Under the pieces are notes generated by a model. The model had not been told where the DNA came from and ran no database searches. It saw only the letters and a program-made list of their open reading frames with translations. 64,000 nucleotides of DNA from Arthrobacter koreensis (GTDB lineage: Bacteria; Actinomycetota; Actinomycetes; Actinomycetales; Micrococcaceae). Of this stretch, positions 1 through 64,000 are shown piece after piece (position 1 is the stretch's first letter; each line of letters begins with the position of its first letter). The position numbers and the translations under genes were made by a program. The stretch covers positions 930,001 to 994,000 of the forward strand of contig NZ_WACG01000001.1 of NCBI RefSeq assembly GCF_009193255.1, written 5' to 3'.

Positions 1-695
1 TGGACGCCGCGGAACTCCGCGAGTCGGCCCTCGCGGCCTACCGCGCGGGGTGGCCGATCGCCATGCACGCCATTGGCGACGCTGCAGTGGATCACGCCAT
101 CAGCATCATTGTTGAGGCCCAGGAATCCTACGGACCCAACTGTTTCCCCAACCGGATCGAGCATGGCGGCGTGGTCCGGCCGGAACAGCTGGACCGGATT
201 GCGGAGGCGGGAATCGTCCTGGTTCCGCAGCCGCACTTCATCACTGAATTCGGCGACGGCATGGCCGAACTGCTTGGCCCTGCCCGCACCGGGCTTTCCT
301 ACCCGGCTGCCGGACTGCTGCGCCGCGGCGCCGTCCTGCCGGGCAGTTCCGACCGTCCGGTTTCCAACGGTCGGCCGCTGGATGTCATGCAGTCCTTCGT
401 GGAACGGCTGACTCCTGCGGGTATGGCGTACGGGCCCGCGGAACGGATCACCGCCGAGCAGGCTCTGGCGGCCTACACCACCGGCTCCGCTGCAGCCACC
501 GGTACGTCCCGGGAAAAGGGAAGCCTCTCCCCCGGGCTCCTCGCGGACCTGGTTTTCCTGGACCAGGATCCCACGACTGTTGATTCCTCCCGGATCGGGA
601 CCACCCGGGTTTTGGGCACCATGGTGGGCGGCGAACTCCGTTTTCTCCATCCGGACCTCCCCATTTTCCCCACTTCAGCGAAGGACAATCGATGA
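1..695 (+). CDS. Amidohydrolase, YtcJ-like (5' end outside window)
   Basis: About 230 C-terminal residues of a metal-dependent amidohydrolase are visible; the reading frame (codons from base 3) is open to the left edge. The motif HAIGDAAVD followed by RIEHGG is typical of the YtcJ/imidazolonepropionase-like branch and supplies metal-binding histidines. The end of the barrel (SSDRPV, then a TGSAAATG region) matches the usual C-terminus, where an acidic ligand and the small composite domain sit. The stop overlaps the start of the next gene (ATGA), so it is co-transcribed with an amidase, suggesting hydrolysis of an amide or carbamoyl compound. The substrate is unknown. I am sure of the superfamily, not of the reaction. 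Confidence 0.85.
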   Translation, partial: DAAELRESALAAYRAGWPIAMHAIGDAAVDHAISIIVEAQESYGPNCFPNRIEHGGVVRPEQLDRIAEAGIVLVPQPHFITEFGDGMAELLGPARTGLSYPAAGLLRRGAVLPGSSDRPVSNGRPLDVMQSFVERLTPAGMAYGPAERITAEQALAAYTTGSAAATGTSREKGSLSPGLLADLVFLDQDPTTVDSSRIGTTRVLGTMVGGELRFLHPDLPIFPTSAKDNR

Positions 696-1939
696 GCACC
701 AGCAACTCCAGTTTCCTGGCGGATTTCGCCGTCATGTCCAGCTTCGGCGCAACTGCGGGAGGCGGCGTCGACCGCCAGGCAGGAACACCGGAGGACCATG
801 CCGTCCGCGCCTGGTTCAGCACCTGGCTCGCTGAACACGGCCTCACCGAGGCCGTTGATTCGGCCGGCAACCAGTTCGGGCTGGTGGAACTCGTGCCCGG
901 AGCGCCGTGGGTCCTGCTCGGCTCGCACCTTGATTCGCAGCCGCTGGCCGGACGGTACGACGGCGCTTACGGAGTACTGGCGGCCGCTCACGCAGTGGTT
1001 CGGGCAGCAGCCGCCGCGGAGGCAGGTGAACTGGCCCCGGCCTTCAACCTTGCAGTAGTGAACTGGTTCAATGAGGAAGGCAGCCGCTTCACCCCCAGCA
1101 TGATGGGCAGCGGCGTCTTCACGGGAAAGCTGTCCCTTGAAACAGCCCGTGCCACCGCGGACCTGGCCGGCACCACCGTGGCCGAGGCACTGGGCAGTCC
1201 GTCCGCGGCGGGTACTGCCCCGGCCCTGGACTCCGTTGCGCGGTATGCCGAGATCCACATTGAGCAGGGCCGCATCCTCGAGGAAACCGGCACCCAGGTG
1301 GGCATCGTGGATAAGACCTGGGCAGCGGCGAAGTACCAGGTCACGGTGGACGGGGACCAGTCCCACACCGGGTCCACGCGGATGGTTGACCGGAGGGACG
1401 CCCTGTACGGAGCGGCGCTGGTCATCGCCGCCGCCCGGGACCTCACCGAAGAGTTCGAGCCGGGCCTGCTGCACAGTTCAGTGTCCCAGCTGCAGGTGCT
1501 GCCCAACTCTCCGGTGACGATCGCCCGCCAGGTGGTTATGAACCTGGACCTGCGTTCACCGGACGAATCCGTCCTCGCCCGCGCCATGGACCTGCTGGAC
1601 AAGCGCATTGCCGAAGCCGAGTCCCGGTCCCGGACCGGGGTCTCCCTGGCACTGACCCACCAGTGGGGCCTGAACCCTTACCAGCCGGCCGGCGTCCGGC
1701 TGGGCCGCGCCGCCGCAGACGCGCTGGGCTTCACTCACAGGGACATCATGACCGTGGCGGGGCACGACTCCACCAACCTCAAGGACCATGTCCCCACCGT
1801 GATGCTGTTCGTGCCCAGTGTGGAAGGCATCTCACACAACGAAGCCGAGTTCACCCGCGATGAGGACGCCGTGCGCGGCGTCGAGCTCCTCACCGAGGTG
1901 GCACTGCGCCTGGTTCGCGGAGATTCGGTGGAAGACTAG
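692..1939 (+). CDS. Hydantoinase/carbamoylase-family amidase (M20)
   Basis: The 415-residue product has the hallmarks of N-carbamoyl-amino-acid hydrolases and allantoate amidohydrolases. Near residue 73 GSHLDSQ and RYDGAYG give the first metal ligands, WFNEEGSRF gives the acidic pair, AEIHIEQG another histidine, and AGHDSTNL plus SHNEAEF the C-terminal ligands; SHTGSTRM lies in the dimerisation domain. Expected action is cytoplasmic cleavage of an N-carbamoyl or amide bond using two divalent metals. The start overlaps the upstream amidohydrolase stop by 4 bases, so translation is coupled. Alternatives within the family are ureidoglycolate or beta-ureidopropionate hydrolase, which motifs alone cannot separate. 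Confidence 0.88.
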   Translation: MSTSNSSFLADFAVMSSFGATAGGGVDRQAGTPEDHAVRAWFSTWLAEHGLTEAVDSAGNQFGLVELVPGAPWVLLGSHLDSQPLAGRYDGAYGVLAAAHAVVRAAAAAEAGELAPAFNLAVVNWFNEEGSRFTPSMMGSGVFTGKLSLETARATADLAGTTVAEALGSPSAAGTAPALDSVARYAEIHIEQGRILEETGTQVGIVDKTWAAAKYQVTVDGDQSHTGSTRMVDRRDALYGAALVIAAARDLTEEFEPGLLHSSVSQLQVLPNSPVTIARQVVMNLDLRSPDESVLARAMDLLDKRIAEAESRSRTGVSLALTHQWGLNPYQPAGVRLGRAAADALGFTHRDIMTVAGHDSTNLKDHVPTVMLFVPSVEGISHNEAEFTRDEDAVRGVELLTEVALRLVRGDSVED

Positions 1940-1945
1940 CCCGGC

Positions 1946-1980
1946 CCGGGCCCGGGTCCCTTCTGGGGCTCCGGGCCCGG
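1946..1980 (+). terminator. GC-rich hairpin after the amidase gene
   Basis: A perfect 10-bp stem (CCGGGCCCGG at 1946-1955 and again, self-complementary, at 1971-1980) starts 7 bases after the amidase stop. It has inner TCCC/GGGG pairing but no T-run. The right arm runs into the left 32-bp repeat at 1976. Confidence 0.55.
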
Positions 1981-2007
1981 CGCGTAGACTCGCAGGCACC
2001 GCCAGCG
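1976..2007 (+). repeat. Left copy of 32-bp direct repeat flanking an island
   Basis: These 32 bases, with the core TAGACTCGCAGGCACC, are identical to 14798-14829. This copy contains a -10-like TAGACT at 1985-1990 pointing right, but no gene on that strand follows it. It looks like an orphaned duplicate of the promoter region of the alpha-glucosidase gene now 12.8 kb away. The flavin reductase gene ends 9 bases to its right. Confidence 0.9.
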
Positions 2008-2015
2008 CCTCTGTC

Positions 2016-3164
2016 TCAGACCGCCCCGCCCCTGCTGGCGATGGCCAGCCGGGCAAAGTGCTTCGCCTGTTCCGTATAGGCGCGCACTGCGTCTATGGCA
2101 GCATCCGTTTCACCTGTCCGGAGAGCCTCCGCCAGCCGGCTCAGCTCTGCATGGTCCAGGAGATCCCGCCAATCCGTGTCATCCCACGCTTCGGTCCACA
2201 CTCCCGCGATGCTTAGCCTCCGGTAGGACTCAAGCAGCTGGGAGGACCCCGATGCCCGCACCAATGACTGGTGGAACCGGGAATGCAGCTCGAGGAAATC
2301 CCTCAACGATCCGTCTGCCGAGCAGCGGATGCCCTCCATGTCCTTTGTCAGCTGCAAGAGCGTCTCAAGCAGGCCTTCGTCGAATCCCTGTGCGCGGCTT
2401 GCGATGACACCAGCCTCGATCATGGCTCGTCCCTCGTAGAGTCCGTCACTAAGTTCCGCTGTTATTGGAGTGACATGGAAGGCGCCACTGTCCGAGCGGG
2501 ACACGAGTCCTTCGGTTGTGAGCTTCACCAATGAGTTGAAGACGTCATCAGGCTCCGCGCCGAGCGCCCTCACCAGGTTATGGATCTCCAGTTCGCCGCC
2601 GCTGGGCGTAGAGCGGGAGAGAACCCATCTCCGGACCTTCCGGTACGTATCCAGCTCACGGACGCTCTCAAGCCGTCCGAATGCTCCCCGATAGTAGGCC
2701 AGTGGATTACCTGATGCCGCACGGGCGTCCACAACCTGTCCGAAGAACACCGTGTGGCTTCCTCCCTGAGGCGCTTCCGTTACGACGCAGGTGATGGTCG
2801 CCAGCACGTCTTCCAGCACAGGTACGCCGTCATGCTCCGAGACCGTGTATCCGACACCGGAGAACTTGTCCGCACCTTTCCTGCCGAACCGCAGTGCCAG
2901 GTCTTCCTGGTGGTCGGCGAGGATGTTGATGACATAGATCCCTGCCGCCCTTACCGCGTCATGAGTGCTGCTGCTGCGGTTCAGGCACATCAGCATCATG
3001 GGCGGGTCCATGGACAGGGAACTCACGGCTGACGCCGTCGTACCGTACAGCCGGCCGTCATGCGACGTGGTGATAACTGTGACTCCGCTGGCGAAGTGCC
3101 CTACGACCCGCCGAAACATGTCCTGGTCAAATCCCGGTATGGGAAGCAGGTCCTGAGTGTTCAT
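2016..3164 (-). CDS. Flavin reductase fused to GntR/FCD-type module
   Basis: The 382-residue product joins two parts. Residues about 10-165 are a flavin reductase-like FMN-binding domain (FASGVTVITT, GTTASAVSSLS, PPMMLMCLN, GSHTVFFGQV) that should supply reduced FMN using NAD(P)H. Residues about 175-240 form a winged-helix region (LVRALGAEPDDVF, then TTEGLVSR) and the rest looks like an FCD ligand-binding domain of GntR regulators. I chose the ATG at 3164 because GGAGCT precedes it and it lies 4 bases after the upstream monooxygenase stop; a longer frame upstream has no support. It presumably serves the adjacent two-component monooxygenase and may also sense its own redox or ligand state. Confidence 0.85.
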   Translation of the reverse strand: MNTQDLLPIPGFDQDMFRRVVGHFASGVTVITTSHDGRLYGTTASAVSSLSMDPPMMLMCLNRSSSTHDAVRAAGIYVINILADHQEDLALRFGRKGADKFSGVGYTVSEHDGVPVLEDVLATITCVVTEAPQGGSHTVFFGQVVDARAASGNPLAYYRGAFGRLESVRELDTYRKVRRWVLSRSTPSGGELEIHNLVRALGAEPDDVFNSLVKLTTEGLVSRSDSGAFHVTPITAELSDGLYEGRAMIEAGVIASRAQGFDEGLLETLLQLTKDMEGIRCSADGSLRDFLELHSRFHQSLVRASGSSQLLESYRRLSIAGVWTEAWDDTDWRDLLDHAELSRLAEALRTGETDAAIDAVRAYTEQAKHFARLAIASRGGAV

Positions 3165-3168
3165 CCCG

Positions 3169-4497
3169 TTAGCTCCACTCAGTCGAAGGCCGGTCGAGCT
3201 TAAGGTTTTCCCGCAACGTCGATCCTTCGTACTCGCTGCGGAAGTACCCCCGTTCCTGGAGCGCCGGAACCAGCTTCCGGCAGATCGCCTCAAATCCTCC
3301 CGGGTTGAAGGGAGAGTTCAGATTGAAACCGTCGCACGCTTCGGAGGTGAACCAGTCGATCATGACTTCGGCCACCTGGTCCGCTGTGCCGACCATCCAC
3401 ATGTGGCCGGTGGAGCGGGCGCGGTCCACAATCAATTCCCGTAGCGTCATCCCCTCTTCCACACTCTTTCGCCGGAAAATCTGGTAACGGCTGCCCATGG
3501 CCGGGTCGTCTGAGAAGCGCTCCGCCGGAATCTGTTCGTCGAACCCAATATCGTCCAAACGAATCTTCAGATCACCGCCGATTTGCCTGCGTCCTGCGTC
3601 GAGGTCCAGCAGGCCGGCCAACTCATCGGCCAGGCCCTGCGCCTCAGCAACCGTATCGGCAATGATGGGCAGGATCCCGGGAATGATCTTGACCGAGTCT
3701 GCCTTCCTGCCGCGGCTCTCTGCCAAGGAGCGCATCCTGGCGTAGAAGTCCTGGGCAAGATTCTTGCGAGGCTGCGCGGTGTAGATAACGTCTGCTACGG
3801 ATGACCCCAAGTCCATTCCTGGGCCCGAGGAACCTGCCTGGACCAGTACCGGACGGCCCTGCGGTGGTCTTGGCATGTTGATCGGGCCTTCGACCGTGAA
3901 GTATCTGCCTTCGTGATGGATCCTGCGCAGGCGCGCTGAGTCCACCCACCGCCCGTTCTCCCGGTCGGCCATGACGGCGTCGTCCGCCCAGCTGTCCCAG
4001 AGCCTGGTCACGACGTCGACGAACTCCGTGGCCCGCTCATACCGCTGGACGGGGTCCGGTGCTTCCCCTCCCCCGAAGTTGGAGAAACCGTCCTTTGATG
4101 TCACGATGTTCCACCCCGCACGACCGCCGGACATGTGGTCCAGGCCCGCGAACTGGCGGGCTGCGTTGTATGGCTCTGCAAAGGAGGTTGACATCGTGCC
4201 GATGAGGCCGATGTTGCTGGTCCGCGCCGCCAAAGCGGAAAGAACACTGATGGGTTCGTAGAACCCGTTCATCATGATGTCGTCACGGAAAAGGTTGTTT
4301 GCGTGGACGATGTCCCCGAAGAAGACCGCATCCAGCTTCGCTTCCTCGGCCATCTGCGTCAGGTCCGCGACGAAATCGAGGTTCCCCAGTTCCTCGGCCC
4401 GGCTTCCGGGCCTCCGCCACGCGTCCCGGTGGTACCCCGCCGGGAGCATAAAGGTCGTCAGCACCATATGGTCCGGTTGCATGTTCTTTTGGCTCAT
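3169..4497 (-). CDS. LLM-class FMN-dependent monooxygenase (NtaA/SnaA/DszA-type)
   Basis: This 442-residue protein fits the long flavin-dependent monooxygenases that use free reduced FMN from a partner reductase. FMLPAGYHRDAWRRPG at the N-terminus, DAVFFGDIVH, RTSNIGLIGTMSTSF, GRAGWNIVTS and a long middle insertion are typical of the nitrilotriacetate/EDTA/dibenzothiophene-sulfone branch. Members cleave C-N or C-S bonds or hydroxylate nearby carbons with O2. The gene sits 2 bases after the hydrolase stop and 4 bases before the flavin reductase start, so reductase and oxygenase are made together. The true substrate cannot be read from sequence; candidates are tertiary amines, sulfones or related xenobiotics. 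Confidence 0.9.
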   Translation of the reverse strand: MSQKNMQPDHMVLTTFMLPAGYHRDAWRRPGSRAEELGNLDFVADLTQMAEEAKLDAVFFGDIVHANNLFRDDIMMNGFYEPISVLSALAARTSNIGLIGTMSTSFAEPYNAARQFAGLDHMSGGRAGWNIVTSKDGFSNFGGGEAPDPVQRYERATEFVDVVTRLWDSWADDAVMADRENGRWVDSARLRRIHHEGRYFTVEGPINMPRPPQGRPVLVQAGSSGPGMDLGSSVADVIYTAQPRKNLAQDFYARMRSLAESRGRKADSVKIIPGILPIIADTVAEAQGLADELAGLLDLDAGRRQIGGDLKIRLDDIGFDEQIPAERFSDDPAMGSRYQIFRRKSVEEGMTLRELIVDRARSTGHMWMVGTADQVAEVMIDWFTSEACDGFNLNSPFNPGGFEAICRKLVPALQERGYFRSEYEGSTLRENLKLDRPSTEWS

Positions 4498-4499
4498 GG

Positions 4500-6209
4500 C
4501 TACACCTCATCGTTGGTTGGTTGCGGGGATGGGTTCGCGCTGCCCTGCGCGGGTTGGAAAAGTGGTAGGGCCAGGTAGGTCTCAGCGCCCGGCCCACTGT
4601 GCACGGTCCAGGTGCCCTTGTTCCTCAGGTCCGCATGCCTGATGACCGGAGAGTTTAGATCCGGGTCCCGGTGGACAAAGTCGTGGCCCAGAATGGAGAG
4701 CACCAGTTTCTCCCCTTGGTCGAAGTGCACCCCGGAGGGCCAGACTTCGACATCCAGGGCCCGGGGCTCGCCGGGGATCAGCGGTTCCTCTGCAAGGTGC
4801 AGGTGCACGGGCCGCAGCTCGGTGGACCGTTCTTCATCCAGCGGCTGATGGCTGGCGCGCAGCCATCCCAGCGCGACGGGACCGTCGTCGAATAGCGCAT
4901 TAAAGGCGAACCGCACTTCGGCGCCGTCTCGCGCGAACTTCCGAACCGCCACGAAGATATCCGCATCCTCTGCATCGTTGGCCCGCAGGAAAAGCCGAAG
5001 CCGCATCGGGCCCACCAGGTCGGCCGGTTCCTGGAAGACGTACTCCAGGTCCAGACTCTCCGCCATCGGGTCGAAGGTGACCTGGCTTGATGCAGCCGGC
5101 GCCGGGGTAGCAAGTGTGCGTTCCTCCAGCCCTGCGTACAGGCGCACGGCTTGTGTATCGGGAACCGGCCAGAAAATGTCGCTGCGGATGCGCATGGTTT
5201 CCGCGGTATCCAGGACTTCCAACTGCACCTGCGGCCAGGAGAGCGGTCCCGGACCGTTGTCGAGGAGGTAGTAATCGAAGAACACCCGTTGGGCTTCCAC
5301 ATTCTCCGGGTCGTAGAAGTATCGCCACTTCTTCTGCCCATGGACCCTGAGCCATTTTTGCGGTGAGGACATCTGTGCGAAAGCCTCCAAGGTGCCGCGG
5401 GTGTGGAGTCCGTGATCGCTCCAGCTCGCCACCACGAAGGCTGGGACCTGGATGTCTCTCAGGTCGGGGTATCGGCTCTTGTAGTAGTCCGACATCAGCG
5501 GGTTGGCTGCCACGTTGGCCGCCGTGTCTTCCGTCGAGGCGAGCGAATAGCGCATGTTCCGTGAGGCACGGGGAATGAATCCCGTCTCTGGAATTCCCCC
5601 GTGATAACAGAACTCCCGGTACCAGTCGGAGAAGCACTCCCATGGACTGATGGCTTTCAGGGATGGCGGCTGCATGGCACCGGCGATGTACTGGATACCA
5701 GCCAGGTAGGAGACGCCCAGCATACCGACGCGGCCGTTGGACCAGTCCGCTCCGCCCAGCCACTCAATGGCGTCGTAGACGTCCTCGGCTTCCTGCGGTC
5801 CGTTGTGGACGCCGTTGCCCTCCGAATGCCACATGCCGCGGGGATCCACATACGCCACGGCATATCCGTTGCGGCACCAGTACCGGGGATCAGGTGCTTC
5901 GAAGCCCGTCAGCGGTGACATCCAGCCGGCTTCGATCCCTGCGGAGGGCCAAAGCATGTCCTTCTGGTTGTGCTTGCCGTACGGCCCCCAGGCAAGGAGC
6001 ACCGGCAGGTCCCTGTCCATGCCGGCGGGACGGTAGATGTCGCCGTAGATGCGGATCCCGTCCCGCAGCGGGATGGCGGTGTTGCGTTCAACGGTGAGCC
6101 CGCCCAGGTCTTCAGTGACATGTTCGAGCGGTGGAAGCGGAGGCTTCCCCTCTGCAGTTGCCGGGTCGAGGCCGGGGCAGTTGATGGGCTGCATAGTCTG
6201 GATGTTCAT
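4500..6209 (-). CDS. CocE/NonD family serine hydrolase
   Basis: The 569-residue product resembles X-Pro dipeptidyl-peptidase-like S15 hydrolases such as cocaine esterase. The nucleophile elbow GVSYLAG places Ser near residue 167. LAWGPYGKH likely forms the oxyanion side, YVDPRGMWHSEG is a family signature, and the C-terminal third is the jelly-roll domain. No signal peptide is seen, so it acts in the cytoplasm. The ATG at 6209 has GAAGGA 4 bases upstream and lies 14 bases after the ATPase stop; the longer reading overlapping the ATPase is less likely. In this operon it may cleave an ester or amide after import, before monooxygenation. Acylase or peptidase activity is an alternative. Confidence 0.88.
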   Translation of the reverse strand: MNIQTMQPINCPGLDPATAEGKPPLPPLEHVTEDLGGLTVERNTAIPLRDGIRIYGDIYRPAGMDRDLPVLLAWGPYGKHNQKDMLWPSAGIEAGWMSPLTGFEAPDPRYWCRNGYAVAYVDPRGMWHSEGNGVHNGPQEAEDVYDAIEWLGGADWSNGRVGMLGVSYLAGIQYIAGAMQPPSLKAISPWECFSDWYREFCYHGGIPETGFIPRASRNMRYSLASTEDTAANVAANPLMSDYYKSRYPDLRDIQVPAFVVASWSDHGLHTRGTLEAFAQMSSPQKWLRVHGQKKWRYFYDPENVEAQRVFFDYYLLDNGPGPLSWPQVQLEVLDTAETMRIRSDIFWPVPDTQAVRLYAGLEERTLATPAPAASSQVTFDPMAESLDLEYVFQEPADLVGPMRLRLFLRANDAEDADIFVAVRKFARDGAEVRFAFNALFDDGPVALGWLRASHQPLDEERSTELRPVHLHLAEEPLIPGEPRALDVEVWPSGVHFDQGEKLVLSILGHDFVHRDPDLNSPVIRHADLRNKGTWTVHSGPGAETYLALPLFQPAQGSANPSPQPTNDEV

Positions 6210-6223
6210 GGGGTCCTTCACGG

Positions 6224-7312
6224 CTAACGGTCCAGGATGACGAGTGATTCGGATGGCACCCACAGCTGGACACTGGTTCCCCCAAGCCGGTATGAATCGG
6301 CGTTGATGGCCGCATCTGGTACGGCTACCGTGATGCTGCGGTTTCCTGGAAGATCCACGATGACCGTCCGGGCCTCCGCTGAGAACGAGGCATCCCGGAT
6401 CCGCCCTGCCCCGGCCAGGCCCGGCTGTGCGGTTTCACCCAGGACGACGTCGGAGCTGCGGAAGGCTGCGAAGGATCCGGGTACGGTGCGGCTGGCCAGC
6501 TCGCTGGACGTCGTCCTGAGACCGCCCTCGAAGGTCGCTTCCGGAGCCCCGGATTCCTGCGTGATGCCCCGGCATTCCAGGATGTTCTCGAACCCGACGA
6601 AATCTGCAGCAAAACGGGAAACAGGTCGCCGCTGGACCTCCGAGGGGGTCCCGACCTGCTCGATCACGCCGTCCCGCATGATGATGACCCGGTCCGAGAG
6701 GGCGAGGGCCTCGTCCTGGTCATGGGTGACGTAGAGCGAGGTGTTCCCGAACTCGTCGTGCAGCCGCCGTATCTCGCTGCGCATCGCAATTCGCAGCTTG
6801 GCATCAAGGTTGGAGAGGGGCTCGTCGAAGAGCATGACTCCCTTGGCGGAGACCAGCCCCCGGGCCAGTGCAACGCGCTGCTGCTGGCCGCCGGAGAGCT
6901 CATGGGGGTAACGCTTGGCATGGGAACCCATGCCAACGGCTTCGAGGCTCGTGGCTACGCGTTCGCGGAGCTCTGCTGCCGGGGTCTTGCGGCGCTTCAG
7001 GGGGTACGCAACATTCGCGGCCACGGACATGTGCGGCCATAGGGCGTAGCTCTGGAAGACCATTCCCACTTTGCGCTTATGCGGCGGAACCATGGTCCTG
7101 GTCTCGGCATTGACGAACTCATGGCCGTCGACGGCGATGCTTCCGTGGTCCGGTGACTCCAACCCGGCGACGCAGCGTAGGGTGGTCGTCTTGCCGCAGC
7201 CGCTGGGACCGAGGAGGGTAATGAACTCGCCGGACTCAATGGAGAGGTTCAGATCCTTGAGGATCTGGTTGCCGTTGAAGGCCTTGCTGACTGAACTGAT
7301 GTTGATGCGCAT
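6224..7312 (-). CDS. ABC transporter ATP-binding protein (FbpC/PotA-type)
   Basis: The 362-residue ATPase has Walker A GPSGCGKT at residues 35-42, Q-loop glutamine near 87, signature LSGGQ at 139-143 and Walker B VMLFDE at 159-164. The roughly 120-residue C-terminal extension is consistent with a TOBE-like regulatory domain, as in iron(III), spermidine and phosphonate importers. It energises the fused permease encoded 27 bases upstream and ends 14 bases before the hydrolase gene. The neighbours are catabolic, so import of an organic substrate seems likelier than free iron. Function as an importer ATPase is nearly certain; the substrate is not. Confidence 0.93.
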   Translation of the reverse strand: MRINISSVSKAFNGNQILKDLNLSIESGEFITLLGPSGCGKTTTLRCVAGLESPDHGSIAVDGHEFVNAETRTMVPPHKRKVGMVFQSYALWPHMSVAANVAYPLKRRKTPAAELRERVATSLEAVGMGSHAKRYPHELSGGQQQRVALARGLVSAKGVMLFDEPLSNLDAKLRIAMRSEIRRLHDEFGNTSLYVTHDQDEALALSDRVIIMRDGVIEQVGTPSEVQRRPVSRFAADFVGFENILECRGITQESGAPEATFEGGLRTTSSELASRTVPGSFAAFRSSDVVLGETAQPGLAGAGRIRDASFSAEARTVIVDLPGNRSITVAVPDAAINADSYRLGGTSVQLWVPSESLVILDR

Positions 7313-7339
7313 GGTTTGTCCTCGTTCGGTTGGGAGTTC

Positions 7340-9145
7340 CTAGCGGCTTCGGGCCAACTGCTGGGCAGGGCCGGCGCTCTCGGTCGTGGGATCCGGCCCC
7401 ACGGGATCCTGCAGGTCCGCCGGCGTCCCCCCGCCAGGCCCTTTCCCGGCCCTTTGCTCCGGCCGGGTCAGTGCCAGCAGGCGGCCGGCGAGGTAGGCGG
7501 TGCCGGCCACGACGAGGAAGCTCGCGATGAGCAGCAGGGCAGCCGCCGCGGCGATCGGGGCTTTTCCTTCCACGTAGCGGCTGTAGATCTGCACAGATAG
7601 ATAGTCGGCGCCCGCGGTCGAAAGCAGGAGCGGGATGGAGAGCACACCACTGATGACCACGAAGCAGAGCAACCAGCCGCTGACGAGGCTGGGCAGCATC
7701 AGGCGGATGATGATGTCCCAGATCGCACGGTACTTGGAGGCACCGGAGACCCAGGCCGCTTCTTCCAGCGACTTCGGTATCTGTGCCATCGCCGCGGTGG
7801 CGGTCCGGCTTGCCAGCGGGATCGTCGCCACGAACAGCGCAAAGACCATCAGGACCGGTGTCCCGTAGAACGTGGAGAGGAACGGCAGGCCCAGGAACAG
7901 CCAGAGCACACCGAGTGCCAGGATGAGCCCCGGCATTGCCAGCCCCAGCCACTGGCTGTATTCGATGAACCGGGACAGCACCCCACCCTTGAAACGTGCA
8001 GCCCAGGCGAAGGCCGTGGCCGCCAACACAGCGAGCAAAGCTCCCAGCATGGCGGTTCCCATGGTGTTCCAGTACCCGGAGACCATCCGGCGGTTAGTCA
8101 GTACTTCTTCATAGTTGTCGAAGGAGAAGCCCTCGCTGGCGCCCAGGAACGGGGAGAGCGACACACGGATCAGTTGAACCATTGGAAGGATGATCGTGAT
8201 GGCTGCGAAGCCCAGCACGAGTGCGGAAAACAGCCAGCGCCATGGACCGATGTCCCGGCGCAGGGCCCGCGATTCCTTCCCTCCGATGGTGACGAAGGAC
8301 CGGCGCCCGAGGACCTTGATCTGGATGAACACGAGCACCATCAGCACCACCATGAGGAGCACGGAAATGCTGCTGGCCTGCGCGAAAAGCGGGCCGGTCG
8401 AATTGGACAAATAGGCGTAGATCTCGGTGGGAATCACGAAGATGCCCGCGGGTACGCCCAGGATCTGTGGCGCATCGAAGGATTCCAGGAAGAGGACGAA
8501 GCCCAGGATCATGGCGCCGGTGATGGCCGGAGCCATGATCGGGAGTTCGATCTGGAAGAACGTCCTGACCGGCCCCGCACCGCTGAGCCGGGCTGCTTCG
8601 TCAAGGGAACGATCCATGGCCAGGAACGGGCCCAGCAGCAGGAAGAACTGCAGCGCGATTAGGCGCAGGGAGGAGACGAACACAATCCCCCACCAGGACT
8701 CCATATTGAAGATCCGTCCGGCTTCACCGAAAGCTCCGGTCATCAGCTGGTTCAACAGACCGACGTTCTGGTTTCCGAGCAGGCCCCAGGCGATCGCAAA
8801 GAACAGGCCCGGCGTGGCAATGACAATGAACATGATGACCGGGATGGCCTGCCGGAAGACCGTGTTCGTCTTGGCGTAGATAGTGGCGAAGAGCAACGCG
8901 AAGAAGGTCGACAGCACGATCGTCGCCAGGCCCATCAGCACTGTCTGGATTATGACTGAATGGGTGTCTGTAGAGCGCAGCACTTCCCAGAACATTTCCG
9001 CGGTGTAGGAGCCGCTGGAACCGAACATCTGTGTCTTGAAGGCACCCTGGACCACCATGGTGGCGGGGCCGACGAAACAGACGAAACAGACGATCGCAAT
9101 GACCCACTGGGGGTTGCCGGTAAAGGCCCTCCACCCTTTCAGCAT
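7340..9145 (-). CDS. ABC transporter fused permease (FbpB-type)
   Basis: This 601-residue membrane protein carries two tandem MetI-like permease halves, about 12 membrane segments in all. Each half has an EAA-type loop: DEAARLSGAGPVRTF in the first half and EEAAWVSGASKYRAI in the second. The double-length layout is typical of iron(III) and 2-aminoethylphosphonate importers. The ATG at 9145 overlaps the SnoaL-like gene by 7 bases. The C-terminal tail after the last helix is hydrophilic and proline/glycine-rich. A short VCFVCFVG repeat in the first helix comes from a 9-base tandem repeat near 9072. With the lipoprotein and the ATPase it completes one import system. Confidence 0.92.
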   Translation of the reverse strand: MLKGWRAFTGNPQWVIAIVCFVCFVGPATMVVQGAFKTQMFGSSGSYTAEMFWEVLRSTDTHSVIIQTVLMGLATIVLSTFFALLFATIYAKTNTVFRQAIPVIMFIVIATPGLFFAIAWGLLGNQNVGLLNQLMTGAFGEAGRIFNMESWWGIVFVSSLRLIALQFFLLLGPFLAMDRSLDEAARLSGAGPVRTFFQIELPIMAPAITGAMILGFVLFLESFDAPQILGVPAGIFVIPTEIYAYLSNSTGPLFAQASSISVLLMVVLMVLVFIQIKVLGRRSFVTIGGKESRALRRDIGPWRWLFSALVLGFAAITIILPMVQLIRVSLSPFLGASEGFSFDNYEEVLTNRRMVSGYWNTMGTAMLGALLAVLAATAFAWAARFKGGVLSRFIEYSQWLGLAMPGLILALGVLWLFLGLPFLSTFYGTPVLMVFALFVATIPLASRTATAAMAQIPKSLEEAAWVSGASKYRAIWDIIIRLMLPSLVSGWLLCFVVISGVLSIPLLLSTAGADYLSVQIYSRYVEGKAPIAAAAALLLIASFLVVAGTAYLAGRLLALTRPEQRAGKGPGGGTPADLQDPVGPDPTTESAGPAQQLARSR

Positions 9146-9699
9146 TGCAGGGGCTCCCGCTCAGTATCCGTCTGACGGTAACCTCCTCCGATAACCTCGC
9201 CCTCCCGGAGGCTGGCGAGGTCATCGTCGGAGTCCGGACGCAGCACCCGGAACCACAGGTCCTTGATCTTCCACTCACCGTCGACCCGGACGTAGCGGCA
9301 CTTGTATTTGCCCTCCGACCACGGACCCCAGACGCGCATCATTCCAAACGAGGTCCGGAAGTCGCACTGCATCCTGTGCCAGGTCCATTCGCCGTACGCC
9401 GTGTCACCGGACACGGTGATCGACGGAGAGGAGAGAATGTACGCGTCCTGGCTTTTGACGACGTCGGCCAGATCCGCCTGGAACATCCCCGCGATGGCGT
9501 CCCGGCCCTTATGGACTCCATGGTGACGTATGTCGCACACGGCGTCCTCGGCGTAGGCACGGGCAACGCCCGCCCAGTTCCGGTCCCCAAGGTCACGAAC
9601 GTACTGCTGCTGCAGCTTCTCGATGGCCTTGACCGATTCGAGTGCATCGATCCTGCGGCGAAGGTTGGCGAGTTCCTCCGCGAGTTCTGTGTCATTCAC
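9139..9699 (-). CDS. SnoaL/NTF2-like protein
   Basis: The 186-residue protein begins with a short coiled helix (ELANLRRRIDALESVKAIEKLQQQY) and then a single NTF2/SnoaL-like cone fold, with RDLGDRNWAGVARAYAEDAVCDIRHHGVHKGRDAI typical of the SnoaL_4 group. Such domains are either small dehydratases/isomerases or binding subunits. The start is a GTG at 9699 with AAAGG upstream. It is wedged between the binding-protein and permease genes and overlaps the latter by 7 bases, an unusual place for a non-transport gene, so it is probably an enzyme for the same substrate. No secretion signal is seen. The exact reaction is unknown. Confidence 0.8.
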   Translation of the reverse strand: MNDTELAEELANLRRRIDALESVKAIEKLQQQYVRDLGDRNWAGVARAYAEDAVCDIRHHGVHKGRDAIAGMFQADLADVVKSQDAYILSSPSITVSGDTAYGEWTWHRMQCDFRTSFGMMRVWGPWSEGKYKCRYVRVDGEWKIKDLWFRVLRPDSDDDLASLREGEVIGGGYRQTDTEREPLQC

Positions 9700-9737
9700 T
9701 AGGTGCTGCCTTTCCCATCAAGCCGGTGGAGCCGGAG

Positions 9738-10877
9738 CTAATTTGCGGTGATCGACTTGAAGAGGTCGCCGTATTCGGTCATCTTCTCCCGCATCACGGT
9801 TTGTGCAGGGAGTTCGACGAATGCAGCGTCTTCGAGCTTGGGCCATCCGTGAGGGGACTCGAGGGAGTCGTGCTGGTTGATCGGGAAGTTGCCCGACTCA
9901 AGGGTCAATTCCTGGGCTTCCGCGGTGAAAAGGAAGTTCAGCAGGAGCTTTCCCGCGTCGCTGGAGGGCGCATTGGCGGCCAGCATCCATTTCTCGGTGG
10001 CAATGACGTTGTTCTCATCGAAGAACTGAACCTCAACCGGCGCGCCGTCCTCCTTGGCGTTCAGGACGGAAATGGTGGCGGACAGGGGCTGATAGGCGAA
10101 TTCTCCGGCACTGATGGATTGGAGGGCCAACTGGTCCTGCGCGACGATTTTCGCGTTGGCTCCGACACTCCGCAGCCATGCCTCGTCAACGGCGCCGGCC
10201 TGAAGGAGGGCAGTCGAAACGGTCATGGTCCCACCGGGGGTTGAGGGCGTCATGAAGGTGAGTTTGCCGGCCCACTCCTCACCGGCCAGATCGGCCCAGG
10301 ACCCGGGCAGATCTGATTCGTCGAGCAGGTTCGTGTTGTAGGACGACGCGAACATCAGTGCCCAGGGCGAATGGTAAAAGCCCTTCGGGTCTGCGATCTG
10401 GTCCTCGCTGATACGGCCGTCGATCCAGGCGGGCAGCTCGAAGGTGGCCGGCTGATACTTCTCGGCGAACCCCTGTTCGGCGTACCGGTCCGCGTTGGGG
10501 TTGGAAAGGACGTCGACAACGTGGTTTCCGCTCTGGCGCTCCGCTTCCAGCGTTGTCTGCAGCTCGGCGCCGACGTAGGTCTGCGGGTCGACGGTGAGGC
10601 CAGGGAACCGCTCTTCGAATGCGGCGTAGATCCCCAGAAACTCATCGTGGTGGCCTGCGTAGATGGTCACCTCCGTGTCGCCTGACTCAATCGCGGCGTC
10701 GTACAGCGTCTGGAGCTCTTCCTCCTGGGCGCTCTGAATACCGAGGGGACCGAGATCCAGCTCGCCGGAGCCCTGGGCAGAGTCGGCGCCGGCGCAGCCG
10801 GATAGGGCAAGGCTGCCGGCTGCGAGGCCGGCAATGACGGCGAGGGGAAGTTTGGTGATCCTGAAGTTCAGCTTCAT
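9738..10877 (-). CDS. ABC transporter substrate-binding lipoprotein (iron/polyamine type)
   Basis: The 379-residue product has a lipoprotein signal: basic start, hydrophobic run and lipobox LSGC with Cys at residue 28. The mature part looks like a class of periplasmic binding proteins for iron(III), putrescine or 2-aminoethylphosphonate (EVTIYAGHHDEFLGIYAAFEERFPGLTV, then DVLSNPNADRYAEQG). The ATG at 10877 has GAAGGA about 7 bases upstream; a longer frame upstream runs into the promoter region. It is the first gene of the leftward operon, so its promoter drives transport and catabolic genes together. The conserved iron-binding tyrosine pair is not obvious, which fits an organic ligand. Confidence 0.9.
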   Translation of the reverse strand: MKLNFRITKLPLAVIAGLAAGSLALSGCAGADSAQGSGELDLGPLGIQSAQEEELQTLYDAAIESGDTEVTIYAGHHDEFLGIYAAFEERFPGLTVDPQTYVGAELQTTLEAERQSGNHVVDVLSNPNADRYAEQGFAEKYQPATFELPAWIDGRISEDQIADPKGFYHSPWALMFASSYNTNLLDESDLPGSWADLAGEEWAGKLTFMTPSTPGGTMTVSTALLQAGAVDEAWLRSVGANAKIVAQDQLALQSISAGEFAYQPLSATISVLNAKEDGAPVEVQFFDENNVIATEKWMLAANAPSSDAGKLLLNFLFTAEAQELTLESGNFPINQHDSLESPHGWPKLEDAAFVELPAQTVMREKMTEYGDLFKSITAN

Positions 10878-10997
10878 TGATGTTTCCTTCGTTTCACAAC
10901 CGGGGGAAGGCTGTGGCGGACACTGTGGTCCTGGCTCCACGCGATGGGGCCTGGACACCACCATTGAGCCAGCACCGTCCAGATATAGTCAATAGGT

Positions 10998-11013
10998 ATA
11001 CATAAATAAGTAT
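10998..11013. promoter_or_regulatory. 16-bp inverted repeat, candidate operator
   Basis: ATACATAAATAAGTAT has symmetric halves ATAC-n-TA / TA-n-GTAT. It lies in the AT-rich middle of the divergent gap, where a repressor could block both promoters. Confidence 0.45.
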
Positions 11014-11040
11014 GATTGACGTCACATTTGAATCGCTTTA

Positions 11041-11053
11041 GTGTTGTAAACAC
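11041..11053. promoter_or_regulatory. GTGTT-N3-AACAC inverted repeat, candidate operator
   Basis: Perfect 5-bp arms with a 3-base centre lie 122 bases before the GMC oxidoreductase start. Size and symmetry suit a small dimeric regulator such as MarR, but no direct evidence links it to one. Confidence 0.4.
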
Positions 11054-11174
11054 GGCATAGACTCGTCTCCGAAGACCACAAATCTAGTTTATATTCGTTC
11101 TATATTGAGCACAGCTGCGTTCGATTGAGCGTGTTTGCCGCGACTACGAAAGCGATCCGTCGGGAGGCCGAAGA

Positions 11175-12734
11175 ATGCCAGCTTGGAACTACATCATCGT
11201 GGGGGGCGGAAGCGCCGGCGCAGTGCTTGCCGCCCGCCTGTCGGAGGACCCGAAGTGCAGCGTCCTGTTGCTGGAAGCCGGCCCCGACTACCGGGCCGCG
11301 GACACTCCGAAAGAGTTCCGGGACCGGACAAAGGGACTCGGACTGGCACTGGAGGCACCTCGGAACGACCTCAACCCGGACTTTTACTGGCAGGGAATCA
11401 CCGCCACCAGGGCGGCCGGCCAGCAACCCTTCCCCTACCGGCGCGGCCGTGGCCTGGGCGGCAGCTCAACCGTGAACGGCCTGTATGCCATCCGCGGCGT
11501 CCCTGACGATTTCGTGGAATGGGAACGGCTGGGGGCGGTGGGTTGGAGCCCGGAAACTATGCTCGCCGCCTACTGCCGCATTGAGGACGAGCATGACTTT
11601 CCGCGGTCGCCCCACCACGGCAAGGATGGTCCGACGCCGGTCTACCGCGAGCCCGAAGCTGGCTGGGGCGGCGTCGACCGCGCGCTGCGGGCTGCAGCAA
11701 TGGACGCGGGCCATCCATGGCAACCGGACCACAACGAGCCACGGGCCACCGGCGTCTCGCCGATGGCCATGAACATCCGGAACGGGCAGCGGGTCGGTAC
11801 CAACCACGCCTACATCGATCCTGCACGGGGCCGTCCTAACCTCACCATCCGTGGCGGTGTCCTCGCGGATCGAGTCACCTTTGAAGGAACGACGGCCACG
11901 GGTGTGGTGGACGCCGACGGCGCCGTGCATGGGCTCCTACACGGCGGCGAGGTCATCCTCTCCGCCGGATCATGCGGCTCGCCAGCCATCCTGATGCGCT
12001 CGGGAATTGGAAGGGTGGAGGACCTGGCCGAGGCAGGAGTCCGCCAGGTCGCGGATCTACCTGTCGGCCGTGGTGCGCAGGACCACGCCGTCACTTTCGT
12101 TGAACTGCCGGTGCGTCCCGAGGCCCAGACCTGCGTGGCAAACCGGCCAACGAACGTGGTTCTGCGTTACAGCTCCGGATTTCCCGGCAGCAGGACGAAC
12201 GACATGATGATCATGGCCACCAACCACAACTACTGGTTCGGGAAGGAGACGGCGGGCCTGGCAGTGTCGCTGGAACAGCCCCTCTCCCGTGGGCGGATGT
12301 TGCTCCGGTCAGCCGATCCGCACGCCGATCCCCATTTCGAACTCAACCTGCTCTCCGATCCGCTCGACATGGCCCGGGTCAAGGACGGACTGGACCGTGC
12401 ACGGCGGCTGATGGAGCACCAGGCGTTCCAGAGTATCGCCACCGGACCCGCCACCTGGCCGCGGGACGATGGCGAAATACAAGCTTCCGTCAAGGACACT
12501 ATGCATCTCACCAGCACGGTGCGGATGGGAGACCGGGAGAGCCCTGACACCGTAGTTGATCCGCAGTGCCGGGTACTCGGAATGGAAGGGCTGCGGGTCG
12601 TGGATGCCTCCATCATGCCCACCGTCGTCAGTGCAAACACCTACCTGACCGTCCTGGCACTGGCAGACGAATTTACTCAGCGGCTCCTGCGGGAGCGCGA
12701 CACCCTAGCCACTGCATACGAAGGACGGGCCTGA
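11175..12734 (+). CDS. GMC-family FAD-dependent alcohol oxidoreductase
   Basis: The 519-residue flavoprotein starts with the FAD-binding fold YIIVGGGSAGAVLAARL followed by LLLEAGPDY, has the GMC signature GRGLGGSSTVNG near residue 100, and ends with the catalytic region MHLTSTVRMG and VSANTYLTVLALAD, supplying the His and Asn that abstract the substrate proton. It should oxidise a primary alcohol (choline-, polyethylene-glycol- or aryl-alcohol-like) to an aldehyde. GGGAGG stands 7 bases before the ATG. The stop overlaps the aldehyde dehydrogenase start by 1 base, so the aldehyde is probably passed straight on. Choline dehydrogenase is one option, but no other betaine gene is in the operon. 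Confidence 0.92.
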   Translation: MPAWNYIIVGGGSAGAVLAARLSEDPKCSVLLLEAGPDYRAADTPKEFRDRTKGLGLALEAPRNDLNPDFYWQGITATRAAGQQPFPYRRGRGLGGSSTVNGLYAIRGVPDDFVEWERLGAVGWSPETMLAAYCRIEDEHDFPRSPHHGKDGPTPVYREPEAGWGGVDRALRAAAMDAGHPWQPDHNEPRATGVSPMAMNIRNGQRVGTNHAYIDPARGRPNLTIRGGVLADRVTFEGTTATGVVDADGAVHGLLHGGEVILSAGSCGSPAILMRSGIGRVEDLAEAGVRQVADLPVGRGAQDHAVTFVELPVRPEAQTCVANRPTNVVLRYSSGFPGSRTNDMMIMATNHNYWFGKETAGLAVSLEQPLSRGRMLLRSADPHADPHFELNLLSDPLDMARVKDGLDRARRLMEHQAFQSIATGPATWPRDDGEIQASVKDTMHLTSTVRMGDRESPDTVVDPQCRVLGMEGLRVVDASIMPTVVSANTYLTVLALADEFTQRLLRERDTLATAYEGRA

Positions 12735-14200
12735 TGCCGGATTTGAGCACCACTGGTCTCCACGACCTCGCAGCTTCCATCGCCGCCGACGCGCGGCACC
12801 TCATCGGCGGGAACCTCCAGAAGGGGACCGTTCACGCCGATGTATCAGCTCCCTGGGACCGACGCTTGAAGGTCAGCTACACCCAGACGGGACTGGATGA
12901 CCTGGCCGCGGCAGTATCCGCCGCCCACACCGCCCGTCAGGGCGGCCGCTGGCACCGGTCCCAGGCGAGGAACTGCCTGCTCACCTTGGCGGACCTTCTC
13001 GCAGCAGAGCAAGACGTCTTCATCGGACTCATCTGCTTCGAGAATGGAAAGCTGGAATCGGCGGCCCGGGGCGAGGTCCTCGGGGCTATAGCAGGACTCC
13101 GGTACTGGGCGGAACAGGCGCCGTCCGAATCTGTCGTAACCCGCACGGAGGCCCGGCTGACCCGCCTGACCCGGGACCCGCTGGGCGTGGTGGCAGCTAT
13201 CACGCCGTTCAATATGCCGCTGCTCATGATGGTCAACAAGATTGGAGCGGCATTGGCTGCCGGCAACACGGTCGTGTGCAAGCCCTCACCTGACACACCT
13301 CTTTCCGCACTGCACTTTGCCCGGCTGGCAGCCGGTGCCGTCCCGGCGGGCGTGCTCAATATCTTGGCAGGGGGACCGGAAACCGGCCCCGCTCTCACCG
13401 CCAGCCCGGAGGTCAGCATGGTCTCATTCACTGGAAGCATCGAGACCGGCAAGGCGATCATGGCTGCTGCTGCGCCGACCATGAAACGACTCCAGCTGGA
13501 ATTGGGGGGAAACGATCCGGCCATCGTGTGCAGGGACGCCAATGTTTCCGACGTCGCCGTGAACATTTTCCGTTCCGCATTCGGCTCCGCCGGACAAGCC
13601 TGCGTTGCCGTCAAAAGGGTCTATGTCCACGAGGACCTCCACGACGAGCTCGCCGAGGAACTGGCAGCACTGTCTGCTCGAGCTGTTCCGGGCAGACCCT
13701 TCTCCGAGGACGCCACCATGCCTGCCCTGACGACCAGGCGACAGCTAGATCACCTGCGATGGCTGGCCGAGGACTCCCGGAAGCGCGGCGGAAAGTTCAT
13801 CCATACAGGCGCGATTGACGACACGGTAGGCAACTTCGCCTCACCATCGATCGTTACCGGCCTCACCGACGGGGCCCCGTTGGTGGATGGGGAACAGTTC
13901 AGTCCTATACTTCCCCTTGTCCCCTTTTCCGACGTCGATCCCGTCGTTGATAACGTCAACGCGGGCCGTTTTGGCCTAGGCGCCACGGTCTGGACCGAAG
14001 ACACGGAGCGAGCCGACCGCATCGCAGAAAGACTGGAGACTGGCATGATCTGGGTCAACGCACTCCCGCATCCAGACCCTACGGTTCCCTTCGGCGGAGC
14101 AAGGGAGAGTGGCCTGGGGCGTGAGGGTGGACAGGGCGGATTGGACGAGTTCACTGAAGTGAAATGTACTACCTTCAACTCAAAGGAAGCCCAACGATGA
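12734..14200 (+). CDS. NAD(P)-dependent aldehyde dehydrogenase
   Basis: The 488-residue enzyme carries all aldehyde dehydrogenase landmarks: TPFNMP with the oxyanion Asn near residue 160, FTGSIETGK for cofactor binding, LELGG with general base Glu near 256, and catalytic Cys in GSAGQACVA near 290. The start ATG shares one base with the GMC stop (TGATG), arguing strongly against the longer upstream frame. It should oxidise the aldehyde from the GMC enzyme to an acid in the cytoplasm. The stop overlaps the MarR start (ATGA). Length and motifs are normal for the benzaldehyde/succinate-semialdehyde type, but the natural substrate is unknown. Confidence 0.93.
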   Translation: MPDLSTTGLHDLAASIAADARHLIGGNLQKGTVHADVSAPWDRRLKVSYTQTGLDDLAAAVSAAHTARQGGRWHRSQARNCLLTLADLLAAEQDVFIGLICFENGKLESAARGEVLGAIAGLRYWAEQAPSESVVTRTEARLTRLTRDPLGVVAAITPFNMPLLMMVNKIGAALAAGNTVVCKPSPDTPLSALHFARLAAGAVPAGVLNILAGGPETGPALTASPEVSMVSFTGSIETGKAIMAAAAPTMKRLQLELGGNDPAIVCRDANVSDVAVNIFRSAFGSAGQACVAVKRVYVHEDLHDELAEELAALSARAVPGRPFSEDATMPALTTRRQLDHLRWLAEDSRKRGGKFIHTGAIDDTVGNFASPSIVTGLTDGAPLVDGEQFSPILPLVPFSDVDPVVDNVNAGRFGLGATVWTEDTERADRIAERLETGMIWVNALPHPDPTVPFGGARESGLGREGGQGGLDEFTEVKCTTFNSKEAQR

Positions 14201-14769
14201 GCAGCCCTGAGCACGGCAGGACCAGCATCGGTTCGGCAGGCGAACACCGTCACCCGACGGGGGGCGGCCGGTTCGAATCCTTCGTAGACGCCGCAGTGAC
14301 CAGGGCTGAGTCCACCCTCGAGTTCGAAGACCCTATGGTGCTGAAGCTGAGCCTGATGCTTCGGAAGGTAAACCAGCTGATGACGGATGATGCCAACCGC
14401 CAGGTCCATCAGGCTGAAGGATGGACGCAGGCCAGTTTCAGGGTGTGCTTCGGGCTTTGGGTCGCAGGCCCCATGCCGCCGCATCTGATAGCGGCAACGA
14501 CCAATATGAGTCGGGCAAGCGTCTCCGCCGCCATCAAGAAAATCGAAGAAGACGGGCTCATTAGCCGCGAACCGTCCCCTGTCGATCAGCGCTCAACAGT
14601 CTTGCGACTAACTGACGCGGGCGAACAGGCGGTGATCAGGACCTACCAATCCCACATCGCTCTGGAACACCATTGGCTTGAGCCGCTCAATGAGACGGAA
14701 CGGCTCATGCTCTTTCTACTCCTGAGAAAACTCCTCACAGGACCAGCAGCTTCCGAAGGCCGAAGCTGA
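14197..14769 (+). CDS. MarR-family transcriptional regulator
   Basis: The 190-residue protein has a MarR winged helix: LIAATTNMSRASVSAAIKKIEEDGLISRE is the helix-turn-helix and PVDQRSTVLRLTDAG the wing. Long N- and C-terminal helices for dimerisation flank it. It overlaps the aldehyde dehydrogenase stop by 4 bases and is the last gene of the rightward island operon, so it likely controls the island and its own operon through the divergent region at 10878-11174. The inducer would be the island substrate or a pathway product. The first 35 residues are polar and poorly conserved-looking. Family assignment is firm; the target sites are inferred. Confidence 0.9.
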   Translation: MSSPEHGRTSIGSAGEHRHPTGGGRFESFVDAAVTRAESTLEFEDPMVLKLSLMLRKVNQLMTDDANRQVHQAEGWTQASFRVCFGLWVAGPMPPHLIAATTNMSRASVSAAIKKIEEDGLISREPSPVDQRSTVLRLTDAGEQAVIRTYQSHIALEHHWLEPLNETERLMLFLLLRKLLTGPAASEGRS

Positions 14770-14787
14770 TCGCCGCAGCAGCGGTGA

Positions 14788-14802
14788 CCGGGACAATCCC
14801 GG
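14788..14802 (+). terminator. Short hairpin after the island MarR gene
   Basis: CCGGGA-CAA-TCCCGG forms a perfect 6-bp stem 18 bases after the MarR stop. Its right arm is partly the start of the right 32-bp repeat, as happens with the hairpin at the left repeat. It is short and lacks a T-run, so termination may be weak. Confidence 0.4.
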
Positions 14803-14829
14803 CGCGTAGACTCGCAGGCACCGCCAGCG
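14798..14829 (+). repeat. Right copy of 32-bp direct repeat, with glucosidase promoter
   Basis: Identical to 1976-2007. TAGACT at 14807-14812 is a plausible -10; transcription would begin near 14819, giving a short leader with AGAGGA before the glucosidase ATG at 14845. This copy therefore sits in its functional place, and the left copy is the orphan. Confidence 0.9.
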
Positions 14830-14844
14830 AGAGGAAACCCGGCC

Positions 14845-16545
14845 ATGAGCGATCCGCACCAGCCCGCGTGGTGGACCAGCGCCGTCGTCTACCAGATCTA
14901 TCCGCGCAGCTTCGCTGACGGCAACGGGGACGGGATCGGGGACCTGCGGGGCATCCTCGCGCATCTTGACTACCTTCAGGACTTGGGCGTGGACGTCATC
15001 TGGCTGTCCCCGGTGCACGAGTCACCGCAGCGGGACAACGGGTACGACATCTCCAATTACCGCCGGATCGACCGGCTGTTTGGCACCGAAGAGGACTTCG
15101 ACGAACTGCTGGGACAGCTTCATGTCCGCGGCATGAAGCTGGTGATGGACCTGGTGGTCAACCACACCTCCAGCGAGCATCCGGTGTTCCAGGAGGCCCG
15201 GAAGTCACGGGACAATCCGTACCGGGACTATTTCTGGTGGCGGGACGCACGGCCCGGCTTCGAACCCGGGGAGCCGGGTGCGGAACCGAACAACTGGGGT
15301 TCGCATTTCGGCGGACCTGCCTGGACCTACGAGCCCGAGACCGGGCAGTACTACCTGCACCTGTTCACCCCGCACCAGCCGGACCTGAATTGGGAAAACC
15401 CCGCCGTCCGGCATGCGGTGTATGAAACGATGCGCTGGTGGCTGGACCGCGGCGTAGACGGCTTCCGGATGGACGTCATCAATTTCATCTCCAAGGACCT
15501 CACCCTGCCGGACGGCCTGGTGACTCCGGGCAGTATCTGGGGAGACGGCTCCCCGCACTTCACCAACGGGCCACGGATCCACGAATTCCTCCAGGAGATG
15601 CGCCGCGAGGTCTTCTCCGGGCGCGACGGCGATTTCCTCACCGTTGGTGAGACCCCCGGCGCCACCGTTGAGCAGGCCCTGCTCTACACCGACCCGTACC
15701 GGGCGGAGCTGGACATGGTGTTCCAGTTCGAGCATGTGAGCCTGGACCAGGTGGGCGGGCGGAAGTGGGATTACCGGCCACTGAGCCTCCCGGATCTGAA
15801 GACGTCCTGGAACCGCTGGCAGCGCGGACTCGCGGACCGCGGCTGGAACAGCCTGTACCTGAGTAACCATGACCAGCCCAGGCACCTGTCCCGGTTCGGG
15901 GACGACGCCGGTTTCCGCTACGAATCGGCCACCCTCTGGGCCACCCTGCTGCACCTGCAGCGCGGCACCCCTTACGTCTACCAGGGCGAGGAGATCGGCA
16001 TGACCAACGCCGGCTTCACCTCGATCGACCAGTACCGGGACGTTGAGTCACTGAACTTCTATGCCGAATCGACGGCACAGGGCATGCCCGCGGTGGAAGC
16101 CCTGGAGGCCCTGCGTGCCATGAGCCGGGACAATCCCCGCACACCGATGCAGTGGACAGCCGGGCCGAACGCCGGTTTTACCGAGGGGCAGCCGTGGATC
16201 GACGTCAGCCCGAACCATGCAGACATCAATGCCGAGACCGACCGTTCCGCGGACAAGTCGGTCTTCCGCTACTACCGGGACCTCATCCGGCTGCGGCACA
16301 CCCAGGATGTTGTGGTCCTGGGCGACTTCCATCTGGAAGCCCCTGAACACCCGCACCTGTTCGCTTACCGCCGCCACCTCGATGAAACGGCATGGCTCGT
16401 CCTCGCAAACGTGTCTGGTGACGTCCTCGACGTTCCGCTGGGTCTCGCCTCGGACGGCCCGTTGATTCTGGGCAACTACGCCGAGCCGGGGGACCCCGCT
16501 GAACTGCGCCCGTGGGAGGTGCGGGTCCTGGACGTTTCAGCGTAA
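14845..16545 (+). CDS. GH13 alpha-glucosidase (oligo-1,6-glucosidase type)
   Basis: The 566-residue enzyme starts with WWTSAVVYQIYPRSF and shows the GH13 catalytic set: nucleophile Asp near residue 210 (GFRMDVINF), acid/base Glu near 269 (LTVGET) and the third acid in LSNHDQPR near 343; DLVVNHTS supplies region I. Val directly after the nucleophile is associated in this family with alpha-1,6 linkages rather than maltose. No signal peptide is present, so it hydrolyses imported isomalto-oligosaccharides, sucrose isomers or similar in the cytoplasm. AGAGGA precedes the ATG. It lies just right of the island and probably once directly followed the amidase gene. Trehalulose hydrolase or similar activity is possible. 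Confidence 0.92.
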   Translation: MSDPHQPAWWTSAVVYQIYPRSFADGNGDGIGDLRGILAHLDYLQDLGVDVIWLSPVHESPQRDNGYDISNYRRIDRLFGTEEDFDELLGQLHVRGMKLVMDLVVNHTSSEHPVFQEARKSRDNPYRDYFWWRDARPGFEPGEPGAEPNNWGSHFGGPAWTYEPETGQYYLHLFTPHQPDLNWENPAVRHAVYETMRWWLDRGVDGFRMDVINFISKDLTLPDGLVTPGSIWGDGSPHFTNGPRIHEFLQEMRREVFSGRDGDFLTVGETPGATVEQALLYTDPYRAELDMVFQFEHVSLDQVGGRKWDYRPLSLPDLKTSWNRWQRGLADRGWNSLYLSNHDQPRHLSRFGDDAGFRYESATLWATLLHLQRGTPYVYQGEEIGMTNAGFTSIDQYRDVESLNFYAESTAQGMPAVEALEALRAMSRDNPRTPMQWTAGPNAGFTEGQPWIDVSPNHADINAETDRSADKSVFRYYRDLIRLRHTQDVVVLGDFHLEAPEHPHLFAYRRHLDETAWLVLANVSGDVLDVPLGLASDGPLILGNYAEPGDPAELRPWEVRVLDVSA

Positions 16546-16571
16546 CGTCAGTTCTCAGCACACCTTTGGGT

Positions 16572-16592
16572 ATTTCGTTGACGAAATCAACG
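16572..16592. promoter_or_regulatory. Nested inverted repeats, candidate operator before importer genes
   Basis: ATTTCG-N4-CGAAAT (16572-16587) is a perfect 6-4-6 inverted repeat; a second one, CGTTG-N7-CAACG (16576-16592), overlaps it. A -35-like TTGACG (16579-16584) lies inside, so a bound repressor would cover it. The half-sites match those of the palindrome at 35442-35459. Confidence 0.55.
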
Positions 16593-16679
16593 ATTGATGA
16601 TTCAGTGTGACCTCCGCCATATCCGCCTCGTTTTTCTGCTCTCTACCGATAGGCCACAGTTCTACCGGCTTTCGATCAA

Positions 16680-16694
16680 GTAAGTGTTGCTTAC
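16680..16694. promoter_or_regulatory. GTAAG-N5-CTTAC inverted repeat before phnD-like gene
   Basis: Perfect 5-bp arms around a 5-base centre, 64 bases before the binding-protein start and inside its probable leader or promoter. It could be a second operator. Confidence 0.35.
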
Positions 16695-16758
16695 ATTCAA
16701 ATGGGCCGGGCATGGCGGCCCGCACCGTTCAGGCACAACCAGAGGATCAGAGTCGATC

Positions 16759-17751
16759 ATGCACAAGAGCTTCAAGACCGTCACCGCGCTGGCAGCTGCC
16801 AGCCTCCTGCTTACCGCCTGTGGGGCGAGCCCCAATGCACGGCCGGACTCGACCGGGTCCTCCAGTGAGGGACCCCAGTCCCTCGTGTTTGCCGTGGTGC
16901 CCACCGACGACAGCAAGGAACTCGAAGAGAGCTTCAAGCCCATCGTTGCCGCCATTGCAAAGGAGACCGGGCTCCCCACCAGCATCGAGGCAGTCAGCAG
17001 CAACGCAGGTGTCATCGAAGCCCAAGCCGCCAAACGGGTTGACGTGGCGACTTACGGTGCATTCTCCTATTACCTCGCCCAGAACGTCGCGGACGTTACC
17101 CCCGTCGCCATGGACCAGCGGACCCCTGTCGCCGGCTCGGGTGCAGTCCAGTCCTTGGGAGTGGTAGCAGCGGGGTCCGACATCACGGAGCTGTCGGAGG
17201 TGAAGGGTAGGGATGTCTGCTTCACAGACCCGGCATCAAGCACCGGCTATCTTGCTGCCGCAGCCGGTCTAATCTCCATCGGCATCGATCCCAAGAACGA
17301 CATCAACCCCATCTTTGCGGGTTCCCACGATGTGGCGGTAACCCAAATGCTGGCCGGTGACTGCGACGTCGCATTTGTTGCCGGAACGTTCATCACTGAC
17401 ATCCTTCCGGCGCGCGGGATCATCAAGGACGGCGACGTGGACACCGTGTGGACTTCCCCGGACATTCCGGGCACGCCCATGGTGATCGGCAACTGGTTGC
17501 CGGAGGAACTCCGCAACCAGATCACGGATGCCGTGCTCAAGTACAACGCGGTGAGTGCCGCCGAAGCCGGGCTGTGCCCGGAGAACCAGCGTGAAGCCCT
17601 AGCACCCTGGGGCGAAGAGTACGCGGAAAAGATGGCCTGTGAGTGGGGCGGAACAGGGGCCTTCGCCTTTGAGCCGGCCACGGACGAGGACTTCGCGTCC
17701 ATCCGCGATATCTGCGAAACCACGCAGGCCGAAGTATGCCGGAACGACTAA
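16759..17751 (+). CDS. phnD: PhnD-type ABC substrate-binding lipoprotein
   Basis: The 330-residue product has a lipoprotein signal with lipobox LTAC (Cys 21). The mature protein fits the PhnD/PtxB family: FAVVPTDDSKELEESFKPIVAAIAKETG, AAKRVDVATYGAFSYYLAQN, then VCFTDPASSTGYLAA and GSHDVAVTQMLAGDCDVAFV. Family members bind phosphonate, phosphite or other small oxyanions, though many serve other ligands. The ATG at 16759 begins a clean signal peptide; AGAGGA is 12 bases upstream, a little far. It heads an operon with ATPase and fused permease followed by a P450, and no C-P lyase genes are present, so a non-phosphonate substrate is quite possible. Confidence 0.88.
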   Translation: MHKSFKTVTALAAASLLLTACGASPNARPDSTGSSSEGPQSLVFAVVPTDDSKELEESFKPIVAAIAKETGLPTSIEAVSSNAGVIEAQAAKRVDVATYGAFSYYLAQNVADVTPVAMDQRTPVAGSGAVQSLGVVAAGSDITELSEVKGRDVCFTDPASSTGYLAAAAGLISIGIDPKNDINPIFAGSHDVAVTQMLAGDCDVAFVAGTFITDILPARGIIKDGDVDTVWTSPDIPGTPMVIGNWLPEELRNQITDAVLKYNAVSAAEAGLCPENQREALAPWGEEYAEKMACEWGGTGAFAFEPATDEDFASIRDICETTQAEVCRND

Positions 17752-17771
17752 CAACGGTGCAGGAGCCAAGC

Positions 17772-18596
17772 ATGACCACCCCGGAACGAATTCAAGACCC
17801 AGACACGTCCAGCGCTGGGGCGCCTACCCCTTCAGCAATCGCGTCCAGCCTCGTCCTGCAGAATCTGGGAATCAGTTTCGGTTCCAAGCAGGTTCTCCGG
17901 GACGTGAACCTGGACGTGCAGCCAGGGCAGTTTGTGGCCCTGGTTGGTCCGTCCGGTGCCGGTAAATCCACCCTTCTTCGCCTCGTTAACGGCAGTCACC
18001 GCCCCACGAACGGGACGGTATCGGTCCTGGGCGTGAACCCGTCGACCTGCGGACGCAGGAACCTGCAGCGGCTGCGGACCCGGGTGGGCTTCGTCTTTCA
18101 GCAGTTCGGCCTGGTTGGACGGCTTAGCGCCATGGAAAACGTGTTGATGGGGACCCTCGGATCGCTAAGGATGCCTCGTTACGGGATCTCCACCTACCCG
18201 AAGACCCTCCGTGAAAAAGCGGTAGCCAATCTGGAACGTGTTGGATTGTTGGACCAGCGTTTTCAACGCTGTGACACCCTCTCGGGCGGACAACAGCAGC
18301 GCGTTGCGATCGCACGGACCCTGATGCAGGACGCCGAGATAGTCCTGGCTGACGAACCCGTTGCATCACTAGATCCCAGCGCGAGTCTTGCCGTGCTGAA
18401 CACCTTGAAGCGGCTCAGTGCCGAGGACGGGTTTACGGTTATCTGTTCCCTTCACCAGGTTGATCTGGCCCTGCAGGTCTCAGACAGGGTTGTGGCGGTC
18501 CGGAACGGTTCGCTCATCCTGGATACACGCACCTCAGATACCTCGGAGGAGGCACTCCGGGCCATCTACGAAGAAGCAAAGGGCACCCGCTCATGA
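17772..18596 (+). CDS. phnC: PhnC-type ABC transporter ATP-binding protein
   Basis: The 274-residue ATPase contains Walker A GPSGAGKST, the PhnC-like sequence LRLVNGSHRPTNGTV, Q-loop FQQFGLVGRLS, signature LSGGQQQRVAIAR and Walker B IVLADEPVASLDPS. The start is the ATG at 17772, preceded by AGGAGC; a longer frame reaching back to 17736 would overlap the end of the binding-protein gene. About 30 Ser/Thr/Pro-rich residues precede the domain. Its stop overlaps the permease start by 4 bases. It powers uptake by the neighbouring PhnD- and PhnE-like proteins. Confidence 0.92.
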   Translation: MTTPERIQDPDTSSAGAPTPSAIASSLVLQNLGISFGSKQVLRDVNLDVQPGQFVALVGPSGAGKSTLLRLVNGSHRPTNGTVSVLGVNPSTCGRRNLQRLRTRVGFVFQQFGLVGRLSAMENVLMGTLGSLRMPRYGISTYPKTLREKAVANLERVGLLDQRFQRCDTLSGGQQQRVAIARTLMQDAEIVLADEPVASLDPSASLAVLNTLKRLSAEDGFTVICSLHQVDLALQVSDRVVAVRNGSLILDTRTSDTSEEALRAIYEEAKGTRS

Positions 18597-20290
18597 GCGG
18601 CACAACCAGACAAATCGTCGAAGACCCACGGACTCCCCGGCCGGGATCCCGCGAGCCACGGGATGGACAACGCCCCGCTGCGCCACGCACCAGCCCGCCA
18701 GGTTCCAAGCGGCCCCGCGTTTCCGCAGCAACCCTGGGCATCCCGCTTGCCTACCTGGCAGTTACGGTTTTCGGCGTGTGGTGGATCGACATCCGCCCGG
18801 CCGCCGTAGCAGCCGGTTTCGGAGACATCGCACGGCTGCTGGAACGAATGGTGCCGCCGACCACTGGACCGGTATCCGATTTGCTGACGCTGGCGCTGGA
18901 AACCCTGTGGATCGCCATTGCCGGCACCGGCCTGGCCACCATCGCGTCAGTGTTCCTGGCCGCGGCAGCGTCCCGGCACTTCACCGGACCGAAGCTGGTC
19001 CGCTGGCTGGCCCAGGGCATTATCATCGTGACCCGGGCAGTTCCTTCGCTGATCTTCGCCATCCTCTTCGTGCGGATTTTCGGTCTTGGCCCCCTTGCCG
19101 GCGGACTCGCGATTGCCGTTCACTCCATCGGCATGATCGGCAAAATGATGGCTGACGTGTTCGAGGAACAGTCCCCTTCCCCACGCGAGGCCATCGCCTC
19201 GGTGGGAGCGAGCAGGCTGCAGAACTTCGTGTCCACCACCTTGACCCGGGCCCTGCCAGCCGTGACCTCGCTGGTTATCTACCGGCTGGATATCAATGTC
19301 CGCGCCTCCGCCGTTCTTGGCCTGGTGGGTGCAGGAGGCATCGGAGTAGCCCTGCAAACGGCAATCGGATCCCTCAACTACCGCCGTGCCGCCGGAATCA
19401 TCCTGGTTATTGTTGCACTGCTGCTCATCCTCGAGCTCGTTGCGTACCTCGTGCAGCGTGCCGTCGCAGAACACGCCGATGAACACACCCAGTCGCAGCT
19501 CCATGTGGCCGGTTCCACCCCTGCTGCCCCGGGCTGGAACCGGTCAAGAGTGCTGCGTTCCGCTGCTGCCGTATCGGCTGTGATCCTTTTCCTCTACTCG
19601 CTGAGTCAGCTGTCCCTCAACCTGTCCCGCCTCGGCCAGGCTTGGAACAACGCCCTGGCGCTCCTCTCCGGATTCGTACCCCCGGTATTCACTGAGGAAA
19701 TTCTGCTGGGAATTTTCGAAAGCGTCATCATGGCCTTCACGGCCACCTTCTTCGGCGTCCTCGTCGGCCTCGTCATAGCGGTACTGTCCACCCGCCATCT
19801 GGTCCGCTTCGAGCCGCTTTCATTGGCACTTCGAGGCATCGTGGTCTTTATGAGGGGCATCCCGGACATCGTCTACGCCCTCATTTTCGTGGCAGCTCTC
19901 GGCTTGGGCCCGTTTGCGGGCTTCCTGGCGTTGTCCATCTCCTGCACTGCGCTGGCATCTAAGTTCTTTACGGACTCACTCCAGAACATCGACCCTGCCC
20001 CGCTCCGAGCACTGGAAGCCACCGGAGCCGGACGCATCCAGGTCTTCGTCAGCGGTGTCTGGCCACAGTTTGTGCCCAGCTTCATCGGGAACAGCCTGTT
20101 CACCTCTGACCTGGCGCTACGTGAGTCGGCGGTACTGGGCATCGTTGGAGCAGGCGGAATTGGATTCCTCCTGGATGAATCAGTAGCCACACTCCACTAT
20201 CAGCAAACGGCAGGCATTCTCATCGGCTTGATTGTTGTTGTGGTGGCGCTCGAATCCGTAGCCCGATGGGCACGCAGAAAGGTGATTTGA
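18593..20290 (+). CDS. phnE: PhnE-type fused ABC transporter permease
   Basis: The 565-residue protein is a tandem duplication of a PhnE-like permease, with about 12 membrane helices. Each half ends in a similar coupling region: REAIASVGASRLQNFVSTTLTRALP in the first half and LRALEATGAGRIQVFVSG in the second. Both halves then carry a conserved ASAVLGLVGAGGIG-like stretch. A polar 45-residue N-terminus precedes the first helix. The start overlaps the ATPase stop (ATGA), and the next gene, a P450, starts 1 base after the stop, so importer and oxidase are probably one transcript. Confidence 0.92.
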   Translation: MSGTTRQIVEDPRTPRPGSREPRDGQRPAAPRTSPPGSKRPRVSAATLGIPLAYLAVTVFGVWWIDIRPAAVAAGFGDIARLLERMVPPTTGPVSDLLTLALETLWIAIAGTGLATIASVFLAAAASRHFTGPKLVRWLAQGIIIVTRAVPSLIFAILFVRIFGLGPLAGGLAIAVHSIGMIGKMMADVFEEQSPSPREAIASVGASRLQNFVSTTLTRALPAVTSLVIYRLDINVRASAVLGLVGAGGIGVALQTAIGSLNYRRAAGIILVIVALLLILELVAYLVQRAVAEHADEHTQSQLHVAGSTPAAPGWNRSRVLRSAAAVSAVILFLYSLSQLSLNLSRLGQAWNNALALLSGFVPPVFTEEILLGIFESVIMAFTATFFGVLVGLVIAVLSTRHLVRFEPLSLALRGIVVFMRGIPDIVYALIFVAALGLGPFAGFLALSISCTALASKFFTDSLQNIDPAPLRALEATGAGRIQVFVSGVWPQFVPSFIGNSLFTSDLALRESAVLGIVGAGGIGFLLDESVATLHYQQTAGILIGLIVVVVALESVARWARRKVI

Positions 20291-20291
20291 A

Positions 20292-21581
20292 ATGGGCCAG
20301 TGCCCGTACACCCATAGCGGGGAGAGACCGGCAGACGCGAAGGACACGCGTGCATCCCGCCGCTCTGAATGGTCTCCTTCGCTGGAAGAGACTTTCGGCA
20401 GTGCCCACCGCGACTACGCCGAGCTGCGCCGGGTCAATCCCTATCCGTGGAGCGCAGATTTTGGCGGTTTCTGGGCTGCCACGACGTACGAGGACATTGC
20501 CCGCATCACGCAGGATGACGATCTGTTCATCACCTCTGTGCAGAACGTTGTTCCCCACGTACCGCGTTCCTCCCGCCGTCCACCGCTGCACTTCGATCCG
20601 CCGGAGCACACAGCCTATCGGGAGGCTATAGACCCTGTGCTTCGGCGGGCCATCGTCCGCTCCCACGAGGCAGCGTTCCGTGAAAGCGCTGCGGAACTGG
20701 TGCGGGAGCTCCTCGGGAGAGAGGATGCCGACGGCGTCCGCGACTTCGCGGCACCCTTCGTCATGGATTGCTTCGCGTCCTTCCTCGGTGTCCCATCCGA
20801 GCTGACCCGGCACATTAGGGATATCGGTGTGCGCTACTCCTTTGCCATCCAGGACATGGATGAGGCGGTTATAGGGGAATGCAGCACGGAGCTCTACCGG
20901 ATAGCTGAGGAGGTGTACCGGGACCGGCTCGCTGCGGGTGCCGACTCGGCGCATGACCTCGTCTCCAGCCTGCACGAGGCTGCGGTCAACCCGGAGAACC
21001 ACATCACCGAGCAGACCGCCATTGCTACAATCCGGCAGATGATCGTGGCGGGCATGGGAGCCCCCCAGGCGGTGCTGGGGAGCTGCCTGGTGCATCTGGC
21101 TCAAGACCAGGATCTGCAGGAGCACCTGAGGATGAATCCCGGGGATCTGCCGGCCGCAATTGAGGAATTCCTGCGGCTGCACGCGCCTTACCGGGTTTTT
21201 GCGAGAACCGCGAAACGGGACACCGTGGTGCACGGCCGGGAGGTTCGGGAAGGAGAACCAATTGCGCTCCTGTTCCCGTCGGGAAACCGGGACGAAGCCG
21301 TGTTCCCCGATCCGGACACGTTTGTCCTGCGCCGTCCCAATAATTCGCACCTGGCCTTCGGCAGGGGCGCGCACAAGTGCCCGGCTGCCACGTTGGGCAG
21401 ACTGGAACTGCTCGTAGCCCTTGAAGTGCTGTTGGAAAACACCGACCGCTTTGAGCTCTCAGGAGGCGTTGTCATGATGAACTGGCTCGAATACGGCCCC
21501 CGCACTGTTCCCCTCCGCCTCGCGGGAAGGTCTTCGAAGGGCGGCTTCCGTACTGCCAGTCCCCGCAAGTCGGCCCAATGA
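20292..21581 (+). CDS. Cytochrome P450 with atypical I-helix
   Basis: The 429-residue enzyme has the heme-thiolate motif FGRGAHKCPA (Cys 363), ExxR as EFLR at 292-295, and HFDPPEHTAYR in the C-helix region. The I-helix reads AGMGAPQAVLG near 253-263, lacking the usual acid-threonine pair for O2 protonation; a proline follows instead. P450s with such changes exist and often rely on substrate or water for proton delivery. The gene begins 1 base after the permease stop. It likely oxidises the imported compound. No ferredoxin is nearby, so electrons may come from the ferredoxin system at 49548-51117 or elsewhere. The substrate is unknown. Confidence 0.9.
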   Translation: MGQCPYTHSGERPADAKDTRASRRSEWSPSLEETFGSAHRDYAELRRVNPYPWSADFGGFWAATTYEDIARITQDDDLFITSVQNVVPHVPRSSRRPPLHFDPPEHTAYREAIDPVLRRAIVRSHEAAFRESAAELVRELLGREDADGVRDFAAPFVMDCFASFLGVPSELTRHIRDIGVRYSFAIQDMDEAVIGECSTELYRIAEEVYRDRLAAGADSAHDLVSSLHEAAVNPENHITEQTAIATIRQMIVAGMGAPQAVLGSCLVHLAQDQDLQEHLRMNPGDLPAAIEEFLRLHAPYRVFARTAKRDTVVHGREVREGEPIALLFPSGNRDEAVFPDPDTFVLRRPNNSHLAFGRGAHKCPAATLGRLELLVALEVLLENTDRFELSGGVVMMNWLEYGPRTVPLRLAGRSSKGGFRTASPRKSAQ

Positions 21582-21593
21582 CAGAATCGACCC

Positions 21594-22547
21594 ATGCCCA
21601 CTCTCCCGCGGTTCCAGAACGGCGCACGCCCCCAGCAGTTGCTGACCGTACTCCTGGGCGATTATTGGCATGCGCGCAGCGAGCCGATTCCCTCCGCCGC
21701 CTTGGTGGACTTGCTCCAGGTCTTCGAAGTCACTCCCAGCGGAGCACGCGCCGCAATTCAAAGACTGGCGCAGAGGGGCTTCCTCGTTGGGACAAAGGAA
21801 GGCAGGCAGACTTCCTATTCGGTTTCCCCCATGAGCCGGGAGCGCATCAACCGGCACGTCCAATCACTCTTTATGAGCCACCTGCCTCAGGAGTGGGACG
21901 GTTCCTGGACCTTGGTGGGATACTCCCTGCCGGAGGATGCGAAAGGTACCCGAAGGGTTCTCCGGGACCAGCTCAGGCAGCTGGGGTTTGGCAATCTTTA
22001 CGACGCACTGTGGGTGCGGCCAGGAAACCATTCGGACGCAGTGGCAGGCCTGCAGGCCAGTCTTGGAGCGCTCCTGGGGACGAATCAGCTGACGGTGTTC
22101 ACCGGAGCCCGCCTGCCGGAATCAGCGGGGATGGAGGCTGTCCGGTCCGCTTTTGGGCTCGACGCACTGGCCGACGGATATTCGGAATTCATCCACAGAT
22201 GGGAGCCGGCGACCTCAACCCTCATGGACGGAACAGACGCCGTCCGTCAACGCGATCCCGACTCCGGGACGCGGACAGGGGACGCAGTCCTCCGGCTGCG
22301 GACGTCGATCATGGCCGATTGGCGGACCCTGCGGCGGCAAGATCCCCGCCTGCCGCACGAACTCCTTGGCCGAAATTTCCCCATGCACCGCGCCGTAGCC
22401 GTTTGCTCAGCCCTCTATGACAGCCTGGGCCCGGCAGCCGAATCAGGATTTCGCAGGATCCTGCGCGCACACGACGAGTCATTGGCCGAGTTGGCCACGC
22501 ACCACACCTTCGCGGCCTCGGCCTCGCTGCTTCGTTCCCAGGATTGA
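21594..22547 (+). CDS. PaaX-like transcriptional regulator
   Basis: The 317-residue protein follows the PaaX layout: an N-terminal winged helix (LLTVLLGDYW, then VTPSGARAAIQRLAQRGFLVGTKEGRQTSYSVS), a central region (WDGSWTLVGYSLPE, RVLRDQLRQLGFG) and a C-terminal helical domain (LPHELLGRNFPMHRA). PaaX represses phenylacetate or related aromatic catabolism and is released by an acyl-CoA. A -10-like CAGAAT at 21582-21587 lies 6 bases before the ATG, suggesting a leaderless transcript. It follows the P450 by 12 bases and probably controls the importer/P450 cluster, which points to an aromatic substrate. Confidence 0.88.
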   Translation: MPTLPRFQNGARPQQLLTVLLGDYWHARSEPIPSAALVDLLQVFEVTPSGARAAIQRLAQRGFLVGTKEGRQTSYSVSPMSRERINRHVQSLFMSHLPQEWDGSWTLVGYSLPEDAKGTRRVLRDQLRQLGFGNLYDALWVRPGNHSDAVAGLQASLGALLGTNQLTVFTGARLPESAGMEAVRSAFGLDALADGYSEFIHRWEPATSTLMDGTDAVRQRDPDSGTRTGDAVLRLRTSIMADWRTLRRQDPRLPHELLGRNFPMHRAVAVCSALYDSLGPAAESGFRRILRAHDESLAELATHHTFAASASLLRSQD

Positions 22548-22620
22548 ACAGAGCCCGCGCCGCTCCTGCTACAGCCATGTACCTCCGTCTGGCGCGAGGA
22601 CGCGCCATGGAAGGAACTTC

Positions 22621-24054
22621 ATGCCACATTCAAGTTCACGATTCCGGATTACTGCCCAGGCCAGACTGACTGTCTTGGCCGCCGTCGCCGCGGCCAGTTT
22701 CGCCGTGCCCCAGGGTCCTGTGCCATCAGCCCATGCCGCACCGGGTGTAGGACAACCCGCTCTCACCGTCGCCGAGCTGCGTCCTGCAGAGCTGCGCGGT
22801 TCCCTGCCCGGCGGCGGGCGGTATGTCCTGCAAAGGCCTACAAACTGGAACGGATCAGTCTTGGTTTGGAACCCGGGTTACGGCGGATCCCCTGAAGCCG
22901 CCTCGGCACCCAATCCAACACTCCAGGGTTGGTTGCTGTCGAAGGGGTACGCGCTCGCCGGGAGCACGGCGGCGGAAGGAGGATGGGGAGTCAAAGGACT
23001 GATCGGAAACCAGCCGGCGCTCCTCGAGCTGATCCGGTCCGAGCTCGGCGAACCGGACTCCGTCATAGCGTGGGGTTCTTCCATGGGCGGGCTGACTGCG
23101 GTGGCAAATATGGAAGCCCACCGGCAGCTGTTCGATGCAGCGCTGCCCCTGTGCGGCTCCGTTGCCGGCGCCGTCCCTATGTTGAACGGGAGTCTTGACG
23201 GCGCCTTCGTCCTGAAGATGCTCCTGGCGCCCGGTGACGAGCGTCTGGAACTCGTGGACGTCAGGCACGAACCAACCCGCCAGGCGGCCTTCCGCGAAGT
23301 CTTGGACGAGGCGCAGGCGACCCCTGCCGGGCGGGCCCGGATTGCCTTGGCAGCATCAGTCGCCCAACTTCCGGTCTGGACCCAGCGGGGAATGCCAGCT
23401 CCTTCACCCCGGGACTATGCGGCCCAGCAGCAACAGCTGTACGCAGCTCTCATGTTTGGCGTGATTTCTCCCCGGCAACCCTTGGAAGAGCGAGCCGGCG
23501 GGAACTTCTCGTGGAATACAGGAGTCGATTACGCCAGGTCCCTGGCCCAGTCAGGCCAGTCCCAAATGGTCCGTTCGCTCTACGCAGAGGCTGGGCTCTC
23601 CCTGACGGAGGATCTCCGGGTGGTCGGCTCGGCGGAGCGCATTTCCGCCGATCCCGCCGCCGTGGCATACATGCAGGCCAATGCCACCCCGGCCGGAGAT
23701 ATAGATGGGCCAGTGCTCTCCCTCCACGAGACCGGAGACACCGCTCCCACAGTGGCCCAGGCGGGGACTTACGCCGAACATGTGCGTCAGAATGGGGACA
23801 ACCCCCTGCTTCGGGAGGCTTTCGTGGACAGGCCCGGGCACTGTAATTTTGCGGACGCTGAAGTTGCTGCCATGGTGACAACGCTGCAGGAAAGGCTGGA
23901 CACTGGCCGTTGGGCCAACCTGGCCACCCCTGGAGTCCTCAACCGCTTGGCTGACAGGATCTCTTCTGCGGACGGCCTGGGCCGCGGCGGCTCCTTCGCG
24001 TCATTCCAGCCTCCCAAAATGCTGCGCCCGGAACGGTCTCCGGGCAACTGGTAG
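22621..24054 (+). CDS. Secreted alpha/beta hydrolase
   Basis: The 477-residue protein starts with a Sec-type signal peptide (basic start, hydrophobic core, cleavage near AHA-A about residue 40). The mature part is an alpha/beta hydrolase with nucleophile elbow GSSMGG (Ser about 154); candidate acid ETGDTAP and histidine in PGHCNF complete a triad near the C-terminus. The ATG at 22621 has AAGGAA upstream; a longer frame would overlap the PaaX gene. As an exported esterase next to an importer, P450 and PaaX regulator, it may release the imported compound from an ester outside the cell. A tannase or feruloyl esterase-like role is possible but not shown. Confidence 0.83.
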   Translation: MPHSSSRFRITAQARLTVLAAVAAASFAVPQGPVPSAHAAPGVGQPALTVAELRPAELRGSLPGGGRYVLQRPTNWNGSVLVWNPGYGGSPEAASAPNPTLQGWLLSKGYALAGSTAAEGGWGVKGLIGNQPALLELIRSELGEPDSVIAWGSSMGGLTAVANMEAHRQLFDAALPLCGSVAGAVPMLNGSLDGAFVLKMLLAPGDERLELVDVRHEPTRQAAFREVLDEAQATPAGRARIALAASVAQLPVWTQRGMPAPSPRDYAAQQQQLYAALMFGVISPRQPLEERAGGNFSWNTGVDYARSLAQSGQSQMVRSLYAEAGLSLTEDLRVVGSAERISADPAAVAYMQANATPAGDIDGPVLSLHETGDTAPTVAQAGTYAEHVRQNGDNPLLREAFVDRPGHCNFADAEVAAMVTTLQERLDTGRWANLATPGVLNRLADRISSADGLGRGGSFASFQPPKMLRPERSPGNW

Positions 24055-24138
24055 TAGCTCGCTGTCCATCTCAGGGCGTTGCAGCTGCGGTGGGGACGGC
24101 TAAGCTCGCAGGAAGGAATCCGACCTGCAAGGAGCGTC

Positions 24139-24966
24139 ATGAGCACCGTCCCCACCGTCACCCTCCGCAACGGACTCGAGCTGCCCGCCCTTGGAATGGG
24201 CACGTGGCCGATGGACAACGCGCAGGCGGCCGACGCCGTTGCCGCCGCAGTAGAGGCCGGTTACCGGCTGTTCGACACAGCGGAGAATTACGGCAACGAG
24301 GCCGGAGTGGGCGAAGGCATCCGGCGCAGCGGCATCGCACGCAGCGACGTTGTCATCACCACCAAGTTCAACAAGCAGTGGCACAGCCGCGACGGCGTCC
24401 GCCGCGCCTTTGACGCGTCCGCCCGGAGGCTCGGTACCGAATACATTGACCTGCTCCTGGTGCACTGGCCCAACCCGGACCAGGACCGGTACGTGGAAGC
24501 CGTCCTAGGCCTGGCGGGCCTGCTGGAGGAGGGCCTGATCCGCGGGATCGGCGTCTCCAACTTCAAGCCCGCCCACCTGCAGCGCCTTGCTGAAGCAGGC
24601 GTCATCCCGGACCTGAACCAGATCCAGGTGGATCCCCGGCACGTTCGGGAAGCCTCCCGCCAGGCAAACAACAGGCTGGGCATCGTCACGGAGTCGTGGA
24701 GCCCGCTCGGACGGGACGGCGGGTTGCTCGAGGACACCGTAGTCACCGCACTTGCTGCAAAATACGGAAAGAAACCCGGGCAGATCGTACTGCGCTGGCA
24801 CGTCCAGCAGGGCCTGGTTCCCATCCCGAAGGCCTCGTCGCCGGCGCATCTCGCGGAAAACCTGGCGGTCTTCGATTTCGCTTTGGAAGAAACAGAAATC
24901 GCGGATCTGTCCGCCCTGGACACCGGGGAAGCCGGAATTCTGGACTCGGACAGCTTCGGTCACTGA
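24139..24966 (+). CDS. Aldo/keto reductase
   Basis: The 275-residue enzyme is a typical NADPH-dependent (alpha/beta)8 aldo/keto reductase: catalytic Asp 46, Tyr 51 (FDTAENYGNE), Lys 76 (TTKFNK) and His in LLVHW near 109. IPKASSPAHLAENLAVFDF forms the cofactor region. It resembles 2,5-diketo-D-gluconate reductases and related broad-range carbonyl reductases. AAGGAG lies 8 bases before the ATG, and TAAGCT near 24101 may be its -10, so it is probably a separate transcription unit from the hydrolase upstream. The substrate cannot be stated. Confidence 0.93.
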   Translation: MSTVPTVTLRNGLELPALGMGTWPMDNAQAADAVAAAVEAGYRLFDTAENYGNEAGVGEGIRRSGIARSDVVITTKFNKQWHSRDGVRRAFDASARRLGTEYIDLLLVHWPNPDQDRYVEAVLGLAGLLEEGLIRGIGVSNFKPAHLQRLAEAGVIPDLNQIQVDPRHVREASRQANNRLGIVTESWSPLGRDGGLLEDTVVTALAAKYGKKPGQIVLRWHVQQGLVPIPKASSPAHLAENLAVFDFALEETEIADLSALDTGEAGILDSDSFGH

Positions 24967-24972
24967 TCCCTG

Positions 24973-25005
24973 CCGCCTGCCGCCTCGCTTTCCGGCGGCA
25001 GGCGG
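24973..25005 (+). terminator. Hairpin after the aldo/keto reductase
   Basis: Perfect 12-bp arms (24973-24984 and 24994-25005, CCGCCTGCCGCC) enclose a 9-base loop, 7 bases after the stop. No T-run follows. Confidence 0.6.
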
Positions 25006-25023
25006 ATGCGTTAGCGTCAGGGC

Positions 25024-25479
25024 ATGTCCCGCAGCCCGCTGATCCGCTCCCTGACCGCCCGCGCTCCCCGGTCCAGCCGCCCGCGCCGGGCCGCCGCCGT
25101 CGTCCTGGGCCTGTTCCTGGCCTTCGCCGGTACCAGCCATCTGACCTTCGCCCGGGACGAGTTCCAGGCCCAGGTCCCCGGATGGGTTCCCCTGGACAAG
25201 GACCAGGTGGTGCTGCTCTCCGGTATCGCGGAAATCGGGCTGGGGTCCGCGCTGGCCCTGCTGCCCAGCCGAAGAGTCCCGGTGGGTCTGGCTGCGGCCG
25301 CTTTCTTCGTCGCGATTTTCCCGGGCAATATCTCCCAGTACGTGACGCGGACGGACGGCTTTGGGCTGGATACTGACCAGTTGCGGTTCATCCGCCTGTT
25401 CTTCCAGCCCCTGCTGGTCATCTGGGCCCTCTGGTCCACCGGGGCCTGGCAGGCGCTGCGCAACCTCCGCCGGCACTGA
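25024..25479 (+). CDS. DoxX-like small membrane protein
   Basis: The 151-residue protein has a basic N-terminus and about four membrane helices: AAAVVLGLFLAFAGTSHL, VLLSGIAEIGLGSALALL, VGLAAAAFFVAIFPGNI and FFQPLLVIWAL. Helix order and GxxHL plus the GIAEIGLG stretch suit the DoxX/DoxD-like membrane family, whose role is mostly unknown (sometimes linked to oxidative stress or thiol metabolism). TAGCGT at 25012-25017 lies 6 bases before the ATG, so it is likely leaderless and independently transcribed. Membership is judged by pattern only. Confidence 0.75.
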   Translation: MSRSPLIRSLTARAPRSSRPRRAAAVVLGLFLAFAGTSHLTFARDEFQAQVPGWVPLDKDQVVLLSGIAEIGLGSALALLPSRRVPVGLAAAAFFVAIFPGNISQYVTRTDGFGLDTDQLRFIRLFFQPLLVIWALWSTGAWQALRNLRRH

Positions 25480-25660
25480 CGGCGGCGTAACCCGGCGCAC
25501 AGCACGCCGTGGCCAACACCACGGCACTATATCAGCGGATTGTGAGCCGCGTTATGCAAGTGCCGGTTGCCGGGCCCCTAGGCTTAATGGAGGCACAGCG
25601 GCGCGGGCACTCCGGCCTGCGTGCTGGTCCCCTCCCCGTTCTGGAAAGGAGGACATACCT

Positions 25661-25837
25661 ATGTTCCAGACCCGGACAAGCCAACGGACTTCACACCGGA
25701 CAACCGCCCTCCTCGCAGGGATTGCGGTAGCCTCGGCCCTCGTGGCCGGAGGAGTTTCCGCCGTAGAAATGAGCTTCGATACCGCTCCCGCGCTCTCCAG
25801 CACCGCAGCATCCGCTGCCGTTGAGGCGCAGGTTTAG
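25661..25837 (+). CDS. 58-residue secreted or membrane peptide
   Basis: A short open frame of 58 residues follows an excellent ribosome site (GGAAAGGAGG at 25643-25652). The product has a basic N-terminus rich in Arg/Thr, a hydrophobic stretch (ALLAGIAVASALVAGGVSA) and a polar Ala/Ser tail, as in a signal peptide with a very short mature part or a single-pass membrane peptide. A strong intrinsic terminator follows 21 bases after the stop. I do not recognise a family. The ribosome site, codon choice and terminator argue that it is real. Confidence 0.6.
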   Translation: MFQTRTSQRTSHRTTALLAGIAVASALVAGGVSAVEMSFDTAPALSSTAASAAVEAQV

Positions 25838-25858
25838 AGCCGTTCCGGAAAAAGCCGG

Positions 25859-25893
25859 AAAAGGGCCGCAGGCAATTGCCTGCGGCCCTTTTT
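25859..25893 (+). terminator. Intrinsic terminator after the 58-residue gene
   Basis: A perfect 34-base palindrome centred between 25875 and 25876 (arms begin AAAAGGGCCGCAGGCAA) is followed by further T. The A-run on the left means it can also work leftward. Confidence 0.85.
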
Positions 25894-25965
25894 GCTGTTC
25901 CGGAGCAGTGGCAGAATGTCCCGCAGAACGGCAGCATCCACGCACCATCCCCAGGAGCTGATCGC

Positions 25966-26283
25966 ATGGCCGCCTCCCAGCGGGCACCCCACGGACCGGA
26001 CTACGGCAACGTCCCCGTCATCGCCTCCGGAGTCATCGCCGGATTCGTGGCAGTTACGACGGCGGTGGTTTCCACGGGCGGCGCGGAGAACGAACTGCGC
26101 TGGCAGCTGGGGCTGGCTGCCGGGTGCATCACGTTCATCGTGTGCCTGCTGACCTTCCTGCTGATGATCATTGCGGGCAAACCGAACCCGGACTCGATGG
26201 GACACGGCTCGGGCGTCAACCGCAGGTTCGGAGCGGTTCCGCGCTCCGAGGACAAAGAGCCGGAGAATCCCGGACGGGATTAA
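25966..26283 (+). CDS. Small membrane protein, two helices
   Basis: The 105-residue product has two hydrophobic segments, VPVIASGVIAGFVAVTTAVV and LAAGCITFIVCLLTFLLMII, followed by a charged tail (VPRSEDKEPENPGRD). GGAG lies 9 bases before the ATG at 25966. Similar small proteins of unknown role are common in Arthrobacter-like genomes. It is a short single-gene unit between two terminators. No catalytic motif is seen. Confidence 0.65.
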   Translation: MAASQRAPHGPDYGNVPVIASGVIAGFVAVTTAVVSTGGAENELRWQLGLAAGCITFIVCLLTFLLMIIAGKPNPDSMGHGSGVNRRFGAVPRSEDKEPENPGRD

Positions 26284-26286
26284 AAA

Positions 26287-26318
26287 GACTGGGCGGCCGG
26301 TTTCCCGGCCGCCCAGTC
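26287..26318. terminator. Bidirectional terminator between convergent genes
   Basis: A perfect 14-bp stem (26287-26300 and 26305-26318, GACTGGGCGGCCGG) with a 4-base loop is preceded by TAAAAA, which gives a U-run to transcripts coming from the right, so it likely ends the surface-protein gene as well as the small membrane gene. Confidence 0.85.
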
Positions 26319-26329
26319 TCTTCTGCGGG

Positions 26330-29300
26330 TTAGCTCCTGCTTCCCCGGCGGCGCTTGGCTGCTGCTACTCCTGCTCCGCCCGCGGCGATCAGTCCGGCAC
26401 CGAGGGCCAGGAAGCCGCCTGCGAACTCAGCACCGGTGGACGGCAGTCGCTTCTTGCCCGGCCGGTCCGGTGTGGGACGCGGTGCCGGCTGCGTTGCGGT
26501 GTAGGTGTTGACGACGCGCAGCTCGGATGCCCCGGCGGCGGTGATGCCAACCGGTTCGGGGAGGACCGTGCTGACTTCCAGTCCGCTGCTCACGCCCGTT
26601 GCCGTCTCCGTCACTTCGCACTCAGTGCCCTGAGCCAGCCCGCCGAACGTGGACATCACCTCGCCGGTGGCCCCGGCCGGAACGGTCACCGTTTCATCCA
26701 GTACCGTTTCCTCGGCCAGGATGCAGACCACGTTCAGCACCACTTCTCCCTGATGCCCCGCGGCCGCACCGGCAATCTGCTTAGTGACGACGAGGGTTCC
26801 GGGATTGAAGGTGTAGGTGTTCGTCACCGTTGCTTCGCTGACCGTGGCCGCGGCTATGGTCACCGGTTCCGGCAGGATCGTCGTCACGGCGACGGCGTCC
26901 GTCGCGCCGCTGCCGGGTTCGGCGACCGCACACTCGGTACCCACGGGAAGGTCTTCGAACTCCTGTGTTTCGGTACCGGTGGTTCCGGCGGGGATCGTCA
27001 CCGTCTCATCCAGCACGGTCTCGCCGTCCAAGGTGCACACGATGCCCAGGACAATGTCCTCCTGCGCGCCGGCTGCTTCGCCATCGATCACCTTGCTGAC
27101 GCTGAGCGAACCGGGATTGAAGGTGTACGTGTTGGTGACTGCGGCTTCAACCCCGGCACCGGCCGCGATGGTTACCGGGTCCGGCAGCACGGTGCTGACG
27201 CCAACCGTTTCCGTTGCGCCGTCCTGCGTCTCGGTGACGGTGCATTCGGTGCCTACCGCCAGGTCCTCATACTGGGTCGATTCAGTGCCGGTGGAACCTG
27301 CCGGGATGGTGAACGATTCGTCGAGGACGGTTTCGCCGTCCAGGGTGCAGACCGTTTGCAGGACAATGTCGTCCTGGTTCCCGGCCGCTTCACCGTCGAT
27401 GACCTTGCTCACGGAGATTGATCCGGGAGCGAAGGTATAGGTGTTCGTGACGGTGGCCTCGACGTCACCTCCGGCAGGAACGGTGAACGGATCCGGAAGA
27501 TCCGTCTCCACCAGGATGGCCGGGGTGCTGCCGTCCTCCAGTTCCGTTACCGAGCAGGATGCCCCCGCCGGCACGTTCAGGAAGCGGCCGAAGACCGGGG
27601 AAGCCGCCTGCGGCGGGCCCTGGAAGGTCTCCTCCAGGACGGTCGCCCCGTTCAGCGTGCAGGTGACCTCAACCAGGACAGCTTCCTGGCTGCCGGCAGC
27701 CGGACCATCGAAATTCTTATAGACCGTGATCATGCCGGGTTTCTGCGTGTAGGTGTTGGTGACCGCGGCAGTTGCCGTGCCTCCCGCCGGGATGGTCGCG
27801 GTGTCCGGCAGGTCGACGACGACGGCGATCTCGTCAGTCTCGCCGGTGGCCGACTCCGTCACTGCGCACGCGCTGCCGGCCGGGATGTCCGTGAATGTCT
27901 GCGATTGCGGTGCGGTAGTCCCCGCCGGAATCGTGACCGAAGTGCTGAAGGTCGTGACGTCGTCGAGCCGGCAGAGGATGTCTATCTGTACCTCACCCTG
28001 CTGTCCCGCCGCTGCTCCGGCGATGGCCTTGGAGACAGTCAATGAGCCCGGGTTCACCGTGTAGGTGTTGGTGACGGTGATTTCCACACCGTCCTCCGCA
28101 GGAATGGTGACCGTACCCGTAGCCGGTTCAAACACTGTCTCGACGCCAATCTCGGTGCTGGACCCGTTGGCCGTTTCAGTGACGGTGCAGCTCGTGCCGG
28201 CGAGCAGGCCGGTGTATTCCACCGGATCGATCTCGGTTGCTCCCGCCGGGATGGTGATCGTTTCGTTGAGGGTAGAGGCGCCGGTGCAGACGACGTTCAG
28301 CGTCACGGGGCCCTGCTGGCCCGCGGCTGCGCCCTCGATCAGCTTCCGGACTCCCAGGACACCGGTCCTGAAGGTGTAGGTGTTGGTGACGGCGGCTTGG
28401 ACACTGCCGGCGGCGGGAACGGTGTACGTGCCCGTACCTGTGGTCTCCACAGCGATGCTGGTGGTTTCTCCGCTGCTGGTTTCCGTGACCACGCAGCTGG
28501 TGTTAGCGGGCAGGTTTCCGTACTCGGTGGGGGTGACCTCCGTGGCGTTGGCCGGGATGGTGATGGTGTCATTGACCACCTGCGTTTCGCCTGAGGTGCA
28601 GACCACCGTGAGAACTACCTCGCCCTGGGCGCCGGCAGCTTCACCGGCGATGGTCTTGCCCACGGAGAGCGTTCCGGGTACGAAGGTGTAGGTGTCCGTG
28701 ACGGTGGCCGTCGCGGTGGTCCCTGCCGTGATGGCCACCGGGTCCGGCAGGACGGTGCTCACCGCTACGGTAGCCGTGGCTCCGTTGGTGGGCTCGGTGA
28801 TGGTGCAGGTGGATCCCACCGGAATCTCGTTGAAGGTCTCGCTGACGGATCCCGTGGTCCCCGCATCGATGTTGAACGTGAACTGGTAGCCCTCGCCGCA
28901 GTCGATGCTGATGGCTACGGCTCCCTGGCTGCCGGCTGCCGCACCGTCGATCGTCTTGGTCACGGCGAGGGAACCAACTTCGAAGAACTCCGCCTGCGCG
29001 GTGGCGTTGGAGGTCAGCGTCCGGGTGGCGGCGAGGATCAGCTTCTGGGCGGTGGTGGTTCCTGACGTGGCGCCGTCGTACAGGTACACGTTTCCTGTCG
29101 GAACCGATACCGCCGCCTGCGCCAGGATGGTGGCCGGCCCCGTGTCTCCGGCATCGCTTCTCACCCATACCTGGGTCCCGGACTCAACCGGGTTGGTGAT
29201 GGGCACGGTGCCGGCTGCGTCGGCATAGAGAGTGAACCCGTCGGACACGCTGACGTTAATCTCGGCGCCTTCCTGCGCCTGCACGGTGTAGGGACCGGCC

Positions 29301-30007
29301 ACGCCGTTCACCGAGGCCTCTGCCGTGGCAGGAGTGACGGAGATATCCGGTGCCGGAGGTTCGGTCTGGGGGCCGGCGGCGATGGTCGCGTTCACGATTC
29401 CGGCCACGGCCGAGTAAATCGGGGAACCGGGCCTCACCACGTAGCCGTCGGTAAAGAACCAGATGGCTGCCTGCACTGCCGCCGCCCGCTGGTTGTTGTT
29501 GAGCCCCGCTGGCAGGTTGGAGGACGGGTAGTAGGTATTCAGGATCCGCTCCACGTACCCGATATTGGGGACATTGGCCTCGGACCAGGTGCCGTTGACG
29601 TAGCCGATGCCCACGCGGGTAGAAGTGCGCAGGTCGATGCAGTACATCTGGGCGGTGGTGGTGCCCTGGGCGTCCTGGGTCTCGATGATTCCCGCGAAGT
29701 CAACATTCTCTGTTTCGTAGCCGGCGGGAATGGACGTGGGATAGGAATCGATGGGCCAGGTGGTGCCGGCCGGCGGCAGCGCCCCGTTGACGGCCTGCCC
29801 AAATCCCAGGGACGTGATGACGATGTCCGTCTCTTCGGAGGTGCCCACCGGATCGTTCCGGACTGGTTCGCCTATGCGCGCCTGGACCGGCCCGGCGAAG
29901 GGGAGCAGCAGCAGGAATGACAGCACCAGGACGGCGATGCCCCTGAGCCTTCGGTGCAGCGTGCGGCGTGTGGTTCCACGGCGGGCAGGAGACTGCTCAG
30001 TGTTCAT
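26330..30007 (-). CDS. LPxTG-anchored thioester-domain surface protein with DUF5979-like repeats
   Basis: The 1225-residue protein has a basic signal peptide (cleavage near residue 43, VQA), a thioester domain with Cys 123 (MYCIDLRT) and Gln 179 (AAVQAAIWFF) expected to form an internal Cys-Gln thioester, a linker Ig-like region, eight tandem repeats of about 104 residues, and a sorting signal LPSTG near 1188, hydrophobic stretch and KRRRG tail. Sortase would attach it to the wall; the thioester could bind covalently to a host or matrix amine. Every repeat keeps two cysteines. The ATG at 30007 has GAGGGGAA upstream. It lies 133 bases after a two-component system on the same strand. Confidence 0.92.
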   Translation of the reverse strand: MNTEQSPARRGTTRRTLHRRLRGIAVLVLSFLLLLPFAGPVQARIGEPVRNDPVGTSEETDIVITSLGFGQAVNGALPPAGTTWPIDSYPTSIPAGYETENVDFAGIIETQDAQGTTTAQMYCIDLRTSTRVGIGYVNGTWSEANVPNIGYVERILNTYYPSSNLPAGLNNNQRAAAVQAAIWFFTDGYVVRPGSPIYSAVAGIVNATIAAGPQTEPPAPDISVTPATAEASVNGVAGPYTVQAQEGAEINVSVSDGFTLYADAAGTVPITNPVESGTQVWVRSDAGDTGPATILAQAAVSVPTGNVYLYDGATSGTTTAQKLILAATRTLTSNATAQAEFFEVGSLAVTKTIDGAAAGSQGAVAISIDCGEGYQFTFNIDAGTTGSVSETFNEIPVGSTCTITEPTNGATATVAVSTVLPDPVAITAGTTATATVTDTYTFVPGTLSVGKTIAGEAAGAQGEVVLTVVCTSGETQVVNDTITIPANATEVTPTEYGNLPANTSCVVTETSSGETTSIAVETTGTGTYTVPAAGSVQAAVTNTYTFRTGVLGVRKLIEGAAAGQQGPVTLNVVCTGASTLNETITIPAGATEIDPVEYTGLLAGTSCTVTETANGSSTEIGVETVFEPATGTVTIPAEDGVEITVTNTYTVNPGSLTVSKAIAGAAAGQQGEVQIDILCRLDDVTTFSTSVTIPAGTTAPQSQTFTDIPAGSACAVTESATGETDEIAVVVDLPDTATIPAGGTATAAVTNTYTQKPGMITVYKNFDGPAAGSQEAVLVEVTCTLNGATVLEETFQGPPQAASPVFGRFLNVPAGASCSVTELEDGSTPAILVETDLPDPFTVPAGGDVEATVTNTYTFAPGSISVSKVIDGEAAGNQDDIVLQTVCTLDGETVLDESFTIPAGSTGTESTQYEDLAVGTECTVTETQDGATETVGVSTVLPDPVTIAAGAGVEAAVTNTYTFNPGSLSVSKVIDGEAAGAQEDIVLGIVCTLDGETVLDETVTIPAGTTGTETQEFEDLPVGTECAVAEPGSGATDAVAVTTILPEPVTIAAATVSEATVTNTYTFNPGTLVVTKQIAGAAAGHQGEVVLNVVCILAEETVLDETVTVPAGATGEVMSTFGGLAQGTECEVTETATGVSSGLEVSTVLPEPVGITAAGASELRVVNTYTATQPAPRPTPDRPGKKRLPSTGAEFAGGFLALGAGLIAAGGAGVAAAKRRRGSRS
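26500..28980 (-). repeat. Eight tandem coding repeats of about 309-315 bases
   Basis: The ends of successive units (coding NTYT) recur at about 26499, 26808, 27123, 27432, 27747, 28062, 28374 and 28686, a period of 309-315 bases. Units begin with a PGSLxVxKxIxGxAAGxQ pattern. The two units ending nearest 27123 and 26808 share the stretch SVSKVIDGEAAG and are the most alike, suggesting recent duplication. Confidence 0.85.
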
Positions 30008-30140
30008 GGTTCCCCTCGGGTGCGAGTAATGAGGTGGAAACGTTCCCGGGGTGACATTGGGACCCCTGTTTCCTACCCTGGCCGCCGAGACTAATCCCGC
30101 GCTCAACCCGCCACCAGAGGGGCGGCCTAATATCCGGCCG

Positions 30141-30785
30141 CTAGGAGCGGATAATCCTCTGCTCCCGCGCCACGGCAATGGCGGCGGTGCGGTTATCCAC
30201 ACCGAGCTTTTCGTAAATGTGGACCAGATGGGTCTTGACCGTGGCTTCACTGATGAACAGCCGACGGGAAATGGCGCGGTTGGACATACCGGTGGCGAGG
30301 AGCTCGACCAGCTCGATCTCACGGGCACTCAGCGAAGGTGCCGGGTTGCGCATCCGCCCCATCAGCCTCGCAGCGACTTCAGGTGCCAGGGCGGTCTGTC
30401 CGGCCGCAGCTGACCGGGCCGCATCACGGATGCTGCTTGGCGGAGCGTCCTTGAGCATGTAGCCGCTGGCACCTGCTTCCACTGCGGCGAGGATATCGGC
30501 GTCCGTGTCGTACGTAGTCAGGACCAGCACCGGCAGATTCGGGTACTGCTCCTTGATTCGCCGGGTCGCCGTGACCCCGTCCATGCCCGGTGCCATCTGG
30601 AGGTCCATGAGCACCAGGTCGATTGTTCCGCCTACCGCAAACTCACGTTCAAGGATCCGCAGCGCCTCATCGCCGTTGGCCGCTTCCTCGGCGACGGACA
30701 CGTCCTCGAACCCGGAGAACATGGCGCGCAGGCCGGCCCGCACTACGGGGTGGTCATCCACCAGCAGTACCCGCAGTTCAGCCAC
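30141..30785 (-). CDS. NarL/LuxR-family response regulator
   Basis: The 214-residue protein has a receiver domain (VLLVDDHPVVRAGL, phospho-acceptor Asp near 61 in LVLMDLQMAP, Lys in YMLKDAP) and a C-terminal LuxR helix-turn-helix (LSAREIELVELLATGMSNRAISRRLFISEATVKTHLVHIYEKLGV). The start is a GTG at 30785 with AAGGAAAGCC in front, inside the last codons of the kinase gene, so translation is coupled. It should be phosphorylated by the kinase encoded next to it. Likely targets are the divergent ABC genes at 32294 or the downstream surface-protein gene. Confidence 0.93.
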   Translation of the reverse strand: MAELRVLLVDDHPVVRAGLRAMFSGFEDVSVAEEAANGDEALRILEREFAVGGTIDLVLMDLQMAPGMDGVTATRRIKEQYPNLPVLVLTTYDTDADILAAVEAGASGYMLKDAPPSSIRDAARSAAAGQTALAPEVAARLMGRMRNPAPSLSAREIELVELLATGMSNRAISRRLFISEATVKTHLVHIYEKLGVDNRTAAIAVAREQRIIRS

Positions 30786-32115
30786 GGCTTTCCTTTCCTG
30801 TGCCTTGAGCGGATGCCTGTGGCCCGGGTGCAGCCCCGGCCTGCTGCGGTTCGGGAAGCGGAAGCCGGATTCCCACTGCCGTCCCTTCCCCCGGAGCTGA
30901 TTCAACGTCCAGGCTGCCCCCCAGCGCTGCAATCCGGTCCGCGATGGAGATCAGCCCATAGCCGGTGCCGTCCCGGCGCGGACCTGATCGGGCACGTTCA
31001 GCGTCCGCATCGAATCCCCGCCCGTCGTCGAAAATATCCAGCGTGATATCCCCGCCAAGGAAGGCCAGCGTGACCACTGCCCGGCTGGCGTCCGCATGCT
31101 GGAGGACGTTGGCAAGCGTAGCCTGCACCGCCCGCAGCACAGCAACTTCGTAGGGTGCCGGCATTGGTACGGGGTCACCTTCCAGCCGGAAACTGCAGGC
31201 CAGCTGCCGGCCCTGCGCGGCGGCACGTTCCTGCACCGACTGGCAGGCCCGGGCCAGGCGTTCCGACAGGGAGCCGCGGGCATCCTCCGGTTCGCGCAGG
31301 TCCCGGACGAAACGCCGGGCTTCGGACAGGTTCTCCGCAGCGGTGTCCTCGACCGTGTCCAGCCTGCCCCGCACGGTTTCGAGGTTCCCGCTGTCCAGCG
31401 CTCCGCGGGCAGAGCGGCTCATCAGCACGATGCTGGCCAGTCCCTGGGCCAGGGTGTCGTGGATTTCACGGGCCAGGCGCTCACGTTCCTCCAGCACGCC
31501 CTGTTCGCGCTGGCTGCGCGCCAGTTCTGCACGGGTGCGGCGCAGTTCGTCCAGGGCTTCTCCCTGGCTGGTGACCTCCGCATACAGGGCCTGGTAGGCG
31601 AGCGCCATAATGACGGCGAATGCCGCTCCGATCAGCGGCCCCAGCAGCATCGCCGCGTGGAACTCCTGAGCGTGCGCCCACTGCGCGGCAACGACGGCGG
31701 CAGTGGTCACCGCAACGGTGAGGAGGGCCGGACGCAGGGGCAGCAAATGCAGCTGCAGGAAGAACAGCGGAAAGGCCAGCCAGGAAAAGTCCGGGCTGAG
31801 GAGCAGAAGCAGGGCCCAGAGACCGGTGACCACCCCCAGCCAGGCCAAGCCGTGCCGCTCCGGATCGAAACGCAGCCCCCGGCGTCGCCGCACGCCGTCG
31901 GACGCGCGCTTTTCGGCGACCGTGCCCACCACATACACGGCAGCCAGCACGGCAGAAAGCAGCAGGGCTGCTGCGGAATTCCAGGACAGCGGAGCCATCA
32001 GGAGCATCCGTCCCACTGCAACAGCCAGCAGAAGGGCAAACCCGACGTGCAGGGCCAGGCGCAGCACACGCAGGACCCGCTCGCCGGCCCGCGGCCGGCC
32101 CAACTCAGCGGACAT
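30778..32115 (-). CDS. Sensor histidine kinase (HisKA_3 type)
   Basis: The 445-residue kinase has about five or six membrane helices in residues 18-178, a short coiled stretch (LDELRRTRAELARSQREQ), the phospho-acceptor His near 219 in LAREIHDTLAQG, and an HATPase domain (LANVLQHADASRAVV, DDGRGFD, GTGYGLISIADR). It has no large extracellular domain, as in intramembrane-sensing kinases that react to cell-envelope stress. It overlaps the response regulator start by 8 bases. An FtsX-type ABC exporter is divergent, as in antibiotic-sensing modules. Confidence 0.93.
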   Translation of the reverse strand: MSAELGRPRAGERVLRVLRLALHVGFALLLAVAVGRMLLMAPLSWNSAAALLLSAVLAAVYVVGTVAEKRASDGVRRRRGLRFDPERHGLAWLGVVTGLWALLLLLSPDFSWLAFPLFFLQLHLLPLRPALLTVAVTTAAVVAAQWAHAQEFHAAMLLGPLIGAAFAVIMALAYQALYAEVTSQGEALDELRRTRAELARSQREQGVLEERERLAREIHDTLAQGLASIVLMSRSARGALDSGNLETVRGRLDTVEDTAAENLSEARRFVRDLREPEDARGSLSERLARACQSVQERAAAQGRQLACSFRLEGDPVPMPAPYEVAVLRAVQATLANVLQHADASRAVVTLAFLGGDITLDIFDDGRGFDADAERARSGPRRDGTGYGLISIADRIAALGGSLDVESAPGEGTAVGIRLPLPEPQQAGAAPGPQASAQGTGKESRG

Positions 32116-32149
32116 ACCGCCAGCCTAGCCACCGGGCCGCAGCACCGCA

Positions 32150-32206
32150 TCAACCGAATGGTTGACCGCCCGCTGCACCCTTTGATGCGCCCGGACCGTA
32201 CGGTCC
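32150..32206. promoter_or_regulatory. Two palindromes in the kinase/exporter divergent region
   Basis: TCAACC-N4-GGTTGA (32150-32165) and GGACCGTACGGTCC (32193-32206) are both perfect. They lie between the histidine kinase start (32115) and the ABC permease start (32294). Either is a good candidate site for the NarL-type regulator. Confidence 0.55.
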
Positions 32207-32293
32207 ACCGATGCCGGGCAGCCTCCCCGCCGGAACAGTTGAAGCAGGGGGAATCCCGAGAAAACCGGTCTACACGATCAAAGGAAAATCCAC

Positions 32294-33373
32294 ATGTACC
32301 TGGCCCTGCGAGAAATGCGCTTCGCGAAAGGCCGTTTCGCCCTGATGGGAACGGTCGTTGCGCTCATCAGCTTCCTGCTCGTGATGCTCTCCGGCCTCAC
32401 GGCCGGCCTGTCCAACCAGTCCACCTCCAGCATCAAGCTCCTCCCGGCTGACGAGGTGGTCTTCGGCGCGCCTGCGGGCACCGACCCCAAAGCCTCCTTC
32501 ACCGAATCCTCGGTCACCCCCGAGCAGCTGCAGGCGTGGCAGGACGCGCCCGGGGTGAGCAGTGCCGAGCCGCTGGGCATCACCCAGGGACGCATCCAGG
32601 CCGGAGGCACGGCTTCCGCGGCGATCTTCGGAGTGAACCCCGGCGCCGGCACCGCGCCGGAGGGCGTTTCTCCGGGGAAAGCCGTGGTCAGCCAGCAATT
32701 TGCCGATGACCTGGGGCTGAAGCCCGGCTCGGAGGCGTCCGTCAACGGCCAGCCGTTCACCGTTGCCTCCGTGGTGGAAGACCAGTGGTACAGCCACACC
32801 CCTGTCGTCTGGATCTCGCTCTCTGACTGGAAGGACGCGGCCCACACCGAACCGGATGTTGCCGGTACGGTCCTGGCCGTGGACTACGACGGCGGCACGC
32901 GGGACGGTGCCGCGATGGACGCTGCGAACAGCGCCGCCGGAACCACCAGCCTGGAACGCTCGGACAGCCTGACGGCGCTGCCCGCCTACAGCTCCGAGAA
33001 CGGATCCCTGCTCATGATGCAGGCCTTCCTGTACGGCATTTCCGCGCTGGTGATCGTGGCTTTCCTCACCGTCTGGACACTGCAGCGCACCCGGGACATT
33101 GCAGTGCTGCGGGCCCTGGGCGCAACCCGTTCCTACGTGCTGCGGGACGCACTGGTCCAGGCCGCCGTCATCCTCGCCGCCGGGGCGGCAGCCGGGGGCC
33201 TGCTCGGAACCGCTGCGGGTGCCGTGGCCGCCACGGCTGCACCCTTCGCCGCCACCGCCGCCACCACGGTGCTGCCCGTTGCCGGCGTCTTCCTCCTTGG
33301 CCTGGCCGGCGCAGCGCTCGCCGTCCGCCGCGTCACCAAGGTAGACCCCCTCCTGGCCCTGGGCGGGAACTGA
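32294..33373 (+). CDS. FtsX-family ABC transporter permease
   Basis: The 359-residue protein has the MacB/FtsX layout: one N-terminal helix ([18 protein letters not shown]), a large extracellular domain to about residue 230, then three helices with the FtsX signature ([31 protein letters not shown]). AAAGGAAA precedes the ATG. It should form an exporter or mechanotransmitter with the ATPase 40 bases downstream. The divergent two-component system suggests a role in resisting envelope-active compounds. Confidence 0.9.
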
Positions 33374-33413
33374 TCCCCCGTGCACTCCACCAGCTACAGA
33401 CAGGAACACTCCC

Positions 33414-34121
33414 ATGAACAACACCACCACGGCCCTGGTCCTGAAGGACGTCACCCTCGAATACCCGGACGGGCAGAACAACACCGTCCGGGCACTGGAC
33501 ATCGTCAGCCTGTCCGCCGTCCGCGGCACCGTCACCGGACTGGCGGGACCCTCCGGTTCCGGCAAGTCAAGCCTGCTGGCGGTCGCGGCAACCCTGATCC
33601 CGCCTACATCCGGAACTGTGGAGGTCAACGGGTCCGACGTCGGCGGGCTGGATGACACCGGCCGGGCCCGGCTGCGGCGGGAGGAAATTGGGATCGTCTT
33701 CCAGCAGCCGAACCTGCTGCCCTCCCTCACCGCCGTTGAACAGCTCGTTGCCGTGGCGCACCTGCGGGGCGAATCCACCGGCCCGGCTGCGGAGCGAGCT
33801 GCGGAGCTGCTTGGCATCGTGGGGCTGGGCGGGCAGGCGAGCCAGCGCCCGCACCAGCTCTCCGGCGGCCAGCGGCAGCGCGTGAACATCGCCCGGGCCC
33901 TGATGGGGAACCCGTCACTGCTCCTGGTGGACGAACCCACCGCTGCCCTGGACCATGAGCGCTCCGCCTCGATCATGAAGCTGCTCCGCGAGGTCACGGA
34001 GGAATTCAAGGTGGCCACCATCCTGGTGACACACGACGTCGAGTTCCTTCCCCTGGCTGACGTGGTGGTGCGGATGCGGGACGGCGTGCTGACCCACCCG
34101 GCTCCGGTGGACACTCCCTAG
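33414..34121 (+). CDS. MacB/LolD-type ABC ATP-binding protein
   Basis: The 235-residue ATPase has Walker [11 protein letters not shown]-loop [15 protein letters not shown], signature [15 protein letters not shown], Walker [13 protein letters not shown] and H-loop VTHD. This compact form partners with FtsX-type permeases such as the one just upstream. The region between Walker A and the signature is normal length. It ends 8 bases from the convergent MarR gene. Confidence 0.94.
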
Positions 34122-34129
34122 TTACCCCG

Positions 34130-34555
34130 TTATCCCACGGACCGCGAAACGTGCCGCAGCCAGCGGCTCACGGTCTCCAGTTCCTCCTCGGTGAATCCGT
34201 TGGTGATGAGGTTGTTGAGGTCTGTGATTGCCGCCCGGACATCATCAAGGGCGTCCTCACCGGCTTCGGCGAGGTTCACCCGAATGGTCCGGCGGTCCTC
34301 CGGATCAGGTTCCCGGTGGATCAGCCCGGCCTGCTCCATCCGTGCGAGCAGGCCGGAGGTACCGGCAGCGGAGCCGTGCAGCGCGGCTGCCACCTCGCCG
34401 GTGGTGGTTCCGGGCGCGGCCGCGACGTGGAAGAGAACGCCGGCGGCCGGAGCGCTGATTCCGCGGCTGCGTCCCCGGCGGCTGATCCACCGTGCCAGCC
34501 GCCGTTCGGCTTCCAGCGTGAGGAAGACCAGCCGGGGAGGTTTGCCGGATTTCAT
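34130..34555 (-). CDS. MarR-family transcriptional regulator
   Basis: The 141-residue protein shows a winged helix: GEVAAALHGSAAGTSGLLARMEQAGLIHREPDPEDRRTIRVNLAEAG. I chose the ATG at 34555 because it overlaps the upstream hydrolase stop by 4 bases; a longer frame would overlap the hydrolase by 54 bases. As second gene of a two-gene operon it probably represses its own operon through the palindrome at 35442-35459. Confidence 0.88.
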   Translation of the reverse strand: MKSGKPPRLVFLTLEAERRLARWISRRGRSRGISAPAAGVLFHVAAAPGTTTGEVAAALHGSAAGTSGLLARMEQAGLIHREPDPEDRRTIRVNLAEAGEDALDDVRAAITDLNNLITNGFTEEELETVSRWLRHVSRSVG

Positions 34556-35463
34556 GGCCCGGTGATCCCCGCGCGCTCTGCCAGCCAGCCGGCGGCGTCC
34601 GGCCACAGCACGGCCCCGGGACCACGGCGGAAGTACCCCATATGCCCGATTGCCGGCACACCGGCGTCGGACGTCGCGTAGGTCCGGGTCTGGACCTGCG
34701 CGTTGACCAGCTGGCGGGCAATCACGCCGATCTGCGCGGGCGTCGCCCAGGGGTCGTCATCCAGGCCCACGCACAGCACGCTGGTCCGCACGCGTGCCGT
34801 CCGCTCCCGGGCATGCATGGTGGGGTCGTCGAAGAAGTACCCGGGGGTCCTGGACCATTTGCTCCACTCCAGCATCGCAGCCGCGGGCATGTCCTCCCCG
34901 AGCCCCATCCGGCGCCCGGGAACGTAGCCCAGCACCCGTGCCGAGCCGGGACCCAGTACCCGCAGGATCAGTTCCACCCGTGCCCGCTCCGCCCGGTCCG
35001 GAATTGAACGGGTCACTCCGGCGTGGGAAGCCACGGTCATAAACCCGAGCAGCCCTTCTCCTCCGTTGTCCAGTGCGAGTGCATGGCCGCCCAGGCTGTG
35101 CCCGACGGCGACGTGAGGCAGGTCCGGATACCGTGCGCGCAGCCACGCCGCGGCTGCCGGAACGTCCACGTCCATCCAGTCCCGCATCCGCAGCCGCCGG
35201 TTCTCCCGGGCGCTGCCGGAGGATCCGGTTCCGCGGTAGTCGTAGGTCAGGACGGCGAAACCCCGGGTGGCCAGATACTCGGCAAAACCGCTGTACAGCC
35301 GCTGCGGAACAGCGGTGGCCGGATGGATGGCAACGGCGGCCTGAGGGTCCCCGTCCGGCGGCAGCCGCAGGATCCCGCTCAAACTGTCCTTGGTCCGCAC
35401 GCCAATGCTGACGTGCTCTGAAGGCGCCCCCGGCAGCCCAATATTTCGCATGCGAAATACCAT
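34552..35463 (-). CDS. Alpha/beta hydrolase, serine aminopeptidase/lipase-like
   Basis: The 303-residue product has the alpha/beta-hydrolase landmarks YDYRGTGSSG, nucleophile elbow GHSLGG, LCVGLDDDPWA for the acid and IGHMGYFRRG for the histidine. It lacks a signal peptide. The start could be 35463 (with AGAGAG upstream) or 35451, which lies inside an 18-bp palindrome; both give nearly the same protein. It is co-transcribed with the MarR gene by an ATGA overlap. The substrate is unknown; a detoxifying esterase under MarR control is plausible. Confidence 0.85.
   Translation of the reverse strand: MVFRMRNIGLPGAPSEHVSIGVRTKDSLSGILRLPPDGDPQAAVAIHPATAVPQRLYSGFAEYLATRGFAVLTYDYRGTGSSGSARENRRLRMRDWMDVDVPAAAAWLRARYPDLPHVAVGHSLGGHALALDNGGEGLLGFMTVASHAGVTRSIPDRAERARVELILRVLGPGSARVLGYVPGRRMGLGEDMPAAAMLEWSKWSRTPGYFFDDPTMHARERTARVRTSVLCVGLDDDPWATPAQIGVIARQLVNAQVQTRTYATSDAGVPAIGHMGYFRRGPGAVLWPDAAGWLAERAGITGP
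35442..35459. promoter_or_regulatory. Perfect 18-bp palindrome over the hydrolase start
   Basis: TATTTCGCATGCGAAATA is perfectly self-complementary and overlaps or directly follows the hydrolase start codon. Bound by a dimer such as the MarR protein of the same operon, it would block transcription. Its half-sites ATTTCG/CGAAAT with a 4-base centre equal those at 16572-16587. Confidence 0.6.
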
Positions 35464-35574
35464 AGGCCCAACTCTCTGACTGCACCAGAGCCTCCTCACT
35501 GGCTTCGGAACCGTTGCGATAAATGACCTTGTCAGGGCATTAGCGAACAGTAACGTTGCGTAATTCGCGTGAAG

Positions 35575-35593
35575 TTAGGCTAGGCTAACACTG
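35575..35593 (+). promoter_or_regulatory. DtxR/IdeR-type iron box
   Basis: TTAGGCTAGGCTAACACTG closely follows the known actinobacterial iron-box pattern TTAGGTTAGSCTAACCTAA, diverging only near the right end. It lies 79 bases before the siderophore-binding protein start, so the operon at 35672-40922 should be repressed when iron is plentiful. Confidence 0.8.
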
Positions 35594-35671
35594 CTGCGGA
35601 ATGAGTCCGCATACACCACCTTCATACGCCCCACGATCCCGCAGTGGCGGCGAGCATCCTAGGAGTACCCC

Positions 35672-36679
35672 TTGCGCTACCCCCTGCCCAAAAAGGCCCT
35701 GGCACTCTCTGCCACAGCCGTCCTGGCACTCACCCTCGGAGCCTGCAGCAGTGACGCTGCCGAGTCCGGACCCACCGCCAGCAGCTCATCCTCCGCGGAA
35801 TGGCCGCGCACCATCACGCACGAAGCCGGCGATACGGTTATCGACGCCCAGCCGGAGACCATCGTTTCCACCTCGCTGTCCGTCACGGGCACCCTGCTGG
35901 CCATCGACGCTCCGGTCACCGCGACGTCCGTGAGCAAGGCGCGCAGCGGCACCGCGGATGAAAACGGCTTCTTCTCGCAGTGGGCTGATACCGCCCTCGA
36001 ACGCGGAGTGGAGCCGCTCTACACCATTGGCGAACTGGATCTGGAAGCCGTGATCGCCGAAGATCCGGACCTGATTGTGGTGTCCACCTCCGGCGCGGAC
36101 TCAGTGCTGGACCAGTACGACGCCCTGAGCGACATCGCGCCGACCATCGTAGTCAACTACGGGGACCAGACCTGGCAGGACCTGGCCGTGGAACTGGGTG
36201 AAGCCACCGGGCTGGAGGACAAGGCGGCGTCTGTGGTTGAGGACTTCAACTCTTCGCTTGCTGAAACCGCCGACGCGCTGAACATCGAGCAGGGCACGAC
36301 GGCGTCGATCGTCAGCTATAACGCCGGTGACGTCTCCCCTGTAGGCAAGGGGACCGGCCCGCACGCCCAGCTGCTCGGCGCACTGGGCTTCACCGTCGCG
36401 GAACCGGATGAGCAGTACGACACCTCGGCCCAGAAGCGCGAGGATTTCGCCTTCACCTCGTACGAGGGCCTCTCTGCCTCCGTGACCGGGGACTACGCCT
36501 TCCTGATCAGCTCCACAGAGGACACCGTGGCAGCGTTCACCGCGGACCCGACGCTCGCAAACCTGCCCTCCGTCCAGGCAGGCCAGGTCTACTCAATGGG
36601 TCCGGAGTCCTTCCGCCTTGACTACTTCAGCGCCAGCGACATCGTGGAGTGGTTCAAGGACTCCTTCCCGGCCAAGTAG
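35672..36679 (+). CDS. fepB: Ferri-siderophore ABC transporter substrate-binding lipoprotein
   Basis: The 335-residue product has a lipobox LGAC (Cys 25) and the two-lobed FepB/FecB-type domain: ITHEAGDTVIDAQPETIVSTSLS, LEAVIAEDPDLIVVSTSGAD and a long backbone helix between lobes. It should capture an iron-loaded siderophore outside the membrane. The start is a TTG at 35672 with AGGAG 7 bases upstream; no better start exists near the signal peptide. First gene of a five-gene iron operon behind an iron box. The esterase at the end favours a catecholate siderophore. Confidence 0.9.
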   Translation: MRYPLPKKALALSATAVLALTLGACSSDAAESGPTASSSSSAEWPRTITHEAGDTVIDAQPETIVSTSLSVTGTLLAIDAPVTATSVSKARSGTADENGFFSQWADTALERGVEPLYTIGELDLEAVIAEDPDLIVVSTSGADSVLDQYDALSDIAPTIVVNYGDQTWQDLAVELGEATGLEDKAASVVEDFNSSLAETADALNIEQGTTASIVSYNAGDVSPVGKGTGPHAQLLGALGFTVAEPDEQYDTSAQKREDFAFTSYEGLSASVTGDYAFLISSTEDTVAAFTADPTLANLPSVQAGQVYSMGPESFRLDYFSASDIVEWFKDSFPAK

Positions 36680-36702
36680 CCGCACCAGAACGAAATCATT
36701 CC

Positions 36703-37722
36703 GTGTTCCAAACACCACGAAAGCAGCACCGGCAGGCAAGTGTCTGGGTCCTTGGCCTGACCCTGCTGGTGCTGCTGGCGTTTGCCAGTTTCGCCTCCGG
36801 CTCCCGCACCATCGCCCTCAGTGACACCTGGACAGCCCTGACCGACTTTGACCCTTCCCGGGATTCCCACCTGCTCGTGCGCCAGCTGCGGCTGCCACGC
36901 ACGTTCCTGGCCATCACGGTCGGCGCGGCCCTCGGCCTGGCCGGCGCGCTGATGCAGGCGCTAACCCGCAACCCCCTCGCCGAACCCGGCCTGCTCGGCG
37001 TCAACGCCGGCGCTGCCTTCGCGGTAGCCATCGGCCTGGGGTTCTTCGCTATGCGTTCCCCCTACGAGTACATGTGGCTGGGCTTCGCCGGTGCGGCGGC
37101 TTCCTCCGTGCTGGTTTACCTGCTGGGACGGGCGCACGACGCCGGGACCAATCCCGTTCGGCTGGTGCTGGCCGGTGCAGGGCTCTCCGTCATGCTGGGT
37201 GCCGGCACCAAGATCATCCTCATCGGCGGACCGGACGAGACCATCACTGCCTATGCCGCCTGGGCCTCCGGCTCCCTTCAGGGCCGAGGATACGACGTGC
37301 TCCCCTGGGTCCTCGGAGCTTGCCTGGCAGCCATGCTGGCATCCCTGCCGCTCTCCCAAAGCCTGGATTCAATGTCACTGGGCACTGACCTCGGCCGGAC
37401 CCTGGGCGTGCGGATCCGCCGAACCTGGGTCCTTGGTGCCTTGTCCATCCTTGTACTGGCAGGCGCGGCCACTGCCGCAGCCGGCCCCATCGCGTTCCTG
37501 GGCCTGGCGGCACCGCATGTGGCAAGGCTGATCACCGGGCCCAACCACCGGCGGCTGCTGCCGCTGTCCATGCTCTTCGGGGCCCTGCTGCTGCTGTTCG
37601 CCGATGTTGCCGGCCGCCTGGTGGCCGCACCCGCTGAGATCGGTGCCGGAGTCATGAGCGCGCTGGTTGGTGCCCCCTTCTTTATCGCCCTCGCCCGGCG
37701 GCGAAAGCTGGCAAAGCTGTGA
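36703..37722 (+). CDS. fepD: Siderophore ABC permease (FecCD family), subunit 1
   Basis: The protein of about 339 residues has nine or ten membrane helices and FecCD signatures: LRLPRTFLAITVGAALGLAGALMQALTRNPLAEPGLLGVNAGAA, then AAAGPIAFLGLAAPHVARLI. It forms half of the channel for the ferri-siderophore. The start is uncertain: a GTG at 36703 gives the normal length but a weak ribosome site, and a GTG at 36649 (overlapping the binding-protein gene, with GGAG upstream) is possible. The stop overlaps the second permease (GTGA). Confidence 0.9.
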   Translation: MFQTPRKQHRQASVWVLGLTLLVLLAFASFASGSRTIALSDTWTALTDFDPSRDSHLLVRQLRLPRTFLAITVGAALGLAGALMQALTRNPLAEPGLLGVNAGAAFAVAIGLGFFAMRSPYEYMWLGFAGAAASSVLVYLLGRAHDAGTNPVRLVLAGAGLSVMLGAGTKIILIGGPDETITAYAAWASGSLQGRGYDVLPWVLGACLAAMLASLPLSQSLDSMSLGTDLGRTLGVRIRRTWVLGALSILVLAGAATAAAGPIAFLGLAAPHVARLITGPNHRRLLPLSMLFGALLLLFADVAGRLVAAPAEIGAGVMSALVGAPFFIALARRRKLAKL

Positions 37723-38762
37723 TCCGCTCCGATCCCTCCCGAACTCGCACACTCTCACTGGGCCCCTTACGCCTGCGCTACCGCCGCCGGACACTGGTGA
37801 CCGGCGCAATACTGGCAGCTGCCGCCGTCGTCCTGGGCCTTGCCGGCATGCAGACCGGGACCATCTCGCTGGCCTTCGGCGACGTGCTGGGTGCACTATT
37901 TGGCCAAGGCGAGAACCGCAGTATCAAAGTCATCCAGAAGATCAGGCTGCCGCGCACACTCACCGCCCTGGGCGTCGGTGCATGCCTTGGTGCAGCCGGC
38001 GCCACGTTCCAGTCCATCTCCCGCAACGCGCTCGGCTCACCGGACATCATCGGCTTCACCACCGGTGCGGCCACCGGAGCGGTGGCCCAGATCATCCTGT
38101 TCGACGCCGGCCCCGGCGCCACTGCACTCGCAGCGGTTGCGGGCGGCCTGCTTGCCGCCGGCATCGTTTACCTGCTCTCGCTCAGCGGCGGCGTGACCGG
38201 GGGCTACCGGCTCGTCCTGATCGGTATCGGCGTGGGAGCCATGCTCACCGCTGTCAACACCATCCTGCTGGCAAAGGGAGACTCGGACCTCGCTGCCGAG
38301 GCGCATCTGTGGCTTTCCGGATCCCTGGCGGCGCGCAACTGGGGACACACGGTGCCGGTACTGGCCGCCGTCGTACTTCTGCTGCCGGTGCTGCTTGCGC
38401 TGTCCCGGAACCTGAACCAGATGGAAATGGGCGACGACGCCGCGCAGGCGCTGGGGATCCGCACCGAGCGGACGCGGATCCTGGCCATGACCGCAGCCGT
38501 GGGACTCACTGCCGTGGCCACGGCAGCCGCAGGACCGATCGTCTTTGTTGCCCTTGCGGCTCCGCAGCTGGCCTTCCGGCTGACCCGCTCCGAGGGCGTC
38601 CACATAGGTACCGGCGCCCTGATGGGCGCGGTGCTGGTGGCCGGCTCGGACCTGCTCTCCCAGCGCCTGCCAATCCAGGCCGCGGTGCCGATCGGCCTGA
38701 TGACCGGGCTGGTGGGCGGCGTGTACCTGCTCTGGCTCCTGACCCGCAGCAAGCAGGTGTAA
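37719..38762 (+). CDS. fepG: Siderophore ABC permease (FecCD family), subunit 2
   Basis: The 347-residue membrane protein repeats the FecCD pattern: IRLPRTLTALGVGACLGAAGATFQSISRNALGSPDIIGFTTGAA and AAAGPIVFVALAAPQLAFRLT. SPDIIGF is typical of the FepG side of the pair, while the neighbour carries EPGLLGV like FepD. The GTG start overlaps the previous stop. It completes the heterodimeric channel. Confidence 0.92.
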   Translation: MIRSDPSRTRTLSLGPLRLRYRRRTLVTGAILAAAAVVLGLAGMQTGTISLAFGDVLGALFGQGENRSIKVIQKIRLPRTLTALGVGACLGAAGATFQSISRNALGSPDIIGFTTGAATGAVAQIILFDAGPGATALAAVAGGLLAAGIVYLLSLSGGVTGGYRLVLIGIGVGAMLTAVNTILLAKGDSDLAAEAHLWLSGSLAARNWGHTVPVLAAVVLLLPVLLALSRNLNQMEMGDDAAQALGIRTERTRILAMTAAVGLTAVATAAAGPIVFVALAAPQLAFRLTRSEGVHIGTGALMGAVLVAGSDLLSQRLPIQAAVPIGLMTGLVGGVYLLWLLTRSKQV

Positions 38763-38785
38763 CCATGACCAGCAAGGAGAATCCC

Positions 38786-39586
38786 ATGGAAGACGTCCTT
38801 TCCGGCCGAGACCTGACCATCGGTTACGACGGCCGGACCGTCTCCGAGCACCTGGATGTGGTGATTCCGCCGGGCTCATTCACGGCCATCATTGGCCCGA
38901 ATGCCTGCGGCAAGTCCACCCTGTTGCGCGCCCTTTCACGCTTGCTGAAACCCCAGGCAGGCCAGGTGTTCCTGCAGGGAAAGGACATCGGGTCCTACCC
39001 CACCCGGGAGGCAGCCAGGCGGCTCGCGCTCCTGCCGCAGAGTTCGACGGCTCCGGACGGGATCACCGTAGCGGACCTGGTGGCGAGGGGACGCTTCCCG
39101 CACCAGTCGTTGCTGCGCCAGTGGTCCGAGGAGGACCAGAGCGCGGTCAGCGCTGCCCTGCAGGCGACCGGAGTGCAGGACCTGGCGGACCGGACGGTAG
39201 GCGAACTTTCAGGCGGGCAACGACAGCGCGTGTGGCTGGCCCTTGTACTGGCGCAGGACACCCCGGTGCTGCTGCTGGACGAACCGACAACCTTCCTGGA
39301 CATATCGCATCAGCTGGAAGTCCTGCGCCTGTGCCGCACCCTGCACCGGACGGGCAGGTACACGCTGGTGACCGTGCTGCATGAACTGGGACTGGCGTTT
39401 CGGTTCGCGGACCACGTGATTGCCATGAAGGACGGGCGGATCGTGGCGCAGGGGGCGCCGGCGCAGATCGCGACTCCGGAGCTCATGAAGGAGATCTACG
39501 GAATTGATGTCCTCGTCATTACGGACCCTGCCACCGGTGGTCCGATGGTCGTACCCCTGGAACCCGAGTACAGCGATGCGCGCTGA
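38786..39586 (+). CDS. fepC: Siderophore ABC transporter ATP-binding protein
   Basis: The 266-residue ATPase has Walker A GPNACGKST, Q-loop LLPQSSTAPDGITVADLVARGRFPHQ (the long form typical of FepC/FecE), signature [17 protein letters not shown], Walker B LLLDEPTTFLDISHQ and H-loop VLHEL. I favour the ATG at 38786, which has AAGGAGA at the right distance; an in-frame ATG at 38765 would add 7 residues. It overlaps the esterase start by 11 bases. Confidence 0.93.
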   Translation: MEDVLSGRDLTIGYDGRTVSEHLDVVIPPGSFTAIIGPNACGKSTLLRALSRLLKPQAGQVFLQGKDIGSYPTREAARRLALLPQSSTAPDGITVADLVARGRFPHQSLLRQWSEEDQSAVSAALQATGVQDLADRTVGELSGGQRQRVWLALVLAQDTPVLLLDEPTTFLDISHQLEVLRLCRTLHRTGRYTLVTVLHELGLAFRFADHVIAMKDGRIVAQGAPAQIATPELMKEIYGIDVLVITDPATGGPMVVPLEPEYSDAR

Positions 39587-40922
39587 GACACCGGGGGCTG
39601 CACCGGCGTTCCCGCCACCTCGCGAGCCTGTCCCCCAGCCACCGGCCGCCATCCATGTCCTGCCCGGGCATTTCCGCGCATACTGGGACTCACTGTCCGG
39701 ACCTGAACGCGTGCAGCTGCTGACCGGACGCGACGCCTGGGAAACCCCGCTCATTGAGGACGCGCCCGAAGCAGGACCGGATTACCGTGCCGTGACCTTC
39801 CTTTGCCTGGACCCGGAGGCATCCGCCGTGATCCTCTCCGCGAACGCCATGGTTCACCCGGACACCCTCGGATCCTGTGAGTTCGAAGCCCTGCCGGAAG
39901 GACTGTGGGCACTGACCTGGATCATGCCGGCTTCATGGGAGGCCAGCTACCGGATCACCGTACATAAAGGGCCCGGTACACCGCCCTGGCGTACGGCTGT
40001 GGACCGCCGCGGCGTCCGCCTGGCAGCAGACGCCGGAGGAACGGATCCCCGCAACCCGGCGCGGTCCACCGGCATGTCGGGAGCGGCGACGTCGGTGGCC
40101 CGGCTGCCTGCGGCGCCCCCATCCCCGTGGCTCGCAGCCCCGGTTCCCGCTGGAGCGGACGGGTCCAGCATTATGGGCGTGGCGCTCCGCCTAAACGGAC
40201 TGGCTCCGGCCGGAGCCGCGGCAGGAACCGGAACTGCTGCCGCGCACCACGTCCACGGTGCCCCCAGGCTGGAATTGCGCCACGTCCGTGACCGGCACAC
40301 CGGCAGGTCACGCAGGGTTTGGCTGTACCGTCCGCGCCAGCCCCAGTCGGGCCCGGCTCCGCTGCTGGTCCTGCACGATGGCCAGGTGTGGGCGCAATAC
40401 CAAAACCTCGCCGCCACCCTGGATGCAGCCATCGCTGACGGCACGCTGCCGCCGCTGTACGTAGCGATGGTGGACTCGGTGGACGCAGCAACGCGGGCAC
40501 GGGAGCTACCCGGACCGACCGGCACCGTGGATTTCACTGCCTGCGACCTCATTCCGGAGCTGCGGCGCTCGCTGCCGCTGTCACCGGACCCCCAAAGGAC
40601 CATCATCTCAGGGGCCAGTTACGGTGGCCTGGCTGCCTTGTGGCACGTGGCCCGATACCCGGAAACGTCCGCCGTCGCCCTGGCGCAGTCGCCGTCGCTG
40701 TGGAGGTACAACCTGCAGGAGCCGCTGCTGTCAGTCCCCGGCCGGATTCTGGTCCGGGTGCAGGCCGGAGTGTACGAGCCGAGTATCCATGTCCCGGCGC
40801 AGGCGCTTCACCACACGCTGGCTGCTGCCGGGGTGGACACCGGATTCCGTTCGATTACCGGCGGCCACGACTGGGCATGGTGGCATCCATGGCTCATCCG
40901 GGGACTGGCAGGAATCCTCTAG
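39576..40922 (+). CDS. fes: Enterochelin esterase-like protein
   Basis: The 448-residue protein has the two-domain Fes layout. Residues up to about 210 form the N-terminal domain (YRAVTFLCLDPEASAVILSAN, GLWALTWIMPASWEASYRIT). The rest is an esterase-D-type hydrolase with RVWLYRPRQP, VLHDGQVWA, nucleophile in SGASYGGLAAL and histidine in GGHDWAWW. Fes enzymes open imported catecholate siderophores in the cytoplasm to free iron. It overlaps the ATPase gene by 11 bases. No catecholate biosynthesis genes are in the window, so the siderophore may be foreign. Confidence 0.9.
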   Translation: MRAETPGAAPAFPPPREPVPQPPAAIHVLPGHFRAYWDSLSGPERVQLLTGRDAWETPLIEDAPEAGPDYRAVTFLCLDPEASAVILSANAMVHPDTLGSCEFEALPEGLWALTWIMPASWEASYRITVHKGPGTPPWRTAVDRRGVRLAADAGGTDPRNPARSTGMSGAATSVARLPAAPPSPWLAAPVPAGADGSSIMGVALRLNGLAPAGAAAGTGTAAAHHVHGAPRLELRHVRDRHTGRSRRVWLYRPRQPQSGPAPLLVLHDGQVWAQYQNLAATLDAAIADGTLPPLYVAMVDSVDAATRARELPGPTGTVDFTACDLIPELRRSLPLSPDPQRTIISGASYGGLAALWHVARYPETSAVALAQSPSLWRYNLQEPLLSVPGRILVRVQAGVYEPSIHVPAQALHHTLAAAGVDTGFRSITGGHDWAWWHPWLIRGLAGIL

Positions 40923-40931
40923 CGGTGGCGG

Positions 40932-41186
40932 CTACTCCCCGTCGTCCGGGAACTCCTCCCCCGCGTTCCGGGGGTAGTCGTCCTCTCCGTCGGCGGCGGA
41001 GCCATCACGCTCCTGGTCCAGGCGGTCCGCTTCAGACCCTCCCGGCAGGAGGGGATCGCCGTGTGGTCGGACGGGATCGTCAGCGCCGCCGTCTTCTTCC
41101 GGTTCGGGAACGGCAGGCAGCTGCTGTTCCAAGGTGTCTTCCTCAGTGCGGGAAGGAATTGCCGGTTCCTCAAAGGGCGTGGCCAT
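40932..41186 (-). CDS. Small acidic disordered protein
   Basis: The 84-residue product is rich in Glu, Asp, Pro and Gly with no hydrophobic core, probably unfolded. It ends with EADRLDQERDG...DDYPRNAGEEF, a tail style I know from small actinobacterial proteins of unknown function. GAGGAGAA stands 7 bases before the ATG at 41186, an excellent site, so it is very likely translated. It converges with the esterase gene, ending 9 bases from it, with no clear terminator between. Confidence 0.65.
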   Translation of the reverse strand: MATPFEEPAIPSRTEEDTLEQQLPAVPEPEEDGGADDPVRPHGDPLLPGGSEADRLDQERDGSAADGEDDYPRNAGEEFPDDGE

Positions 41187-41296
41187 AGCCGATTCTCCTC
41201 TGCAGCACGTGCGTGCCTTCGCCACAGGCGCGGGCATCGCGGGACGGGGTTAAAACCCTAGGCCATAAAACTCAATGAATCACCAATCCGAGTAAG

Positions 41297-41307
41297 TAGC
41301 CTGGCTA
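41297..41307. promoter_or_regulatory. TAGCC-T-GGCTA inverted repeat before a MarR gene
   Basis: Perfect 5-bp arms around one base lie 15 bases upstream of the -10-like TAGACT (41322-41327). The spot suits an autorepression operator for the MarR protein that follows. Confidence 0.4.
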
Positions 41308-41334
41308 GTATTCCGTTCGGCTAGACTTGTGCGC

Positions 41335-41832
41335 ATGCCTGAACACGCCAATCCCACAGGGGCCGGATACTGGTACGCCCAGTCCCCTGCAACCGCAGGC
41401 GGCGTGGACGTCCTCAATGCGCTCCGCGCGTACCGAGCCGCTGAAGCCGCCATGCGCCGCCGCACCCGCGATTCAATGCGCATGAACGAAACGGACCTGC
41501 TGGCCATCCGCTACGTCATGCAGGCCCGCCAGGCCGGCAAATCCATTGGGCCCAAGGACCTGTCCCGCGTCCTGAACATCTCCACAGCGTCCACCACAGC
41601 CCTGATCGACCGCCTGCAGAAGGGCGGATATCTGACCAGGCGGCCGCACCCTACGGACCGGCGGGCCCTGGAGATCATCCCCACCGAAAACGCTGACCTC
41701 GAAGTCCGCGACACGCTCGGTGCAATGCACCGCAAAATGCTGGACACCGCCGAGGCGCTGACCCCTCAAGAGGCAGGAACCATCACCCGGTTCCTGCAGG
41801 AGATGACCCGGGTTCTCGACGCCGACGGGTAG
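41335..41832 (+). CDS. MarR-family transcriptional regulator
   Basis: The 165-residue protein has a MarR winged helix: GPKDLSRVLNISTASTTALIDRLQKGGYLTRRPHPTDRRALEIIPTEN, with flanking dimerisation helices. TAGACT at 41322-41327 lies 7 bases before the ATG, so the message is probably leaderless; a GTG 6 bases earlier is the alternative start. The next gene (41923) probably belongs to its regulon. The ligand is unknown. Confidence 0.88.
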   Translation: MPEHANPTGAGYWYAQSPATAGGVDVLNALRAYRAAEAAMRRRTRDSMRMNETDLLAIRYVMQARQAGKSIGPKDLSRVLNISTASTTALIDRLQKGGYLTRRPHPTDRRALEIIPTENADLEVRDTLGAMHRKMLDTAEALTPQEAGTITRFLQEMTRVLDADG

Positions 41833-41887
41833 TATGGTTGTCCAAACTTTACTTAGCAGGAGCCTTAGTTTATAAATAGTCTGTCTA

Positions 41888-41900
41888 GCTAGTTGCTAGC
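41888..41900. promoter_or_regulatory. GCTAG-TTG-CTAGC inverted repeat before the 82-residue gene
   Basis: Perfect 5-bp arms with a 3-base centre, 22 bases before the start codon at 41923. It resembles the repeat before the MarR gene, so both may be bound by that regulator. Confidence 0.35.
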
Positions 41901-41922
41901 CTACCTATCGAAGGGTGCAGTC

Positions 41923-42171
41923 ATGACGGTTATCAATTCCCAGCAGGTCCCCGCTTTCCCCGCCACGGATGATGAATCCCTTTCCTCCCTCGCCATGGCT
42001 GCCTCGAATCTCGAAGCCCAGCAGTGGGCCGTGGACCGCGCAGAGCAGGTCCTCACCGAACTGGTGCAGAGCGCGGTGAACGAGGGGCTGGAGACTGGCA
42101 GCATCGCCGCAGTAGCCGGACTGACTCCGGAGGAAATCGAAAAGATCTCGGCCGAAGGCACCGTAGCCTAG
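41923..42171 (+). CDS. 82-residue protein with HTH-like C-terminus
   Basis: The product is mostly helical. Residues about 45-80 (SAVNEGLETGSIAAVAGLTPEEIEKI) look like a helix-turn-helix of the sort found in sigma-factor region 4 or small DNA-binding proteins, but without a basic surface. AAGGG lies 8 bases before the ATG. It follows a MarR gene by 90 bases in a short AT-rich gap with its own promoter-like sequences. I do not recognise a named family. Confidence 0.6.
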   Translation: MTVINSQQVPAFPATDDESLSSLAMAASNLEAQQWAVDRAEQVLTELVQSAVNEGLETGSIAAVAGLTPEEIEKISAEGTVA

Positions 42172-42299
42172 GCCTCCTTAACCCCGCCGCCGCGCTTCTC
42201 GCCGCAGGCTGCAACGTGTCACATATCTACTCTTAGCCCGAGCGCCCCAACCTCGCGCTAACGTGGTCCATGACACATCCGCAGCTGCAAAGGAGAAGC

Positions 42300-43547
42300 G
42301 TGGCGGTTTTCAGCAGGACGAGGAAGGCGCCGCCCGTGCGGGCAGGCCTGGCCCTGACCGGAGTCCTGCTGATCGGCGTCAACCTCCGCGTCGCCTTCGT
42401 CTCCGTCGGCCCCCTGCTCGCGGACATCGGCCGCGAATTCGACTTCTCCAGCGCACAGTCCGGACTCCTTACCGGCCTTCCGCTCATTGCCTTCGCCCTG
42501 TTCTCCCCGCTGGCTCCGGCCGTTGCCCTGCGGACCGGACTTGACCGGGCCCTTTGGCTCTCACTGGCACTGCTGGCCGCCGGTACCGTCTTCCGGTCGA
42601 CTCCGGCCCCGGCGGCGCTCTGGAGCGGGACCCTCCTGATAGGCATAGCCATTGCCTTCCTCAACGTTCTGCTCCCTTCGCTGATCAAGCGGGATTTCCC
42701 AGGCCGGATCAGCCAGCTCACCGGCCTGTACATAGCTGCGCAGAGCCTGGTCACCGCCCTGGGCGCCGCAATAGTGGTGCCCGTGTCCCTGATTCCCGGA
42801 TCCGGTTGGCGGCTTGCCCTGGGGATTTGGGCCGGGCTGGCACTGATCGCAATGGCCATCCTGCTCCCGGGACTGAAACGCGGAACGGGCGACGGCGATG
42901 CCGCCGCGGCGGGCGCCCCTGCGGCACCGGTACGCTTCCGGTCCCCCTGGAAGACGCTCCTCGGCTGGCAGGTCACCCTGTTCATGGGCCTGCAGTCGGT
43001 CGGCTTCTTCGTAGTGACAACCTGGCTGCCCAGCATTGAACGTGACCAGGGAATCTCCGAGACCACTTCCGGGCTGCACGTCTCCGCCTTCCTGGTAGTG
43101 GGCACCGCCTCATCCCTGCTGACCGGCGCGGTCCTGGGCCGGTTTTCGGATCAGCGGCTGCTGGGCATGGCGGGCAGCCTGCTGGCCATGGCAGGCTTCC
43201 TCGGGCTCCTGGTTGCGCCGCAGCTGTCCCTGGTGTGGGTGGTGGTCAGCGCCTCAGGCTGCGGCAGCATGATTGTTACGGCGCTGTCCCTGTTCAGCCT
43301 GCGGACTACCAACCATGTCCAGGCGGCTGCCCTCTCCGGCATGGCGCAGTCAGTGGGCTACGCCATCGGAGCCGCCGGGCCCGTGCTTTTCGGGTTCCTC
43401 TATGACCTCAGCGGAGGCTGGACCGTCCCGCTGGCTGTGAGCGCCGGGATCATGGGGCTGAGCTGTGCCATGGCTTTCCTCGCCGGGCGGGACCGCGTGC
43501 TTCCGGAACACCCCCGGGTGCGCCCGGAAGTTCGACCCGGAGCCTAG
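42300..43547 (+). CDS. MFS transporter, CynX/NimT family
   Basis: The protein of about 415 residues has 12 membrane helices and CynX-like features: LIGVNLRVAFVSVGPLLADI at helix 1 and FVVTTWLPSIERDQG in the second half. Relatives move cyanate, 2-nitroimidazole or other small compounds. I prefer the GTG at 42300 with AAAGGAG 5 bases upstream. An ATG at 42270, with TAACGT 5 bases before it, could be a leaderless start adding 10 residues. Its stop overlaps that of the convergent Nudix gene. The substrate is unknown. Confidence 0.87.
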   Translation: MAVFSRTRKAPPVRAGLALTGVLLIGVNLRVAFVSVGPLLADIGREFDFSSAQSGLLTGLPLIAFALFSPLAPAVALRTGLDRALWLSLALLAAGTVFRSTPAPAALWSGTLLIGIAIAFLNVLLPSLIKRDFPGRISQLTGLYIAAQSLVTALGAAIVVPVSLIPGSGWRLALGIWAGLALIAMAILLPGLKRGTGDGDAAAAGAPAAPVRFRSPWKTLLGWQVTLFMGLQSVGFFVVTTWLPSIERDQGISETTSGLHVSAFLVVGTASSLLTGAVLGRFSDQRLLGMAGSLLAMAGFLGLLVAPQLSLVWVVVSASGCGSMIVTALSLFSLRTTNHVQAAALSGMAQSVGYAIGAAGPVLFGFLYDLSGGWTVPLAVSAGIMGLSCAMAFLAGRDRVLPEHPRVRPEVRPGA

Positions 43548-44248
43548 CTCCGCTCGTAGCGCCAATCGCTGCCGCGCATCACCAGGCGGTGCCGGCTCCC
43601 GGGCCGCCGTGCGCCGTCGGCGGGGTACTCCTCATCCCCGTGCCAGGCAATCACCGCGTCCGGTTCATATCCGTCCAGAAGCCGGCTGCTGTAGGTTTCC
43701 GGGGCTGCGGCAGCGGCAACCGCCAGGGCCGCCGCCGCGTTCGGGAACTGCTGCAGCAGCGTCAGGGTGACGAAGGTGGGAGCAACCAGGAGCATCTTGC
43801 CCCCGCGGTGCAGCTCCAGGGCTGCGTCCGGCGTCAGCCACGCGGAATCGATCAGTTCACCGGGATTCAGCCGGATTTCTCCGTCCGGCGCCGGCGCCAG
43901 GAAGAACCAGGTGCGCAGGCGTTTGGGCGCCTGCAGCGGAGGAACCCAGCAGGACAGTTCCACCAGCGCGTCCGGCTCCAGCACCAAGCCGGTTTCCTCC
44001 ACCGCCTCCCGCGCTCCCGCAATCCTTGCCGCCGGCACATCTTCCGCCGGGGAGCGCGGCTCGGCCCGGAGATCGGGCGGTAAGGACCCCGCCGCAGCGT
44101 AATCCTCGGGATCCACCCGGCCGCCCGGAAAGACCCAGGCTCCCGCGAACGTACCCGTGTGCCGCGGCCGTTCGAGCAGGAGGACCTCGAGGCCGTCCGC
44201 GCCGTCGCGCAGCAGGACCACCGTTGCGGCTGTGCCTACCAGTGTCAT
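43544..44248 (-). CDS. Nudix hydrolase
   Basis: The 234-residue protein has a Nudix core: WVFPGGRVDPEDY then, after an insertion of about 30 residues, AREAVEETGLVL. The REAxEETG helix gives the metal-binding glutamates. The split Nudix box with insertion resembles NUDT19-like and CoA-pyrophosphatase-like members. The ATG at 44248 has GGGGAA just upstream. It would hydrolyse a nucleoside diphosphate linked to another group, acting in the cytoplasm. It converges on the CynX-type gene, the two stop codons sharing CTAG. Confidence 0.85.
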   Translation of the reverse strand: MTLVGTAATVVLLRDGADGLEVLLLERPRHTGTFAGAWVFPGGRVDPEDYAAAGSLPPDLRAEPRSPAEDVPAARIAGAREAVEETGLVLEPDALVELSCWVPPLQAPKRLRTWFFLAPAPDGEIRLNPGELIDSAWLTPDAALELHRGGKMLLVAPTFVTLTLLQQFPNAAAALAVAAAAAPETYSSRLLDGYEPDAVIAWHGDEEYPADGARRPGSRHRLVMRGSDWRYERS

Positions 44249-44376
44249 TCTTCCCCTGTTCTGTTCCCGCTCCACGGAGCGGATGCTTCCTTGGATCGTA
44301 GCGAATGCCGAACCCTGCCGCGCACCGTTGCCCCCGGGGGCCCGGGTGACCTTTGATGGTTCCCAGGAGGCGCCCC

Positions 44377-45021
44377 ATGAATTCATCCCCAGGCCCGGCA
44401 GGAAGCCAGGCCAAGTATGACGTCAAGAAGGCACTGCGGCAGCTCTACTCCCCTGGGCGCAGCTTCACGCTCTTGGAGGTGCCTCCGCAGCGCTTCCTGG
44501 CGGTGGACGGGCACGGGAACCCCAACACTTCGCCGGATTATGCGGCCGCGGTCCAGGCACTCTACGCGGTGGCGTATTCGCTGAAGTTCGCTGCGAAGCG
44601 CAGCAGCGGGCAGGACTCGGTGGTGGCACCGCTGGAAGGTCTCTGGCGGGCAGAGGACCCGGCAGCGTTCCTCCAGGGCAGCAAGGATTTGTGGGACTGG
44701 ACCATGCTCATCAGCCAGCCGGAGTGGGTCAGCGAAGAAACTGCCCTGGAAGCGGCCGCTGAGGTCCGGGCCAGGAAGGACCTCGACGCCGCGGCACGGA
44801 TCCACTGGCTGGAGCTGAAGGAAGGCCTCGCAGTTCAGGTGATGCACATCGGTTCCTATGACGACGAAGCTCCCTTGCTAGCACAGCTGCACCACGAGTT
44901 CATGCCCGAGAACCAGCTGGACTTCAACGGCGACCACCATGAGGTCTATCTCAGCGACCCGCGGCGCACTGCGCCGGAGAAGCTAAAGACCATCCTGCGC
45001 CAGCCGGTCCGGCGAAGATAA
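44377..45021 (+). CDS. GyrI-like small-molecule-binding protein
   Basis: The 214-residue protein matches the stand-alone GyrI-like domain proteins: FTLLEVPPQRFLAVDGHGNPNTSPDYAAAVQALYAVAYSLKF at the front and VQVMHIGSYDDEAPLLAQLHHEF later, with a final HHEVYLSDPRRTAPEKLKTILRQPV. Such domains bind hydrophobic or cationic compounds; some protect from toxins or act as hydrolases of cyclopropanoids. AGGAGG lies 8 bases before the ATG at 44377. A PadR regulator gene follows. Confidence 0.88.
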   Translation: MNSSPGPAGSQAKYDVKKALRQLYSPGRSFTLLEVPPQRFLAVDGHGNPNTSPDYAAAVQALYAVAYSLKFAAKRSSGQDSVVAPLEGLWRAEDPAAFLQGSKDLWDWTMLISQPEWVSEETALEAAAEVRARKDLDAAARIHWLELKEGLAVQVMHIGSYDDEAPLLAQLHHEFMPENQLDFNGDHHEVYLSDPRRTAPEKLKTILRQPVRRR

Positions 45022-45050
45022 AAACAGCCCGCCTGTTGCAAGATTGTGCG

Positions 45051-45071
45051 TGACACACCATAGTGTGAGTC
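45051..45071. promoter_or_regulatory. Imperfect palindrome at the PadR promoter
   Basis: TGACACACCATAGTGTGAGTC contains CACAC-CATA-GTGTG symmetry and includes a -10-like TAGTGT (45061-45066) just before the padR-like ATG at 45072. Autorepression by PadR at this place is likely. Confidence 0.5.
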
Positions 45072-45410
45072 ATGGACGAAGACCTGCTGGGTGGACATCT
45101 CCAGGAACTGCGCCGCGGAACGGTGGTGCTGGCCTGCCTCTCCATCCTCAAACAGCCCGGCTACGGCTACGGCCTGCTTGAAGCCCTTGAGCGGGCCGGG
45201 TTCGCCGTCGAGGCCAACACCCTCTACCCGCTGCTGCGACGCCTCGAGAAGCAGGGGCTGCTCACCAGCTCCTGGGACACCGAAGAGGCGCGCCCGCGCA
45301 AGTTCTACACCACCAGCGAGCAGGGCACCGAGTTGCTGGACGCCCTGTTGAAGGACTGGGAAGCGCTCCACGCCTCCATCCGCCGGCTCAACGAAGGAAA
45401 AGCATCATGA
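45072..45410 (+). CDS. PadR-family transcriptional regulator
   Basis: The 112-residue protein is a short PadR: GTVVLACLSILKQPGYGYGLLEALERAGFAVEANTLYPLLRRLEKQGLLTSSWD, with the wing ARPRKFYTTSEQG and a C-terminal dimer helix. TAGTGT 5 bases before the ATG suggests a leaderless start. The stop overlaps the membrane-protein gene by 4 bases, the common PadR plus HAAS-domain pair; PadR usually represses that operon and releases on a membrane or phenolic signal. Confidence 0.92.
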   Translation: MDEDLLGGHLQELRRGTVVLACLSILKQPGYGYGLLEALERAGFAVEANTLYPLLRRLEKQGLLTSSWDTEEARPRKFYTTSEQGTELLDALLKDWEALHASIRRLNEGKAS

Positions 45411-46387
45411 GTACTCTCACTGACCGTTATGTCTTCGCCGCCCTGCGCTCACTGCCGGAGGGAGCACGGGCGGACATTGAGCGGGAACTGCGAGGTTCCA
45501 TCGCGGACGACGTCGATGCACGCGTCGAGGCTGGCCAGCCGCCGGCCGAAGCGGAAAACGCGGTCCTCACGGAACTCGGGGATCCGGCACGCCTGGCCGC
45601 GCAGTACAGCGGGCGGCCCCTCTACCTGATTGGGCCGGACCTTTTCCTGGACTGGTGGCGGTTGCTGAAAACCCTCGCCGTCATCCTTACGCCGCTTGCG
45701 TTCCTCGGCTCGGCCGTGGTGCAGATGGCCCTAGAGCCCGGGGACCCTGCCGGAGCCTTCGGCGCCGCGATCGGCACGGCCATCAGTGTCCTGGTGCACC
45801 TCGGTTTCTGGGTCACCCTGGTCTTCGCCGTCATCCAGTTCAACGGCACCCGGCGGAAGGACCTGGGCCTGCAGCCGTGGTCACCGGCCATGCTGCCGCA
45901 GGTTCCGCGGAAATCCCAGGTCTCCCTCGGCGACACCATTGCCTCGGTGGCGCTTGCCGCCTTCTTTATCGGCGTACTGCTCTGGCAGCGGGTGGGTTCC
46001 GTGATGTACCTCGACGGCGAACCCGTGGTGGTCCTGCAGGAAAGCCTGTGGAGTTTCTGGCTGCCGTACGTGATCGTCCTGCTGGTCATCGAGGCGGGCT
46101 TCGCCGTCGTGCTTTACCTGGCCGGACGCTGGACCTACTCTTTTGCAGGGGTTAACGCCGTGCTGGCGCTGGCGTTTATGGTGCCGGTGCTGTGGCTGTT
46201 GTCCACGGGCCAGATCTTTGACTGGGCCTTCCTGGCGAACGTGGACTGGGGTGCGGACGCGTCCACTTGGATCAGCGGAATCACCGCTGCGGCCGTCCTG
46301 TTCATCGGGCTGTGGGACATTGGCGACGGTTTCCTCAAGGCCTGGAAGTCGGGGCGGTCTGGCCATGTTCCCGCTGCGGTCCGGTAG
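45407..46387 (+). CDS. HAAS-domain membrane protein
   Basis: The 326-residue protein has an N-terminal cytoplasmic helical domain (YVFAALRSLPEGARADIERELRGSIADDVDARVEAGQPPAEAENAVLTELGDPARLAAQYSGRP) of the HAAS/permease-prefix type, then about seven membrane helices. These proteins almost always lie after a PadR gene, as here with an ATGA overlap. The role of the family is unclear; some link to membrane stress. A hairpin follows. Confidence 0.82.
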   Translation: MSTLTDRYVFAALRSLPEGARADIERELRGSIADDVDARVEAGQPPAEAENAVLTELGDPARLAAQYSGRPLYLIGPDLFLDWWRLLKTLAVILTPLAFLGSAVVQMALEPGDPAGAFGAAIGTAISVLVHLGFWVTLVFAVIQFNGTRRKDLGLQPWSPAMLPQVPRKSQVSLGDTIASVALAAFFIGVLLWQRVGSVMYLDGEPVVVLQESLWSFWLPYVIVLLVIEAGFAVVLYLAGRWTYSFAGVNAVLALAFMVPVLWLLSTGQIFDWAFLANVDWGADASTWISGITAAAVLFIGLWDIGDGFLKAWKSGRSGHVPAAVR

Positions 46388-46392
46388 ATATA

Positions 46393-46434
46393 ACGACGGC
46401 GCCGGCCGGGCAGTGTCCCGGGCAGCGCCGTCGT
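46393..46434. terminator. Bidirectional hairpin between convergent genes
   Basis: ACGACGGCGC (46393-46402) pairs perfectly with 46425-46434, and CCGGG/CCCGG pairs inside. It sits between the HAAS-domain gene and the leftward monooxygenase-like gene, so it probably serves both. Confidence 0.65.
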
Positions 46435-46447
46435 GCGTGGCCGTGTC

Positions 46448-47047
46448 TTAGGAGCGGCGGCGCGCCAGCCACGGCTGCAGGAGGCCGGTGACCCAGGGCA
46501 GTACCCAGTACGCCATGATCGGGGTGAGGACCGCCGTCGTAATCAGTACCCGCAGCGGCATGGGCAGTTGCTCCCAGCCGGGGAAAGCCAGCCCTACCAG
46601 CCAGGTGAAGGCCAGGTTGACCGGAAAGAAGCCCAGCCAGATGGCCACGGCCTGCTTCCAGCGCGGAGGTGTTCCCGGGGCCTCCAGGTCAGTGGTGGAG
46701 GACGGCGAATCGAACCAGCCTTCAATGCCGGTGCGGCGGGTGACGGTGCGGTCCTCAACCATGTCCCGTCCGCGTTCCAGCCATTCGCGGCGCGGTTCGG
46801 AGTGTTCCCAGGCGTCCAGGGCAGCGGCGTCGGCGAAGCGGTAGAGCATGTGCCATTCGTCGGAGGTGGCGGAGGCGCGGACCCATCCGGAGCCGAGGAA
46901 CCCGGGCCAGGTGTTGGCGAGGTTGACGCCCTCCTGGACCCAGTGGGTGGCCTCAGGCACACGGCGGGGATCGACCCGCCGGGTGATGGAGACCGTCACC
47001 GCCTCCGGCCCGCGGGCCGGAAGGGTGTCAGTGTGCGTTGATGTCAT
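46448..47047 (-). CDS. Antibiotic-biosynthesis-monooxygenase-like domain with two C-terminal helices
   Basis: The 199-residue product has an ABM-type dimeric alpha-beta barrel domain in residues about 15-110 (VTVSITRRVDPRRVPEATHWVQEGVNLANTWPGFLGSGWVR, EWHMLYRFADAAALDAWEHS) and then two membrane helices (AVAIWLGFFPVNLAFTWLVGL, LRVLITTAVLTPIMAYWVLPWV). This membrane-tethered form is common in actinobacteria and of unknown role. The ATG at 47047 has GGAGG directly in front, closer than usual. Confidence 0.82.
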   Translation of the reverse strand: MTSTHTDTLPARGPEAVTVSITRRVDPRRVPEATHWVQEGVNLANTWPGFLGSGWVRASATSDEWHMLYRFADAAALDAWEHSEPRREWLERGRDMVEDRTVTRRTGIEGWFDSPSSTTDLEAPGTPPRWKQAVAIWLGFFPVNLAFTWLVGLAFPGWEQLPMPLRVLITTAVLTPIMAYWVLPWVTGLLQPWLARRRS

Positions 47048-47150
47048 GCCTCCAAGTATCCGGACGGGTTTGGCGGGCGTCGAATTCCGGGAACGTGCTT
47101 CCTGCCACATCTGGCCGCCGTACTGCTGTCACCGGGCCCCCTCCTTCCCA

Positions 47151-47206
47151 CGAGAGGCCAGTTACGGCTCCTTTCAGGCCTGAAAAAAGCCGTAACTGGC
47201 CTCTCG
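47151..47206. terminator. Long palindrome, member 1 of a three-element family
   Basis: Perfect 19-bp arms (47151-47169 and 47188-47206, beginning CGAGAGGCCAGTTACGG) enclose an inner perfect palindrome TTTCAGGCCTGAAA. It follows the end of the LysR gene (to its right, on the minus strand) by 11 bases on the downstream side. Architecture matches the elements at 51142 and 57353. Confidence 0.7.
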
Positions 47207-47217
47207 AGGGGCGGCGG

Positions 47218-48114
47218 TCAGCCGTAAAGCTCCGCCGCGAGGCTGAGCATCGCCGCCACACTCCGGGATGGCCGCAGCGCTGCCGGCCACACCATGGAGA
47301 CGGGAACCGGGCGTGCCGCCGGCCGCAGCGGCCGCACCACGAGCGGACGGCCTTCATAGGACAGCTCCCCTGCCGGCTGCTGGACCAGGATGGCGTAGCC
47401 CATACCGCGTCCCACCAGCGAGCGCGTCACCTCATAGTCCGTGGTCCGGAACCGGACACTGGGTGTCAGACCGGCGGCGCCGAACATGGTCATGGTGTTC
47501 TCCCGGCTGGGGTCCACGTCCAGCAGGATCATGGGTTCGGACGCCACATCGGCCAGGGACAGTTCGCTGCGCTCCGCCAGCGGATGTTCGGCGGACAGCA
47601 CCACGGCCGGCTCGGCAGCGAACAGCGGCTGCCGGTTCAGTCCCGCCGGAAGCGAGAGATCGTAGGCGATGGCGACGTCGAGCTGCCCGTCCGCCAGGCG
47701 ACGGTGGATTTCCGACTGCGGACCGTCGTAGAAGTCCAGCTCCACCAGCGGATACCGCTGTCCGTAGTGTTCGATCAGCCGGGCCAGCACCGTCGGCGCC
47801 AGCGTCAGGTAACAACCCAGCACCAGCGAACCGCGCACCTCGGCGTCCGTGCCGCCGGCGTGCAGCTGCAGGTCCACGGCATCCACCAGCAGGTTCCGTG
47901 CCCTGGCCAGTACGCCCTGCCCTGCCGTGGTCAGGGTGATGCCGTGCGCCTTCCGCCGGATGGCCAGCTGTGCCCCGAAGGCCCGCTCGAGGTTGTTCAG
48001 TGCCCCGGCTACCGCCGATTCAGAGACGTGCAGGCTCCCCGCTGCGGACGCGATGCTGCCGTGGTCCGCCACGGCAGCGAACACTTCCAGCTGCCGCAGG
48101 GTGTATCGGAGCAT
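47218..48114 (-). CDS. LysR-family transcriptional regulator
   Basis: The 298-residue protein has an N-terminal helix-turn-helix (LRQLEVFAAVADHGSIASAAGSLHVSESAVAGALNNLERAFGAQL) and a LysR effector domain (LVLGCYLTLAPTVLARLIEHYGQRYPLVEL, GQLDVAIAYDLSL). The ATG at 48114 has GAGG upstream. It is divergent from the P450 operon at 48233, the classic layout of a LysR activator and its target. The effector is probably the P450 substrate or product. Confidence 0.92.
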   Translation of the reverse strand: MLRYTLRQLEVFAAVADHGSIASAAGSLHVSESAVAGALNNLERAFGAQLAIRRKAHGITLTTAGQGVLARARNLLVDAVDLQLHAGGTDAEVRGSLVLGCYLTLAPTVLARLIEHYGQRYPLVELDFYDGPQSEIHRRLADGQLDVAIAYDLSLPAGLNRQPLFAAEPAVVLSAEHPLAERSELSLADVASEPMILLDVDPSRENTMTMFGAAGLTPSVRFRTTDYEVTRSLVGRGMGYAILVQQPAGELSYEGRPLVVRPLRPAARPVPVSMVWPAALRPSRSVAAMLSLAAELYG

Positions 48115-48232
48115 CCATAACCTCACTAAAGACGTGGATAATCAATGATTTCTTGTACTTTACCGGGGATATGACGCAGGGCACACTGATAGCCAGGCGG
48201 GTGCCGCCGCGACGCATACGAGGAGATCACCG
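48115..48232. promoter_or_regulatory. LysR/P450 divergent promoter region
   Basis: AATCA-A-TGATT (48140-48150) is a perfect inverted repeat in an AT-rich patch between the LysR and P450 genes and a fair LysR box. TACTTT near 48156 may be the rightward -10. GAGGAG lies before the P450 ATG. Confidence 0.5.
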
Positions 48233-49525
48233 ATGACCACCCCGGATACCACCCAGTCCCCCAGCTGTCCCTATTCCGGCGTGCAGGCAGACCACGACGC
48301 CGCCGCGGCCGCACCCGCCGCCGTGACGGCTACCGTGCCTTCCGCAGTCGATGTCAGGGAAGCACCAGTGGCCGACTGGGTCACCATCCCCGACCTGTAC
48401 CGGGATCCGTTCCCCATCTACCGGCGGATGCGCGAGGAAGCACCGGCGCACTGGGTCCCGGCGGTGAACCGCTACATGGTGACCAGTTACGCCGCGTGCC
48501 ACACCATCGAGCAGGATGATGCGACCTTCTCCGCCAACGAAAACGGCTCCCTCATGAAGCGCTCCATGGGCCATTCAATGCTGCGCAAGGATGATCCGGA
48601 GCACCGCATCGAACGTGACTCCTACGGCTCCACGCTGCGCCCGGGCACCATCAAGAACCATTGGAAAGCCCTCTTCGAGGCGAACAATGAGAAGTACCTC
48701 GGCGAGCTGGAGGCGAAGGGGCCGGGCGCCGACTTTGTCTGGGATTACGCCGCGCCCTACGCCGCCGAGAACCTGCGCCTGGTCTGCGGCTTCCACAACG
48801 CGACGCAGCAGGACCTGCAGCGCTGGAGCCAGACGATGATCGACGGCACCGGAAACTACGCAGACGACGCCGATGTCTGGGAGAAGAGCGCGCGCTCGTC
48901 TGCGGAAGTGGATGCCGCGATTGACGAAATGCTGCCGTACTTCCGGGAGAACCCGGACCACTCACTGCTCTCCGGGCTGGCCTCCATGCCGATCCCGCTG
49001 GAAGCCATCCGCGCCAACCTGAAGATGACCATCGGCGGCGGGCTGAACGAGCCGCGGGACGTCCTGGGCACCACGGTCTGGGCCCTGCTGGAGAGCCCGG
49101 ACCAGCTGGCCTCGGTGCGCCGGGACCCGAAACTGTATGCCGCGGCCTTCGAAGAATCCGTCCGCTGGGTGGCTCCGATCGGAATGTACCCGCGGGAAGC
49201 TACCCGCGACACCGTGCTCGAGGGGGTCCGGCTGCCCAAGGGAGCCCGCATCGGCGTCGTTATCGGTGCCGCCAACCGGGACCCGGCCGTCTTCGAGGAC
49301 CCGGAAACCTACAACCTGCACCGGCCCAAGAAGCCGCACCTGGGATTCGGCGGCGGAACGCACTTCTGCGCGGGAACCTGGGTGGCCCGCACCCAGGTGG
49401 CCCAGGTAGCCATGCCCGCCCTCTTTGAGCGGTTCCCGCGGCTGCGCCTGGACCCGTCGGCGGAAACGGTCGACGCCGGCTGGGTCTTCCGCGGCATGCT
49501 CAAGATGCCCGTGCTCTGGGATTAA
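48233..49525 (+). CDS. Cytochrome P450, GcoA (CYP255)-like
   Basis: The 430-residue enzyme has heme motif GFGGGTHFCAG (Cys 379), ExxR as ESVR at 308-311 and an unusual I-helix IGGGLNEPRDVLG (268-279) lacking the acid-threonine pair. The stretches SMLRKDDPEHRIERD, LRPGTIK, AAPYAAENLRL and RWSQTMIDGTGNY remind me strongly of the guaiacol O-demethylase GcoA. Such enzymes demethylate lignin-derived methoxyphenols, giving catechol and formaldehyde. GcoA normally works with the three-domain reductase GcoB; here a separate ferredoxin and reductase follow. O-demethylation is inferred from memory of the family, not proven. Confidence 0.88.
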   Translation: MTTPDTTQSPSCPYSGVQADHDAAAAAPAAVTATVPSAVDVREAPVADWVTIPDLYRDPFPIYRRMREEAPAHWVPAVNRYMVTSYAACHTIEQDDATFSANENGSLMKRSMGHSMLRKDDPEHRIERDSYGSTLRPGTIKNHWKALFEANNEKYLGELEAKGPGADFVWDYAAPYAAENLRLVCGFHNATQQDLQRWSQTMIDGTGNYADDADVWEKSARSSAEVDAAIDEMLPYFRENPDHSLLSGLASMPIPLEAIRANLKMTIGGGLNEPRDVLGTTVWALLESPDQLASVRRDPKLYAAAFEESVRWVAPIGMYPREATRDTVLEGVRLPKGARIGVVIGAANRDPAVFEDPETYNLHRPKKPHLGFGGGTHFCAGTWVARTQVAQVAMPALFERFPRLRLDPSAETVDAGWVFRGMLKMPVLWD

Positions 49526-49547
49526 TCCCGCCTTTCCTAGGAGAACC

Positions 49548-49871
49548 ATGAATTCCATTACCTTTATCCAGCCCTCAGGTACGCCGGCCACGGTGAGCGT
49601 GGAGCCGGGAACGTCCCTGATGCGCGCCGCCGTCACGAACGGAGTGGACGGCATTGTCGGGGAATGCGGCGGCCAGGCCATGTGCGCCACCTGTCACGTC
49701 TATGTCCGCCCTGAATTCGCCGCTGCCCTGCCGGAACCCAGCGACGACGAAGAGGAAATGCTGGACTGCACCACCGCCGAGCGGACCGAACTGTCCCGCC
49801 TGGGCTGCCAGATCAAGGCCTGTGCGGAACTGGACGGGATCGTCGTCGACGTTCCTGCGGAACAGGTCTGA
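49548..49871 (+). CDS. 2Fe-2S ferredoxin (putidaredoxin/adrenodoxin type)
   Basis: The 107-residue protein has the cluster ligands C-x5-C-x2-C (CGGQAMCATC) and a distal Cys in RLGCQIKAC about 38 residues later, plus the acidic helix PSDDEEEMLD for partner docking. It should carry electrons from the reductase to the P450. AGGAG lies 7 bases before the ATG; the P450 stop is 22 bases upstream and the reductase start 1 base downstream, so all three are one transcript. Confidence 0.93.
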   Translation: MNSITFIQPSGTPATVSVEPGTSLMRAAVTNGVDGIVGECGGQAMCATCHVYVRPEFAAALPEPSDDEEEMLDCTTAERTELSRLGCQIKACAELDGIVVDVPAEQV

Positions 49872-49872
49872 G

Positions 49873-51117
49873 ATGTCAGTAGTCATCATCGGCGGCGGAC
49901 AGGCCGGGCTGCAGGTGGCGGACTCGCTGCGCAGCGGCGGCTACCCGGAGGCCGTCACCGTCATCGCCAACGAGCCCGGCCTGCCCTACCAGCGTCCGCC
50001 GCTGTCCAAGGACTACCTCTCCCCGGAGGGCAGCTCCGCTCCCCTGCCGCTGCGCGCGGCGTCGTTCTTCGCGGACAAGGAGATCACGCTGCGCAGCGGG
50101 GTGCGTGCCGCAGCCGTGGACCGCGCCGCGCGGACCGTCACGCTCGGCAACGGCGAGCAGGTGGACTACCGGCACCTGGTCTTCGCCACTGGCGCCGCAA
50201 ACCGTGCACTCACCTGCCCGGGCGCAGATTTGCCCGGCGTCCATCTTCTCCGGACACTTTCCGACGCCGCGGCGCTGCACGCAGACCTCGCTGCGGCGCG
50301 CCGCGTTGTGGTGGTCGGGGCTGGATTCATCGGGCTGGAAGTTGCCGCCGCGGCCCGGGCACGCGGCTGCGAAGTGACGGTGCTGGAGTTCGCGCCGGGC
50401 CCCATGGGGCGCGCCCTGAGCCCGGTGACGGGCGCCTGGTTCGCCGCCGCCCACACCCGTGCCGGGATCCGGCTGCAGTTCAGCGAAGGCATTGCCTCCC
50501 TGGAGCCGGGCATGGACGGCAGGGTTGGCTGGGCAGTGTCCACGACCGGCGCCCGGTACCGGGCGGACCTGGTGGTGGCGGGCATCGGCGTCGTGCCCAA
50601 TGATGCGCTGGCCGCCGCGGCCGGGCTGGAAACCGGGAACGGCATTGTGGTGGACGCCGCGCTGCGCACCTCGGATCCGTCGGTCCTGGCGGTGGGCGAC
50701 TGCGCCAGCTTCCCGTCGGCGCACACGGGGGCACGGATCCGGGTTGAGTCGGTGCAGAACGCCACCGACCAGGGACGGCATGCGGCGCGGACCATCCTCG
50801 GAGCCGCCGAGCCGTACACGGACCTGCCGTGGTTCTGGAGCAACCAGGGCAGCCTGCGGCTGCAGATCGCCGGTCTCTCCGCGCCCGGGGACCAACTGGT
50901 GACCAGCGGGGATCCGGAGAGTGGGAAGTTCTCCGTGCTGTGCTTCCGGGACGGACGGCTGGCTGCCGTGGAGTCGGTCAATTCGCCCGGGGAGCATCTG
51001 GGGGCGAGGAAACTGCTGGCGGCCGGGACCGGTCCGGCCCCCGAGGAGGTTGCTGTCCCCGGCTTCAGCCTGAAGACACTGGCGCGGCAGGCCGTCGCGG
51101 CGGCGTCGCCCGTCTAG
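49873..51117 (+). CDS. FAD-dependent ferredoxin reductase (putidaredoxin reductase-like)
   Basis: The 414-residue flavoprotein has an FAD fold at the N-terminus (VVIIGGGQAGLQVADSL), YQRPPLSKDYL, an NAD(P)H fold (RRVVVVGAGFIGLEVAAAARARG), ATG and VLAVGDCAS motifs, and a C-terminal dimer-like domain with WFWSNQG. It passes electrons from NADH to the ferredoxin. The ATG at 49873 follows the ferredoxin stop by 1 base. Together the three genes make a class I P450 system. Confidence 0.93.
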   Translation: MSVVIIGGGQAGLQVADSLRSGGYPEAVTVIANEPGLPYQRPPLSKDYLSPEGSSAPLPLRAASFFADKEITLRSGVRAAAVDRAARTVTLGNGEQVDYRHLVFATGAANRALTCPGADLPGVHLLRTLSDAAALHADLAAARRVVVVGAGFIGLEVAAAARARGCEVTVLEFAPGPMGRALSPVTGAWFAAAHTRAGIRLQFSEGIASLEPGMDGRVGWAVSTTGARYRADLVVAGIGVVPNDALAAAAGLETGNGIVVDAALRTSDPSVLAVGDCASFPSAHTGARIRVESVQNATDQGRHAARTILGAAEPYTDLPWFWSNQGSLRLQIAGLSAPGDQLVTSGDPESGKFSVLCFRDGRLAAVESVNSPGEHLGARKLLAAGTGPAPEEVAVPGFSLKTLARQAVAAASPV

Positions 51118-51141
51118 GTCTGCCGCCTCCCGCGCCCACCT

Positions 51142-51205
51142 CCATCGAGATGGCAGAAACTGCTCTTTTGAGCCCTCAAACGGGCAGTTTCTGCCATCTC
51201 GATGG
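51142..51205. terminator. Long palindrome, member 2 of a three-element family
   Basis: Perfect 22-bp arms (51142-51163 and 51184-51205) contain GGCAGAAACTGC; the centre adds a near-paired TTTTGAG/CTCAAAC. It lies between the convergent reductase and LysE genes and can work in both directions. Confidence 0.75.
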
Positions 51206-51229
51206 GCGGTCCGGGCTGAGCAGACCGGT

Positions 51230-51958
51230 TCAGGCCAGCAGCAGGAGCCGCTCGCCGAGCAGGACCAGCGCCACGCACACCATCAGGATCCCGCTGGCCA
51301 GGGTGACTGCCCGGGCTGCTGCCGGGCGGGAGCGCAGCAGCCGCCGGGCGCCGAGGGCAACGAGTGTGTAGACGAGCACGGAGACACCAAAGTGGGACAG
51401 TCCCAGCACCAGCGACTGCAGCGGCAGTGCGAGCGCGGCGGCCGGGTCCACAAACTGCGGGATCAGTGCGAGATAGAGGAGCAGGGCTTTTGGATTGGTG
51501 CCGGAAGTTCCCAGCCCTTTCAGGAATTCCCGGCGCTCGACGGCGCGGCGGGAGCGTACCGGCGCGCGCACTGCCAGCGCCACAGATCCGCCGGAACCGG
51601 AACCGGTCTCCGCAGACGGTTCCGGCTGCCCTTCGGCCGCGGGCACCGGCGTCGTGATTCCGTCAGTGAACCCGGCACCGCGCCATGACCGCATGGTGGA
51701 GATGCCCAGCCACAGCAGGTAGGCGGCGCCGGCCAGCGTCAGGCCGGTGAGGAGGCCGGGCGAGGCCGCGATGAGTGCGGCGAGACCAGCAACGATCAGC
51801 GCGGTGTGGAAGAGGTAGCCGGTGCACAGTCCGGCTACCGAGGGGGTCACGCGCCGTGAGCGCAGGCCGGAGGAGATGCAGTACGCCCAGTCAGCGCCCG
51901 GGGTCATGGCCAGGGTGATCGAAACGGCCGCGAAACCCGCGAGCTGCGAAAAATCCAT
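51230..51958 (-). CDS. LysE-family amino-acid exporter
   Basis: The 242-residue membrane protein starts with the LysE signature (ITLAMTPGADWAYCISSGLRSRR, then GLCTGYLFHTALIVAG) and has about six helices, with a polar loop of about 50 residues in the middle rich in Gly/Ser/Glu, longer than usual. Relatives export lysine, arginine, homoserine or other amino acids. An Lrp/AsnC regulator is divergent at 52039, the typical control arrangement for amino-acid exporters. Confidence 0.9.
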   Translation of the reverse strand: MDFSQLAGFAAVSITLAMTPGADWAYCISSGLRSRRVTPSVAGLCTGYLFHTALIVAGLAALIAASPGLLTGLTLAGAAYLLWLGISTMRSWRGAGFTDGITTPVPAAEGQPEPSAETGSGSGGSVALAVRAPVRSRRAVERREFLKGLGTSGTNPKALLLYLALIPQFVDPAAALALPLQSLVLGLSHFGVSVLVYTLVALGARRLLRSRPAAARAVTLASGILMVCVALVLLGERLLLLA

Positions 51959-52038
51959 TCCTCAACCTTAGGAAAAACACGGCGCGAAGTGCTGACTGGA
52001 ATGTGCTGCCAAAACCACCCTTACAGTATGATTTTTGC

Positions 52039-52488
52039 GTGATTGACGCGATTGATCGGGAAATTTTGCGCCTGCTCCAAAATGACGGACGGATGAGTGC
52101 GACGGCGGTTGCCGCCCGGGTGGGACTGACGGTCGCCCCGTGCCATCGACGGATCAAGGAGCTTGAACGTGCCGGTGTCCTTACCGGCTACCGCGCCGTG
52201 GTTGATCCAGCCGCCGTGGGGCTGGGCTTCCAGACCCTGCTGTTCGTCACCCTGCGCGACCGTGCGCAGATGCTGGCTTTCGAGAAGGCTGTGGGCCTGC
52301 ACGAGCAGATTGTGAAGGCGGACCGTCTCTTCGGGGATCCCGATTTCCTGCTGAAGGTGATCGCGGCGGACCTCCCCGGCTACCAGCAGTTCTACGATGA
52401 CGTGCTGGTGAACCTGCCCGGGGTGGAAAAACTCACCAGCACCATCGTGATGAAAACCGTCAAAGAGGAGGCCGGCCTGCCGCTGTGA
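52039..52488 (+). CDS. Lrp/AsnC-family transcriptional regulator
   Basis: The 149-residue protein has an N-terminal helix-turn-helix (DAIDREILRLLQNDGRMSATAVAARVGLTVAPCHRRIKELERAGVLTGY) and a C-terminal RAM domain (ALHE-like GLHEQIVKADRLFGDPDFLLKVIA). The GTG at 52039 lies 6 bases after TATGAT (52027-52032), a near-ideal -10, so translation is leaderless. It should sense an amino acid and activate the LysE exporter divergently. Confidence 0.92.
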   Translation: MIDAIDREILRLLQNDGRMSATAVAARVGLTVAPCHRRIKELERAGVLTGYRAVVDPAAVGLGFQTLLFVTLRDRAQMLAFEKAVGLHEQIVKADRLFGDPDFLLKVIAADLPGYQQFYDDVLVNLPGVEKLTSTIVMKTVKEEAGLPL

Positions 52489-52525
52489 GGTGAGCGGCGC
52501 GAGGACGTCCCGTAAATTGGAACGC

Positions 52526-53194
52526 ATGCCAGTGCAGCAGGAGAACCTCACAGTCTCGGTTGGCGAGGGGACCGTCAGTGCCGTCTTCGCGCAGCCCGCC
52601 GGTGCCTGGGCGTCCATGGTGGTGGCGCATGGGGCCGGGTCCGGCATGGAGCATCCCTTCCTCACCGGCTTTACCGATGCGATGAACGACGGCGGCGTGG
52701 CTACCTGGCGGTTCAACTTTCCTTACCGGGAGGCCGGGAAGAAGTTCCCGGACCGTGCCCCGGCCGCGATCGCGGCATGGCGGGCGGTCATGTTCGCCGC
52801 GGAAGACAACGCCGACGGCGTACCCGTCTGGGCGTGCGGCAAATCGTTTGGCGGGCGGATGGCGTCCATGGCCGTGGCCGAGGGGATGCCGGCTGCCGGC
52901 CTGGTGTATCTCGGCTACCCGCTGCACCCGCCGGGCAAACCGGAAAAACTGCGCGACGAGCACCTTTACGGGCTTGCCCAGCCGATGCTGTTCCTCCAGG
53001 GAACCCGGGATCCGTTCGCCCTGCCCGGCGAGCTGGAACCGGTGGCCGCCAAGATCGGGCCGAACGCCGTCGTCGAGCGCATTGAGGGCGGCAATCACAT
53101 GTTCGAGGTGGCGGGGAACAAGCGGCCGCAGGACGTCATTGGCGCGTCCCTCGCCGGGCCGGTGCTGGAGTTCATGCGGCAGCATCTTCCCTAG
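52526..53194 (+). CDS. Alpha/beta hydrolase (KANL3/Tex30-like)
   Basis: The 222-residue protein has a compact alpha/beta-hydrolase fold: VVAHGAGSGMEHPF, WRFNFPYREAGKKFPD, nucleophile elbow CGKSFGGRMAS, LFLQGTRDPFA for the acid and IEGGNHMFE for the histidine. This pattern marks the KANL3/Tex30 group of unknown substrate. TAAATT (52513-52518) 7 bases before the ATG suggests a leaderless start, so it is separate from the Lrp gene. Confidence 0.88.
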   Translation: MPVQQENLTVSVGEGTVSAVFAQPAGAWASMVVAHGAGSGMEHPFLTGFTDAMNDGGVATWRFNFPYREAGKKFPDRAPAAIAAWRAVMFAAEDNADGVPVWACGKSFGGRMASMAVAEGMPAAGLVYLGYPLHPPGKPEKLRDEHLYGLAQPMLFLQGTRDPFALPGELEPVAAKIGPNAVVERIEGGNHMFEVAGNKRPQDVIGASLAGPVLEFMRQHLP

Positions 53195-53214
53195 TCAGAC
53201 GGTATTCTGCTGGG

Positions 53215-53931
53215 GTGAAAAAGACTCCTCAGGTTACCCCTCCGTCCCCGGGTTCCTTCCAGGTGCCCGAAGGGTGGGTCCTCTCCCCGCACCGCAATAC
53301 CAGCAGGTACGCCATGGAGGTGGCCTATGGCAGGCACGCCTGGCGCGGAATCTACCTGAACGACGGCGCCGGCAACGGTTATTTCGCGCCTGGCTGGAAC
53401 GGGGTACGGTTGGCGCGGAATATGCGTGTGGTCCAGCGCGTGGCCGGGACCCTGACCATTTTGTCCCTGCTTTTCTTCAGCGGCTGGACTGTGAAAACGG
53501 TACTCGACAATAAGGAGTACTACCGGTTCTCGGCAGAGGGCGTCCAGACCCAGGCCCTGGTGCAGTCGGTTTCGACGGAGACGTCCACCCGGCACCGAAA
53601 AAACACTGACAGGACCTACACGACCGATACAGCAGCGGTTGTCACCTATTCCGTGGGAGGGGATTCGTTCTCGGGGACCGTGGAGCACCGGTCCCACTCG
53701 AAAGACGGATATCCCGAACCTGAATGGCGGCCGGGGGAATCTGTTGAGCTGTATGCCGATCCTGCTGCTCCCGAAAAAATCGTGGTTCTCAGTCCGTATC
53801 TTGAAGAACGGACCAACCCCGTCAACGGCTCAACCTGGTTCCTGATGATCATGGGCCTGGGGCTATCCGCTGTTCCTGCCGTCATTTACTTCGTCTCCCG
53901 CAGCAGCCGGCGCAAGGCAGAAGCACTTTAG
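53215..53931 (+). CDS. DUF3592-type membrane protein
   Basis: The 238-residue protein has two membrane helices (VAGTLTILSLLFFSGWTV and STWFLMIMGLGLSAVPAVIYFVS) enclosing an extracytoplasmic beta-rich domain (TQALVQSVSTETSTRHR, TAAVVTYSVGGDSFSGTVEHRS, GESVELYADPAAPEKIVV), the plan of DUF3592 proteins. A GTG at 53215 lies 6 bases after TATTCT, so it is likely leaderless. The role is unknown. Confidence 0.78.
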   Translation: MKKTPQVTPPSPGSFQVPEGWVLSPHRNTSRYAMEVAYGRHAWRGIYLNDGAGNGYFAPGWNGVRLARNMRVVQRVAGTLTILSLLFFSGWTVKTVLDNKEYYRFSAEGVQTQALVQSVSTETSTRHRKNTDRTYTTDTAAVVTYSVGGDSFSGTVEHRSHSKDGYPEPEWRPGESVELYADPAAPEKIVVLSPYLEERTNPVNGSTWFLMIMGLGLSAVPAVIYFVSRSSRRKAEAL

Positions 53932-54069
53932 TCCGCTGCCGCCAGTGACGGGTGCCGGTTTTGACGGAAGTGCAGCGTCCTGCCACGATCAGTCTGGGTG
54001 TTCACCGTCGTCAGTGCCCGTCCGTTTTATGCGCCGCAGGGTCCTGCGGCCACCGTCCAGGAGGAACAT

Positions 54070-54765
54070 TTGTCGCCACATCCCGCCCTGCAGGCCGTTT
54101 TCTGGGACATGGACGGAACCCTGGTGGACACCGAGCCGTACTGGTTCGCCGCGGAGAAGGACCTGATGGCCCGGTTCGGGGTCAGCTGGAGCGACGAGCA
54201 GGCCATGGAACTGGTGGGCAATGCCCTTCCCGATTCGGCCCGCGCGCTGCAGCAGGCCGGCGCGGACCTGGGCATCCGGGAGATCCTCGACACCATGCTG
54301 GCCAGTGTGGTCAGCTCCGTGCAGAAAGAAATCCCGTGGCGTCCCGGAGCCCGCGAAATGCTCGCAGAACTCTATGCGGCCGGAATCCCGTGCGCCATGG
54401 TGACCATGAGCGAGTCCCTGCTCGCCCGGGTGATCGCGGACCAGCTGCCGGAGGGCACGTTCCGGTTCCTGGTAACCGGAGAGATGGTCGCCAACGGCAA
54501 GCCTGATCCGGAACCCTATCTGCTGGCGGCGAAGCTGATGGGCGAAGAAGTGGGCATGCCCCTGGAGCTGGACCGCATTGTGGCCGTGGAAGATTCCCTG
54601 CCCGGAGTCGCTTCCGCCAAGGCCTCCGGTGCCGTGACCGTTGCCGTGCCCAACGCCGTCGATGTGCCGGAACAGCCAGGGATCACCCGCTGGGAGACGC
54701 TGGCCGGCCGCGGTGTGGCGGACCTGCAGGCACTTGTTGCGGAGCGGGTTTCCGCCTCGGCCTAG
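54070..54765 (+). CDS. HAD-superfamily phosphatase/phosphoglucomutase-like
   Basis: The 231-residue protein has the HAD nucleophile motif FWDMDGTLVDTEPYW, motif II VTMSES, and motifs III/IV (NGKPDPEPYLLAAKLM, VAVEDSLPGVASAKASGA). A helical cap between motifs I and II is of the beta-phosphoglucomutase type. I chose the TTG at 54070, preceded by AGGAGG at 54059-54064 with 5-base spacing; a GTG at 53998 would add 24 residues before the fold without a ribosome site. It probably dephosphorylates a sugar phosphate or similar metabolite. Confidence 0.88.
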   Translation: MSPHPALQAVFWDMDGTLVDTEPYWFAAEKDLMARFGVSWSDEQAMELVGNALPDSARALQQAGADLGIREILDTMLASVVSSVQKEIPWRPGAREMLAELYAAGIPCAMVTMSESLLARVIADQLPEGTFRFLVTGEMVANGKPDPEPYLLAAKLMGEEVGMPLELDRIVAVEDSLPGVASAKASGAVTVAVPNAVDVPEQPGITRWETLAGRGVADLQALVAERVSASA

Positions 54766-54775
54766 CCGCCTACCC

Positions 54776-55141
54776 CTAGTCCTGCTCAAACGGCGTGTGC
54801 TGGTGGACAGCGAGCTTCCACTCGCCGTTTTCCCGGGCATACACGCTGGTGAGCAGTGCTGTGTAGGGAGTACCGTCCCGGTCGGCACGCACCTTATAGG
54901 TGAGCACACCGACGTCGTCCGCCAAGTAGTCCTCCCGCGGTTCGAGGATTTCGAAGGCGGTCCAGGGCGGACCGCCCATCGACTCGATGATCTGCTGCCG
55001 GTCCATAATCCGCAGCCCGTTGGTCAGCAGGACCACGGGTTGGCTCGACAGCACATTGGAGTAGAACGCCGTCGCCTCCCCCGGTCCGGTGGACAGCGCA
55101 TGCCAGCCGGCGGTTTCGATTTCCACGAGTTCGTTTTCCAT
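54776..55141 (-). CDS. NTF2-like protein (DUF4440-type)
   Basis: The 121-residue protein is a small single-domain NTF2-like fold: LVEIETAGWHALSTGPGEATAFYSNVL, LLTNGLRIMDRQQIIESM and a final WKLAVHQHTPFEQD, typical of DUF4440 and SnoaL-like proteins. It converges with the HAD gene, ending 10 bases from it. It may be a small enzyme or a binding protein; sequence gives no more. Confidence 0.82.
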   Translation of the reverse strand: MENELVEIETAGWHALSTGPGEATAFYSNVLSSQPVVLLTNGLRIMDRQQIIESMGGPPWTAFEILEPREDYLADDVGVLTYKVRADRDGTPYTALLTSVYARENGEWKLAVHQHTPFEQD

Positions 55142-55216
55142 GGTCCGGCACTCTAGCCCCGGTCAGCGGACGGAAAAAGTACCGTCCGGAATATCCGGGG
55201 CAATACATGCGCTGGC

Positions 55217-56242
55217 ATGAATGTGAAGAAGATTGGATTCCTTTCCTTTGGCCACTATCAGGACGTCCCCGGTTCGCTGACGCCCACGGCAGGCGATGCC
55301 CTGCTGCAGGCCATCGAACTCGCGGTTGCTGCCGAGGAGGTGGGTGCTGACGGAGCGTTCGTGCGGGTGCACCACTTCGCTCCGCAGCAGGCGTCCCCGT
55401 TCCCGCTGCTCGCCGCCATGGCAGCACGCACATCGCGGATCGACCTGGGCACCGGCGTCATTGACATGAGGTACGAAAACCCGCTGTACATGGCCGAAGA
55501 AGCCGCCGCGACTGACCTGATCAGCGGCGGCAGGCTGCAGCTTGGGATTAGCCGGGGATCCCCCGAGCCCGCGCTGCGTGGCGCGGAGTCATTCGGCTAT
55601 GTTCCCGGCGAGGGACAGAACGACGCCGATATGGCCCGCCAGCACACCGAAATCTTCCGTGCCGCCATCACCGGCCGCGGCATGGCACCGGCCAACCCGC
55701 AGATGACCGGGCACGCCGGCCTGCTGCCCATCGAGCCGCAGTCTCCCGGGCTGAGCGACCGCATCTGGTGGGGTTCGGGAACCCGGGCAACCGCGAAGTG
55801 GACAGGCGAGCAGGGCATGAACCTGATGAGCTCCACCCTGCTCACGGAGGACACCGGCGTTCCTTTCGATGAACTGCAGGCCGAGCAGATCCACGCCTAC
55901 CACGAGGCCTGGAAAGCCGCAGGGCACCCCGGGCAGGGCAAAGTTTCCGTCAGCCGCAGCGTTATCCCGCTGGTCAGCGAACAGGACCGGCGCTACTTCG
56001 GGCTCCGTGCACAGGCTGAAGCGAAGGACCAGGTGGGCCGGCTCGAAGGCGGGCTGGCGCGGTTCGGTCGCAGCTTTGTGGGCGAACCGGACGTCATCGC
56101 CAAGGAACTGGCCGACGACGCCGCCGTCCAGCTGGCAGACACCGTGCTGGTCACGGTGCCCAACCAGCTCGGGGTCGACTACAACGCGGCACTGCTGGAG
56201 AACATCGTCAAGCTCGTGGCACCCGACGCCGGCTGGCGGTAA
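55217..56242 (+). CDS. LLM-class flavin-dependent oxidoreductase (luciferase-like)
   Basis: The 341-residue protein follows the bacterial luciferase-like barrel: EEVGADGAFVRVHHFAPQQASPFPLLAAMAARTSRIDLGTGVIDMRYENPLYMAEEAAATDLISGGRLQLGISRG. It should use FMNH2 or F420. It is shorter than the NtaA-type enzyme of the island and belongs to another branch. It stands alone with its own promoter-like ATACAT 8 bases before the ATG. The nearby flavin reductase gene at 58194 could supply reduced flavin. Confidence 0.9.
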   Translation: MNVKKIGFLSFGHYQDVPGSLTPTAGDALLQAIELAVAAEEVGADGAFVRVHHFAPQQASPFPLLAAMAARTSRIDLGTGVIDMRYENPLYMAEEAAATDLISGGRLQLGISRGSPEPALRGAESFGYVPGEGQNDADMARQHTEIFRAAITGRGMAPANPQMTGHAGLLPIEPQSPGLSDRIWWGSGTRATAKWTGEQGMNLMSSTLLTEDTGVPFDELQAEQIHAYHEAWKAAGHPGQGKVSVSRSVIPLVSEQDRRYFGLRAQAEAKDQVGRLEGGLARFGRSFVGEPDVIAKELADDAAVQLADTVLVTVPNQLGVDYNAALLENIVKLVAPDAGWR

Positions 56243-56288
56243 GGCATGCAGGCCTCCTGCAGGGAACCCCAGCGGTAGGATCAGGCAC

Positions 56289-56789
56289 ATGAAGAAAGGA
56301 AATGGCCAGGTGGTCCTGCGAGCCTGCCGCGGTGAGGCGGAGTACCCGGCGCTCGTTGACATCTGGCGCAGCGCAGTCCGTGCTACCCATGATTTCCTCG
56401 ACGGATCCGACTTCACCCGGATCGAATCCCGTCTCGCTTCCGACTACTTTCCGGCCGTAACCCTCACGGTCGCGGAGAAGGACGGGAAGCCGGTCGGGTT
56501 CGCCGGCGTCCACGGCGACTCGCTGGAGATGCTCTTCGTCTCCGATGCAGTGCGTGGGCAGGGCATCGGCACCGCTCTCCTCTCCGGGGTCATTGCCCAT
56601 CAGGGGGTTTCCAAGGTTGACGTGAACGAGCAGAACCACGGGGCCTACGGCTTCTACGTCAGTCGAGGCTTCGTCCGAGTGGGGCGCAGCGAGCTCGACG
56701 CGGACTCTCGACCGTCCGACCCTTCACATGGAGCTGTCGACGAACCGCTGAGTGGGCGGCGCCTGGCCGCCAGAAGCGGCGTCTTATAA
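56289..56789 (+). CDS. GNAT N-acetyltransferase with frameshifted C-terminus
   Basis: The 166-residue protein is a GNAT enzyme: acetyl-CoA loop VRGQGIGTALLSG, VDVNEQNHGAYGFYVSRGF and a preceding beta strand LEMLFVSD. Members close to this end in a strand reading LHMEL. Here the frame diverges after DADSRP; LHMELSTNR followed by a stop (56749-56751) lies in the next frame, so a loss of two bases or gain of one near 56715-56722 has replaced the tail with about 20 unrelated residues. TAGGAT 7 bases before the ATG suggests a leaderless start. It may still fold. Confidence 0.82.
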   Translation: MKKGNGQVVLRACRGEAEYPALVDIWRSAVRATHDFLDGSDFTRIESRLASDYFPAVTLTVAEKDGKPVGFAGVHGDSLEMLFVSDAVRGQGIGTALLSGVIAHQGVSKVDVNEQNHGAYGFYVSRGFVRVGRSELDADSRPSDPSHGAVDEPLSGRRLAARSGVL

Positions 56790-56821
56790 CGCCCGACGCC
56801 GGATGGCAGCAGTCCGCCTGC

Positions 56822-57295
56822 TCACCCGGCGGTGCCCGTGATGGCGGCGGCGATCACCGCACCGGCGCCGTCCTGGACCTGACCGTTGAGGCGCAGCGCG
56901 TTGACCCGTTCGAGCGGCTCGTTCAGCGGCGCCGTGCGCGGTTCGCCGTCGCAGGCCAGGGTCATGACGTCCAAGCCGGTCCAGGACGACCCTGTACGGA
57001 CGCTTGCACCAAAGCTGGCTTCGCCGCCGCCGAAACAGGCCACGTTAATGCCCTCGATGCGGGCGTCCGACTCATAATCCAGCGTTATGCCTTCATCAGG
57101 CAGGGGAACTGCGTCGTGCTGCAGTGCGAGAAAGCTGCCCGCACCGAGGAAGTTCGCACTCGCCGCCTCGCTTTCCACAAAGGCGTCCGCCTGCGCCTGG
57201 GCTGCCTGCAATTCAGGTTCCGGAAGCGAACTGCAGGACGCCAGCGCCGTCGAAAGCACCACTGGAAGAACAAGAAGGTATCGGCGTCGGCGCAT
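56822..57295 (-). CDS. Lipoprotein of unknown function
   Basis: The 157-residue product has a basic start (RRRRY), hydrophobic segment and lipobox LASC (Cys 21). The mature part is acidic with two further cysteines (NVACFGGGEASFG and TLACDGEPR), perhaps a disulfide. AGCCTA at 57303-57308 read on the minus strand is a -10-like TAGGCT 7 bases before the ATG, so it is likely leaderless. I do not recognise a family. The much longer upstream frame is not supported. Confidence 0.72.
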   Translation of the reverse strand: MRRRRYLLVLPVVLSTALASCSSLPEPELQAAQAQADAFVESEAASANFLGAGSFLALQHDAVPLPDEGITLDYESDARIEGINVACFGGGEASFGASVRTGSSWTGLDVMTLACDGEPRTAPLNEPLERVNALRLNGQVQDGAGAVIAAAITGTAG

Positions 57296-57352
57296 GGCAG
57301 GGAGCCTACACTGCCATGCCCGAAGGTGCCCGACGGCACTTCCTCCGAATCC

Positions 57353-57404
57353 ACATTGCAGAAACTGCCCGTTTGAAGGCTCAAACGGGCAGTTTCTGCA
57401 ATGT
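57353..57404. terminator. Long palindrome, member 3 of a three-element family
   Basis: Perfect 24-bp arms (57353-57376 and 57381-57404) with a 4-base loop AGGC contain GCAGAAACTGCCCGTTTGA. The inner part is shared with the element at 51142-51205. It ends 16 bases before the end of the leftward membrane gene at 57421. Confidence 0.8.
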
Positions 57405-57420
57405 CGGGGAAGGGAGCCGG

Positions 57421-57720
57421 TTACTTCCGGCGGCCGAACACCAGGGACGCCAAAGCGGTCGCTGCCGTGACGGTGTAGACCGAGGGCCAGGCGCCGAGCT
57501 TCTTGGCCAGCGGGTGGGAGAGGCCGAAGGCCGCCACGTAGGTGGAGGTGAGCGCGACGGCGGTGCCCGTGCCGGCGTCGCGCTTCCACAGGGCGAAGGC
57601 TGCGGCACCTGCAGCGGCCAGAACCGCGCCGCCGAGCTGCCGGTTGCCGGTGTCGCGGGCAGTCTTGAAGCCGCCGATCAGGCCGGCGGAAGTGATGAGC
57701 GGGGTCAGCAGGGATGCCAC
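57421..57720 (-). CDS. Small four-helix membrane protein
   Basis: The 99-residue protein has about four short hydrophobic stretches (ASLLTPLITSAGLIGGF, LGGAVLAAAGAAAFAL, GTAVALTSTYVAAFGLS and SVYTVTAATALASLVFG) and a basic end. The start is a GTG at 57720 with AAAGGAG 6 bases upstream, an ideal site. It resembles small DUF4267-like membrane proteins, but this is a loose match. It ends next to the long palindrome. Confidence 0.65.
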   Translation of the reverse strand: MASLLTPLITSAGLIGGFKTARDTGNRQLGGAVLAAAGAAAFALWKRDAGTGTAVALTSTYVAAFGLSHPLAKKLGAWPSVYTVTAATALASLVFGRRK

Positions 57721-57874
57721 GGTGTTCTCCTTTGGATCGACTGCCTCCAGCCTAACCCCGCCTTTCGGAAGGACTGGGCCAGAGCCTCTCGGCACTCAAG
57801 TCCGCCGTCGATCCGCAGAACCTGTTCCGGCGCAACCACAACATCGCGCCCTCCGCGCCTGAGCCCCCAAGCGT

Positions 57875-58102
57875 TCAGCGCCAGTAGTTGTTGGCCGCAG
57901 CGATGGTGGCGAACTCAATGGCCACCACGTGCGACGACGCGATGAGCTCCTCGGGGTCCGTCGTGTAGACGTCGCGTCCGGCCCGGAGTACGTTCTCATC
58001 CGGCTGGATCGCATAAATGCTGTGCAGTGCCAGTTCCAGGGCCAGCTTGCGGCCCTCCTCCGGCGTCGCGGTCACAAGGGAGTTACCCGGAATGAGTTCC
58101 AT
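57875..58102 (-). CDS. 75-residue hypothetical protein
   Basis: The product is mixed helix and strand with no clear motif: ATPEEGRKLALELALHSIYAIQPDENVLRAGRDVYTTDPEELIASSHVVAIEF. No hydrophobic helix long enough for a membrane is present. CAGGTG lies 5 bases before the ATG at 58102. It is divergent from the flavin reductase gene at 58194. I do not recognise a family; the codon pattern and regular amino-acid content suggest it is real. Confidence 0.55.
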   Translation of the reverse strand: MELIPGNSLVTATPEEGRKLALELALHSIYAIQPDENVLRAGRDVYTTDPEELIASSHVVAIEFATIAAANNYWR

Positions 58103-58193
58103 GCTGCACCTGGTTTCGTGTAGGTCGGTCACAAACCCCATTCCAACGATTCCAGCCCGTCCCGCTTTTGGGAACGCCGCTAAGCTCAACACC

Positions 58194-58814
58194 ATGAGAA
58201 CGGACTTCGATCCCGCCGAAATGGGCGGCCGCAGCTTCTACCGCCTGCTTACCTCCGTGGTGGTCCCCCGCCCCATCGCCTGGGTTTCCTCCGTATCCGC
58301 GGCGGGAGTGGAGAACCTCGCCCCGCACTCCTTCTTCACCATCGCCTCGGTCAATCCGCCGGTGGTCTCCTTCACTTCCGTGGGCGAAAAGGACTCGCTG
58401 CGCAACATCCGGGAGACGGGCGAGTTCGTCATCAGCCTGACGCCCGAGGACATGTTCGAAGCCGTCAACGCCACCGGCACCGGTTTCGCCGCCGAGGTCA
58501 GCGAGTTCGACGCCGCCGGCATCGCCGCCGAGCCCAGCGCCACCGTCCGGCCGCCTCGGGTCGCCGGCTCCCCCGTGGCCCTGGAATGCAGGCTGCGTGA
58601 GATCCACCCGGTGGGCGACTGCTTTGTTGTCTACGGCGAAATCCTCCGGGCGGCAGTGCGTTCGGACACGCTCGACGCCGATTCACATCCGCGGATCGAA
58701 GCGCTGCGCCCGCTGTCCCGGCTGGGCCTGAACGAATGGGGAACAGTTGGCGGCGTCCGGGAAATCACGCGGATTCCTGCCGATGAATGGCCCGGACACT
58801 ACGGCGGGAACTAA
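58194..58814 (+). CDS. Flavin reductase-like FMN-binding protein
   Basis: The 206-residue protein belongs to the flavin reductase/DIM6-NTAB domain group: FYRLLTSVVVPRPIAWVSSVSAAGVENLAPHSFFTIASVNPPVVSFTSVG and TGEFVISL. PRPIAWVS marks the branch with stand-alone FMN-binding proteins. TAAGCT 7 bases before the ATG suggests a leaderless message. It may reduce FMN for the luciferase-like enzyme 3 kb upstream, or act alone on a quinone or nitro compound. Confidence 0.88.
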   Translation: MRTDFDPAEMGGRSFYRLLTSVVVPRPIAWVSSVSAAGVENLAPHSFFTIASVNPPVVSFTSVGEKDSLRNIRETGEFVISLTPEDMFEAVNATGTGFAAEVSEFDAAGIAAEPSATVRPPRVAGSPVALECRLREIHPVGDCFVVYGEILRAAVRSDTLDADSHPRIEALRPLSRLGLNEWGTVGGVREITRIPADEWPGHYGGN

Positions 58815-58855
58815 CCGCCGCGGAGCCCCGTGAAAGAGGCAAGCGAGACTCCAGG

Positions 58856-58878
58856 GGCGCGTTTTTTCCCCACGCGCC
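58856..58878 (+). terminator. Hairpin between flavin reductase and BCCT genes
   Basis: GGCGCGT (58856-58862) pairs with ACGCGCC (58872-58878) around a T/C-rich loop. It stands 41 bases after the reductase stop. No clear riboswitch fold was seen in the rest of this 214-base gap. Confidence 0.45.
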
Positions 58879-59028
58879 GAATCTCTTCCTCCCAGTCACT
58901 TTGTGCTACCAGTTTCAACACCCGGCGGTATCTCAGTACGCTTATAGACGGTGCAAGTCGCCGCAGCAAGAGCATCCGCCAGAAAAAGTCTGAAGTGCTT
59001 GACAAAAGCGCAGGAGGAGAAACTGGGA

Positions 59029-60810
59029 ATGACCGCCACACAAGGCGCTGGTACCGGAGAAGACCCCGAAACGAAACCAACGGGGAATGAGCCTTCCACG
59101 AAGGTGGACCGGGAACCCCCCGCAGGCACGCCGAAGGCCGGCAACAAAATTTCCCGCTGGGTCTTCTGGCCCGGCGCTGCCATCATCGTGGTGTTCGCGG
59201 TCTTCGCAATCGTGTTCCCGGATGCAGCCACGGAAATGTTCAATTCCGTGCAGAGCAACGTCATCCGCTGGTTCGGCTGGTACTACGTCGCCGCCATTGC
59301 CGTCTTCGTGGTGTTCGCACTGTGGATCGGCCTCAGCCGGTACGGCGACATCAAGCTGGGCAAGGACGAGGACGAGCCCGAGTTCTCAATCCGTTCCTGG
59401 TTCTCCCTGCTCTTCGCCGCCGGCATGGGCATCGGCCTGGTGTTCTTCGGCGTTGCAGAGCCGCTGAACCACTTTGCTTCGCCGCGCCCCGGCGTCGAAG
59501 GCACCCCCATCCAGCTGGCACAGCAGTCCCTGACGCAGACCTACCTCCACTGGGGCCTTCATGCCTGGGCCATCTACGTCGTGGTAGGTGTCTCCATCGC
59601 CTACGCCGTGCACCGGAAGGGGCGGCCGATCTCGATCCGCTGGACCCTGGAGCCGCTGCTGGGCAAGCGCCGCGTTTCCGGCGGCTGGGGCAACCTGATC
59701 GACGTCGTTGCACTGGTTGGCACCCTCTTCGGTGTGGCAACTTCGCTTGGCCTGGGCGTGCTGCAGATTTCCGCCGGCCTGGAAGAAGCCAACATCATGC
59801 AGGCCACCCAGATGACGCAGGTTGGCCTGATCCTCGGCATCACCACCCTCACCATCGCTTCGCTGGTCTCCGGCGTGGGCAAGGGCATGAAGTGGCTCTC
59901 CAACATCAACCTGATGCTCGCCGGCCTGCTGCTTCTGTTCGTCCTGTTCGCCGGCCCCACCCTGTTCCTCCTGCGCGAATTCGTGCAGTCAATCGGCAAC
60001 TACCTGCAGAACGTTATTGGCCTGACCTTCAACACGCTGGCCTTCTCCGGCGCCGAGGGTGAAGCCTGGCAGGCGGCCTGGACCACCTTCTACTGGGGCT
60101 GGTGGATTTCCTGGGCACCGTTCGTAGGCATCTTCATTGCCCGTGTGTCCAAGGGACGCACCGTCCGGCAGTTCGTCGCAGGCGTGCTGCTGGTTCCCAG
60201 CATCGTTGGGTTCCTCTGGTTCTCCGTCCTGGGCGGCACTGCGATCTACCGTGAACTGTTTGGCGAAGGAGGCCTGGTAGGCGCCGACGGCACGGTGGAC
60301 ACCGAAGGCGCACTGTTCGGCATGCTGGGCGGCCTGCCCGGCGGCACGGCGCTGACCATCGGAACGGTGGTGCTCATCGCCATCTTCTTCATCACCTCCG
60401 CTGACTCCGGCGCCCTGGTTATGGGCATGCTCTCCACCGGCGGCGATGTTGAACCGAAGAACTGGATTCGGATTTTCTGGGCACTCTCCGCCGCTGCCGT
60501 GGCCATTGCGCTGCTGCTAGCCAACGGCCTGGAGGCCATCCAAACGGCGGCCATCCTGACGGCGGTGCCATTCAGCGTGGTCATCCTGCTGATGTGCGTG
60601 GCGACGGCCAAGGCCTTCCATCAGGAACACGAGACCCTCATGCGTGCCCAGCGGAAGCTGGCCCGGGACCAGATCACGGCCCACGTGACCGAACAAGTCC
60701 AGGACACCATGCAGGAACACTACGAGGACCACGTGGCAACCCAGGTGGACGCCGCCGTGAAGAGACAGTGGCGGCGGACGGGTGGGTCCCACAAGGCACC
60801 GAAGTCCTGA
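59029..60810 (+). CDS. BCCT-family betaine/choline/carnitine transporter
   Basis: The 593-residue protein has the 12-helix BCCT fold. AAGMGIGLVFFGVAEPLNHF (glycine-rich helix and sodium site) and the tryptophan-rich WGWWISWAPFVGIFIARVSKGR in helix 8 are diagnostic, and VTHE-like TSADSGALVMGML lies in helix 9. A polar N-terminus of about 45 residues and a charged, helical C-terminus of about 60 residues resemble the osmosensing tails of BetP. GGAGGAG lies before the ATG at 59029. It should take up glycine betaine or a similar compatible solute with sodium or protons. Confidence 0.93.
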   Translation: MTATQGAGTGEDPETKPTGNEPSTKVDREPPAGTPKAGNKISRWVFWPGAAIIVVFAVFAIVFPDAATEMFNSVQSNVIRWFGWYYVAAIAVFVVFALWIGLSRYGDIKLGKDEDEPEFSIRSWFSLLFAAGMGIGLVFFGVAEPLNHFASPRPGVEGTPIQLAQQSLTQTYLHWGLHAWAIYVVVGVSIAYAVHRKGRPISIRWTLEPLLGKRRVSGGWGNLIDVVALVGTLFGVATSLGLGVLQISAGLEEANIMQATQMTQVGLILGITTLTIASLVSGVGKGMKWLSNINLMLAGLLLLFVLFAGPTLFLLREFVQSIGNYLQNVIGLTFNTLAFSGAEGEAWQAAWTTFYWGWWISWAPFVGIFIARVSKGRTVRQFVAGVLLVPSIVGFLWFSVLGGTAIYRELFGEGGLVGADGTVDTEGALFGMLGGLPGGTALTIGTVVLIAIFFITSADSGALVMGMLSTGGDVEPKNWIRIFWALSAAAVAIALLLANGLEAIQTAAILTAVPFSVVILLMCVATAKAFHQEHETLMRAQRKLARDQITAHVTEQVQDTMQEHYEDHVATQVDAAVKRQWRRTGGSHKAPKS

Positions 60811-60825
60811 CGTTCCGTCCCCGTA

Positions 60826-60867
60826 ACAGGAGAGGCCCTGCACCGTGTGGTGCAGGGCCTCTCCTGT
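60826..60867. terminator. Strong bidirectional hairpin after the BCCT gene
   Basis: Perfect 19-bp arms (60826-60844 and 60849-60867, starting ACAGGAGAGGCCC) with loop GTGT lie between the convergent BCCT and ribokinase genes. Confidence 0.85.
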
Positions 60868-60893
60868 CTGTAACCGTCTGGCGGAAAACCGTT

Positions 60894-61808
60894 CTAGTCC
60901 AGCAGGTCCCGCAGGACCGGGTAGGAGGACTGCGCGCCTTCGCGGGTGGCAGCCAGGGCACCGGCACGCGCTGCGAACCGGGCGGCCTCGGCCAGGGATT
61001 CGCCGGCAGCGAGCCGTGCTGCCGTGGCTGCCGTAAAGGCATCCCCGCACCCCGTGGTGTCCACTGCGGTCACCTTGGTCGGCTCAACGCGCACCACGCG
61101 CGCGTCCCCGGCCGCGGTTCCATCCAGTACGACGGCGCCGTCCCCGCCGAGGGTGATGATGGTCCGGCGCACCCCCAGTGCGTCCAGGGCAGCGAGAACC
61201 GCTTCCCAGTCCGCAGCAGGGTCCGCGAGCCCCGTCACCAGCGCGGCTTCGTGCGCGTTCAGCAGCAGCACGTCGGTCAGCCCGAGCAGTTCCGCCGGCA
61301 CGTCGCGGTAAGGCGAGAGGTTCAGCAGCACCTGGGCACCGGCGTCGTGCCCTGCCCTGGCCGCAGCGGTGACCGCCTCAAGCGGCACCTCCAGGCTCAG
61401 CGTGAGCACGGCAGCGCCGTCGAACAGGTCTGCCGGCAGTTCAGCGCCCGTCACGGTTCCGTTGGCGCCCGGGGACACAATGATCGTGTTTTCGCCGGCG
61501 GCGTCCACGACGATCATGGCGGTACCCGTAGCGGTGCCGGTGCGGCGCAGCACGCGGGACGCGTCAACACCGGCACTGGAGGCGGCGGCGAGCAGCAGAT
61601 CGCCGTTCCCATCCGCACCCACGGCACCGAACAGGCGCACGTCCGCGCCGAGGATCGCGGCGGCGGCGGCCTGGTTGGCGCTCTTGCCGCCCGGGACGAT
61701 CACCAGCTCGGACCCGTTGAGGGTCTCCCCCGGTGAGGGGAAGCGCTCGGTGCGGACGGTCAGGTCCGCGTTGAGCGACCCAACAACAACGACTTTTCCT
61801 GCAGGCAT
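60894..61808 (-). CDS. rbsK: Ribokinase (PfkB family)
   Basis: The 304-residue kinase has both PfkB signatures: GGKSANQAAAAAILGADV near residue 41 and DTTGCGDAFTAATAARLAAGE near the C-terminus, with catalytic Asp in TGCGDAF. VVVGSLNADLTVRTERFPSPGET at the start is typical of ribokinase. It turns ribose into ribose 5-phosphate. Third gene of a leftward operon after a nucleoside hydrolase and an MFS transporter, so its ribose comes from nucleosides. Confidence 0.93.
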   Translation of the reverse strand: MPAGKVVVVGSLNADLTVRTERFPSPGETLNGSELVIVPGGKSANQAAAAAILGADVRLFGAVGADGNGDLLLAAASSAGVDASRVLRRTGTATGTAMIVVDAAGENTIIVSPGANGTVTGAELPADLFDGAAVLTLSLEVPLEAVTAAARAGHDAGAQVLLNLSPYRDVPAELLGLTDVLLLNAHEAALVTGLADPAADWEAVLAALDALGVRRTIITLGGDGAVVLDGTAAGDARVVRVEPTKVTAVDTTGCGDAFTAATAARLAAGESLAEAARFAARAGALAATREGAQSSYPVLRDLLD

Positions 61809-61837
61809 GCGGGATTCTCCTTGGGAACGGGCTGGCG

Positions 61838-63262
61838 TCAGCGGTCAGCCGGGGCGCCGACCGGCACCTCGGCTGCGACCGGTTTGGGGATGAGGAAGGA
61901 CGCGGCGAGGGCCAGCACCAGGATGACCAGACCGGCAACGATACCGCCGTAGTAGCCTCCGGCACCGCCGTCGGCCGGCGTGGTGGCCGTCTTGACCGCG
62001 TAGATCACGGCAAAGCTGAGGCCCGCACCCAGGTTGAACGCGCCCGCGTTCAGGCCGGGAAGGAAGCCCGGGTTCTCCTTGGGTGAGAGCACGATGCCCA
62101 GGCCGTTGAGCATGATGTTGCCGATTCCCGCGTAGGTGATACCGATCAGCACGGACACGCCCAGCAGGCCCAGCTTCGAGTCGCTGCCCACCACCAGGAG
62201 CACCAGGGTGAGACCAATGACCGAACCGATCATGCCGATGCGGAGTACCTTGCCGTAGCCCAGGGTCGCCGCCAGGCGCCCTGCGATCGGGCCGACGATC
62301 AGGCCGGCGATGGCGTACGGGGTCAGGGTCCACCAGGCGGATTCCTCAGCACCCATGCCGAAGCCGATGACGCCGTCCTGCGCCAGTGCCGGAATAATGC
62401 CGTTCATGACCGCAAAGACGCCGGTCATGGTCAGCAGCGTGGTCAGCAGCAGGGCCCAGGTGGAGCGCTGCTTCAGCAGGTAGGTGGCAACCAGCGGCTG
62501 TTCGGTGCGATTTTCAACCTTCCAGAACACGGCGAACGCAACCACGGCCACCACGATCAGTCCGATAACCAGCGGCCAGTTGGCGTCCGCCAGCTTGCCG
62601 GCTTCGTTGAAGGCGGTCAGCAGGGTGCCAACGGAGATGACCAGCGGCACGACGCCGACCCAGTCCATCTTTTCCTTCTTCTCTGCCGTGCATTCCGGTG
62701 CCAGGAACAGCAGCAGCGCGGTGGCGACTGCACCAACGGCGGCCATGGCCCAGAAGACCGAGGCGAAGCCGTGATTCTGCGCCAGGTAGCCGCCGGCGAT
62801 GGCGTCTACGCCCGCAATGCCGCCGTTGACGGCGGTAATGACGCCCATCAAAGTGCCGTAGAGCTTGGCGTCGCGGATTTCGACGCGCAGCATGATCAGC
62901 GTCAGCGGAACAACAGGTCCGGAGACGCCCTGGATCAGGCGGGCAATGAAGAGGACCTCGATGCTGGGAGCAAGCGCCGCGACCACCGAACCGATGGTCA
63001 GCACAATCAGCATTCCGGCGAGGACCTTCTTGCGGCCAATGATGTCGCCAAGCCGGGGCAGGAACAGGGAGAACAGTGCGGCGGCGGTGAAGAACGCCGT
63101 CTGGGTCAGGCCAACGGCGGCAGAGGTGGTGTTCAGTTCCTCTTCGATGGTGACCAGTGCCGGGGAGAGCATGGAGGCGTTGAGCTGGAACGCAACGCAG
63201 GCGGCCAGCAGCGCCGCCATCAGCGCGCCTACATTGACGCGTCGCTGGGCGGTGGCGCTCAC
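61838..63262 (-). CDS. MFS transporter, probably nucleoside uptake
   Basis: The 474-residue protein has 14 or so membrane helices and DHA2-like features: RLGDIIGRKKVLAGMLIVLT between helices 2 and 3 and ARLIQGVSGPVVPLTLIMLRVE at helix 4. The GTG start at 63262 overlaps the nucleoside hydrolase stop by 4 bases. Context (nucleoside hydrolase before, ribokinase after) suggests it brings in nucleosides; an efflux role is the common one for this fold and cannot be excluded. Confidence 0.87.
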   Translation of the reverse strand: MSATAQRRVNVGALMAALLAACVAFQLNASMLSPALVTIEEELNTTSAAVGLTQTAFFTAAALFSLFLPRLGDIIGRKKVLAGMLIVLTIGSVVAALAPSIEVLFIARLIQGVSGPVVPLTLIMLRVEIRDAKLYGTLMGVITAVNGGIAGVDAIAGGYLAQNHGFASVFWAMAAVGAVATALLLFLAPECTAEKKEKMDWVGVVPLVISVGTLLTAFNEAGKLADANWPLVIGLIVVAVVAFAVFWKVENRTEQPLVATYLLKQRSTWALLLTTLLTMTGVFAVMNGIIPALAQDGVIGFGMGAEESAWWTLTPYAIAGLIVGPIAGRLAATLGYGKVLRIGMIGSVIGLTLVLLVVGSDSKLGLLGVSVLIGITYAGIGNIMLNGLGIVLSPKENPGFLPGLNAGAFNLGAGLSFAVIYAVKTATTPADGGAGGYYGGIVAGLVILVLALAASFLIPKPVAAEVPVGAPADR

Positions 63263-64000
63263 AGGTCCACCTCGCCGATGCGCTCGAGGGCGTCTACCAC
63301 CAGGCCCCAGAACTTGTCCTGGTCCAGTTCCATGGCGACGGAGGTGTTGCAGTCAGCCGGCGCCGGGGCTCGGAAGTCCGCCACGGTCATGCCGAGGGTG
63401 AGGGTTCCGGTCAGCTCGACGTCCAGCGGCACGCGCTGGGTCGTCATCACCGAGGGGTCGATCACGTAGGCAACGGCACAGGGATCGTGCACCGGCGGGA
63501 AGTCGAAGCCCTGGGCGTCCTTGTACGTGTGGCCGAAGAATTCGAGCAGTTCACCGACGAACTTGGCCGGCTTGGTGCCGACGGCGGCGATGCGCTCGGC
63601 GACCTCGTCCGTGGCCAGCGCCTGGTGGGTCAGGTCAAGGCCCACCATGGTCAGCGGCCACTTCTCATTGAAGACGATGTGGGCTGCTTCGGGGTCGATG
63701 ATGATGTTGAACTCAGCCACGGCGGACCAGTTGCCCACGTGGTAGCCGCCGCCCATCAGCACGACTTCCTTGACCCGCTCGGCCAGCCGCGGTTCCTTGC
63801 GCACGGCCATGGCGATGTTGGTCAGCCCACCGGTGGGAACCAGGGTGACGGTGCCCGGCTCGTGGGACATGACCGTGTCGATGATCAGGTCCACGGCGTG
63901 GCGGGAATCGAGTTCAACGGTCGGTTCGGGCAGCTCGGGGCCGTCCATGCCGGACTCGCCGTGGATGTCCGGAGCGTTCTCGATGGTGCGCACCAGGGGC
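63259..64000 (-). CDS. Inosine-uridine-type nucleoside hydrolase (5' end outside window)
   Basis: About 247 C-terminal residues are visible; the frame is open to the right edge. DIHGESGMDGP, LVPTGGLTNIAMAVRKEP, LMGGGYHVGNWSAVAEFNIIIDPEAAHIVF and PPVHDPCAVAYVIDP are the family landmarks; NIIIDPEAA and the HDPCAV aspartate bind calcium and ribose. It splits the N-glycosidic bond of nucleosides to ribose and base in the cytoplasm. First visible gene of the nucleoside salvage operon; its stop overlaps the MFS start. Confidence 0.93.
   Translation of the reverse strand, partial: PLVRTIENAPDIHGESGMDGPELPEPTVELDSRHAVDLIIDTVMSHEPGTVTLVPTGGLTNIAMAVRKEPRLAERVKEVVLMGGGYHVGNWSAVAEFNIIIDPEAAHIVFNEKWPLTMVGLDLTHQALATDEVAERIAAVGTKPAKFVGELLEFFGHTYKDAQGFDFPPVHDPCAVAYVIDPSVMTTQRVPLDVELTGTLTLGMTVADFRAPAPADCNTSVAMELDQDKFWGLVVDALERIGEVDL

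Follow-up and report, generated by a model that had tools for sequence, protein, structure and literature searches.

Direct repeats at the two ends of a gene block are commonly taken as att sites and are used for calling integrase islands. The closest described systems are the integrase-driven islands (IMEs and ICEs) and the CIMEs, the latter being elements that keep attL and attR but are without integration and transfer genes; tyrosine-recombinase IMEs use the 3′ ends of protein genes and, more rarely, the 5′ ends (PMC5704250). In Haloquadratum walsbyi, strain-specific segments lie between two copies of a direct repeat where the other strain has just one, and these indels are mostly deletions with repeats of less than 20 bp (PMC3119063). 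In human cells without active SAMHD1, resynthesis of nickase overhangs leads to duplications, and junctions in the same system also take up DNA from plasmids or from elsewhere in the genome (PMC7969033). Here, a ten-gene block of Arthrobacter koreensis lying between two copies of a 32-bp direct repeat is compared with these systems. It resembles CIMEs and integrase islands in its end repeats, one-copy empty sites, restored gene end, and accessory cargo. However, there is no integrase among its ten proteins and no sister element sharing its att was found; moreover, its site is poorly conserved, is neither a tRNA nor a 3′ gene end, and has a core that is the allele of the nearest lineage only. 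Compared with the H. walsbyi segments, the event is an insertion by phylogeny and the repeat is longer. With end-joining capture at staggered breaks the block shares a perfect target duplication round foreign DNA, no base loss, and no recombinase, but here 32 bp surround a 12.8-kb bacterial gene unit, and the bacterial case is inferred rather than observed.

In the window (the whole stretch of 64,000 nt analysed), the left repeat copy (1976..2007) and the right copy (14798..14829), neither assigned a strand, are identical at 32 of 32 positions, and their starts are 12,822 bp apart. No other exact repeat of at least 32 bp exists in the window, and in 20 simulations of the window under an order-3 Markov model, exact repeats reached no more than 15–19 bp. 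When 884 kb of the chromosome was scanned for exact direct-repeat pairs (at least 20 bp, 1–45 kb apart, words with more than six copies excluded), this pair was the longest of 12. The simulations and the scan rule out a chance repeat. With up to three mismatches allowed, the 32-mer occurs twice in the A. koreensis genome and nowhere else there, and it is present in only 2 of 395 family genomes (A. koreensis twice; its nearest relative, G005, once). These counts rule out a dispersed repeat, and the site was not found in use again in any of the 393 other family genomes. Viral contigs gave no exact match, and the matches in 26 plasmid records and one phage record were all at chance level (E of 1 or more). 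In single-strand DNA folds, each copy begins within the 3′ arm of a stem, which takes in the first letters of the repeat. The first-pass annotation had claimed the 32-position identity, the negligible probability of its arising by chance, and the start of both copies inside a hairpin arm, and all three claims hold. It had also asked for a search for the 32-mer elsewhere in the genome and in plasmids, and the above counts leave only the two flanking copies.

The host gene on the left of the insertion encodes an M20-family amidase/peptidase (692..1939, plus strand; PF01546) and the one on the right a glucosidase (14845..16545, plus strand; named in the first-pass annotation from the sequence). 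In all five relatives that keep this junction, the amidase gene, one copy of the site, and the glucosidase gene adjoin each other without the block. G005 has the identical 32 letters as a single copy, and when the A. koreensis flanks are joined with one repeat copy, the result reads across the site as in G005. The remaining four empty sites match the repeat at 27, 27, 22, and 23 of 32 positions in ungapped comparison. The left copy keeps its native upstream context and equals the single copy of G005, while the right copy carries the conserved TAGACT hexamer and the start of the glucosidase leader; DNA homology to seven relatives on the glucosidase side starts at 14797–14804, that is, at the right repeat. 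Since G005 has the 32-mer once, the event was an insertion that duplicated 32 bp with no base lost. The A. koreensis genome nests among the empty-site relatives in the gene tree, and thus the alternative to one gain is at least three identical losses. These results establish the polarity of the event as insertion and the target duplication as exact. The best explanation is that the insertion took place in the A. koreensis lineage after its split from G005. The first-pass annotation had proposed this ancestral order of amidase, repeat, and glucosidase, and the one-copy empty sites support it; diverse relatives carrying the block here with both repeats, which it had named as the contrary outcome, did not appear, the relatives being block-free at the site.

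What kind of site is this? It had been described as the −10 element and the beginning of the glucosidase leader. The TAGACT hexamer before the glucosidase gene is kept in seven of seven relatives examined; a sigma-70-type scan of 1900–15000 found no promoter-like site, so the word promoter rests on conservation. No tRNA was found in the window and no Rfam match at gathering score in 1–26000, which rules out a tRNA or Rfam RNA target. Thus, the site is indeed not a tRNA gene, as had been stated, although the protein-gene ends used by IMEs make this somewhat less unusual (PMC5704250).

The inserted block (2008..14797; 12,790 bp, no strand) is missing from the empty sites. Its ten genes fill 12,459 of the 12,790 bases, and the end genes sit 8 bp (left) and 28 bp (right) from the repeats. 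In the following, percentages are amino acid identities to the counterparts in Nesterenkonia haasae. Seven genes lie on the minus strand. The leftmost (2016..3164; 42%) encodes a flavin reductase domain fused to a GntR-type FCD domain (PF01613 and PF07729); its stop codon is 8 bp in from the left repeat, and its start was set at an internal ATG of a listed ORF that extends to 3293. It is followed by genes for an NtaA/DmoA-type FMN-dependent monooxygenase (3169..4497; TIGR03860 above cut-off; 66%) and a CocE/NonD-family hydrolase (4500..6263; TIGR00976 above cut-off, closest solved chain 3ib3; 62%), whose true start is probably near 6209, judging from the overlap with the next gene. Then come an ABC importer ATPase (6224..7312; PhnT2/PotA-like, below equivalog cut-offs; 54%), a two-domain ABC permease (7340..9145; PhnU2-like, below cut-off; 69%), a SnoaL-like protein (9139..9699; PF13577; 64%), and an ABC substrate-binding protein (9738..10964; PF13343; 58%). 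The plus strand encodes a GMC oxidoreductase (11175..12734; choline dehydrogenase/MftG-like, below cut-offs; 68%), an aldehyde dehydrogenase (12731..14200; PF00171; 48%), and a MarR-type regulator (14164..14769; weak NCBIfam MarR matches, all below cut-off; 39%), whose stop codon is 28 bp in from the right repeat. No integrase, recombinase, or transposase was found among the ten proteins with Pfam and NCBIfam families, as the first-pass annotation had noted for integrases and transposases. The block is probably a complete ten-gene set for the uptake and oxidation of a compound. It is best read as coding for the uptake and two-component flavin monooxygenation of a small compound, after which come a hydrolytic step and the oxidation of alcohol and aldehyde, with regulation of the MarR/FCD type. 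Matches in PDB and NCBIfam indicate monooxygenases of the NtaA/YtnJ type and a hydrolase of the CocE/NonD family. A literature search found no described catabolic cluster with the ten-gene set.

Is the unit found elsewhere? N. haasae Hz 6-5 (L075/L085) has the same ten genes in the same order with the same end genes, at 39–69% protein identity, and this end-to-end conservation demonstrates the completeness of the unit. In contrast, the surroundings differ, and the ends of the N. haasae block have no 32-mer-like sequence; the best matches there are 16/32 and 19/32, which rules out such ends. The block as a set was not seen in the 28 other genus genomes (29 genomes including that of A. koreensis, searched with 7000–12000 of the window as the query). 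A whole-block search of 395 genomes of the larger family (one genome per species; matches at E of 1e-30 or better) gave single-gene matches in ten other genus genomes and the set in none of them. Those matches are chiefly to the ABC ATPase, and the monooxygenase is matched in G003 and G017. A first scan of the genome contigs with the permease alone had found no relative. In a class-wide sample (394 genomes including that of A. koreensis), three genomes of another family have a permease relative at E of 1e-100 or better; the 20 kb round it contains the permease, binding protein, ATPase, and distant aldehyde dehydrogenases, and the unit is missing. At "near" sensitivity, the block matched 27 plasmid records, each with at most 2% coverage and all in the ABC-ATPase stretch, and no phage, which rules out a plasmid or phage carrier at that sensitivity.

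How did the block come to lie between two copies of the site? The reading I favour, though at a little short of an even chance, is that a ready-made ten-gene unit was captured between the amidase and glucosidase genes while 32 bp of the recipient target was copied and no base was lost. The target would have suffered a double-strand break whose ends were offset by some 32 nt, or a template switch might have returned 32 bp upstream. The staggered ends would have been filled in, duplicating the target, and the foreign segment would have been joined between them, probably by the cell's own Ku/LigD end-joining system. Ku is present in 29 of 29 genus genomes, and the A. koreensis genome has two LigD-polymerase (ligD_pol) matches over cut-off. 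Both repeats are the recipient lineage's own site (32/32 to G005, 22–27/32 to the four others), which favours target copying over an att core imported from afar; I infer that the target itself, rather than a donor-borne core, was the source of the duplication. On the other hand, 32 nt is a long stagger for end joining in bacteria. In part of the chromosome (C5, 130–986 kb), 28 other large indels were compared (plus-strand chained pieces of at least 300 bp; indels of at least 800 bp opposite less than 300 bp; exact repeats sought up to 80 bp from each edge; two-sided replacements excluded). Only two have a repeat of more than 12 bp, one being an integrase element and the other an indel with a dispersed palindrome at its flanks, so end joining does not habitually leave long duplications here. 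An imported core would match the recipient as well if the block already sat here in a sister strain, and the search brought up no donor junction. Furthermore, a 32-bp exact repeat also fits the 8–60 bp range of tyrosine-recombinase att repeats, and for the same reason, together with the restored gene end as in IMEs (PMC5704250), it is possible, if doubtful, that the block is a tyrosine-recombinase-type element that integrated at an att site within the leader of the glucosidase gene, with the repeats as attL and attR and a recombinase that acted in trans or has since been lost. Direct repeats at both ends and a single copy in the empty site are what is expected of an island or CIME. The A. koreensis genome contains three tyrosine-recombinase and four serine-recombinase matches, and the integrase-bearing element, which lies in another part of this chromosome, comes with a similar repeat of 20 bp at the end of a gene. 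Against such an element stand the lack among the ten proteins of a recombinase, although a CIME would have lost it, with just 8 and 28 bp left between the end genes and the repeats, the reuse of the site in 0 of 393 other family genomes, and the absence of a viral, plasmid, or phage carrier of the 32-mer above chance level. Inverted arms in the core are not above shuffles (best match 8/12, equalled or exceeded by 229 of 300). The core is a lineage-specific allele; with a recombinase in trans or a circle integrating, the incoming DNA must have carried the recipient's variant of a poorly conserved site.

The donor might instead have already carried the stretch, being either an island-bearing sister strain, which would also account for the match to the recipient allele, or a circle with a chance homology of 32 bp. 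The block would then have entered by homologous or short-homology recombination, and a short-homology single crossover of such a circle would give exactly this structure. This is unlikely: it just places the original insertion in a different strain or calls for a chance 32-bp match, no carrier strain is among the 28 other genus genomes, and the N. haasae block ends lack the stretch. Transposition with a very long target duplication and later loss of the transposase is very improbable. The IS1202 group makes target duplications of 16–28 bp (PMC10132070), a range that 32 bp exceeds, there is no transposase among the ten proteins, and the block ends are ordinary gene ends. A search of the outer 60 bp for terminal inverted repeats gave a local score of 10, reached by 84 of 500 shuffles, which rules out a transposon with such repeats. 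Just as improbable is an ancestral block that the relatives lost when the two 32-bp repeats recombined. In Haloquadratum, indels that are bounded by repeats and have one copy elsewhere are mostly deletions, with repeats usually under 20 bp (PMC3119063), and in three bacterial species 10–18% of small variable segments are flanked by direct repeats and read as possible deletion scars (PMC2884548). However, the gene tree, with its one gain against at least three losses, speaks against an ancestral block; in every empty-site relative the native leader corresponds to the right copy, and the set was not seen in the 28 other genus genomes.

To return to capture with target copying, its strict form, in which a whole multi-gene catabolic unit was captured at a staggered break with about 30 bp of target duplicated and no integrase ever existed, is conceivable but rather doubtful. 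Among the titles and opening lines of abstracts retrieved in a literature search, none described a bacterial insertion with a long target duplication and no recombinase, and the passages of PMC7719229 retrieved concern the transfer of the end-joining genes themselves. The case is ordinary in kind and unusual in detail. As a unit for uptake and oxidation, the block is compact, complete, and apparently rare. With an empty site, an identical single copy in a close relative, and a lineage-specific allele, it can be asked whether the repeat was imported or copied from the host. If it was copied, break repair would be the origin of some islands that are now classed as having lost an integrase. If the recombinase-free capture is true, islands may seem to have att sites without any integrase ever having been present.

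It was found that the ten-gene catabolic block of Arthrobacter koreensis (2008–14797) is a real, well-resolved insertion between an amidase gene (692–1939, + strand) and a glucosidase gene (14845–16545, + strand), and not a deletion in its relatives. The 32-bp direct repeats that the first-pass annotation had placed at its ends, 1976–2007 and 14798–14829, were re-checked and are identical. The pair is far outside chance, as the longest exact repeat in simulated windows was 15–19 bp, and it is the longest exact direct-repeat pair spaced 1–45 kb in 884 kb of the chromosome. A search for the 32-mer elsewhere, which the same annotation had proposed, recovered just these two sites in the whole 3.55-Mb genome at up to three mismatches. 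The site is not used a second time in 393 other family genomes, no viral contig carries the exact 32-mer, and the matching records of plasmids (26) and phages (one) were all at E ≥1. The repeat core has no inverted arms beyond those of shuffles.

The proposed alignment across the amidase-glucosidase junction revealed an empty site with one repeat copy in G005 (the nearest relative), G023, G017, G018, and G006. The amidase region is present in seven of the 29 genus genomes, A. koreensis included; of the six other carriers, G010 has it elsewhere, and the five that have it beside the glucosidase gene are all empty (5/5). When 59 genomes (A. koreensis included) were searched at the DNA level for the glucosidase region, homology on the glucosidase side was seen to start at the right repeat (14797–14804) in seven relatives; G024 and G025 have another upstream neighbour of the glucosidase gene and were left out of the empty-site count. 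The left flank, one repeat copy, and the right flank together align through the site to G005. Thus, the target duplication is exactly 32 bp, and no bases were lost at the insertion. In the glucosidase tree (11 rows), A. koreensis groups with G005, G023, and G017, while G018 and G006 (with G025) form a separate clade; its placement next to G023/G017 has a support of only 83/84, and the amidase tree (six rows) leaves the branching among A. koreensis, G005, and G023/G017 unresolved. Since five other genomes are empty, a single gain suffices, while an ancestral block would need three or more precise losses, all identical, whichever branching holds.

Genes cover 12,459 of the 12,790 bases of the block, and the stop codons of the end genes lie 8 bp and 28 bp from the repeats. 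The leftward genes encode a flavin reductase-FCD fusion, an NtaA/DmoA-type monooxygenase, a CocE/NonD hydrolase, an ABC ATPase, a two-domain permease, a SnoaL-like protein, and a binding protein, while the rightward genes encode a GMC oxidoreductase, an aldehyde dehydrogenase, and a MarR-type regulator. The G+C content is 0.627 (0.654 for the window), falling to 0.448 in the divergent intergenic region (10965–11174). A weak palindrome ATAC...GTAT in this region could be a MarR operator. In the leftmost gene (2016–3164), a flavin reductase domain is fused to a GntR-type FCD domain, and the Nesterenkonia haasae counterpart (L075, 6965–8113) is alignable over both parts. The product may be a reductase gated by an effector, or a fusion of reductase and regulator.

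N. haasae Hz 6-5 has ten matching genes (39–69% protein identity) in the same order and with the same end genes. It was the sole relative recovered from 84,980 species genomes by a permease-alignment pattern scan, which is based on two short peptide patterns that further relatives may escape; an earlier scan with a single permease protein failed to pick up even N. haasae. A query of 7000–12000 gave short matches alone, chiefly to the ABC ATPase, in 28 other genus genomes. The whole block gave matches at E 1e-30 or better in 66 of 395 family genomes (A. koreensis included), and among the matches listed, the set stands in order elsewhere in N. haasae alone. No phage match to the block was found at "near" sensitivity. 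Because N. haasae has the full set and the other listed matches lack it, the unit seems to have arrived as a complete, pre-assembled module.

How do other insertions in this chromosome look? I compared C5, 130–986 kb, with G005 (743.5 kb aligned, 88.9% identity) and counted 29 indels of at least 800 bp, with the extra DNA in A. koreensis in 15 and in G005 in 14. An exact end repeat of at least 20 bp is found in just three: the block (32 bp), an integrase element (20 bp), and a transporter segment (27 bp). The other 26 have end repeats of at most 12 bp. The 10.2-kb integrase element (C5:570844–581067; L086, 9845–20000 and beyond) is ordinary for its kind; it encodes a tyrosine integrase and sits at the 3′ end of what I take from the sequence to be a YajQ-like gene, flanked by 20-bp direct repeats, of which G005 has one copy. 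The 1.4-kb segment with one transporter-like gene (C5:854696–856148; L111, 4696–6148) is missing from G005, and its 27-bp direct repeat corresponds to one half of a dispersed palindrome; it looks as though the gene had been moved or removed by recombination between palindromes of this sort. Members of this palindromic repeat, with hairpin halves of about 22–29 bp, also lie at 51175–51194 and 57380–57399. At up to two mismatches, half-sites number 81 in A. koreensis, 77 in G005, 71 in G023, 50 in G017, 22 in G024, five in G004, two in G006, and zero in the remaining 22 of the 29 genus genomes. The repeat resembles a REP-like or terminator-like family found mainly in this clade. A 37-kb insertion relative to G005 (C5:344110–381392; L144–L146), with a serine-recombinase match at C5:370218 and an end repeat of at most 12 bp, is perhaps a prophage or a large integrative element. 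A second variable segment of the window (16545–24146) contains ORFs for the binding protein, ATPase, and permease of an ABC transport system. G017 and G024 have this segment, but in G005, G023, G018, G006, and G025 the glucosidase gene is followed by the next gene without it; relative to G005, its direct repeat is at most 7 bp.

The first-pass annotation had seen no integrase or transposase inside the block, and indeed no recombinase or transposase is among its ten proteins. Terminal inverted repeats are absent from its ends (84 of 500 shuffles scored as well). I regard the allele match as the most telling fact on the mechanism: the single site of G005 is identical to the 32-mer at 32/32 positions (ungapped), those of G023 and G017 at 27/32, G006 at 23/32, and G018 at 22/32. 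If an att core had come in with foreign DNA, a fit to this lineage's version of a drifting leader would be unexpected, whereas a copy of the own target would fit. The match therefore speaks for a target duplication, through staggered ends or template switching. End-joining machinery would be provided by Ku (29 of 29 genus genomes) and LigD (two matches in A. koreensis). Integration by a recombinase at an att site, with the repeats as the ends of the island, is a less probable route that I still retain, because the one further insertion in the G005 comparison whose end repeat is long and not palindromic has its own integrase, and 32 bp is inside the 8–60 bp range given for tyrosine-recombinase repeats in PMC5704250. 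Such an island may have acquired this core earlier in a sister strain, which is compatible with the recipient-allele match.

The insertion may have had a side effect on the expression of the glucosidase gene. The insertion splits TTCTGG, found upstream of TAGACT in A. koreensis, G005, G023, and G017 and missing in G018 and G006, from TAGACT; the right end of the block supplies GTGACC 17 bp before TAGACT. A consensus scan found no sigma-70-type site in this region (1900–15000). The block is of a known kind, the accessory islands with direct-repeat ends. It has no recombinase, and its repeats match the recipient's own allele. This combination makes the mechanism worth testing.
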